From Planctomycetota bacterium (GTDB taxonomy: Bacteria; Planctomycetota; Planctomycetia; Pirellulales; Pirellulaceae): DNA of 37,230 nt. Positions 1-37,230 of the stretch are shown here, in pieces (positions within the stretch are counted from its first letter, which is position 1; every line of letters starts with the position of its first letter). A model generated the notes under the pieces. The model was given only the letters and a program-made list of their open reading frames with translations, was not told the DNA's origin and did not search any database. The DNA is taken from assembly GCA_024276655.1 (NCBI GenBank), contig JAJRWU010000200.1:1-37230 (forward strand). Reading direction: 5' to 3'. A program made the position numbers and the translations under genes.

Positions 1-82
1 GCACGGCGCGGGGCACGCTGATCACGGGAAGTTGCATGAGGACGTCTCCGAGGTGCGCCGCTGGACTCTTACCTGTGGCCAT
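1..82 (-). CDS. Possible 5' end of a gene running off the left edge
   Basis: An ATG at 82 on the minus strand opens a frame with no stop up to the window edge (27 codons, starting MATGKSPAAHLGDVLMQLPV). The residue mix is protein-like, but no family can be recognised from this fragment. No good Shine-Dalgarno sequence precedes the ATG. It would lie downstream of, and on the same strand as, the DUF486 gene. The spacer 83-253 shows nothing else recognisable. Confidence 0.3.
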   Translation of the reverse strand, partial: MATGKSPAAHLGDVLMQLPVISVPRAV

Positions 83-253
83 GTTTTCGACCGATGGTAA
101 TTCAAACGAAGGGGTGGTGGAATTCCCAGGCATCCTTTGGCTTTCCTACCGCCGTGTCTCCATGACTTCCGAGCGGTCCGGAATTAATGTCTAACGACCA
201 AACACAATCTAGCGAAACCTCACAACAGTTGAGTAGTCGAGGGGCTTGTCTGA

Positions 254-619
254 TCAAGAGATTTCACCTCGAAACACGAAGTACACCGCGCCAACCAAGC
301 ATAACCCCGCCCACAGATAATCAAGTTTAAGGTCCTCTTTCATGTACAGTACGGAAAATGGAACAAAAACACTCAACGCGATGATTTCCTGAAGGATCTT
401 CAATTGCCCGATACTCAAAACAGTAAAGCCGATTCTGTTTGCTGGAACTTGAAACATATATTCAAATAGCGCAATACCCCAACTAATCAGGGCGACAAAA
501 ACCCAGGGCTTATCCCCCAACTCTTTCAAGTGCGCGTACCATGCGAATGTCATGAACACATTGCTACAAATAAGCAGAGCTACAGTTGCCAATATCGGAT
601 TCAACAGCGACTCCCTCAT
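254..619 (-). CDS. DUF486 (DMT-superfamily-like) small membrane protein
   Basis: This is a 121-residue, very hydrophobic protein with about four predicted membrane segments (roughly residues 8-28, 38-56, 66-88 and 99-117). The internal stretch FEYMFQVPANRIGF and the Leu/Ile-rich helices match the DUF486 family (COG3169), whose members are about 110-120 residues and look like half of a drug/metabolite transporter. The substrate is unknown. Only 13 bases separate it from the stop of the radical SAM gene upstream, so the two are probably co-transcribed. It is the last gene of the minus-strand group that begins with the GcvH-like protein. The family is clear; the link to the redox genes is inferred from spacing alone. 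Confidence 0.85.
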   Translation of the reverse strand: MRESLLNPILATVALLICSNVFMTFAWYAHLKELGDKPWVFVALISWGIALFEYMFQVPANRIGFTVLSIGQLKILQEIIALSVFVPFSVLYMKEDLKLDYLWAGLCLVGAVYFVFRGEIS

Positions 620-632
620 TGTTCACGCCGCC

Positions 633-1823
633 CTACGTATACGCCCCGAAGCCAAAGAACCAATGTTTTTTGGCAAACCGATACGCCCAATGCTCCTCGG
701 GAATTTCGTTGCCAGGATCATACTGACTACTACGCGACGTGAGCTGCTCCAACTCTTCGAGCGACGTGCCGCGTTGGGTGGTGTCGGCGGCGCTGTGTTT
801 GGCGACCAACTCCTGTACTAAATCGGGCCGTTCCAGAATGACGCAGCCTTGCGTGGCCGCCGCCGAAGTTTCACGAAAGTCCTTGAGGAACTCCGACTCC
901 GTAATGATATTGAACAAACTCGGGCCATCGTGAATCGTTTCGGTGGCGAATTGAATCACGGGGCACGGCTCAATGGCGCCCGAAGGACCAATATGATGGC
1001 TGATACCGGTGGCCATCGGGCAGAGCGCCTCACCGCGATCATCCCAATAGGCGTCGACCAAGCCGATCGGCAACTTGGCCCGCATTCGCACCACGAACTT
1101 GCGAATATCGAGCACTTGCTGGGGCGTGAGCGCCAATTCCTCGGCCGGGTCGGGCCCGATCACGCGATAGGTGTGAAACCAAGCGTAATGCACGCCCATG
1201 TCGATCAACCGCAACAGCCACTCTTCACTCACCAGTTCGATATTCGATTGGCAGACGCTCGTCGCGACGCCCACAATCAGCCGATTGCGAATGGCGTTTT
1301 CCAAACCGGCCATTGTTTTGCTGAGCACATCCTTGTTGCCGCGGCGTTCGTCGCTGACAACTTCGGAGCCTTCAATACTAACCAACACCGTGGCGTTGCC
1401 GACGCGCCGCAGCCGCTGGCCAACTTCATCGCTGATCAGATGCCCGTTGGTGAAAATCTGGAAGTAGCAGTCGGGGTGGGCTTCTAAAATATCGAACAAA
1501 TTCGGATGCATGAACGGTTCGCCGCCCAACAGGCCGAAGAAACTGTTGCCGTGTTTTTTGGCGTCGTTGATGATGCGGTTCATGTCGTCGAGTTCGATCA
1601 TCTGACGCGGCGAGGCCACATCAACCCAACAACCCTGGCAGCGCAACTGGCAGGAATTGATCAACGAAATGTACAGAAACGGCGGGAAGTGTACGCCCTT
1701 TTTCAACCGCTTTTTGAATTTCTGCACCGAGCGCACGCCCTTGAAACCGGCGTTGACCATGAACTTCCAGAGCACCCGTTTGTCGGGTTCGGTCAACATG
1801 CGCTTGGCGAGTCGGAAGATCAT
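633..1823 (-). CDS. Radical SAM enzyme
   Basis: A 396-residue protein. The radical SAM cluster motif CxxxCxxC is at Cys58, Cys62 and Cys65 (NSCQLRCQGCW), and the SAM-contact motif GGEP is at about 100-103. A later Cys pair (LCPMATG... and EPCPVIQ) followed by GCVILERPDL looks like a SPASM-type or other auxiliary cluster region. The fold would generate a 5'-deoxyadenosyl radical; the substrate cannot be read from the sequence. The ATG at 1823 was chosen because it leaves an N-terminal region typical of the family. It lies 113 bases after the ferredoxin gene and 13 bases before the DUF486 gene, in one direction. It is not recognisable as lipoyl synthase. Candidate roles are modification of a partner protein or of a small cofactor. 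Confidence 0.88.
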   Translation of the reverse strand: MIFRLAKRMLTEPDKRVLWKFMVNAGFKGVRSVQKFKKRLKKGVHFPPFLYISLINSCQLRCQGCWVDVASPRQMIELDDMNRIINDAKKHGNSFFGLLGGEPFMHPNLFDILEAHPDCYFQIFTNGHLISDEVGQRLRRVGNATVLVSIEGSEVVSDERRGNKDVLSKTMAGLENAIRNRLIVGVATSVCQSNIELVSEEWLLRLIDMGVHYAWFHTYRVIGPDPAEELALTPQQVLDIRKFVVRMRAKLPIGLVDAYWDDRGEALCPMATGISHHIGPSGAIEPCPVIQFATETIHDGPSLFNIITESEFLKDFRETSAAATQGCVILERPDLVQELVAKHSAADTTQRGTSLEELEQLTSRSSQYDPGNEIPEEHWAYRFAKKHWFFGFGAYT

Positions 1824-1936
1824 ATGGCTTTATGCTTTGCGAGCCCAGACTTCGTGGAGCGGCCATCGGCCGAATTTTATTTTTCAGCTTGCGGCGTTTG
1901 CCACGCTGGCTGGTCGCGCTCCTGGGGGAACCGCTA

Positions 1937-2827
1937 TCAGACGTCGTGTTTCGATTGCTCTTGTTGTTGTAACGCTTTTTCGGCCTTGCGTTTGGCTTCG
2001 GCCGCCTTGGCTTGAATTTCATCCATTGAGGGCAAACTCGATATCACCTCGGCCGGAATTTCCAAATCGCCCAGGCCTTCTTGTAGTTTCTTCAAGCAAC
2101 GCATGCGCTCCTTGAGGGCGCGTTCGTCGTCTCGCTCCTTGGAAAAACGAGACTTCGCCTTCTCGCTGCGATCGCGCAGCAACGCGTAAATATCGCCTCC
2201 CAAGAGCGACGAAATATCGACCTTCATCGCTTCGCGGCGGAGGTCGTCGCTGTTGATCTCGGCGCCGTTAATAGGACCGGCTTTGTACTTGGGAAACAAA
2301 ATCGCGACGTCAGGACAAACCCGCGAACAAGCCGGGCAGTCGGTCTTGCAGTTGGTTTGATTTTGAACCTGTATCTTACCATCGCCCGATACGCCGTACA
2401 CGTCGAACAGGCAAAAGCTCAAACACTGCATGCAGTTGGTGCAGCGATCAAAATCAATCACCGGAAACCAAGGTTTCCAACCGCCCGGCGGCGTAACATT
2501 TTGTTCATTCTGCTCGGCCTCCACCAAGGCCAACACCGAAGCCGCGCCGGCCTCAATAATGCCTTCGTCCAACTGGTGGAAATGGAGCCTGACCTCGCCC
2601 AGCGCGTCTTCCACGTGCGGAGGTTTTTCTCCCACGAACCTGCCCAGCACCAGGAGGTCGGCATGGCCCAGGTTCGGCAACCGCCCGCCGGGCCGCACAT
2701 TGCTGACCGCGTACCCGCGCTCCAGCAAAGCGCTGGTTGCTTCAAAGCGTTCGTCGGCGCCCAAAGGATGACTGCCTTCACCCTCGTAAAGCACGACGCG
2801 CCAAGATGCAGCTACGGGTGAGATCAT
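1937..2827 (-). CDS. Two-cluster (2x[4Fe-4S]) ferredoxin with an unknown N-terminal domain
   Basis: A 296-residue protein. Residues 9-105 form an alpha/beta-looking domain (WRVVLYEG at its start) that I cannot assign. A ferredoxin core follows with Cys129, 132, 135 and 139 (CTNCMQCLSFC) and Cys160, 164, 167 and 171 (CKTDCPACSRVC). This gives two four-Cys sets, the second with an unusual CxxxCxxCxxxCP spacing. The tail after about residue 200 is charged and probably coiled-coil, ending in Lys/Gln-rich sequence. The ATG at 2827 overlaps the TGA of the upstream gene by four bases (ATGA), so translation of the two is coupled. It probably carries electrons between the HdrA-N-like protein and another partner such as the radical SAM enzyme; this partner assignment is inferred from the neighbours. 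Confidence 0.85.
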   Translation of the reverse strand: MISPVAASWRVVLYEGEGSHPLGADERFEATSALLERGYAVSNVRPGGRLPNLGHADLLVLGRFVGEKPPHVEDALGEVRLHFHQLDEGIIEAGAASVLALVEAEQNEQNVTPPGGWKPWFPVIDFDRCTNCMQCLSFCLFDVYGVSGDGKIQVQNQTNCKTDCPACSRVCPDVAILFPKYKAGPINGAEINSDDLRREAMKVDISSLLGGDIYALLRDRSEKAKSRFSKERDDERALKERMRCLKKLQEGLGDLEIPAEVISSLPSMDEIQAKAAEAKRKAEKALQQQEQSKHDV

Positions 2828-3231
2828 GGTTCTTCTACTTGCGTTTCTTCGATCGGGGTTTCTTCCACCGCTGCCATGTCTTCGTTGCTGGACGTGATTT
2901 CTTCAGTCGATAATAACCGAGATACAATTTCCGCGGCGCTCTCGGTTCGCATGTTCAGCACCCGATGCGTCTGTTCTTGAATAGGCGCTTCGGCCGCAGC
3001 GAACAACCATTTCACCGCACGAGGATAACACGCCGCGATTCTCACGTTCTCTTGTTGCGCGATTTGCAACAAGGCGGGATCTTGCCGCGCCGACATCTCA
3101 CACAAATCGGCCACGGCATCGAACGCGACTCCCGATTCCGAAAGCTGTTTCAGCACTTCTTGCTTGACCTCGCGCGGCACGACCTTGGCATACGCGCAGT
3201 GGCAATACAAGAGCTGACACGGGTTCGCCAT
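2824..3231 (-). CDS. Stand-alone HdrA N-terminal-domain-like Fe-S protein
   Basis: A 135-residue soluble protein. The N-terminal 95 residues carry Cys10 and Cys12 (LYCHCAYA), Cys44 (DLCE) and Cys68 (IAACYPRAVKWLF). This order and spacing matches the N-terminal domain of heterodisulfide-reductase subunit HdrA (VCHCG..., TCSE..., AACSPRTHEPLF), which ligates a [4Fe-4S] cluster. The flavin domain and the later ferredoxin-like parts of HdrA are absent. The last 30 residues are acidic and low-complexity. It is coupled by an ATGA overlap to the ferredoxin gene, which could supply the missing clusters in trans. The HdrA resemblance comes from motif reading by eye and needs a profile search. An alternative is an unrelated Cys-rich electron carrier. 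Confidence 0.6.
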   Translation of the reverse strand: MANPCQLLYCHCAYAKVVPREVKQEVLKQLSESGVAFDAVADLCEMSARQDPALLQIAQQENVRIAACYPRAVKWLFAAAEAPIQEQTHRVLNMRTESAAEIVSRLLSTEEITSSNEDMAAVEETPIEETQVEEP

Positions 3232-3335
3232 CTTTTCTAGCTGCTCTCTTTCTGGTTCTCGGCTTCTCCGCGATGCAAGCGGCGTCTCACCAGTTCATTG
3301 GGCCGCCAACTCATTGGGAAGGCCGGGATTTTTCA

Positions 3336-3737
3336 TTTATCAATAGTTATTTGTCAGTAGTCATTTGTCATTGGAGGCAACCGCGATGGTTTGTCGATAT
3401 GCCTATTTCGTTTTCGCTGTTTTGCTGCAACCTTCTACTTCACACGGCTAGCATTGGCTCGTTTAACGGCAAGCCGAAGGCGGCTGCGTTTTTCTGTCTT
3501 GCCCGAACGAATTAGCTCAAAACGCAGCCGCCTTCGGCTTGCCGTTAAACGAAAAAGGCGCCATTTTCAACCGCGAGCAGTATAATCACGCGAACGGCAG
3601 AATCGATGAGCCGATCTTCCAGATTGTCCGCACTGGAAGAGTTTTTCATCACTCTTTCGATCCTCCCTCCAATGACAAATGACGATTGACAAATGACGAT
3701 TGACAAATGACGATTGACAAATAACTATTGACAAATT
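3336..3737. repeat. Composite repeat block inside the redox gene group, with inverted TTTGTCAAT-type ends
   Basis: The left end (3336-3378) and the reverse complement of the right end (about 3664-3737) share TCAATAGTTATTTGTCA followed by CATTTGTCATTGGAGG. The right end holds a 14-bp tandem repeat, GACAAATGACGATT: three exact units at 3674-3715, a variant at 3716-3729 and a partial unit. Between the ends sits the hairpin element listed separately. With its flanks it fills the whole 620-bp gap between the HdrA-N-like gene and the CobW gene; nothing coding is evident. It looks like a nested, non-autonomous insertion. Confidence 0.75.
3431..3595 (-). repeat. MITE/REP-like hairpin element, copy 1
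   Basis: The core is a perfect 33-bp inverted repeat: arms 3460-3492 and 3519-3551 around a 26-base loop, each containing GTTTAACGGCAAGCCGAAGG. A second copy lies near 16640-16790 in the opposite orientation. The similarity continues outside the arms on both sides (for example AGCCGTG-GAAGTA on one side and CGGTTG-AAATGGC on the other), so the mobile or duplicated unit is about 150 bp, not just the hairpin. Short frames reading through it are not genes. Confidence 0.8.
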
Positions 3738-3852
3738 TATACTCCAGCCGCCACATCGCTCTTGTTTCCTTGGCGGCCTCTATATTCTTAGCGCCTCTAT
3801 TTCCTTGGGGGTTGCTCCGCCAGCGGAGAAAGCGAACGGTGCGCATTTCGCT

Positions 3853-4989
3853 CTACACGAGCCGATGGGTGGGAGTGGGAGGGGAAGGTCGGAATGCTTC
3901 CTGGTGTTCAACTTCCAAAATCAGTCTAGTCGAGCCTTGCACGGCTCGCAACACCCGAGAAACAATGGCTTCGAGCGTTTCTGGCGGCCCTTCCGCTCGT
4001 AAATTCAGAATCAGTTCGCCCTTTTGCAACGGCGCCGCCAACCGGTAGGAAAGCTCCGGAGGTAGGTCGTCTCGCACATAGTTCGCCACCGCTAAATCGG
4101 AGCCGCCGCCGGTGGGCGAAAACGTCATTTTCAGATGCGCCACTTCCACCGACTCCGCATGCAACTCGGCTTGCAGACGTCGCATGCAATCGAGCACGAA
4201 GGCGTTGCCGTCAAATTCACAGCGATCGTTAAGATGGCCATTGCTGGAATCGGCGCCGCTGGCCACCTGAATCGTACTGTTTAACCAACCCAACAGGGCT
4301 TCGCCTTCGGCGTATTCCTGGTAATCGACGTCCATGTTTGGCGTTTCGCCCAACGAACCCGATTCCAATCGCGCCAGCCACTCCGCGACGCCTTCACCAG
4401 TGCGCGCGGAAACCCGCAAGATCTCTTTCTCGGGATAACGCTCGCGCAGCGCTGCTTGGAGCGCGTCGATCCGCCCGCCGCCGATTTGATCACATTTATT
4501 GATGACCAGAATCTCGGCCTCTTCAAGTTGCTTCTCGTAGATGTAGACCACTTTTGACGAAAACACCTTGCCGGCTTCCACACCCAGCACCCGCAAAGCG
4601 CGCACGGGGTCGAGCATCACACTCAGCGGAGCGATGGAGTAATGCTCGCCGTAGATCCGCCGTAGCGGGTAGCTGACCGTGGCCTTCAAGTCGGTGCAAC
4701 TGCCGACCGGCTCCGCCAGGAAGACATCGGGCTGCGATTCCGCGGTCAGTTTCTCCGCCGCCGCAACCAGGGAGTTGAACTGACAACAAAAACAACCGCC
4801 CGTGATTTCCTCCGTGGGAAAACCGGCGGCGCCAAGAATGGCGGTGTCGACCAAGCCGGTGCTCTGGTCGTTGGTGATTAACCCAACGCGCTGGCCGGCG
4901 TCGGCCAACCGCTTCGCCAAGTTGCGCATGGCGGTGGTTTTACCGGCGCCAAGAAAACCGCCAATCATCAGGTACCGGGCTTTGGACAA
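3853..4989 (-). CDS. CobW/COG0523 family GTP-binding metallochaperone
   Basis: A 378-residue G3E-family GTPase. The Walker A motif GGFLGAGKTT is at residues 10-19, the metal-binding CxCC motif GGCFCC at 64-69 (Cys66, 68, 69), and the guanine-specificity motif NKCD at 164-167. A C-terminal half of the usual kind follows. Members deliver or insert metal ions (cobalt, zinc and others) using GTP. The start is a TTG at 4989, preceded by a strong ribosome site (AAGGGGATGAGAGTTG) and an in-frame stop just upstream. The alternative ATG at 4968 forms TGATG with the upstream stop but would cut into the first beta strand. It overlaps the GcvH-like gene by 22 bases. The metal is unknown; service to the neighbouring Fe-S or radical SAM proteins is inferred. 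Confidence 0.9.
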   Translation of the reverse strand: MSKARYLMIGGFLGAGKTTAMRNLAKRLADAGQRVGLITNDQSTGLVDTAILGAAGFPTEEITGGCFCCQFNSLVAAAEKLTAESQPDVFLAEPVGSCTDLKATVSYPLRRIYGEHYSIAPLSVMLDPVRALRVLGVEAGKVFSSKVVYIYEKQLEEAEILVINKCDQIGGGRIDALQAALRERYPEKEILRVSARTGEGVAEWLARLESGSLGETPNMDVDYQEYAEGEALLGWLNSTIQVASGADSSNGHLNDRCEFDGNAFVLDCMRRLQAELHAESVEVAHLKMTFSPTGGGSDLAVANYVRDDLPPELSYRLAAPLQKGELILNLRAEGPPETLEAIVSRVLRAVQGSTRLILEVEHQEAFRPSPPTPTHRLV

Positions 4990-5486
4990 CTCTCATCCCC
5001 TTCGTCAGGCAGGTTCGCGTGAAGCATTCTCTCAATGACCGCGTCTAACACCGCGACATATCCGTCGACATCGACGCTGCGTGCGTCCGGCTCGCCGCGA
5101 ACCGAATACAGCCAACCGGCGCCGTAAGGGTCGGAATCGAGCAGCGCCGGATTCTTGGCAAGTTCAGGATTGCCGCCGACGAAACTTCCTTCCAACACGC
5201 AATAGATATCCGACAGGGCCTTAAACCCCTCAATCCAACCGATGGACCGCCCAACTTCCACCAAATCGTTTTTCGCAACGGAAAATTCCTGCTCGACCAA
5301 GTCGCCCAACATACGGGTGGCGAATTTCGTCAGCCCCACCCGCCAGACGCCGCCATCCGCCGCCACTCCAGGGAAAGCGTCTTTCATCAACCAGCAATGG
5401 GAAGGCGTGTATAGGCGGTCGACAGGCAGACGCGTCGAAAAACGGGATTGCCGGTAATAGACCGTCTTTTTCGAGGGGGGCGACAT
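4968..5486 (-). CDS. GcvH-like lipoyl-carrier protein
   Basis: A 172-residue protein of the glycine-cleavage H / lipoyl-domain type. After a basic leader the family pattern runs LYTPSHCWL (26-34), VGLTKFATRMLGDLVE (50-65), the lipoyl-lysine segment IEGFKALSD with Lys89, and a tail NPELAKNPALLDSDPYGAGWL. Typical GcvH is about 125-130 residues; here the N-terminus and C-terminus are both extended. The ATG at 5486 has GGAG close upstream. It is the first gene of the minus-strand group and overlaps the CobW gene. No gcvT or gcvP is present, so a role as a redox or acyl carrier like the lipoate-binding proteins (LbpA) of Hdr-like sulfur oxidation is as likely as glycine cleavage. Lipoylation itself is inferred from Lys89. 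Confidence 0.85.
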   Translation of the reverse strand: MSPPSKKTVYYRQSRFSTRLPVDRLYTPSHCWLMKDAFPGVAADGGVWRVGLTKFATRMLGDLVEQEFSVAKNDLVEVGRSIGWIEGFKALSDIYCVLEGSFVGGNPELAKNPALLDSDPYGAGWLYSVRGEPDARSVDVDGYVAVLDAVIERMLHANLPDEGDESCPKPGT

Positions 5487-5650
5487 ATTCTCCGTCCGCT
5501 TTCACAACAGCAATCGCCCCAATGGCGACCCCTTCGATGATAGTTGTCTTTCCTGCCCCACACAAGTTTGGGCAAAAGCGAACCTCTCAGAAAAAACTCT
5601 CACTCCGTATTGACAAGCAGTTTCCAACCAGCGAAACTAAACGTCGTTGT

Positions 5651-5722
5651 TGATACGGAGTCTCAGTATCACCAAGTATCGGCCCTTCGGGTTTTTCCTT
5701 GCGAATGATACTCAGACTCATT
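5651..5722. promoter_or_regulatory. Two Fur-family-box-like palindromes in a divergent spacer
   Basis: The sequence at 5704-5722, AATGATACTCAGACTCATT, is a 9-1-9 palindrome with 7 of 9 paired positions and resembles Fur/Zur/PerR-type operators. A related palindrome, TGATAC-N9-GTATCA, is at 5651-5671 and shares GAGTCTCAGTATC with the inverted second box. A TTGACA hexamer lies at 5610-5615, pointing toward the DUF1559 gene. The spacer separates the DUF1559 gene from the divergent GcvH/CobW group, so either or both could be controlled. Binding is inferred from shape only. Confidence 0.4.
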
Positions 5723-5778
5723 TACCAAGCCCTCCCCATTCCCTCCCTGCTCGATTCATTAAAAAGAGGTTCTACGCC

Positions 5779-6768
5779 ATGTTTCGGAACACACCAAAAC
5801 GCATTGGCTTCACATTGGTGGAATTGTTGGTCGTGATTGCCATCATCGGAATTCTGGTGGCCATGCTTCTGCCGGCCGTGCAGGCGGCCCGCGAGGCGGC
5901 CCGCAGGATGTCGTGCGGCAATAATTTGAAACAAATCGGGCTGGCCCTCCACAACTACCACGATACCTACAAAAAGTTCCCGCCGGCGGGAATCTATCGG
6001 CCGGGCGTCAGTTCGATCAGTTGGTCGGTGCAAGCCCGCCTGCTGCCGTTCCTCGAACAAGCCAACCTGCAAGACCTCATCAATTGGTCGGCGCCCTACG
6101 ACACCCAGCCACTGGTGACCAAACAACGCGTGGCGGCGTACCTCTGTCCAAGCGAAGTGAACGATCGCGAGCGACCCGACGGCGCCATCACGCACTACCC
6201 GCTCAATTACGGCGTTAATCAGGGTGATTGGTTCATTTACAATCCTCTCAACCGGCAGAGCGGCAACGGACTGACCGGCCCCAACGCCAGAAACAGCTTC
6301 GCCAGCATTACCGATGGCACAAGCAATACGCTGGCCTTTGCCGAAGTCAAAGCCTGGACTCCCTACCTGCGCGACGGCGGCGCGCCGAGCGGCATGGGAG
6401 CGCCCATTCCGCTGAACAGCGGGACGGTGGTCGGTTACGGAGGCGATTTCAAATCAAACTCAGGACACACCGAATGGGTCGATGCGCGGGTCCATCAATC
6501 GGGTTTCACGAGCGCCTTCCCTCCCAACTCGCCGGTGATTTATACCAGTGGCGGCCAAGAATTTGACATCGACTTCAACTCCTCCCGCGCCGGAAGAACG
6601 CTCAATCAAATCACTTACGCCGTCGTGACCTCGCGCAGCTACCATCCCGGCGGCGCCCAAGTGGTGCTGGTCGACGGCGCCACCCGCTTCATTCCCGAAA
6701 CGGTCGACTTGGCCACGTGGCGCGCGATGGCGACTCGTAATCGTGGCGAAGTCGTCACTCTGCCGTAG
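5779..6768 (+). CDS. DUF1559 pseudopilin-like protein
   Basis: A 329-residue protein of a family greatly expanded in planctomycetes. It begins with a type IV prepilin/pseudopilin signal: short basic leader, Gly10-Phe11 cleavage site, then TLVELLVVIAIIGILVAMLL, followed by AVQAAREAARRMSCGNNLKQIGLALHNYHD. Near the C-terminus SYHPGGAQVVLVDG is the H-X9-DG motif of prepilin-processing-associated proteins. It is probably processed by a prepilin peptidase and anchored in the membrane; the exact role of the family is unknown. The ATG at 5779 was chosen because AGAGG precedes it by nine bases and the prepilin leader starts there. A frame open further upstream would add 44 unlikely residues. The Fur-like palindromes lie upstream. 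Confidence 0.92.
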   Translation: MFRNTPKRIGFTLVELLVVIAIIGILVAMLLPAVQAAREAARRMSCGNNLKQIGLALHNYHDTYKKFPPAGIYRPGVSSISWSVQARLLPFLEQANLQDLINWSAPYDTQPLVTKQRVAAYLCPSEVNDRERPDGAITHYPLNYGVNQGDWFIYNPLNRQSGNGLTGPNARNSFASITDGTSNTLAFAEVKAWTPYLRDGGAPSGMGAPIPLNSGTVVGYGGDFKSNSGHTEWVDARVHQSGFTSAFPPNSPVIYTSGGQEFDIDFNSSRAGRTLNQITYAVVTSRSYHPGGAQVVLVDGATRFIPETVDLATWRAMATRNRGEVVTLP

Positions 6769-6838
6769 TCCGCTGGCGTCCTGGGGCGACGGGTTGCCGC
6801 GCCCGCCGAGATAGCCCCAGATCATCGGCCCACCCTTC

Positions 6839-6859
6839 TGAGGAATAGTCCCGAAATAA
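6839..6859 (+). repeat. Orphan copy of the GGAACnGTYCCGAAAT motif
   Basis: The motif reads TGAGGAATAGTCCCGAAAT and lies about 70 bases past the DUF1559 stop. Copies elsewhere start exactly at the stop codons of the FliA-type sigma, secretin and A-type carrier genes; here the leading triplet is also a stop (TGA) but no gene ends at it. Confidence 0.6.
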
Positions 6860-7012
6860 CTTCCCGATTTCATGTCGGACCGCGCAGGGCATAGCCTGAG
6901 GTTATTGCCCTTGCGATGGGTCTAAAACCCTCGCCTTCAGGCGAAACCTTGAGGATTTTATTGAGGTGGCAAGGGTTCGGTTGCCACGAAGAATTCTCGT
7001 GGAAGGAACTTT

Positions 7013-7090
7013 TTACCACAGAGTACACAGAGCACACAGAGAAAAAGGCGCCCTAAAAAATCTCTGTGTTCTCTGTGTGCTCTGTGGTAA
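7013..7090. repeat. CACAGAG-type inverted repeat
   Basis: Arms 7013-7042 and 7061-7090 (30 bases each, two mismatches) are built from CCACAGAG and CACACAGAG units around an 18-base loop. The same kind of repeat is familiar from spacers of many environmental bacteria. The transcript would fold into a very stable hairpin. Confidence 0.8.
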
Positions 7091-7219
7091 ATCTTCTTTT
7101 TCCTGGGGTAGCCTTTTGAGGAAGGTGGAGTTGTTTTCTTGTTGTGTGCGAAGGGCTTCAGTCCGTAGCTCACAACTTCTTTTCTGAACCTACCGGCTTC
7201 TAGCCGGTAGTCGTTGAGT

Positions 7220-7367
7220 CATGAACAGGTCGGAATTTCTCATAAACCTCTCCCCGAAAAGTTGATTGCGTCTTGCCGAAAACGCCGCGCAGATCAGCCG
7301 GAACGCGTTAGCGTCCGGTTCTCCGAGAATGCTGTAAACCGTGAGCTAGCTCATCGGCTGATGAACC
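7220..7367 (+). repeat. Long dispersed repeat, copy A
   Basis: About 150 bp, including GATCAGCCGGAACGCG, TTCTCCGAGAATGCTG, TAAACCGTGAGCTAG and CTCATCGGCTGATGAA. It matches the reverse complement of 29393-29545 at roughly 80-85% by eye, with small indels. It contains no credible reading frame and ends abruptly at both sides, as a duplicated or mobile unit would. Confidence 0.75.
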
Positions 7368-7780
7368 AGTACAGCGTTAAGCGCCGTTCAAACAATGAGT
7401 GCCGCTTTTCCTCTGCAAAAAGGCGACGAGAGAACAATCTCCGCCGGCTGAAAGGGCCATTCCCATTAAGAAAGCCGGAAAAACTACATCTGATTCAGAA
7501 GCCCGGCTTCTCTCAACGCCATCAGGGAAAGTTTAACTTTTCCGAGAAATTTCCGGGGTATTTTCACCGTTTATGTCCCCCTGTCTAGAACGGGCGTATT
7601 CCCAGTTGGAGGGAGCCGCGACGGTTGACTTTCACTCGGAAACCGACAAAACTGGGGTTTTGGGCAAGATAGATCGTTATTCCTTGCAATGTTTCGGATC
7701 CCAATTAGTGTAGAAGTTACCTTCGCGACCGCTCGGCCGCCCAGCGGACCCGAGGGTGTTTTGTGACTCCATGGGAACTT

Positions 7781-7838
7781 TTCGTATTTCGAGCGCCTCG
7801 AAAATATGATTCGTATTTCATGCGTCTCGAAAAAATGA
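7781..7838 (+). repeat. Two tandem 29-bp units upstream of the giant dockerin gene
   Basis: Units 7781-7809 and 7810-7838 agree at 25 of 29 positions; both start TTCGTATTTC and contain CTCGAAAA. They lie about 210 bases before the start codon at 8046, where paired operator sites could sit. Confidence 0.6.
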
Positions 7839-8045
7839 TCATCTCTCATGCTTGTGTTCGACGGAGCTTCTCACTCGAGGCCTTCAGGCAACCCATGCAG
7901 GGGATTTTGAGCACGTCGATCGGCGCGAATTCGGAGGCAACGTTCTACAATCGCTTGTTGCCGCCGCAAGAGGCCGCTCCGATCTTGTCCGAACCGGTAA
8001 ATTGGAAATTTCCCGCAACGCACATTCCTTTGCTTTAAAGAAATT

Positions 8046-11000
8046 ATGACCAAGCCACGCCGCAAATCTCGTCGTCAGCCCTCTTTGTTTGGCAATCGTC
8101 GCAAAAGCCGCCGTCTACAAACGGCGCGGCGATTCGCATGTGAACACCTGGAACCGCGTGAAATGTTGGCGGGCGATGTCGCCGGCGCCTTCTACAACGC
8201 AGCCCACCCGACAGACGTCAACAACGACGGCGTCGATTCCATCACTGACGTTCTCATGGTGATCGGTGAATTGCGAAACGGCGGCGTGCGGCAATTGGGC
8301 GTGCCCCTGGCCAGTGGTGAAGGCGAAAGTAATGGAAGCAGCAGTGCTTTTATTGACGTCAACAACGACAACATGCTCTCCGTGATGGACGCGTTGTTGG
8401 TTGTCGACGCCTTGCGAGCGGAAGGTGAAGCGGGCGATGTCGTGCTTTCGCTGGAGCTCACCGGAACGTTCGGCGAACCGAAGAGCACCGTCAATTTTGG
8501 CGATTCCTTTCGTATTCAAGCCCTGCACCGCGACGCCCGGCCGGTAACGGCCCTGTTGCCCTTGGCCGATCATGGATTGGCGGCGATTTCCTTTGATTTG
8601 AATTTTCCGGCGAATCTTCCTCGCACGGGCCCTGTCACCGCCGGCCCGAACCACTTCACCGTGCTGCCCGATCCTTTTAATCCTGGCGTGGCGCAGTTCA
8701 ATATCGTCTCGGTCGATTTCAATCAAGGGACCAACGATATTATCAACGGTTACACGACCTTTACCGCCGGCAGCGCCGACGACATGTTCAACGTCGACCA
8801 AGACCCGCCCAATCCGGTGAATCTGAACGTACTCAACAACGACCTGACCAACGGCGGCAACTTCAATTTCACCACCAGCGAAACAACGCTGGCCAACCAG
8901 GGTTTCAACTTTTTTGAGCCGGATATCCAGCAGCAGGTGCCGACTTCCGATGTTGTTTTTGGCGGCACGTCGGTCACGATTGGCGTGGCGGGCGCTGTGA
9001 TAATCGATTCGGTTTCCGGCATAAGCAACGGGGGGACGGTCACTATTGTTGGCGGCGGCGCCTCGCTCGACTACACCCCTGCGGCCGGCTTCGCCGGGAC
9101 CGAAACGTTTTCCTACACCACCACCGATGGCGCCAACACGAGTACGGCCTTAGTGACGGTGGAAGTGGCCGCGGTGGACTCCCCGCCAGTAGCCTCCAAC
9201 GGCTCCGACGCCACGAATGAAGCCACCGTGCTCAACGGAGACCTCAACTCGCTGGTCAGCACGCCCGACGCCGGCGACGCCCACACGTTCGACACCTTCA
9301 ACGGCCTGACGGGCATCGGCGCCACCTTCATTTTGAACGCCAACGGCACGTTTTCCTACGACCCCACCGGCTCCGCCCAAGCACAGGCCCTGCAAGCGGG
9401 CGACGCCGATTTGGTGGAAACTTTTGTTTACACCGTGCGAGACAACGCCGGCCAGACAGACAGCGCAACGTTAACGGTGAACGTCAGCGGTGTGAACGAT
9501 GCTCCCGTGGCGGCAGACGACGGCCCGTTCGATGTCAACGAGAACGGCGTGCTCAACGTGTTGGTCGCCTCCAGTATTCTGAACAACGACACCGATATCG
9601 ACGGCGGCGCCTTGACGGCTTCCGTCGCCACGCAACCTTCCAAGGGTTCGGTGGTGATGAACGCCAACGGCTCCTTCACTTACACGCCCACGGCCAACTT
9701 GAACGGGGCCGATAGCTTCACCTACACCGCCAACGATGGCAACGGCGGGACCGACACGGCCACCGTTTCGATCAATATCATTCCGGCCTCGCTCCCGCGA
9801 GCGGTCGACGACAACGCCGCCACGAATGCGGCCTTTACCGTTGCATATAACACCGCCAGCGGCGATCTGCCGGTGCTCGCGAACGACGTTTTTGATCCGG
9901 CCGCCACCAGCACCAATATCACGGCTTTCGATGCAACCTCGGCCCAAGGCGGCACGATTACCGTGGGCGGCGCCGCCAATACACTGGTCTACACGCCGCC
10001 GGCGAGCCTCTTGGCCGGAACCGATACGTTCACCTATACGATCAACGACGACGTGACCGACGGCGTTTCAAACGGCCCCTCCACCGCCACGGTAACCATT
10101 ACCGTCACCAACCAACCGCCCACCGTGGCGGACGAAAACGAAACCACCGACGAAGACACCGCCTTGAACATTGCGGCGCCCGGCGTGTTGGCCGGGGACG
10201 TCGACCCTGAAGGCCTGACGCTCTCCGTTTCGGCGTTCGACGCCGCCAGCGCCAGCGGCGCCTCGGTTTCCGTGAATCAAACAACCGGCGCCTACACGTA
10301 CGATCCTAGCGGCTCTGCCGCCTTGCAAGCGTTGGCTGTCGGCGAAACGGCCAACGACACCTTCTCGTACTCCGTATTCGATGGCGTCAACACCGTGCAA
10401 GGCCAGGTTACGGTTTTGGTCAACGGTGTGAACGATGCTCCGGTGGCCAACACCGATTCCGGCGCCACCGACGAAGACACCGTGTTTAACGGCAATGTGA
10501 TCAGCGGTTTCGGCGCCAATAGCCAAGACACCGATGTGGACGCCAGCGACACGCTTTCGATTACCGGCTTCGACGCCACCAGCGCCAACGGCGCATCGGT
10601 GAGCATCGACGCCGCCGGCAATCTGACCTACGACCCCAGAGGCTCGGCAACACTGCAAGCCTTGCACACCGGCGATACGCTGAACGACACGTTCAACTAC
10701 ACGTTATCCGATGGAACCACGACCGTAACGGGCGCCGTCACGATTTCCGTCGGCGGAGTGAACGACGCCCCGGTGGCGAACGACGACGGCTACGTCACCG
10801 ATGAAGACACCACCGTGAACATTACCGCCCGCAACTTGGGCCTGCTCGGTAACGACACCGACGTCGACACCGGCGACCAAGCCGCGCTGACGGTTATCAA
10901 CTTCGACGCCACCAGCCAACAAGGCGCTTCGGTAAGTGTTTCGGCCAATGGCGGCTTCGTCTACAACCCTTCGGGCGCCTCGGCGTTGCAAGCCCTGCTG

Positions 11001-12506
11001 CCCGGCCAAATGGTGAACGACACGTTCACGTATGAAATTCAAGACGACAACGGCCTGCGTTCGATGGCGACCGTAACGGTGGAAGTCAGCGGCGTGAACG
11101 ACAACCCGGTCGCGAACGACGACCCGTTTGATATCCAACAGCTTGACCCAGGCGACCCGGTCGCGATATTCAACGTGCTCGCCAACGACACCACGGTGGA
11201 GCCGAGCGAAACCCTGATGATTTCGGCGGTGAGTTCGGGCGTGGTCCAAGGTACGGCCACGCCGACTGGCAGCTTCATTCAAATTTCGCCCGACGGCAGG
11301 TCGATCGAATACCGAAACGCAACAGGCTTTGAAGGCTTCGAGACCTTCACCTACACCGTTTCCGACGGCAACGGCGGCACAGACACCGCCACCGTTACCG
11401 TAGAAGTGGTGGCATTCATTCCCAGCACGATTTCTGGTTTTGTCTATCTCGACACCAACGACAACGGCGTTCGTGAGGGCGTGGAAGATGTGCTCTCCGG
11501 CATGCGGGTGCATCTCAGAGGCACAACCGCTCGCAACGAATCGGTCAGCCTGGACACCCTCACTGACGAAAACGGCCGTTACGAATTTACAGAGTTGCCG
11601 CCCGGCGTTTACACCGTCACCAACGAAGACGATCAAGTCGCGGGTTTCCTCATCAACGGCCAGACCAGCCTGGGCGCGTCGGTCGACACCGGCGGCCAAA
11701 CGTTGAGTGCGGCGGAGTTTTCCTCGCTAGTGAACGTCGATGAATCGATTCAGTTTACGATTGGCGAACTGGGCGACGTCGTTTCCGTGGAAAACAATTT
11801 CGGCTTCCGGGGCTTGAGCCCGCTGTTTATCAGCGTGCGAGATATTTTGGCCTCGAATTCGAGCTTCCTCAGTGCTGGTTTGGTGGCGGTCGACGCAGCC
11901 GGAAATGTCGTTTGGCATCAGATGCCTTCGGCTGATGGCTGGAGCGACTTCCGAGATTTGCAATTGGAATTCGTCAACAATGATTCGATGAAAACTCGCG
12001 TGTCGGCGGCGCCGACCGCTGGCGGGCTGCGAGATGTATCGCCCACGATCAACGTGGGCGACCAACGCGTGCAGGAGTTGGGCAGAAATGGCGATGGCGT
12101 TCGCTTGTTCCGCATCAACGGCAGTGCGGCTGCCTTTGGCTTCGGCGCCTCTCCCGAAGGGGAAGGCGAATCGGCTTCAAACAGTGTGGCGGCCCCCTCG
12201 CCATCGGGCGACGCATCTGGTCAAGGCGTTGCCGAGCAAAATTTCCCGGTTGTTGTAACGCCAACCACCACAACGCCGACAGGCGCCCAAAACGCAGACG
12301 CATCGCGAGCTGAATTGCTGGTTGCGGAAATGGGTGAAATCCAGCTTCAACAGGCTACTGTTCAAGGCAGCCACGCCTTGGCGTTGAGCTTGGTGGATAA
12401 CGCCCACCGGCGTTATCAGAATGAATCATCGACATTTATGGAGTCGGTCGACGCTCTGTTCGGAGACGACCTGTTTCGAGACGACTCCGACCTATCGGAC
12501 TTTTGA
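8046..12506 (+). CDS. Giant secreted dockerin / tandem cadherin-like (VCBS-type) surface protein
   Basis: A 1486-residue protein. The N-terminus is strongly basic and contains the planctomycete export/sorting motif LEPREML (35-41). Two dockerin-like calcium loops follow, DVNNDGVDSITD (57-68) and DVNNDNMLSVMD (104-115), then a short cohesin-like stretch (about 130-200). About seven Ig/cadherin-like repeats of roughly 95-100 residues run to about 1120, each opening with GVNDAPVA-like and DEDT-like motifs and ending near DTFTY. An SdrD-B-like domain (FVYLDTNDNGVREG) and a unique C-terminal domain follow. It is probably exported and calcium-stabilised, for adhesion or cell-envelope structure. The acidic repeats and biased Gly/Asp/Asn/Thr composition are normal for the type. 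The ATG at 8046 gives a leader matching the paralogue next door. Confidence 0.9.
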   Translation: MTKPRRKSRRQPSLFGNRRKSRRLQTARRFACEHLEPREMLAGDVAGAFYNAAHPTDVNNDGVDSITDVLMVIGELRNGGVRQLGVPLASGEGESNGSSSAFIDVNNDNMLSVMDALLVVDALRAEGEAGDVVLSLELTGTFGEPKSTVNFGDSFRIQALHRDARPVTALLPLADHGLAAISFDLNFPANLPRTGPVTAGPNHFTVLPDPFNPGVAQFNIVSVDFNQGTNDIINGYTTFTAGSADDMFNVDQDPPNPVNLNVLNNDLTNGGNFNFTTSETTLANQGFNFFEPDIQQQVPTSDVVFGGTSVTIGVAGAVIIDSVSGISNGGTVTIVGGGASLDYTPAAGFAGTETFSYTTTDGANTSTALVTVEVAAVDSPPVASNGSDATNEATVLNGDLNSLVSTPDAGDAHTFDTFNGLTGIGATFILNANGTFSYDPTGSAQAQALQAGDADLVETFVYTVRDNAGQTDSATLTVNVSGVNDAPVAADDGPFDVNENGVLNVLVASSILNNDTDIDGGALTASVATQPSKGSVVMNANGSFTYTPTANLNGADSFTYTANDGNGGTDTATVSINIIPASLPRAVDDNAATNAAFTVAYNTASGDLPVLANDVFDPAATSTNITAFDATSAQGGTITVGGAANTLVYTPPASLLAGTDTFTYTINDDVTDGVSNGPSTATVTITVTNQPPTVADENETTDEDTALNIAAPGVLAGDVDPEGLTLSVSAFDAASASGASVSVNQTTGAYTYDPSGSAALQALAVGETANDTFSYSVFDGVNTVQGQVTVLVNGVNDAPVANTDSGATDEDTVFNGNVISGFGANSQDTDVDASDTLSITGFDATSANGASVSIDAAGNLTYDPRGSATLQALHTGDTLNDTFNYTLSDGTTTVTGAVTISVGGVNDAPVANDDGYVTDEDTTVNITARNLGLLGNDTDVDTGDQAALTVINFDATSQQGASVSVSANGGFVYNPSGASALQALLPGQMVNDTFTYEIQDDNGLRSMATVTVEVSGVNDNPVANDDPFDIQQLDPGDPVAIFNVLANDTTVEPSETLMISAVSSGVVQGTATPTGSFIQISPDGRSIEYRNATGFEGFETFTYTVSDGNGGTDTATVTVEVVAFIPSTISGFVYLDTNDNGVREGVEDVLSGMRVHLRGTTARNESVSLDTLTDENGRYEFTELPPGVYTVTNEDDQVAGFLINGQTSLGASVDTGGQTLSAAEFSSLVNVDESIQFTIGELGDVVSVENNFGFRGLSPLFISVRDILASNSSFLSAGLVAVDAAGNVVWHQMPSADGWSDFRDLQLEFVNNDSMKTRVSAAPTAGGLRDVSPTINVGDQRVQELGRNGDGVRLFRINGSAAAFGFGASPEGEGESASNSVAAPSPSGDASGQGVAEQNFPVVVTPTTTTPTGAQNADASRAELLVAEMGEIQLQQATVQGSHALALSLVDNAHRRYQNESSTFMESVDALFGDDLFRDDSDLSDF

Positions 12507-12834
12507 AATACTTCGCTGGGTAAGGTTTGACGCAATTGCATCCTGATCATGCAAGGGTCGTGTTTCAAGCCGATTGAAGGAATAACGACCATCGTTTTGC
12601 CCTCCGCTCAGTCTGAAAAGACGACGGGCGCGGAGTCCCTTGAGTAGTGCTGGAGTCGCTAGAGAAACGGCTCCTGAATCGTTCACATCCTACTTTTCGC
12701 CACGGAACAGAGCAGCACGCTCGATTCGGCAAGACAGCGGAGGCGCCGTCGGATGGCGTCTTTTATTGAACTCGTTTGTGATGGAGCGTGAGAATCGCAT
12801 CACAGAGGCGCTTTCCCGTATCATGCAAAAGAAC
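12507..12834. other. Spacer between the two giant genes, no clear feature
   Basis: 328 bases with no recognisable terminator or promoter. A weak stem near 12731-12765 (AAGAC ... GTCTT) is the only visible structure. The reading frame of the second giant gene is open leftward to about 12640, so the real start lies somewhere in 12640-12835. Confidence 0.4.
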
Positions 12835-15759
12835 ATGAAAAGATCAAGACGCGGCTCAGACCGCAAATTCCCACGCCCTCTTCGTCGCCGTGCGTCGGCC
12901 CGTTCGAGGCGTTTGCCTTCTCGTAGGCTGAGGGCCGAACAGTTGGAAGACAGGATGATGCTGGCTGCCGATGTAGCCGCGTTTCAAAATCCTGTCATGC
13001 CGGCGGATGTCAACGACGACGGGCTGGTCTCGATTTCCGATATCCTCGATATCGTGGGCGATTTGCGCACCGGCGGCCAACGCTATCTGACCGTGCCCAC
13101 CGCCAGCGGCCAAGGCGAAGGGGAAAGCAATATAAAATACGTTGACGTCAACGGCGATAATTACCTGTCAGTAACCGACGTACTGATGGTGGTGAACGAA
13201 ATTCGCGCCGAAGGCGAAGCTGGCGCCGTTCCCGACGCGTTCAACCTTTCCAATCCAAACGATCCCTTCACGATAACGCTCGGCACCTCCGATAACGCGC
13301 TACCTGTGTTGGCCAACGATTCAGGAATTGCCCTGGCGGTTTCCCGCGTAGGCACTTCGGTGGCGGCGAACAATCTGGGCCTGACCGCAACCACCGCCAA
13401 AGGCGGCACCGTGACCGTCGGCGCCGGCGGCGCGAATGTTCTGTACACGCCGCCCACCTTGGCCGACAACGATAGCTTCTTCTACGGCCAAGACACCTTT
13501 GTGTATGAAGTCCGCGACGCCAGCGACAACACTGTGGATGTCACCACGGTGGCGATTTTCGCCAACCCCGCGCAGGGCACGACGCTGGCCAGTTTTAGCT
13601 TCAGGGCGTTGGCGGCTGACGGCGTCACGGAAATCACTTCGGTCGAATCTGGCGAATCGTTCCAGCTCGAAGTATCGGTGGAAGACGACCGCACCACGTT
13701 CTCCGATAATTTGTTTGCTGATCCCTTGGGTCTGTTTTCAGCCTTCTTCGATTTGAATTTCGACCAAACGGCCATTTCGCTCGACCCCGCAACCAACAAC
13801 CCACATGGCTTCGCTTTTGATGTTGAATTTGGCTCCAACTTTATCGTCGATGGCTTCACGCAAGCGATGTTTGACGTGCCCGGCCAGATCAATGAAGTCG
13901 GCTCCGTGCAAACCGGCGGACTCGACCCCAACACCGCACCGCTGGGAGCTGGGTCGTTCGTGCTCTTTACCGCCGGCTTCACCGCGGCCAGCATCGCCGG
14001 CGGCGACCCCGACCTGTTATTCGATTTCACCGGCGACGCCGCGGAAGGCGCCAGCGCCGACATACTATTCTCTCGACCCGATAGTTTGTTCGCCGTGCCT
14101 GTCACGGCCATCGATTTCGGCGCGTTGAACTTCCGGGTGAACGCGCCTCTCGGCGCCGTGGCTGATCGCTTCACAACGGCCGACCCCGTGAACAACCCGG
14201 TCAATGAAGACAGCACCACCACGCTCGATTTGTTGGCCAACGATGTTCGCCCGCCAGCGCAGCAGAATCTGCCGTTGTTCATCGACAACGTTTCTGGAGT
14301 CAGTGCGGGCGCCAATGTCGTGATCGCGACCGATGGATTGTCGGTTGATTACACGCCGTCCGCCGATTTCACCGGCTTCGACACCTTCACCTACACGGTG
14401 AGAAACACCGCCGGTTTCATCGACTCAGCCGAAGTCACGGTGGAAGTGCTGCCGCTGAACGATCCTCCGGTGGCCAATGACGATTTCGGCCCTGGCTTCA
14501 ATAATTTCATTGAAGGCGATGGTTCGCGGGTTTTGAACGTTCTCAACAACGACTTCGATGTCGATGGCGACCAACTCACCATAACGAATGTTTCGGCGCC
14601 GAGCGGCGGCGGAACGGCGGTCATCACCGATAACGGCGCCACGATCACCTACACTCCGGGTTCGTCGCCTGGTGAAACGTTCACGTACACAATCTCCGAC
14701 GGGCAGCTCACCGACACCGCCACCGTAACCACCGTGATCGCGCCGTTCGCGGAAGCGGCCGATATTACGGTTCAAACCCTCGACATTCTCGGCCAACCGG
14801 TGAGCCAGGTGAATCTGGGCGATGAATTTTTCGTGCAAGTGTCGGTTTCCGACCTTCGTCCCGCGGGGGCCACGAACCTGGGCTTGGGCGTTTTCTCGGC
14901 CTTCATCGATTTACTCTATAGCGATACGGTTTCCATCGTGGGAACGCCCGAATTGGGCCCCGAATACAATAGCTCCTTTGGAAGCACGGGCGACCTCAGC
15001 GTTGCCGGCATCATTAACGAAATCGGTTCGCCACAAACCATATTGGTGGGCGGCCAACCGGTGGGCGCCGGCCCCGAAGTGTTGTTCACGGCCCGTTCCC
15101 GCGCCGATACCTTCGGGCAAGCGACCTTCACGTCGGATCCGCCCGAAGATTTGGGCAACGATATTCAGCTATTTGATCCTCCCATTATTCTCCAACCCGA
15201 CGACGTTGCCTTTGGCGCCGCCACCTTGACGATTGTCAATCCTGGGGCCGGCACCCCAGTGGCCAATCCTGATGCGTACACCGTCGCGGGCGGCCAGACA
15301 CTCACCGTCGACACTCGCCAAACCGGTGTCTTGGGCAATGATACTGATCCCGGCGCGCCCGGCACCATCGTTGCACAGTTGGTTGACGACGCCAATTTGC
15401 AAGGCTCGCTGAACCTGAATGCCGACGGCACCTTCACCTTCACGCCCAACGCTGGGTTCTTTGGACCGACATCCTTCCAGTATCTGGCAACCGATGGCGG
15501 CACGCCTTCGGCCGCGGCAACCGTGACCATCACCGTGCAGGTCGGGGTATCGGATGACACCTACGCCACCGGCGTGGATCAAGCCGTTGTGGCGAGCACG
15601 CGGGCCGTCGGCGTCCTGGGGAACGATGCCGTGAGTCAAACCGCGACGGCCGCGTTGCAATCGGGCCCTCAAAGCGGCGCGTTGAGTTTCTCCTCCGACG
15701 GCACATTCGTTTACACGCCCGCCGCCGGCTTCCGCGGGCAGGTCAGCTTTACCTATTAA
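12835..15759 (+). CDS. Giant dockerin/cohesin-like surface protein, cut short by an in-frame TAA
   Basis: 974 residues from the ATG at 12835, chosen because it gives a basic leader the same length as the paralogue (QLEDRMMLAAD at 36-46). ATGs at 12823 and 12781 are possible. Dockerin-like loops lie at 58-69 (DVNDDGLVSISD) and 104-115 (DVNGDNYLSVTD). Two cohesin-like domains follow (with SFRALAADGVTEITSV and ITVQTLDILGQPVSQV at their starts), alternating with Ig/cadherin-like repeats. The frame ends at TAA 15757-15759 in the middle of a repeat (SFTY-stop-VTDG), where related repeats continue FTYxVxDG. The frame stays open for 248 more residues, so one base change explains the stop. The shortened product would lack the SdrD-B-like and C-terminal domains. 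Function is probably surface adhesion or structure. Confidence 0.82.
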   Translation: MKRSRRGSDRKFPRPLRRRASARSRRLPSRRLRAEQLEDRMMLAADVAAFQNPVMPADVNDDGLVSISDILDIVGDLRTGGQRYLTVPTASGQGEGESNIKYVDVNGDNYLSVTDVLMVVNEIRAEGEAGAVPDAFNLSNPNDPFTITLGTSDNALPVLANDSGIALAVSRVGTSVAANNLGLTATTAKGGTVTVGAGGANVLYTPPTLADNDSFFYGQDTFVYEVRDASDNTVDVTTVAIFANPAQGTTLASFSFRALAADGVTEITSVESGESFQLEVSVEDDRTTFSDNLFADPLGLFSAFFDLNFDQTAISLDPATNNPHGFAFDVEFGSNFIVDGFTQAMFDVPGQINEVGSVQTGGLDPNTAPLGAGSFVLFTAGFTAASIAGGDPDLLFDFTGDAAEGASADILFSRPDSLFAVPVTAIDFGALNFRVNAPLGAVADRFTTADPVNNPVNEDSTTTLDLLANDVRPPAQQNLPLFIDNVSGVSAGANVVIATDGLSVDYTPSADFTGFDTFTYTVRNTAGFIDSAEVTVEVLPLNDPPVANDDFGPGFNNFIEGDGSRVLNVLNNDFDVDGDQLTITNVSAPSGGGTAVITDNGATITYTPGSSPGETFTYTISDGQLTDTATVTTVIAPFAEAADITVQTLDILGQPVSQVNLGDEFFVQVSVSDLRPAGATNLGLGVFSAFIDLLYSDTVSIVGTPELGPEYNSSFGSTGDLSVAGIINEIGSPQTILVGGQPVGAGPEVLFTARSRADTFGQATFTSDPPEDLGNDIQLFDPPIILQPDDVAFGAATLTIVNPGAGTPVANPDAYTVAGGQTLTVDTRQTGVLGNDTDPGAPGTIVAQLVDDANLQGSLNLNADGTFTFTPNAGFFGPTSFQYLATDGGTPSAAATVTITVQVGVSDDTYATGVDQAVVASTRAVGVLGNDAVSQTATAALQSGPQSGALSFSSDGTFVYTPAAGFRGQVSFTY

Positions 15760-16506
15760 GTCACCGACGGCGCGTTCACCGGAACCGCCACCGCGAATAT
15801 CTTCGTGGGCCAGGCGCCTCTGGGCGATGGCATTGGCGGCTTTGTGTTCGCCGACGTGAACGATGACGGCGTTTTCCAAAACGGCGCCGGGAACGAGCGA
15901 GCCATTGGCGGCGTCGAGATCATCCTCATGCAAAATGGCGCCGAAGTCGACCGCACCAAAACCGCGGCCGATGGCTCCTACGGTTTCCCCAACGCCGCGC
16001 CGGGCGTTTACCAAGTGGTTGAAGTGGGGCCGTTGAACTTTTCTCCCGGCAAGAACTCGGTGGATGCCTCACGGAGCGACGAAGTAACCGTTACCTTGGG
16101 GCAAAACCAGCCGACGCAAGTCAACTTTGGCGAGCGGGGCCTGATGCCGTGGTTTATCAATATCGTCGATGAATTGAATTCGACCACCTCCAACGGTGTT
16201 ATTGTGGGCGCCAACTTGAATGGCGTCCAGCGGTTCTTCTCGCTGCTCGACGGTTGGGACGGCGTGCAGAGCGTGGTCGTTGTTCTGAATGCCAGTGGAA
16301 CGTCAGCGACGGTGTCTGCCGTTCGCAACGGTGTTACCAGCACTCGAACCGTGTCCACCGATGGCGACCCCGCCTTGCGTATCATGGGCCGCATCGACGA
16401 TGAATTCGTCATTCGCATCGAAGGCGGCTTCTCCGCATTCTTCGGCGGCCCTGAAGGTGAATACGCGGCGAACGTCGATCAGTTGTTCGCCCAACTCGGC
16501 AACTGA
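15760..16506 (+). pseudogene. C-terminal remnant of the interrupted dockerin/cohesin-like gene
   Basis: In the same frame as the preceding gene and directly after its TAA. It encodes the rest of the interrupted repeat (VTDGAFTGTATANIFVG), an SdrD-B-like domain (FVFADVNDDGVFQNG ... DGSYGFPNAAPGVYQV), and a C-terminal domain that resembles the end of the upstream paralogue (LMPWFINIVDELN versus LSPLFISVRDIL). A GTG at 15805 could restart translation but has no good ribosome site and would give a product without an export signal. No further stops or frameshifts occur, so the damage is recent, or it is an assembly error or a programmed readthrough. Confidence 0.75.
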
Positions 16507-16550
16507 TTTTTTCTCGGCGCCGTGTTGTTTGATCACTAACGATTGCCACA

Positions 16551-16589
16551 CGCGGCCAGGCGACGCAAACTCGCCTGGCCGCGTTTTTT
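16551..16589 (+). terminator. Intrinsic terminator after the second giant gene
   Basis: A perfect 13-bp stem, CGCGGCCAGGCGA / TCGCCTGGCCGCG, around a 7-base loop is followed by six T. It lies 45 bases past the stop at 16506. Its presence supports 16506 as the original gene end. Confidence 0.9.
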
Positions 16590-16639
16590 ACGCGCCGCCG
16601 TTTTCACAATTTCGTGAAGGAAGGCGAAAAAACCCTTCG

Positions 16640-16790
16640 TATATACCGCTCACGGTTGGAAATGGCACATTTTCGTTTAACGGCAAGCCGAAGGCGACTG
16701 CGTTTTTTCCTTGACCGTTCGCGCTGGCGCAAAAAGCAGTCGCCTTCGGCTTGCCGTTAAACGAGCTATTGGTAGCCGTGCGAAGTATAA
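16640..16790 (+). repeat. MITE/REP-like hairpin element, copy 2
   Basis: A perfect 28-bp inverted repeat (16674-16701 and 16736-16763) with the same GTTTAACGGCAAGCCGAAGG core as copy 1 at 3431-3595, in opposite orientation. Relative to copy 1 one stem pair changed on both sides (GGCTGC to GACTGC in one arm, GCAGCC to GCAGTC in the other), so pairing is kept. The flanks are also similar. Confidence 0.8.
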
Positions 16791-17114
16791 CGGTCATTGC
16801 CGCCAGCGCGCGGCGTCGTTTGACGCGAGCATCGGAAAAAGCTGCGGGGCGCGAGGCCAAAAGCCCGGCATGATCAAATCCCGGGATTTTCAGCTTCTCC
16901 CGGTTGCCTGATCGCGCAAACTCTCCACTCTTTTTTGACTTGACGGTCGAATCGGCAATTTCTGCTCAACCTACGCCACCGGCGGGCCGATCAATACTAA
17001 CCGCATCGTTGTGTTTGGGGTGGTCTTCACTTCTTGAAGAGGCCGGCACGCCACAACGCTTGCTAATTGCGTGGGGAAATCCCAATCGGGAGACAGAGCA
17101 TCGGCTAGGCCGGG

Positions 17115-17178
17115 GGCATCGGGGAAAACGATGCCGTCTTAAAAACAGGGGATCTACGCTTCGCTTCAGGCGGGCGTA
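17115..17178 (+). other. Structured leader candidate before the FliA-type sigma gene
   Basis: Two short hairpins lie in the 5' spacer: GGCATCG / CGATGCC (17115-17135) and CTACGC / GCGTAG (17154-17178). They end about 70 bases before the start codon. I see no match to a known riboswitch class. The rest of 16790-17249 shows no gene. Confidence 0.35.
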
Positions 17179-17249
17179 GAAGTGCGTTGCAGCGCCGCCA
17201 CGAAAGTGTGGGCGTCGGCAAGGCACGGTATTCAATCACGGAGGATTGC

Positions 17250-18035
17250 ATGGTATCGACGCTCAAGGCAGCGGATAATGTTCTTGAACTGTGGAAGATC
17301 TACAAGTCGCAGGCGCCCGACCAATTGCTGCGAAACCGGCTGGTCGAACGCTATTTTCCCTTGGTCAAATATCATGGCGAGCGGGTTTGGGCCAAGCTCC
17401 CCGACGGAGTCGAGCTGGACGACCTCATTTCCGCCGGCACGTTCGGACTGATGGACGCCATCGACGCTTTTGATCTTTCGCGCGGCGTTAAGTTCGAAAC
17501 CTACTGCGTGCCCCGTATTCGAGGCGCCATGCTCGACGAACTTCGCAGTATGGACTGGGTGCCGAGGCTGGTCCGCTCCAAAGCCAGCAAGCTGAACGAC
17601 GCCACCAAACGGCTCGAAGATAAATTCGGCCGTCCGGCGACGGAACAGGAGCTGTCCGAATTCATGGGGCTGTCGATCAAGGAACTTGAGAAGATGGTGG
17701 TCGATGCGAACGCCGTCGTGCTGACAAGTTTGAACAAGAAGTGGTACGCCACCGATAGCGAGAAAGATGTCAGCGAGATCGACGTTCTCGACGACAAAAA
17801 AGGAGAAGATCCCACCCGCCGCGTACAGCGAAAAGATCTGCTCCGCTTGGTCACCAAGGGGCTCAACCGTAACGAGCGGCTGATCATCATCCTCTATTAC
17901 TACGAAGAGATGACGATGAAAGAGATCGGCGCCACGCTCGACCTCAGCGAAAGCCGCGTCAGCCAAATGCACAGCAGTATCGTGCAACGCTTGCAGACGC
18001 AGCTTCGCCGCCGCCGTCCTGAATTCGGTTCGTAA
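17250..18035 (+). CDS. FliA/WhiG-family RNA polymerase sigma factor
   Basis: A 261-residue sigma-70 family factor without region 1.1. Region 2 carries LDDLISAGTFGLMDAIDAFDLSRGVKFETYCVPRIRGAMLDELR, whose RIRGAMLDELR pattern is diagnostic of the FliA/WhiG group. Region 3 follows (KLEDKFGRPATEQELSEFMG-like), and region 4 has LNRNERLIIILYYYEEMTMKEIGATLDLSESRVSQMHSS. It directs RNA polymerase to an alternative promoter set, classically motility or developmental genes; no flagellar gene is in the window. The ATG at 17250 has GGAGG six bases upstream; an upstream TTG in frame is far weaker. The stop TAA (18033-18035) is the first triplet of the dispersed GAACnnGTTC motif, and a terminator follows 30 bases later. 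Confidence 0.93.
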   Translation: MVSTLKAADNVLELWKIYKSQAPDQLLRNRLVERYFPLVKYHGERVWAKLPDGVELDDLISAGTFGLMDAIDAFDLSRGVKFETYCVPRIRGAMLDELRSMDWVPRLVRSKASKLNDATKRLEDKFGRPATEQELSEFMGLSIKELEKMVVDANAVVLTSLNKKWYATDSEKDVSEIDVLDDKKGEDPTRRVQRKDLLRLVTKGLNRNERLIIILYYYEEMTMKEIGATLDLSESRVSQMHSSIVQRLQTQLRRRRPEFGS

Positions 18036-18064
18036 GAACCTGTTCGAAATTCACCGACCACGTT

Positions 18065-18099
18065 AAAAGCCCGGCATCTTGAAGATGCCGGGCTTTTTT
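18065..18099 (+). terminator. GCCCGGCAT-type intrinsic terminator (sigma factor gene)
   Basis: AAAGCCCGGCATCTT pairs with its complement around a tiny loop and runs into six T. One of four near-identical terminator hairpins in the window. Between it and the sigma gene is the stop-anchored motif TAAGAACCTGTTCGAAAT (18033-18050). Confidence 0.9.
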
Positions 18100-18137
18100 C
18101 GCTCGATAACCGCAGGGGCGTTAACCAATTAGGTGCG

Positions 18138-18845
18138 TCAAGACCCTTCGGGCAGGTACAACAAGCGGCCGCAACTCTTGCAGAAAACAGCCTTTTGCAA
18201 TTTCAGTTCGTTGTACATTTGCGGTGTGATGGTTTGAAAACAGCCGACGCACACTTGGTCGTCGACTTCGGCCAGCGAATCTTCGCCACGGGTGCGGGCT
18301 AGGCGATTGTATTCGACGCGCACATCTCCGGTGAGTGCTTTTTCGGCTTCTTTCAGGTCGGCGGCCAGACGCGTAATATCGGCTTCGATCAACGCTGCTT
18401 CGGCGGCTACTTTTTCCTGCAACGCGGCCAGACTTTCCCGCGACGCCGCCACGTGTTGCTCCGCTTGAGCCACTTCGGCATCGAGAACGTCGAGCCGTTC
18501 CAGCAGTTCCAAAATTTCGTCGGCCAGAACACTGGTCGCCTGCCGGTCGGCCGCGATTTGTTCAGTGAGCATCTGGTACTCTCGATTGCTGCCGCACGAA
18601 TTCAGCTTGGCTTGCAAATCTTCCAAGCGAATTTCGCGTTGCCGCAGATGGAGCTGCTTTTCGTCGGCCAGTATTTTCGTTTTCGTGCGGACTTCCTTGA
18701 TTTTCGCTTGCTCCGCTTCGAATTCGGCCAGATTCCCCGCTCCGGCGGCGACTTGTTTGGGGCCCCGCGCCAAACGTCCTCGCAGATCGCCTAATTGGCG
18801 GTGGATACGGTGTAACCGAACGAGTGCCTCCGACGCAATGGTCAT
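18138..18845 (-). CDS. Coiled-coil protein with C-terminal C4 zinc ribbon (COG1579-like)
   Basis: A 235-residue protein. About residues 5-180 are a long, charged coiled coil with many Glu/Gln/Arg heptads. The C-terminus carries two CxxC pairs (CVGCFQTITP and CKSCGRLLY) forming a C4 zinc ribbon, the layout of the COG1579 family. Members are probably nucleic-acid- or ribosome-associated but have no firmly known job. The ATG at 18845 has GAGGAG about 12 bases upstream. It lies downstream of rpoD on the same strand but behind three terminator-like hairpins and a palindromic element, so it is probably transcribed separately. It converges with the FliA-type sigma gene. Confidence 0.85.
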   Translation of the reverse strand: MTIASEALVRLHRIHRQLGDLRGRLARGPKQVAAGAGNLAEFEAEQAKIKEVRTKTKILADEKQLHLRQREIRLEDLQAKLNSCGSNREYQMLTEQIAADRQATSVLADEILELLERLDVLDAEVAQAEQHVAASRESLAALQEKVAAEAALIEADITRLAADLKEAEKALTGDVRVEYNRLARTRGEDSLAEVDDQVCVGCFQTITPQMYNELKLQKAVFCKSCGRLLYLPEGS

Positions 18846-18990
18846 CTGTGGTGCAACTCCTCATCTTAGATGCAGGTTGAATAAAAGTAACCGTTCCCGG
18901 ACTTGAAACGAGTCTTCCGAGATAAGCCGTCGTACAAATCGCGAATAGACGTGGTTTTCACGCGACTTATCCTGGAAGGATCATAGCTAT

Positions 18991-19223
18991 TAGCCGGTGG
19001 TCGAGCGCAGCGAACACCACCGGAGGATCGAGGCCGCGACATTCCGCATCCCGGCGGGATGCCAGCGGCGTTCTGGCGGCAATGGGCGGCGCGAATGACG
19101 GCGTTGTTTCGAGCGTTGTTGTTTCGCGGTGTTTCTCGCGCCCGCCGCGTCTGGCATCCCGCCGGGATGCACGTTCGTTGCGGTAGCCTACCGGTGGTGT
19201 TCGCTGCGCTCGACCACCGGCTA
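18991..19223. repeat. Composite palindromic element with nested perfect arms
   Basis: Outer arms 18991-19023 and 19191-19223 are perfect 33-bp inverted repeats (with GGTCGAGCGCAGCGAACACC). Inner arms 19046-19064 and 19152-19170 are perfect 19-bp repeats (GCATCCCGGCGGGATGCCA). An 87-base GC-rich centre separates the inner arms. It has no reading frame of its own. It lies between rpoD and the zinc-ribbon gene and has the look of a BIME or MITE. Confidence 0.85.
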
Positions 19224-19265
19224 ATGGCTGGCAAGCCTCCGGCTTGGCGGGAAGACCGACAACGA

Positions 19266-19324
19266 ATTCGTAACCGTGAACGGTTACGAATAAAAAAAGC
19301 CGCGAGCGTTATCGCCCGCGGCTT
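19266..19324 (-). terminator. Two adjacent hairpins downstream of rpoD
   Basis: The stem at 19292-19324 (AAGCCGCG ... CGCGGCTT) reads into seven T on the minus strand, a good intrinsic terminator. Directly beside it 19266-19291 is a perfect 11-bp hairpin, ATTCGTAACCG / CGGTTACGAAT, with a TGAA loop. Both are in the path of rpoD transcription after the first terminator. Confidence 0.7.
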
Positions 19325-19368
19325 GGTGGGTAAGTCATCGCGAAAGAAGACGCCAGCGTTTGCCCGAC

Positions 19369-19402
19369 AAAAAAGCCCGGCATTTTGAAAATGCCGGGCT
19401 TT
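19369..19402 (-). terminator. GCCCGGCAT-type intrinsic terminator of rpoD
   Basis: AAAGCCCGGCATTTTCAAAA on the minus strand pairs with its downstream complement and ends in six T. It lies 44 bases past the rpoD stop. Between them is GGTTCCGCCCGAAATGG, a degenerate copy of the stop-associated motif. Confidence 0.88.
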
Positions 19403-19445
19403 AAATCTGGCGACGCCATTTCGGGCGGAACCCGAGCGGCGGCCA

Positions 19446-21101
19446 TCACGCCACGCTTTTGACGAAGCCTTCCAGTTGCTGGCTCCGCACCGGATGCTGG
19501 AGCTTGAGCACGGCCTTGGCCTCGATTTGGCGAACCCGTTCACGCGTGACCCGGAAAATGCGGCCAACCTCTTCCAGCGTGTAGGTGTAGCCGTCGCCCA
19601 AGCCGTACCGCAGGCGAATAATTTCGCGCTCACGGTAAGTGAGGGTTTTGAGCAGCTTCTCGATTTTGTCGCGCAGAATCGCATGATTGGCGCTTTTCAC
19701 CGGGTTATCGCTGGCGTGGTCTTCAACGAATTCGCCGAAACTGTTTTCGTCGTTATCACCCACGGGCCGATCAAGGCTGACCGGATGACGGCCGATATCC
19801 ATCACCCGCCGCACTTCATCCAATTCTATTCCCGAACGTTGGGCGATCTCCTCTGTTGTCGGTTCTCGCCGCAGTTCTTGCAAGAGACTCTTTTGAATAT
19901 TTCGTAGTTTTGACAACACATCGATCATGTGGACCGGAATTCGAATCGTTCGAGCTTGGTCGGCAATGGCCCGGGTAATGGCCTGCCGAATCCACCAAGT
20001 GGCGTACGTGGAGAACTTGAAACCACGGCGATACTCGTATTTGTCGACCGCCCGCATCAGCCCTGTATTTCCCTCCTGAATCAGGTCGAGGAAGCTCAGC
20101 CCCCGGTTGCGATATTTTTTTGCGATCGAGACCACCAACCGCAAATTTCCGCTGGAAAGCTGCCGCTTTACCCGCTCGTACTCATCGACTTGCTGTGTCA
20201 GCATTTCAAGCCGGCGGCGCAGGCTTGTTGGACTTTCGAGCGTCTGCTGCATCAGGTGGTGCAGTTCCCGGCGAAGAACCAACCGCTCTTTTTGCAGCGG
20301 TTCTTGTTCACCGATTGCATCCAAACGCGAGCGGATTTCGTCGATTCGGGTCGAAATTTTCTGGATTTTCTCGATCAGCGGTCGAACCCGACGCGTTCTC
20401 AGGCTCAACTCTTCAACCAAGTGCAAACATTTGGCCCGCCTACGCAGAAACGACGTTCTGGCCGAACTGCGATCAGCAGCAGACGTCGACTTTCGCACCA
20501 AGCGAGCGAAGTCTTGTTTGTTTTGCCCCAGCAGATGGTTGAGCGTCTTCAGGTTGTGCGGCATGCGGGCCTGAATTTGCTCCTTGGTCAGTTGCTCGGT
20601 GAGCGACACCTTGATCGTGCGATCAAAAGGCAATTCGCCTTTGTGAACTTGCTCCAGTGTTTCAACGGTAGCCTGCATGGCGAAATGGCAGGAGAGCAAG
20701 GTCCGGCGAAAACGCCGCCGCGTGACTTCGATTTTCTTCGCCAGCGATATTTCCTCATCGCGCGTGAGCAGTGGAATGCCAGCCATTTGCGTGAGGTACA
20801 TGCGAATCGGGTCGTCGCTCAGTTTGGGCAACTCTTCCGCCGGCAGCAGGAATTGAGGATCTGCGGCATCGCTTTTGTCCGCTGCGGTCGCCGTCGCCTG
20901 CGGGTCGCCATCGCTGATGGCGGCGGGGGCTTCGTCGATCATTTCGACGCCGAGTTCATCGAGCGCCGCCATGAGGGTGTCGAGCCGCTCGGTGCTGAGG
21001 TCTTCGTCTGGCAGGTAGTTGGTGACTTGTTCGTAGGTCAGAAAACCTTGAGATTTGGCTTTCAGTACTAATTCCTGAAGATCCTGGGCCATTACGTCCA
21101 T
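19446..21101 (-). CDS. rpoD: Primary RNA polymerase sigma factor (RpoD/SigA)
   Basis: A 551-residue principal sigma factor. Region 1.2 is [30 protein letters not shown] (about 95-125). A long, partly helical spacer (about 130-310) corresponds to the non-conserved region. Then comes region 2 ([27 protein letters not shown] ... [15 protein letters not shown]), region 3, and region 4 with [16 protein letters not shown] and the [13 protein letters not shown] helix-turn-helix. It directs transcription of housekeeping genes. The ATG at 21101 has AAAGGG eight bases upstream; an in-frame ATG at 21152 lies inside a hairpin and is less likely. It follows dnaG by 144 bases on the same strand, the order of the classical macromolecular-synthesis operon. 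Confidence 0.97.
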
Positions 21102-21144
21102 GTGCCTAACCCTTTCGCGCGTTCTTGCGCTTCCTCGACAAGTT

Positions 21145-21188
21145 AAAGCCATCGCTTCCGCCTAATACGGGTAACGGAAGATGGCTTT
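21145..21188 (-). other. Strong hairpin between dnaG and rpoD
   Basis: AAAGCCATCGCTTCCG (21145-21160) pairs with CGGAAGATGGCTTT (21175-21188), leaving a two-base bulge and a 14-base loop. There is only a short T run after it. In E. coli the dnaG-rpoD junction contains an RNA-processing site; this stem could serve as a processing site or attenuator. That function is inference. Confidence 0.5.
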
Positions 21189-21244
21189 CCAAGCAAAACA
21201 TCGTAGCCCGTCCGTGAGCCATGAAGTGCCTTGCAGGTGATTCG

Positions 21245-23116
21245 CTATTCCTTTTTGTACTGTGCGTATCGCTCCCGCCCTCGATGCTGGAGTTCCATGA
21301 GAATTTTGAGTTGTTCTTCTTCGTCGATATGTTTCTGACCAATCTGCACGGCCTTGCGGTGCAACTGTTGGTCGGCTCGTTGGCGTTGCATTTCGTGCAA
21401 CAGTTGCTGCAAACGCAACGGGGCCACTTTCAACGCCAGCGACTCCTTGGCACGCGCCGATTCATCGATATCGACCAGCAGATTTTTTAATTGGGGGTCG
21501 TCCACTTCCGTCATCACGCGTTCGAAGGCGACACTTTCACCTCGCACATGCAACGCCGCGTACGCCGCCAGCAACAGCCGACTGCATTCGCTCGGCAAAT
21601 CATCGGCGGCAACGGCTGGTATGGCTTCGTCCGCCAGTTCGGGCCGCAGCGAAAGGATTTCCCAAAATTCCCGCTCCCAGGAAGACAGCACCAACGGCTT
21701 TCCAGAAACTTCCGTCGCTTCCGAATGAGCCCCCGTTCCGGAATGAATACGTCGCGGCGCCCGGCGAAGTTCGCGCAATCGAGAAATGAGTTCCGTTTTT
21801 TCCACGCCAAACTCGCGCGAAAGCCGCATCAGCACTTGTTCCTCGCGAAGTTTGATCGATGCCTGGGCGCCGCCCTGCTGAGTGGGCGCTTTGGCGAGGG
21901 TGAGCAAAATTTCCTCCAACGCGTGGTGGGCGCCGTGCGTGTCTTGCTGCACATTGATATCGCCCCGCGAGGTGCGGATTTTGTGTTCGATCGCATCCAC
22001 CGAAGTGGCAAGCAACTCCTGGTAAGCCGTTTCGCCGCGTTCCAGCAAACAATCGCAAGGATCAAGCCCTTCCGGCAGCGCCAGCACGCGGAGGTCGACG
22101 TTCTGAGCCACGAACAGATCAAGTATATCGTTGGTGCGGCGTTGCCCGGCGTCGTCGCCATCGAGAACAAGCATGATCTGGTCGGCGTAGCGTCGCAACA
22201 AAGCCACATGTCGAGGACCAAGCGCCGTGCCCAGCACCGCAACATGGTTGGCGAAGCCGTATTGATGCGCGATGATCACATCGGTGTAACCCTCCACCAC
22301 CACCAGCCGGCGTTCCTTCACGATGGCATTCCGCGCGAGGTCCAACGCATACAACTGTTGGCTCTTGGAAAACAGACGTGTTTCCGGTGAATTAATATAT
22401 TTGGCTGCTTTGTTCCCCGCACTGTTTTCCGCTTCGGCGGCGCCCGGCAAGATGCGTCCGCCGAATGCGATGGGGCGCTGTTGCACATCGCTGATGGGAA
22501 ACATCAGCCGGCCCTTGAAGCGGTCGTAATGTTTGCCGCCGGCCGATTCTCCAATCAGCCCCGCTGCTAGCAGCGTTGCCGTGGAGAACGATGTTGCCCG
22601 AGCGCGTTCGATCAGCCATTGCCATTGATCGGGCGCGTAGCCAATTTGGAATTTCTCAATGCTCAGATGGTTGATGCCCCGCTCATCGAGATACATGCGG
22701 GCGGCTTCGGCAGCCGGTTCTTGGAGCAGAGCGGTGTGAAATTGCTCGCGCGCCCAGGCCATCGCCTGAAAGAGCGTCTGCTTATTATTGGGGCCTTCGG
22801 GGATTGGTCCGCCCGAGGATTTCCCCAAACTGATTCCGGCGGTTTCGGCCAGCATTTCCAGGGCCTGGCGAAAATCGACGCCGTCGCGCTGCATGACGAA
22901 ACTGAAAATATCGCCGCCGATATCGCAAACCCAGCACTTCCAAGACTGCCGCTCCGGGTTCACCTGCATGCTGGGGCGGGAGTCGTCGTGCCAGGGACAG
23001 ATTCCCACGAAGTTACGGCCCTGCGGGCGCAATTCGATCGAAGCGCCAACGACGTCAACAATGCTGACCGCTTGGCGGATCTGTTCTTTCGCATCGAATG
23101 CGGCGCCGGGAAACAC
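21245..23116 (-). CDS. dnaG: DNA primase
   Basis: A 623-residue bacterial primase that makes RNA primers at the replication fork. The CHC2 zinc finger is Cys40, His43, Cys61 and Cys64 (CPWHDDSRPS ... CWVC). The TOPRIM catalytic core begins about 270 with VVVEGYTDVI and carries the acidic DGDDAG near 315. The C-terminal 180 residues are the variable helicase-binding part. The GTG at 23116 was chosen because GAGGAG lies six bases upstream; a GTG at 23167 would add 17 residues with no such site. It is followed by rpoD. Confidence 0.97.
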   Translation of the reverse strand: MFPGAAFDAKEQIRQAVSIVDVVGASIELRPQGRNFVGICPWHDDSRPSMQVNPERQSWKCWVCDIGGDIFSFVMQRDGVDFRQALEMLAETAGISLGKSSGGPIPEGPNNKQTLFQAMAWAREQFHTALLQEPAAEAARMYLDERGINHLSIEKFQIGYAPDQWQWLIERARATSFSTATLLAAGLIGESAGGKHYDRFKGRLMFPISDVQQRPIAFGGRILPGAAEAENSAGNKAAKYINSPETRLFSKSQQLYALDLARNAIVKERRLVVVEGYTDVIIAHQYGFANHVAVLGTALGPRHVALLRRYADQIMLVLDGDDAGQRRTNDILDLFVAQNVDLRVLALPEGLDPCDCLLERGETAYQELLATSVDAIEHKIRTSRGDINVQQDTHGAHHALEEILLTLAKAPTQQGGAQASIKLREEQVLMRLSREFGVEKTELISRLRELRRAPRRIHSGTGAHSEATEVSGKPLVLSSWEREFWEILSLRPELADEAIPAVAADDLPSECSRLLLAAYAALHVRGESVAFERVMTEVDDPQLKNLLVDIDESARAKESLALKVAPLRLQQLLHEMQRQRADQQLHRKAVQIGQKHIDEEEQLKILMELQHRGRERYAQYKKE

Positions 23117-23364
23117 GGGTGACTCCTCTAGTGTGAGGGCCCGCGAGATAAAACACTCGCCGGCCACAGGGAGCTTCTACTTCCTTGTATACCATTTCGA
23201 GCAGCCAAGGCGAGCCCGCCGAACGCGGCGAATAACCCACCTCAAGCAACTCCAACCAAAATACCCTCGGCGATAAATCTGATCGAACCAAGGCCCGATC
23301 GAACCGAAGGTTGTGCATTCCATTGCACCTGCTCCTGGGAGCCCCCACCAAGGGAGACGACTCA

Positions 23365-23511
23365 ATGAACGAGCGAAATTATATCGCTGATGAAAAAACG
23401 GGTCAACATTACGATTTAGCCGACTCTGCGGAGGGGGTGTCCGACAACCCGCCGTTGGAATTTCCGTCATTCCCGAGCAGGCGGAAGGGGGATGAAATCA
23501 AAGACGCCTAA
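23365..23511 (+). CDS. Possible 48-residue hypothetical protein
   Basis: ATG at 23365, preceded by a very good ribosome site (AGGGAG, eight bases before). The product is small, acidic and hydrophilic: MNERNYIADEKTGQHYDL, a Pro/Ser-rich middle, ending GDEIKDA. No domain is recognised and there is no signal peptide or membrane segment. It is divergent from dnaG and followed by palindromes. The start context argues for a real gene; the short length argues for caution. Confidence 0.4.
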   Translation: MNERNYIADEKTGQHYDLADSAEGVSDNPPLEFPSFPSRRKGDEIKDA

Positions 23512-23534
23512 GCATCAAGCGGAAAATTAGTGTC

Positions 23535-23644
23535 GTAGCCATGCTCGCCAGAGCGTGGGATGGTTCACCGCTCATCCACCGTCTGGCGACGATGGCTACA
23601 CAAATGCGACCGTTATTTATCGAGCGATGCTAACCCATCGCTCG
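23535..23644. repeat. Two neighbouring palindromes upstream of the EboD-like gene
   Basis: Imperfect inverted repeat 23535-23555 / 23579-23599 (GTAGCCATGCTCGCCAGA against GTAGCCATCGTCGCCAGA) and a perfect 9-bp stem CGAGCGATG / CATCGCTCG at 23621-23644. The first is REP-like. The second could end the transcript of the small upstream frame, although it lacks a T run. Confidence 0.55.
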
Positions 23645-23668
23645 CCGCCGTCCCTGGCTGGGTATTGG

Positions 23669-23697
23669 TTGTGAGACGCTGCTGGGCAGGCTAAAAT
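23669..23697 (+). promoter_or_regulatory. Likely sigma-70 promoter of the EboD-like gene
   Basis: TTGTGA and TAAAAT are separated by 17 bases, four and five matches to the -35 and -10 consensus. The expected transcription start is near 23704, giving a leader of about 38 bases before the ATG at 23742. Confidence 0.45.
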
Positions 23698-23741
23698 GAA
23701 GGTCCTTCCCCAGAACATACGTCGTTTTCGAGATCTTCCGT

Positions 23742-24905
23742 ATGCCAGACTACCGTGACTCGTTCGATATTTCCTTCGAGACGCCCCTTGTACACCGGCT
23801 GCGCTTCACGGAAGACGTCTTCGGCGCCGACCAACAGGTTTTGGCCGATCTGCTGGCGCCCAGCGGCGACACAATACCGCGCGTGCAGTTTTGGCTGGAC
23901 GAACACGTTGCGGAGGCTCGCCCCGGTCTGAAAGCCCAACTTCGCAAATTCGCCGACGACCGCGCCGGCCAAATGCGCCGCGTGGGCAACGTGCAAATCG
24001 TACCCGGCGGCGAGGCGATCAAGAACGATATCCACATTCTCGAACGCATGCTCAAGGTTTTTAACGCAGCCGATCTCGACCGCCGCAGTTATGTGGTGGT
24101 TGTGGGCGGCGGCGCCGTGCTGGACGCCGTCGGTTTCGCGACGGCTATCGCGCACCGGGGTTTGCGTTTGGTGCGGTTGCCAACCACCACGCTGGGGCAA
24201 GGCGATTCCGGCGTGGGCGTGAAAAACGGCGTCAATCTCTTCGGCAAGAAAAATTGGCTCGGATCGTTCGCCGCGCCGTGGGGAGTGGTCAACGACGCGA
24301 ACTTGCTGCGGTCGTTGCAAGATCGAGATTTCATTTGCGGGTTTTCGGAAGCGGTGAAGGTGGCCTTGCTCAAAGACCCCGCCATGTTCACGCGGCTCTG
24401 CACGCACGCCGCCGCCATTCGCCGCCGCGAGGAAAGCGTCGCTTTGCCGCTCTTGAAAGACTCAGCGCTGTGGCATTTGAAGCACATCACCCAGGGCGGA
24501 GATCCGTTCGAGAGCAACGAAGCCCGCCCGCTCGACTTTGGCCATTGGTCGGCGCACAAGCTCGAATCGATCACCAATTTCCGGCTGCGGCACGGAGAGG
24601 CCGTCGCGATGGGCGTGGCCATTGATGCGGTCTATTCATCGCTGGCGATCGGCTTTCCACGCCCAGCCGCCGAGCGCGTCGTTTCCTGCCTGCGGAATTT
24701 GGGGTTCAACCTGCAAGACCCGGCGTTGGAGCGAACCGAAGAGTTATTTGCCGGGCTGGAAGAGTTCCGCCAGCATCTGGGAGGGCGGCTGACCATCACG
24801 CTGCTGCGAGATATCGGCGACCCGGTCGACGTGCATCAGATCGACCATCACCTCATGGCGCAGGCAGTCGAGCAGGTGTTCGACACCGCTAGAACCGGCG
24901 AGTGA
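23742..24905 (+). CDS. eboD: 3-dehydroquinate-synthase-family enzyme, EboD-like
   Basis: A 387-residue sugar-phosphate-cyclase (AroB) superfamily protein. The NAD-binding [14 protein letters not shown] is at 118-131, the substrate region [19 protein letters not shown] at 148-166, and probable metal ligands are Glu203 ([12 protein letters not shown]), His268 ([11 protein letters not shown]) and His284 (RHGEAVAMG). The wording [10 protein letters not shown] and [14 protein letters not shown] fits the EboD branch better than true AroB. EboD belongs to the ebo cluster, involved in making or transporting a cryptic metabolite in several phyla. The other ebo genes (eboA, B, C, E) are not beside it, so it may be an orphan or have another role. 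A bidirectional terminator follows. AroB function remains an alternative. Confidence 0.8.
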
Positions 24906-24942
24906 AAAATGCCGGACCCTAAAACCAGGGAAGAACCCAATT

Positions 24943-24978
24943 AAAAAGCCCGGCATTTTCAAAATGCCGGGCTTTTTT
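24943..24978. terminator. Bidirectional GCCCGGCAT-type terminator
   Basis: AAAAAGCCCGGCATTTTC pairs with its complement and has A and T runs on opposite sides, so it serves both the EboD-like gene (plus) and the convergent secretin gene (minus). Toward the secretin it is preceded by the motif copy at 24998-25016, TAAGGGATCGTTCCGAAAC, whose TAA is the secretin stop codon. Confidence 0.9.
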
Positions 24979-25013
24979 AAGTAACCACCGGTAACGTGTT
25001 TCGGAACGATCCC

Positions 25014-28000
25014 TTACGGCAGATCGATGCCGAGTTTTTCCTCTTCTTCTTCTTGGATAATGATTCGCGGCGTAACCATCATCATCAAACTGGACGTCGT
25101 CCGACCGATGCCCACATTACGGAAGAGGCGGTTGATGTAAGGGATTTTGCTGAGCATCGGCACGCCCAACTCATTCCGCCCTTCCGACAATCGTTTGATC
25201 CCGCCCAACAGCACGGTGCCGCCATCGGGAACGCTCACCGTGGTCGATACGGTGGTCGATTGCTGTGTCGGCAATTGAATGGTGGTTCCCGAAGTGGTGG
25301 TCGTGGTGTTGTTGGTCACCGTGTTATTAGGATCGCTAGGATCGACCACCGTCGAACCGGAATTCGAGGTGGTGCTGCCGTCGAAGGTAAACGTTTCCAC
25401 ATTGCCGATTCTGCTGAACACCGGCACGAGCGTCATGCGGACGAACCTTCGGTCGGCCGAAACCACCGCCTGCACGCTCAGCCGCATACCGTCGTCGAGA
25501 ATAACGATCACCGGCTGTTGTGCGGCTGCGAAGTCGCTCACGACCGGAATCACACTTTGCACGAACGCTCGCTGGTTGACGTCCGACACGGAGGCCAACT
25601 GCCCATTGAACATCGTGACTTTCGGCGCCTGCAAGATGTTCGAGCGATTGTCGCCCTGAGCGGCCTGAATCAGGAAGAATACATCGATATCGCTCAGCAT
25701 GGCGAAGCCGAAGTTAGCCGCCGAGGCCGCATCAAAACCTCCGAACTGAGGAATGGTGGAAACGAAACTGCCTTGCGTGAAGGGAATGTCTAGGTCGGAA
25801 GTGGGAATTCCGTTGGCGTCCAGGCCGATCGAGAGGCTAGGACCGCCGTCGTCGGGAATGTTCAGCGGATCGGGAACGTTGTCGTCGATTTGGAAGTCAA
25901 AGTCGATCCCGATGCGTTCGTAGAAGTCGTCGTTCAGCGTGATGAAGCGAACCTCGATCGTGACTTGCAAATCTTGCAGACGCCGTAGTTGGGCCAGCAA
26001 GTCGGTGATTTGGTCGTGGACTTCCTGTGTTTGGCTGACGACCAAACTCAGCGTGTTGCGGAATTCCGAGATGGCGCCCGGGCCGCCGACTTCATCCCAG
26101 CTATCGGGGTTGATTGTCGTCGTGATCAACTCAATAAGACTATCGAAGTCGGCCAGTGCGGCGCCGCCAAGTCCTCCAGGGCCGCCGCCCGAAGCGTGCG
26201 GCGGCGGGGGGCCATACGGACTCTCGACCATGCCGGTGGCTCTCATTTGCGCCAGCATGGAAGCGCTGGTCCCCAGGTTGGCCGCCGGATTCTGGCCGAG
26301 CATCATCGGAGTGGGGCCTCCCATTCCGCCGCCGCCGTAACCGAGCGCGTGGTGGGCCGCGCGAAGCGAACCGGCCATGCCGATATTATAGCCAGCGGCA
26401 AAGTTGGGAATGGGAATAACCAGGTCGGCCACGTAATAGGTTTCATTATAAACTTTGGCGTCGCGAGCCTGTTCGGTGGTGATCAGCAAGACTTCGTCCT
26501 GGATCACGTAGCTCAAATGCAACTCGGCCAGAATCAGATTCAAGGCGCTCTGCAATGAAATCGGGTTGGAAAGCTGGATCGTGACCGGCGTGTCGCTCGT
26601 GACGCCCTCTTCGGCCAAGCCTTGTTGGTCGAGGTGCGTGTTCACGCCCGCGGCCCGACTAAATGTTTCAATAACGGCCGCCAAGGGCATTTGGCTGAAG
26701 CGAACCTCCACCGGCTCCTTGAGCGCCCGCTGGATTGCCAATTCGGCTTCACTCCATTGGCGCCCTTCCTTACGTAGCTGTTCACGGCGGCGCGTCGTCA
26801 ACTGCTGCCATTCCGGCGCGGGACCGAACTCCATGAGAATTCGTTCGTCAAACGGAACCGCCGTTCGTTCGACATTTCCCAAAGCCGCAATCACGCCAGC
26901 ACGGCTGGCTTCACGCATGTTGTCGTTCGCCGCAATATTCACCGCGAAGTGACTCTTCCAAAGAAGCGTGGTCACGATTTCCGACTCCGGCGCGATTTCA
27001 CGAGCCTGCTTGGCGATCACTTCCGCTTCGTGATATCGCTGTTGGTCCATCAGCATGTTGAATTCTTCAACGAGCGAGGCCAACTTGTCTTGCTTGAGTA
27101 AATCAAGACGGCGCTCGCGCTCCACCGCTTGGCGAACGGAGCTATTTTGTTCGTTCAGCTCGATTTCAGCCATGTTTTGCTGGATATACGACTGATATTC
27201 GTTCACGCTGCTATCAATGAGGTTCAGCAGTTGGCGTTTCGAGGAGGAGGCCAACTCGGAACGGGCAACAATATCCCGCACGCGTCGCACCCGATTCAAG
27301 GCGCCGCGAGGATCTTTTTTTCGCACTTGCTGGGCGGCCGCTTCTTCGGTGGTGAATTCGCGAAACAATTGCTGGCGAAGTCGGTCTTGCTCGGCGTCGA
27401 CCTTCGCCAGGGGCGAAGGCGCAATCGCTTCCAGAGCACGCGGCGCGGCGCTGGCCAGTGCGGTGAGGTGGTCTTGCAGCCGCTGACGGGTCGTGGGATC
27501 AAGCTGCGCCTCAAAACGCCAGGCGTCACGAAAATGCTTGAGCGCGGTTTGACGATCGCCTTGCTGCAACGCTTGTAGGCCTTGCGAGTAAAGTTGTTCA
27601 CCCGAACCGGCTGCGGCGGGAGGACCGCCGCTGTTCGATTGATTCGCGGCGGGAACGTTCTTCGTGCGATCGTTGGCGGGGTTGTACACGCCGGGAGAAA
27701 CAGGATATCGCCCGCTTGGCGAGTTTGCCCGGGGTGAAGCACCTGCCGGACTCACGCCCCGACGACGATTCCATTGCTTATTGATTTCCAACGCTACTTG
27801 CCAAGGGCGTGTTTCGTCGGCCTTAAACTGGTTATCGGGAACGCGAAACGCCACCGCTTGTGTGACGAGTTGTCGTGCTTTTGCCAAGTCGCCCCGGTCG
27901 AGCGAGACGCGAGCCATCGCCACCAAACGCATGGCCTCCGCCTTGTTCGTACGCACCGCCGTTCTCGGTAGGCGCCGAATTTCTTGAGTGGTGGAAGCGG

Positions 28001-28844
28001 TGGAAGCTGCGGCGGGCATTTTACCCGGTTCGCGGGCGGGCGGCGCGGCGTTACCGGCCAAACGGGCCGCCAATTGGTCGGGCGTCCGCTCGAAAGGCGA
28101 ATACGTGGCGCCGAGGCCACGGGCTTGCGCCACCAACGCCCCCGCCAGAACTTTGTCGTTCTGCCGAAGGAGCGCTTCTGCTTGTTCTAAAAGAAATTGT
28201 GCGTGGTCGTGTCGAAACGTAACGACGTTTTCGCCGCGCTTCGGGCCGGCGGCGAATTTTCGCGATTGGGCAACCAAGCGTTCGATCTTCTCCACCGAAT
28301 CACGATGGAACGAGTTAACGCCAACACTCCCCTTGGCCGACGCCGCCAACGACGAGGCACGCGCCGCGTCGCCTGAAGCCAACGCCCGGCGAGCATCGCG
28401 GACCAAGGTTTCCGCCGACGCAGCCGGCTGCCTCGGTTGTTGCTGACTGGGTTGTTGTCGCCGCTGGGTGAAGGGATCTTTCGCGGAAGCGTCGTGCGCG
28501 GTGGCTTTTCCACTGCTGATACGCTGGCGAAGTTCGCCCAACTCGCGACGGGCTCGATCGGGCGTGTAGGTGAATCTCGCCAGCAAGGGGTCGTATTTCA
28601 CCCGTAATCGCTCAGCCTGAATGATATATTCCTCGGCCAGATCCGCCTTGTTTTCGCGAATCGCTTGCCGGGCGAGTTTTAGATACTCGTCGGAGCGTTG
28701 GCGAGAACTGCCGGAGGACGCTTGCCCCACGACCGACGCGCCCGCCAATGTGGAAATAATTCCCACATCCGCCGAGGCGATACCAGATGACATTACGACG
28801 CCGAAAAACATCGTACCGGCGAGCATTTTTACGGTGGCTCTCAA
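25014..28844 (-). CDS. Very large secretin (type II/III secretion GspD-like) with helical-repeat N-terminus
   Basis: A 1276-residue protein. A signal peptide (LAGTMFFGVVMSSGIASA) is followed by about 650 residues of Ala/Arg/Gln-rich helical, TPR-like repeats (for example YLKLARQAIRENKADLAEEY, LYSQGLQALQQGDRQTALKH) with Pro-rich linkers. An N0/STN-like domain lies around 710-800 (VEVRFSQMPLAAVIETF), then a Gly/Met/Pro-rich linker. The secretin domain runs from about 960 to the end, with VTIEVRFITLND and VPDGGTVLLGGIKRLSEGRNELGVPMLSKIPYINRLF. It would form a multimeric outer-membrane channel. The start is TTG 28844, because AAGGAG lies seven bases upstream; an ATG at 28826 is possible. No other secretion gene is adjacent. 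The helical region is an unusual addition to the normal N0-N3 domains. Confidence 0.88.
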   Translation of the reverse strand: MRATVKMLAGTMFFGVVMSSGIASADVGIISTLAGASVVGQASSGSSRQRSDEYLKLARQAIRENKADLAEEYIIQAERLRVKYDPLLARFTYTPDRARRELGELRQRISSGKATAHDASAKDPFTQRRQQPSQQQPRQPAASAETLVRDARRALASGDAARASSLAASAKGSVGVNSFHRDSVEKIERLVAQSRKFAAGPKRGENVVTFRHDHAQFLLEQAEALLRQNDKVLAGALVAQARGLGATYSPFERTPDQLAARLAGNAAPPAREPGKMPAAASTASTTQEIRRLPRTAVRTNKAEAMRLVAMARVSLDRGDLAKARQLVTQAVAFRVPDNQFKADETRPWQVALEINKQWNRRRGVSPAGASPRANSPSGRYPVSPGVYNPANDRTKNVPAANQSNSGGPPAAAGSGEQLYSQGLQALQQGDRQTALKHFRDAWRFEAQLDPTTRQRLQDHLTALASAAPRALEAIAPSPLAKVDAEQDRLRQQLFREFTTEEAAAQQVRKKDPRGALNRVRRVRDIVARSELASSSKRQLLNLIDSSVNEYQSYIQQNMAEIELNEQNSSVRQAVERERRLDLLKQDKLASLVEEFNMLMDQQRYHEAEVIAKQAREIAPESEIVTTLLWKSHFAVNIAANDNMREASRAGVIAALGNVERTAVPFDERILMEFGPAPEWQQLTTRRREQLRKEGRQWSEAELAIQRALKEPVEVRFSQMPLAAVIETFSRAAGVNTHLDQQGLAEEGVTSDTPVTIQLSNPISLQSALNLILAELHLSYVIQDEVLLITTEQARDAKVYNETYYVADLVIPIPNFAAGYNIGMAGSLRAAHHALGYGGGGMGGPTPMMLGQNPAANLGTSASMLAQMRATGMVESPYGPPPPHASGGGPGGLGGAALADFDSLIELITTTINPDSWDEVGGPGAISEFRNTLSLVVSQTQEVHDQITDLLAQLRRLQDLQVTIEVRFITLNDDFYERIGIDFDFQIDDNVPDPLNIPDDGGPSLSIGLDANGIPTSDLDIPFTQGSFVSTIPQFGGFDAASAANFGFAMLSDIDVFFLIQAAQGDNRSNILQAPKVTMFNGQLASVSDVNQRAFVQSVIPVVSDFAAAQQPVIVILDDGMRLSVQAVVSADRRFVRMTLVPVFSRIGNVETFTFDGSTTSNSGSTVVDPSDPNNTVTNNTTTTTSGTTIQLPTQQSTTVSTTVSVPDGGTVLLGGIKRLSEGRNELGVPMLSKIPYINRLFRNVGIGRTTSSLMMMVTPRIIIQEEEEEKLGIDLP

Positions 28845-29025
28845 CGCGCTGCTCCTTAACTCGAGATGCACCCAATCCGTTGGCGGTCTTGAACGTTGTT
28901 GATTCACGTCAAAAAACGCACATAAGTGCGCAGCCCTGTTCCAAGGGCTCCGAACGGATGTAATCAAATCTCCAGATGGAATCTGTCCTGAAATGGGAGC
29001 AGAGTAATTACTCGATCATCGGCCG

Positions 29026-29048
29026 CACAACAATATCAGTTGTGTCAA
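29026..29048 (-). promoter_or_regulatory. Operator-like palindrome overlapping a TTGACA hexamer
   Basis: CACAAC-N7-GTTGTG (29026-29044) overlaps TTGACA on the minus strand (29048-29043), about 180 bases upstream of the secretin start. No convincing -10 box follows, so the promoter reading is weak. The rest of 28845-29717 holds the motif copy and long repeat listed here and no gene. Confidence 0.3.
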
Positions 29049-29267
29049 TCTTGAAAAAAATGCCGGTCAGGCGGACTGTGCCGATCGTGCGGCCTGAATC
29101 GATTAAAACGATTCTACTGTGCGCCTATATCGACAAACCCCGGCCCACTCTTCGCATGAATCTAGGGGAGAGCCGCATAATTTCCTTTTTCGGAGAAATA
29201 CCGACAGCCAAGCCGTGAATGAAGGCGCCCTAATTTGCCCCGTTTCTCCAGGCGGTTGCTTCGCCGA

Positions 29268-29288
29268 TAAGGAACGTTCCCGAAATAA
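29268..29288 (+). repeat. Orphan copy of the GGAACnGTYCCGAAAT motif
   Basis: TAAGGAACGTTCCCGAAAT, the most palindromic copy (GGAACGTTCC). The leading triplet is a stop, but no gene ends here. It lies about 120 bases from the long dispersed repeat, like the copy at 6839-6859 in the other repeat-bearing spacer. Confidence 0.6.
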
Positions 29289-29392
29289 GATCCTTCTGTT
29301 CGTAACCGCTCACAAGACACGCAACGCTGAACCGAGAAAGGCAAGAACTATTTTCTTGGACCGTGGAAGTGAGAGAGTACTATCCCGGATGC

Positions 29393-29545
29393 TTCATCAG
29401 CCGATGAGCGCTAGCTCACGGTTTACAGCATTCTCGGAGAACCCGACGCGAGCGCGTTCCGGCTGATCTGCGCGGTGTTTTTGCCAAGATCGACGCAACC
29501 ACCTTTTCGGGGATGAGGTGTATAAGACGTTCCCACCTGTTCATG
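29393..29545 (-). repeat. Long dispersed repeat, copy B
   Basis: The reverse complement matches 7220-7367 over about 150 bp, including ATGAACAGGT, GATCAGCCGGAACGCG, TTCTCCGAGAATGCTG and CTCATCGGCTGATGAA. Short frames reading through it are not genes. Confidence 0.75.
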
Positions 29546-29717
29546 AATAACCTGGGCCATGCCCCGCTCGGTCCGAGATGAAATTCCGAAGTTATTTTAG
29601 GACAAGGTGCTCAGGGAGTGACGTGGTCGGCCCCGCCGCTGGGCGATATACTAAAGATCGCGCCGTGCATGCGCCGCCACCCCCTCGATAGACCACACGA
29701 AGCCCCCCAGCGATAAT

Positions 29718-31415
29718 ATGTCGGAAGAAATCAAACTCAGCCCGGTCGAACACTTCAAGCAAGGCAGCCAGCATTTGCGGGGCGATATTCCCGCGGAGTT
29801 GGTCGACGAAAACAACTTTTTCGGCAAGGGCAGCGTGCAATTGTTGAAACATCATGGCGCTTATCAGCAAGACAACCGCGATGCGCGCGGCCAGGGCGGC
29901 AAGGCGTACATATTCATGGTGCGATCAAAAATTCCCGGCGGGCGCCTCACCAGCGAGCAGTTGCTGGCCCAGCTCGATCTTTGCGAGGCCATCGGCAATG
30001 CGACGCTGCGAATCACGAGCCGGCAGGCGTTGCAATTACATGGCGTACTCAAGGAAAACCTGCACCAATGCATTCGGCTCATTAACCAGAGCCAACTGAC
30101 CACGCTCGGCGCCTGCGGCGATATCAATCGCAATGTCATGTGCTGCCCTTCCCCGGCGAACAGTGAGGTGCAGCGGGAAATCGAACGCTTGTCCGACGCC
30201 ATTGCCGAGCATTTGGCGCCAAAAACCCGCGCCTACCATGAACTCTGGCTGACCGACCCCGCCAGCGGAGAGAAGCAGTTGGCGGGCGGCGGCGAGGAAG
30301 AAGTCGAACCGATTTACGGCAAAACGTACCTGCCGCGAAAATTCAAAATCGGCATTTGCACGCCGGAAGATAATTGCATCGACGTCTACACGCACGACCT
30401 GGGCCTGATCGCGATTCACCAAGCTGGCCGCATCACGGGATACAACGTGCTGGTCGGCGGCGGGCAGGGCGTAACGCCGGTCAATAAAAACACCTTCCCG
30501 GCCCTGGGCCAAAAATTGGCCTACGCAACGCCCGAACAGGTGCTCGATGTGATCACCGCCGTGGTGCAAGTACAACGAGATTTCGGCAACCGCGCCAATC
30601 GTAAACTCGCGAGGCTGAAATATCTGATCCATGCCTGGGGCTTGCCCGCCTTCAAAGCCAAGGTGGAAGAGTATTTGGGGGCGCCGTTGGCCGCGCCCAC
30701 CGCCGACGACGTGCAAGGTTTCAACGATCACCTCGGCTGGGAGGAGCAAGGCGATGGCCTCGCGGCGTACGGCCTGAACATCGAAAATGGGCGTCTTCAA
30801 AATACCGACGCGCTGCAACTCAAAACGGCGGTGCGGCAAATTTGCGAGGAGCTGAAACCCGGCATCCGACTGACGTCCCACCAGAGCATTTTGTTCACCG
30901 ACATTGCCCCGGAAAATCGCGACAAACTCGAAGCCGTTCTTCGCCGATATGGCGTGACACTCTCGGCCGATATTTCCGCCGCCCGCCGCTGGTCGATGGC
31001 TTGCGTCGCCTGGCCCACCTGTGGACTTGCCATCGCCGAGAGCGAACGCGCGTTGCCGGGCATGATCGACCAACTCGAAGCCGAACTCGAACGGCTCGAT
31101 TTATCGAACGAGCGGTTCACCATTCGTATGACGGGCTGCCCCAACGGGTGCGTGCGTCCTTACAACAGCGATATCGGTCTGGTCGGCAAAGCCAAGGATA
31201 AGTACACCATTTACCTCGGCGGGCGCCTGCTCGGCAACCGCTTGAACTTTGTCTACAAAGACATGGCGCCCGGCGGCGAAGTTGTGGCCATGCTGGCGCC
31301 CCTGTTCACTTATTTCAAGCAACAGCGGGAAGACGGCGAGTCGTTTGGAGATTTTTGCCACCGCAAAGGCAAAGACGATTTGTTGGCTTTCGCCGAGAAT
31401 GTCGCCACGCCCTAA
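29718..31415 (+). CDS. cysI: Assimilatory sulfite reductase, siroheme/[4Fe-4S] subunit (CysI-type)
   Basis: A 565-residue protein that reduces sulfite to sulfide by six electrons. Both ferredoxin-like half domains and both sulfite/nitrite reductase domains are present. The siroheme-[4Fe-4S] ligands are Cys429 and Cys435 (MACVAWPTCGLAIAE) and Cys474 and Cys478 (GCPNGCVRPYNSDIGLVG). The N-terminal HLRGDIPAEL and QLLKHHGAYQQD match CysI rather than plant-type SiR or NirA. There is no flavoprotein subunit (CysJ) next to it, so the electron donor may be encoded elsewhere or be a ferredoxin. The ATG at 29718 has no strong ribosome site. A terminator follows, and the A-type Fe-S carrier converges on it. 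Confidence 0.93.
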   Translation: MSEEIKLSPVEHFKQGSQHLRGDIPAELVDENNFFGKGSVQLLKHHGAYQQDNRDARGQGGKAYIFMVRSKIPGGRLTSEQLLAQLDLCEAIGNATLRITSRQALQLHGVLKENLHQCIRLINQSQLTTLGACGDINRNVMCCPSPANSEVQREIERLSDAIAEHLAPKTRAYHELWLTDPASGEKQLAGGGEEEVEPIYGKTYLPRKFKIGICTPEDNCIDVYTHDLGLIAIHQAGRITGYNVLVGGGQGVTPVNKNTFPALGQKLAYATPEQVLDVITAVVQVQRDFGNRANRKLARLKYLIHAWGLPAFKAKVEEYLGAPLAAPTADDVQGFNDHLGWEEQGDGLAAYGLNIENGRLQNTDALQLKTAVRQICEELKPGIRLTSHQSILFTDIAPENRDKLEAVLRRYGVTLSADISAARRWSMACVAWPTCGLAIAESERALPGMIDQLEAELERLDLSNERFTIRMTGCPNGCVRPYNSDIGLVGKAKDKYTIYLGGRLLGNRLNFVYKDMAPGGEVVAMLAPLFTYFKQQREDGESFGDFCHRKGKDDLLAFAENVATP

Positions 31416-31480
31416 CCGCGACACATCCTGCACATCGGCAAGACCGCTCGCCATGGGTGGTTAGGAGTCAGTCCCGAATT

Positions 31481-31513
31481 AAAAGCCCGGCATTTTCAAA
31501 ATGCCGGGCTTTT
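31481..31513. terminator. Bidirectional GCCCGGCAT-type terminator with inverted motif arms
   Basis: AAAAGCCCGGCATTTTC hairpin between the convergent sulfite reductase and A-type carrier genes, with runs of four A and four T. It is flanked by inverted motif copies: TAGGAGTCAGTCCCGAAT-like at 31462-31480 and, on the minus strand, TAGGAACAGTCCCGAAAT at 31552-31535, whose TAG is the stop codon of the carrier gene. The outer arms CAGTCCCGAA / TTCGGGACTG are a perfect 10-bp pair. Confidence 0.85.
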
Positions 31514-31549
31514 CCGAGCTACAACTGGAAACTTATTTCGGGACTGTTC

Positions 31550-31876
31550 CTATGCTTGGAACGAGCTTCCACAGCCGCACGATTTTACCACGTTGGGATT
31601 ATTGAAGAAAAAGCCTCGGCGGCCGATGTCTTCGTAAAAATCGACCGTTGTGCCATCGAGATACAGCGCGCTTTTTTTGTCGACCACCACATCAACGCCA
31701 TGGTGGCCGAACTTGGTGTCTTTTTCTTCATTGAACGTGTCGTCGAAACCCAGCGAATATTGGAAGCCGCTACATCCGCCAGCCGTGATGCCGATTCTCA
31801 GCACCTTGCCGTCGAGGGTTTGGTCCTGCATGATTCGCTTGACTTCTTCGGCTGCTTTTTCTGTCAGTGTGACCAC
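31550..31876 (-). CDS. A-type Fe-S cluster carrier (IscA/ErpA/HesB family)
   Basis: A 108-residue protein, the standard family length. It starts [16 protein letters not shown] and carries the three cluster-binding cysteines Cys35 ([10 protein letters not shown]), Cys100 and Cys102 (SCGCGSSF). It receives Fe-S clusters from a scaffold and hands them to apo-enzymes in the cytosol. The GTG at 31876 was chosen because AAAGGA lies seven bases upstream and the length then fits; a longer frame to 31960 adds residues unlike the family. It converges on the sulfite reductase, itself an Fe-S enzyme. IscA cannot be told from ErpA here. Confidence 0.93.
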
Positions 31877-32167
31877 GGGAACATCCTTTATCCGGAAGAG
31901 GCTGGGGTTTTTGATAAACGGGGGTAAATGTAATAGGCTGGGCGGCGATTCTTGTAACAAACTATGGCTTCCATGGTTTTCGCATTGGCGCCTGTCTAAA
32001 ATATAACACTTTAGCGTCTCGAAGGCCAGTAGAGAGGCCGATTAAATTTCCGCGTGGGTCGGCACGGGGTGATTCTTACGGCGTTCGAGTCGAGGATCGC
32101 CGGCCCCCCCTCCTTTTGGCGGGTTTTCGAGCAGCAACCGTATTGCCGATTTCCATTCTTTATTTCG

Positions 32168-32197
32168 TTGACATCGAATCCCGGCCGTAATTATACT
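32168..32197 (+). promoter_or_regulatory. Strong sigma-70 promoter for the coiled-coil membrane protein gene
   Basis: TTGACA (32168-32173) and TATACT (32192-32197) are 18 bases apart, six and five matches to consensus. Transcription would start near 32205, giving a leader of about 130 bases. No other feature was seen in 31877-32335. Confidence 0.7.
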
Positions 32198-32335
32198 GAG
32201 TTAGGCGTGGAGGCTGGCCCTGTGCCTCCGCGAAACTGTGCGTCTCATCATATGGGTGCTTGCTCCAGCGCAAGCGTCTTGCAGGTTCTTTTCAACCCGG
32301 CGCCTCCCGCCAAGTATTCTAATAGGACAAACAGC

Positions 32336-33181
32336 ATGAATCTTCTCGGTAAGATTTTTACTGGGGTCATTCTCATTGCGAGTTGCATGTTTTTGATGTT
32401 GGCCGTGGCGGTGTTTGCGGCTCACAAAAACTGGAAAGAAGTGGTGACCAACCCGGAAAATGGTCTGACCAGTCAGCTTGCCGCCGCCAAGCAGGTGAAT
32501 ATCGATTTGCGGGCTGAAATGGTCCGACTGAAGCAAGCGTTGCAAATTGAGCGAGCGGCGCGCGTCGGCGCCTTGGCCGCTCTGGAATCGAAACTCGTGC
32601 AGGTCCAGCAGCAGTTGGACCAAAAAGAAATCGATCTCGCCACACGCACCAGTGCTCTTTCGGTGGCCAACGACACCATGCAGACGATGGAAAACACGCT
32701 CGTCGGCCTGACGAACGAAGTTGTCGTGCTGCGTTCCGAAATTCGCAGCGCCCAACAGGAACGCGACCAAATCTTCAAAAATGTGGTCTCGCTGACCGAC
32801 GATCTCAATCAGGCAACCAACTTGAACAGCACGCTGGCGGAGCGAGGTTCGCAATTAACGGCGCAAATCACGCGTCAGAAAAGCGTCATGGATAAAATCG
32901 GCGTCAACGAATTCACGCCGGTGGCCCATATTCCCCCCAAGCTCGATGGCGTGATTCAAGGCGTTGGCGAGAAGAACTTTGTCCAAATATCGCTCGGTTT
33001 TGACGACGGGCTGCGGGTTGATCATCAACTCGAAGTTTTTTCCTCCACCAGCGGAAACTACCTGGGCCGCTTGCGCGTGGTGAAAACCGCTCCCGACGCT
33101 TCGGTGGCGGAAGTGCTCAAGAAGTTCCAGCGAGGTATTCCAATTAAGAAGGGTGACAGTGTCCGCACGAAGATCAAATAG
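32336..33181 (+). CDS. Membrane-anchored coiled-coil protein
   Basis: A 281-residue protein. One N-terminal membrane segment (about residues 6-28, FTGVILIASCMFLMLAVAVF) is followed by a long coiled coil (about 40-190, rich in Leu/Gln/Glu heptads) and a C-terminal beta-rich domain (DGVIQGVGEKNFVQISLGFD ... LGRLRVVKTAPDASVAEV). The layout resembles MreC-like or other envelope scaffold proteins, but I cannot name a family. The ATG at 32336 has AGGA nine bases upstream; an open frame further left runs through the promoter and is not coding. Its end overlaps the next gene by 23 bases, so the two are a unit. Confidence 0.8.
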   Translation: MNLLGKIFTGVILIASCMFLMLAVAVFAAHKNWKEVVTNPENGLTSQLAAAKQVNIDLRAEMVRLKQALQIERAARVGALAALESKLVQVQQQLDQKEIDLATRTSALSVANDTMQTMENTLVGLTNEVVVLRSEIRSAQQERDQIFKNVVSLTDDLNQATNLNSTLAERGSQLTAQITRQKSVMDKIGVNEFTPVAHIPPKLDGVIQGVGEKNFVQISLGFDDGLRVDHQLEVFSSTSGNYLGRLRVVKTAPDASVAEVLKKFQRGIPIKKGDSVRTKIK

Positions 33182-33389
33182 CGCCACAGGCGCTGTCGAA
33201 AAACAAAGCCTCGATGTCTACACCGTTATGCTGATCGTTTCGGCAGTCGCGCTGATCACTGCATGCGTGCTGCTTTCGCAGGAGCTATCGACTTACGGCG
33301 AATTCATGAAATGGTGGGACACCAGCAGCGCCACCTCTTGGGCGCCGCCGGCGGAAGCATTCAAAGCCGTGGTGTCGCGATTAGCTTAA
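33159..33389 (+). CDS. Small single-pass membrane protein
   Basis: 76 residues with one membrane helix (about 21-40, VYTVMLIVSAVALITACVLL) and a short periplasmic or cytoplasmic tail rich in Trp and Ala. The GTG at 33159 has AAGAAGG close upstream; a GTG two codons earlier is possible. It starts inside the end of the coiled-coil membrane protein gene, so the products are probably made together and may interact. No family recognised. Confidence 0.7.
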   Translation: MSARRSNSATGAVEKQSLDVYTVMLIVSAVALITACVLLSQELSTYGEFMKWWDTSSATSWAPPAEAFKAVVSRLA

Positions 33390-33491
33390 CGGGTGTTTGT
33401 TTTTTCCACGCTTTCATAAACTTGGCGCTCCCGCGAAAAGGACTTCCCCAAACGCCGGCTGCGCGCCTTACGAGATGCGCCGCGGTGGGAT

Positions 33492-34937
33492 ATGAGCATG
33501 ACGCCTCCGCGCCCCGATTCGGCCGAATTCCTACGCGGCCGCATTAACTACGAACGCGCCCCCGCGCCCCCGCAAGATCTGAATCTGGATCGGATGCGCG
33601 AACTCCTCGCGCAATTAGGGAACCCCCACCACGCGCTGCACATTGTGCATATCGCGGGTACGAAGGGCAAAGGCTCCACGGCCACCATGATCGCGGCGGC
33701 GTTGTCGGCGGCCGGCCATAAGACAGGTCTGTACACGTCGCCGCATCTGGTGCATCTGGGAGAGCGTTTCTCGATCGACGGCCAATGCTGCTCCAGCGCG
33801 GAAGTGGCCCAGCTCATCGAGGCGGTGCGGCCGGCGGTCGCGGTGTTGGACCGGCTTGCCGTCCAACGCGGCGAATTAGGGCCGACGTATTTTGAAATCA
33901 CGACGGCCATGGCGTTTTGGCGTTTCGCCCAACAACGCACCGACATCGCGGTGATTGAAGTCGGCATGGGAGGCCGACTCGATTCAACCAACGTCTGCGA
34001 TCCTCTCCTGGCGGTGATCACCAGCATCAGCCAAGATCACACCCGACAACTGGGCGAGTCGTTACCACAGATCGCGGCGGAAAAGGCGGGCATTATCAAA
34101 CCGGGCCGGACCGTGATTTGCGGCGTGCGGCCACGCGAACCTCGCCGCGTGATCGAGCAAATCGCCCAACAGCGCGGCTCGCCGTTCTACTGCATCGAAG
34201 ACGATTTCGCCCCCACGCCGCGCGGCCTAGCCGCTACGCCGCTCGGCAACGCTGGCCCGCCAGGAAAGCAAAACGGGTCGTTTTTCGACTACGAAGAAAC
34301 GTCACCCGAACAAAATCGCATAGCAGATCTAGAAGTTGGCTTGCGGGGTCGACATCAAATCGAAAACGCGGCGGTGGCGGTGGCCGCTCTGCAAACGCTG
34401 GTGCGTTTGGGCTGGAGGATTCCCCAACGCGCCATTCGGCAAGGTCTCGCCGCGGCGCGCTGTGCGGCGCGTGTGGAGGTGGTGCGTCGTCGGCCCACGG
34501 TGCTGCTCGACGCCGCGCACAATCCGGCCTCCGTCGAAGCGTTGCTGGATGTGTTGCGTGCTGAATTCCCGGCTGAAAAAAAAACACTCGTCTTCGCCAC
34601 CAGCCGCGATAAAGACGCCGCCAAAATGTTGGCGCTTCTGGCGCCCTGTTTCGAGCATCTCATTCTGACTCGCTTTCTCGGCAACCCGCGCAGCGCCGAT
34701 CCGCAAAAACTCGCCCAACTGGCCGAACAAGCGCTGTGCGAAACGCCACAACACCGGCCTCGCATATCACTACAAAACGACCCTCTTTCCGCTTGGCGCC
34801 TAGCGCAAGGCGAGGCTCGGGAAAACGATTTGATTTGCATCGCGGGGTCGTTTTTTATTGCCGGCGAATTGCGGCAAATTATCCAAGCCGGCGCGCCAGC
34901 GCCCCATGAAACCATCCGCGCAAGCATTGCCCCGTGA
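33492..34937 (+). CDS. folC: Bifunctional folylpolyglutamate synthase / dihydrofolate synthase
   Basis: A 481-residue Mur-ligase-superfamily enzyme that adds glutamate to dihydropteroate and folates in the cytosol. The ATP loop GTKGKGSTA is at 56-64, the folate-loop region TGLYTSPHLVHLGERFSIDG follows, then VIEVGMGGRLDSTNV and SISQDHTRQLG, and the C-terminal ligase domain has LLDAAHNPASVEALLD. It is slightly longer than average (about 420-450) because of an insert near residues 235-275. ATG 33492 and 33498 are both possible. It follows the membrane-protein pair by about 100 bases and converges with the VWA gene, leaving only 35 bases with no terminator visible. Confidence 0.95.
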   Translation: MSMTPPRPDSAEFLRGRINYERAPAPPQDLNLDRMRELLAQLGNPHHALHIVHIAGTKGKGSTATMIAAALSAAGHKTGLYTSPHLVHLGERFSIDGQCCSSAEVAQLIEAVRPAVAVLDRLAVQRGELGPTYFEITTAMAFWRFAQQRTDIAVIEVGMGGRLDSTNVCDPLLAVITSISQDHTRQLGESLPQIAAEKAGIIKPGRTVICGVRPREPRRVIEQIAQQRGSPFYCIEDDFAPTPRGLAATPLGNAGPPGKQNGSFFDYEETSPEQNRIADLEVGLRGRHQIENAAVAVAALQTLVRLGWRIPQRAIRQGLAAARCAARVEVVRRRPTVLLDAAHNPASVEALLDVLRAEFPAEKKTLVFATSRDKDAAKMLALLAPCFEHLILTRFLGNPRSADPQKLAQLAEQALCETPQHRPRISLQNDPLSAWRLAQGEARENDLICIAGSFFIAGELRQIIQAGAPAPHETIRASIAP

Positions 34938-34972
34938 GGCCATGTTTCGGGGCGAGTTGGCCTACGCATCGC

Positions 34973-36667
34973 TCAGCCGATGATGCTGCGTTTGTGCTGG
35001 ACGTAGTCCCAGATGACGAACCGATCGAGGTCCCGTCCGGCGGTGAAAATGACGCGGCCGCCGGTCGATTCGGCCAGCCGGTGCGCGAAGCGAATGTCTT
35101 CCTCCGACTGCGACCAACTCGGCACGAGAAACAGATTGATCGTGATCTCCTCCCGCCGGCAAATCAAACCTTCGCGCATGGTGGCCTGCTCGGTGCGAGG
35201 GTCGGGCGGATAGAGCAGCAACAGTTCCGAGCCTTCAAAGTGGGCGGTCGGCAGGCCATCGGTGATTAAAATGATCTGCTTGTTGGGGCCGTCGTGCGCG
35301 GCCAGTTGACGGCGGGCCATTTGCAGACTGTGTTGGATATTGGTGAAGTGCGGCGGCACCTGATATTCGCTGATATCCTCCCGGCTCATATCAGCCTTCA
35401 AACGCACGACAGGATCGTGAATGGTGGGAATCTTGGGCATCAAATTCACGATTTCCCCGGCCCGGCGCGGCCGAGCGAAGGAGTACATTTCGATGAAGCG
35501 GAGGAAGTCGCCGGGGTATTCGCTGCGGATGAGTCCGTCGAGCGCCAGGGCCATGCGTTTGACGTTGATGTACTGGCCGTCGTACCGCATCGAACCGCTC
35601 ATGTCCATGATCACGACGGTCCCGCACTTGGGCGTGTTGCGCGTGCGATGCACCTCGATATCTTCCTGCTTGAGCCGCATCGGCAATTGCGGCCCCGTGC
35701 GCACCAGCGCATTGATGAACGATTGGGGGATGTCCATCTGGGTGATGGAATCGCCGAATTCGTACGGTTTGGTGGTTTGTGTTTCGACGGCGCCTTCGCC
35801 TTCAATCGGCCCTTGATGCCGACCGCTGCGGCCGGCTTGCAGGTTACTAAAAATCGTTTCCAGCAAACGTCCTTGAAAGATCCGGTGTGCTTTGGGGGTG
35901 AGACGAAAGGCGCCGCCGTCGCGTTCCAATCCCTGCCGCTCGGCCATTTCCCGCACGTAGTTTTGGATCGTCTGCTGCAACTGCTCCAGTTCCGACATCT
36001 CGCCCGGTTCGGCGAACTCCGCCAAGGCTTGCATATCGATCAGGCCGATTTGAGCGTTCTCGCGAGCTTCTTCCAACTGCCGAATCAGTTCGTCGATCTT
36101 CTCCAACTCTTCCTTGACTTCCAAAGCCCGCGGCACCGAAAGCGGCGTCCGACCGCTGAAGTCGTACTTCGCGATCAACACATTGACCTGATACCGCTCG
36201 CCCAAACGCTCCATCACGGCGACAATGTCTTGTGCGAAGGGGTGTTGGTCGTCGGCCAGCGCGTACCAGAGAAGCTCCAAGTCATAAATCTGTTCTCGAC
36301 GAACGGCGCGGTCGAATTCCTCACGAAACTCGCGCGGCGGCCGTGCTTTTTTAGCGCGGCGCTGCACGCGCTGGCGCGACTCCCGGTGAACGCCATCGGT
36401 TTCATACTTGGCCAGTATTTTTCGCTTGCGCTCGCGCAGCATTGCCAGCAATGCCTCGATACTGGGCCCCAAACCGGCTATTTGGCGGGCGTCGAGCCGC
36501 ACGGCGCGGGCCAATTCTTCTTCGGTCAGGGAGCGCATGTCGCCGTAGGCCAACATGTGTTCGAAAGCCTGCGAAGCCAAGTCGGGCGGCGGCTGTGTGG
36601 GACTGGGAAACTTCGCAGGATCGTACTTTTGGTACGCATGCACGACGCCGCCAAGTTGCTTACGCAT
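34973..36667 (-). CDS. VWA-domain protein
   Basis: A 564-residue protein. The N-terminal 340 residues are charged and helical, with a Lys/Arg-rich patch and a coiled coil. A von Willebrand A domain follows, with the MIDAS motif DMSGSMRYDG (Asp355, Ser357, Ser359) and ILITDGLPTAHF. VWA proteins of this kind often work with MoxR-type AAA ATPases as metal-insertion or remodelling pairs; none is next to it. The ATG at 36667 was chosen: the frame stays open upstream, but those 52 extra codons read through a palindromic repeat and are not coding. No strong ribosome site precedes it. Its cellular target is unknown. Confidence 0.85.
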   Translation of the reverse strand: MRKQLGGVVHAYQKYDPAKFPSPTQPPPDLASQAFEHMLAYGDMRSLTEEELARAVRLDARQIAGLGPSIEALLAMLRERKRKILAKYETDGVHRESRQRVQRRAKKARPPREFREEFDRAVRREQIYDLELLWYALADDQHPFAQDIVAVMERLGERYQVNVLIAKYDFSGRTPLSVPRALEVKEELEKIDELIRQLEEARENAQIGLIDMQALAEFAEPGEMSELEQLQQTIQNYVREMAERQGLERDGGAFRLTPKAHRIFQGRLLETIFSNLQAGRSGRHQGPIEGEGAVETQTTKPYEFGDSITQMDIPQSFINALVRTGPQLPMRLKQEDIEVHRTRNTPKCGTVVIMDMSGSMRYDGQYINVKRMALALDGLIRSEYPGDFLRFIEMYSFARPRRAGEIVNLMPKIPTIHDPVVRLKADMSREDISEYQVPPHFTNIQHSLQMARRQLAAHDGPNKQIILITDGLPTAHFEGSELLLLYPPDPRTEQATMREGLICRREEITINLFLVPSWSQSEEDIRFAHRLAESTGGRVIFTAGRDLDRFVIWDYVQHKRSIIG

Positions 36668-36685
36668 GGGAAACCCCGAAGCCGT

Positions 36686-36793
36686 TTTAGGACCGTTCTG
36701 AAATGGAGGGTCGCCTTTCGCTCTGCGAAAGTAGCGTTCTTTCGCGGAGCGAAAGGCGACCAATAGGACAATTATTTCTCGAACGGTCCTTAA
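36686..36793. repeat. Nested palindromic element directly upstream of the VWA gene
   Basis: Inner arms 36710-36731 and 36739-36760 match at 21 of 22 positions (GTCGCCTTTCGCTC core). The outer arms carry inverted copies of the dispersed motif: TAGGACCGTTCTGAAAT at 36688-36704 and, on the other strand, TAAGGACCGTTCGAGAAAT near 36793-36774. The layout is the same as at 31462-31552. It starts 18 bases from the VWA start codon, so it lies in that gene's leader or promoter. Confidence 0.75.
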
Positions 36794-36851
36794 GGCGAGC
36801 GACAGGAAATAACGTACCCGCACGCAGCAGGAGTCGGTGAGTTTTTTTGGG

Positions 36852-36869
36852 TTCCCGCCTACGCGGGAA
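36852..36869. repeat. Short TTCCCGC-CTAC-GCGGGAA palindrome
   Basis: Perfect 7-bp arms with a CTAC loop, in the spacer before the DUF1501 gene end. This kind of palindrome is widely dispersed in bacterial genomes. Nothing else is recognisable in 36794-37044. Confidence 0.5.
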
Positions 36870-37044
36870 TGACCGTTTGCTGATTCACTCGCTTGCGCTT
36901 CGTGCTTGTATTTATACCTTCTAACACAACTTGGTAGGTCAGCGTCAAACTCCGTGTTTGAAACGCCAAACAGGGGTTATGTTAGGAGCTCTTAGCTTAG
37001 GTTAATTTTCATCTGCCGCTCGCCTAACGACAAGCCAAGCCCGC

Positions 37045-37230
37045 CTACACCAACTCCGCCAGCGGCGCCACGCCGTCGTCGACCAAATACTGAGGACGTC
37101 CGTGAAGATCGGGAATGGTGGTGCGCGTGACGTCAATTCCCAAGTTGTGGTAGAGCGTGGCGAAGACTTCCGCGAACGAGACCGGCCGATCAATCGCTTC
37201 GCCGCCCAGGTGGTCGGTGGCGCCGATCAC
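37045..37230 (-). CDS. DUF1501 (sulfatase-like) protein, C-terminal end
   Basis: The last 61 codons of a gene that starts beyond the right edge; the frame ends in TAG at 37045. GATDHLGGEAIDRPVSFAEVFATLYHNLGID and TIPDLHGRPQYLVDDG match the C-terminal region of DUF1501 proteins, which are abundant in planctomycetes and usually encoded after a DUF1553/DUF1549 gene. They are related to alkaline-phosphatase/sulfatase folds and often secreted; the substrate is unknown. The paired DUF1553 gene, if present, would be outside the window. Confidence 0.85.
   Translation of the reverse strand: MIGATDHLGGEAIDRPVSFAEVFATLYHNLGIDVTRTTIPDLHGRPQYLVDDGVAPLAELV

Follow-up and report, generated by a model that had tools for sequence, protein, structure and literature searches.

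A recent nonsense substitution in one planctomycete lineage or population probably truncates an exported surface protein with several Ig-like domains, a reading to which we assign a probability of about three in four. The gene lies in a stretch of 37,230 nucleotides (hereafter the window), and its frame is divided by an in-frame TAA at 15757-15759, within SFTY-stop-VTDG when the sequence is read directly. Translation from the ATG at 12835 gives 974 residues up to this stop, and a further 248 sense codons follow from 15760 before a TGA at 16504-16506, so that the whole frame spans 1223 codons if the TAA is counted as one residue. This bears out the claims of an earlier note on this DNA that a single in-frame TAA splits a 1223-residue surface protein and that the same frame then stays open to 16506.

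Reading frame and domain layout

The features of the gene and its surroundings are collected in Table 1. The Planc_extracel motif scores 23.2 bits in the Pfam scan, below the cut-off of 25.5, and 28.3 bits in the genome search, above the cut-off. The N-terminal motif, the dockerin domain and the Big_9 repeats of an exported Big_9 surface protein are all present, and the repeats before the stop are recognized as Big_9/cadherin-like by Pfam and as tandem-95 by NCBIfam. The stop falls inside a conserved repeat, as the earlier note stated, since the genome-wide Big_9 search marks one TAA in the last of the five stretches. The note also described two more domains and a strong terminator behind the stop. 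Both are found: the domains are an SdrD_B-like domain and a C-terminal domain common to relatives, and the terminator consists of a G+C-rich stem of 14 bp (about 16550-16584) and a T run, with the 121 bases from 16500 to 16620 folding at z=-5.54. In the intact tandem paralogue the Planc_extracel motif reaches 19.8 bits, which is below the cut-off, and the C-terminal domains of the two neighbors are 34% identical in the alignment. An AlphaFold model of the lost part, built on a three-sequence alignment, had a mean pLDDT of 40.0 and was too poor to use.

Table 1. Features of the interrupted gene and its neighborhood (positions in the window).
Feature	Position	Strand	Details
Intact tandem paralogue, same architecture	8046..12506	+	Weak Planc_extracel, dockerin, Big_9 repeats, SdrD_B, C-terminal domain, VDALF tail
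Truncated surface-protein reading frame	12835..15759	+	ATG to premature TAA, 974 residues
Planc_extracel N-terminal motif	12922..12975	+	Pfam PF07595
Dockerin type I-like domain	13003..13203	+	Pfam PF00404, E=1.7e-5
Five Big_9 (bacterial Ig) stretches	13258-13545, 14182-14442, 14458-14730, 15253-15534, 15553-15801	+	Last holds the stop
Premature in-frame TAA	15757..15759	+	Glu codon at aligned site of sister genome
Orphaned downstream part	15760..16506	+	248 codons, then TGA; GTG 15805 is its first possible own start
SdrD_B-like domain	15832..16131	+	Pfam PF17210, E=1.1e-12; missing in truncated product
C-terminal domain	16108..16503	+	Common to tandem paralogue and proteins of related genomes; VDQLF tail 16474-16488
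Intrinsic terminator	16550..16590	+	14-bp stem and T run

The open frame behind the TAA is more than chance, because the downstream product is 99% identical to a protein of the same genus across 247 residues, and because the frame stays open in only 2 of 5000 mononucleotide shuffles of this DNA. Translation of the downstream part from a start of its own was also considered but is unlikely, as the first candidate, the GTG at 15805, would yield a product that has no export motif, and by eye no purine-rich site accompanies this start.

Several repeats were observed elsewhere in the window. A palindromic repeat at 16636-16780, just 3' of the terminator of the gene and similar to the element described next, occurs at at least 40 places in the same genome (best 40 of 244 candidates). 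The palindromic intergenic element at 3459-3552 (3115-3208 of locus L028) has 34-base perfect arms, and its loop is oppositely oriented in the two genomes compared below; the 94-base segment is identical once one copy is reversed, and either it was inverted in place or the assembly is ambiguous here. Matches to this element, about 130 bases long, lie at 40 or more places in the same genome (best 40 of 255 candidates), including several contig ends. Two dispersed repeats, each present in many copies in the sister genome, are found at about 29268-29603 (approximately 79-92% identical among the matches listed) and at about 18968-19253 (74-92% identical among the matches listed); the latter lies inside a mechanical ORF at 18866-19684 and has matches in inverted orientation too.

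Comparison with relatives and constraint around the stop

The sister comparison uses one other genome of the genus (G001). It aligns with most of the window from 310 to 16907, where the blocks holding the gene and its neighbor are 94-95% identical and shorter blocks elsewhere are 84 to 97% identical. A strain comparison had been proposed in the earlier note as a check. The comparison with this same-genus genome shows the gene unbroken: in the same neighborhood, sister contig G001:C116 has an uninterrupted open frame of 1309 codons ending in TGA, and the codon aligned with the TAA is a glutamate codon. Among 40 related genomes searched, 37 have matches to the downstream part, many to the SdrD_B region alone, and none of the matches listed contains a stop. 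Likewise, no stop was found in the downstream parts of nine relatives or in the 20 codons upstream of them (9/9 printed sequences). Given the sense codon of the sister, the nine relatives and the listed matches, the stop is, as judged by sequence comparison, derived and not ancestral. The comparison points to a first-position transversion from a Glu codon to TAA. The C-to-T change of a CAA (Gln) codon that the earlier note had put forward is not supported, because the sister carries glutamate at the aligned site.

Nei-Gojobori counts against the sister genome give a dN/dS of 0.172 upstream of the stop (974 codons) and 0.148 downstream (248 codons). The downstream part differs from the sister by 11 synonymous and 5 nonsynonymous changes, and a Fisher test on synonymous and nonsynonymous counts, upstream versus downstream, gives p=1.0, with little power owing to the 5 nonsynonymous differences downstream. 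No relaxed constraint is visible behind the stop, a result that rests on these same 5 differences and shares their low power. With so few differences downstream, the undecayed state of this part is weak evidence, and it fits a very recent stop and a sequence error equally. The dS against the sister is 0.061 downstream (15760-16503) and 0.189 upstream, and this drop possibly marks an exchanged tract, as local exchange between lineages would produce it. We also observe that the window is 97-98% identical to the sister at 16817-18034 and 96% identical at 16636-16907, while the gene before the stop is about 94-95% identical.

Weighing the explanations for the stop

Among the options listed in the earlier note, a fresh pseudogene or truncated allele is best supported, as the sister frame is intact and the stop derived. 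A close relative (one same-genus genome) carries the intact gene in the same neighborhood, as is found for truncated alleles. The nonsense substitution would have arisen in one lineage or population and removed the C-terminal fifth of the protein. Translation would end at the TAA, and the truncated product would retain the export motif, the dockerin domain and four whole Ig-like stretches, and would lose the final portion of the last Ig repeat together with the SdrD_B domain and the C-terminal domain with its tail. The loss may be tolerated because these genomes encode many such proteins and the neighboring tandem paralogue is intact, and the mutation would be too young for the downstream part to have decayed.

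The main rival of a nonsense mutation is a consensus or assembly error, in which the true codon is a sense codon and the gene is whole. We regard this as unlikely, though well ahead of the remaining alternatives. It would account for a change confined to one isolated base, for constraint that is alike on both sides of the stop and for the whole gene in the sister, and the assembly is a draft of 328 contigs with 96% completeness, probably metagenome-derived by inference. However, the site lies over 15 kb away from both ends of the contig, and the 501 bases around the stop have a single match in their own genome (best 40 of 98 candidates), which argues against repeat collapse. The frequency of comparable stops was surveyed in about 61 kb of the genome under study (G000) paired with the sister, using pieces picked for proteins of the same kind and not at random. 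Among ORFs with a partner in the other genome, a stop or frame change flagged 8 of 38 sister ORFs judged in G000 and 3 of 31 G000 ORFs judged in G001. The residue-by-residue check took in seven of these 11 ORFs; the four left out were three frame-changed pairs without a stop and one weak match with 41% coverage on another contig. In five of the seven a stop lies among the first 60 residues, which is what an ORF extended upstream of its true start would show, and one is small and probably not a gene, with four stops near its end. The sole clear mid-gene stop among the seven is that of the surface-protein gene, at residue 1042 of 1290. Moreover, 23 of 25 protein pairs are coterminal, the exceptions being the surface-protein gene and one pair narrowly over the 8-residue limit, and only one of 76 Big_9 stretches in both genomes together contains a stop. 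Stops are thus infrequent in the genes compared, and this speaks mildly against a consensus of poor quality.

Readthrough of the TAA, whether through an altered genetic code, a suppressor tRNA or a leaky stop context, would also give a full-length protein, and the open and conserved downstream frame agrees with it. However, the sense codon in the sister means that there is no conserved stop, and for the same reason programmed readthrough was rejected: a stop with an open frame behind it is not conserved. The Rfam tRNA model has 42 matches in the genome under study (best 150 of 202 candidates), ARAGORN called a tRNA at 41 of them, and none of the 41 has a stop-reading anticodon. TAA also ends other genes normally. 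It terminates 26 of 85 ORFs of at least 150 aa in this genome, the truncated surface-protein ORF included, and in 6 of the 25 G000-G001 pairs the G000 gene ends at a TAA and is coterminal with its sister gene. An altered code with TAA as a sense codon was likewise discarded, as TAA is a regular terminator and interrupts a single Big_9 stretch. Readthrough, one of the options of the earlier note, is therefore barely credible. As a separate observation from the tRNA survey, tRNA-Glu with anticodon TTC is absent among the 42 matches (best 150 of 202 candidates) and only CTC is present; a gap in the assembly or a candidate left unscored probably explains this.

Variation from strain to strain is frequent among surface proteins, and the shortened product would still have the export motif and four complete Ig-like stretches. 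Both points are compatible with a stop that is functional, either selected or switching, so that some cells make a shorter surface protein. Yet reading the sequence by eye revealed no slippage or other repeat tract and no invertible segment at 15757, and the sister has the full frame, that is, the open state. We consider such a truncation very improbable, and the phase-like variation suggested in the earlier note loses its footing with it. The recent nonsense substitution thus stays the preferred explanation, with sequence error behind it.

The C-terminal tail and relation to known proteins

The last residues of the gene, ...NVDQLFAQLGN, match a recurring tail (VD-x-hydrophobic-F/L), with VDQLF encoded at 16474-16488. 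The pattern [VIA]D.[AVILG][FLI] within the last 25 residues was picked after looking at tails, and in the discovery set it occurs in 16 of 42 ORFs with the N-terminal motif versus 3 of 112 other ORFs (500 shuffles: mean 2.37, maximum 7). In this set the orthologues of both genomes were counted, and the 112 are mechanical ORFs rather than all genes. Two other patterns were tried, giving 24/42 versus 15/112 (shuffle mean 14.4, maximum 23) and 6/42 versus 2/112. In a second set, of proteins newly fetched from five further genomes, this first pattern occurs in 8 of 37, leaving 29 of 37 without the tail; the controls have a mean of 1.39 and a maximum of 6 for 1000 shuffles, and a mean of 1.32 and a maximum of 6 for internal 25-mers. 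This new set came from 40 regions, taken from the top of a list of 86 motif matches and limited to frames of about 2300 codons or fewer; three regions were dropped for having no usable ORF. At least two of the 37 (L173 and L181, one match and one miss) had been seen before among the downstream parts of relatives, and two of the eight matches (L147 and L153) are unlike the tail by eye. The tail is enriched at the ends of planctomycetal exported proteins, yet it is a minority feature. It was seen in loci L003-L012, L047-L054 and L105-L184, in a minority of the proteins with the planctomycetal N-terminal export motif.

We speculate that the tail may be a putative retention or sorting signal. If so, its loss could change the destination of the protein, which would be released or mislocalized while the intact neighbor stays at the surface; we hold this to be improbable. 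The recurring tail removed by the stop is nevertheless a more useful lead than the truncation, whose significance is small as it stands because bacterial genomes commonly contain alleles truncated by a single stop. The gene is also a clean case for annotation, in which gene calling would yield two ORFs that a genome of the same genus reveals to be a single gene.

The truncation is an ordinary finding. It resembles single-stop bacterial pseudogenes and truncated alleles in having one nonsense codon, no further decay and an otherwise intact frame, and we saw no difference from them. Its closest counterpart is the gene on G001:C116, probably the same record as QIKY01000280.1 (MAG: Planctomycetaceae bacterium isolate SZUA-33), with 94-95% DNA identity over the gene; the counterpart differs in its unbroken 1309-codon frame, with glutamate in place of the TAA. 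The full frame follows the planctomycetal exported multi-Ig proteins that combine Planc_extracel (PF07595), Dockerin_1 (PF00404), Big_9/tandem-95 (PF17963, NF012211) and SdrD_B (PF17210), and its domain order equals that of the intact tandem paralogue and the same-genus orthologue. Unlike in these proteins, the last Ig repeat is here interrupted by a stop, and the C-terminal fifth is left orphaned behind it.
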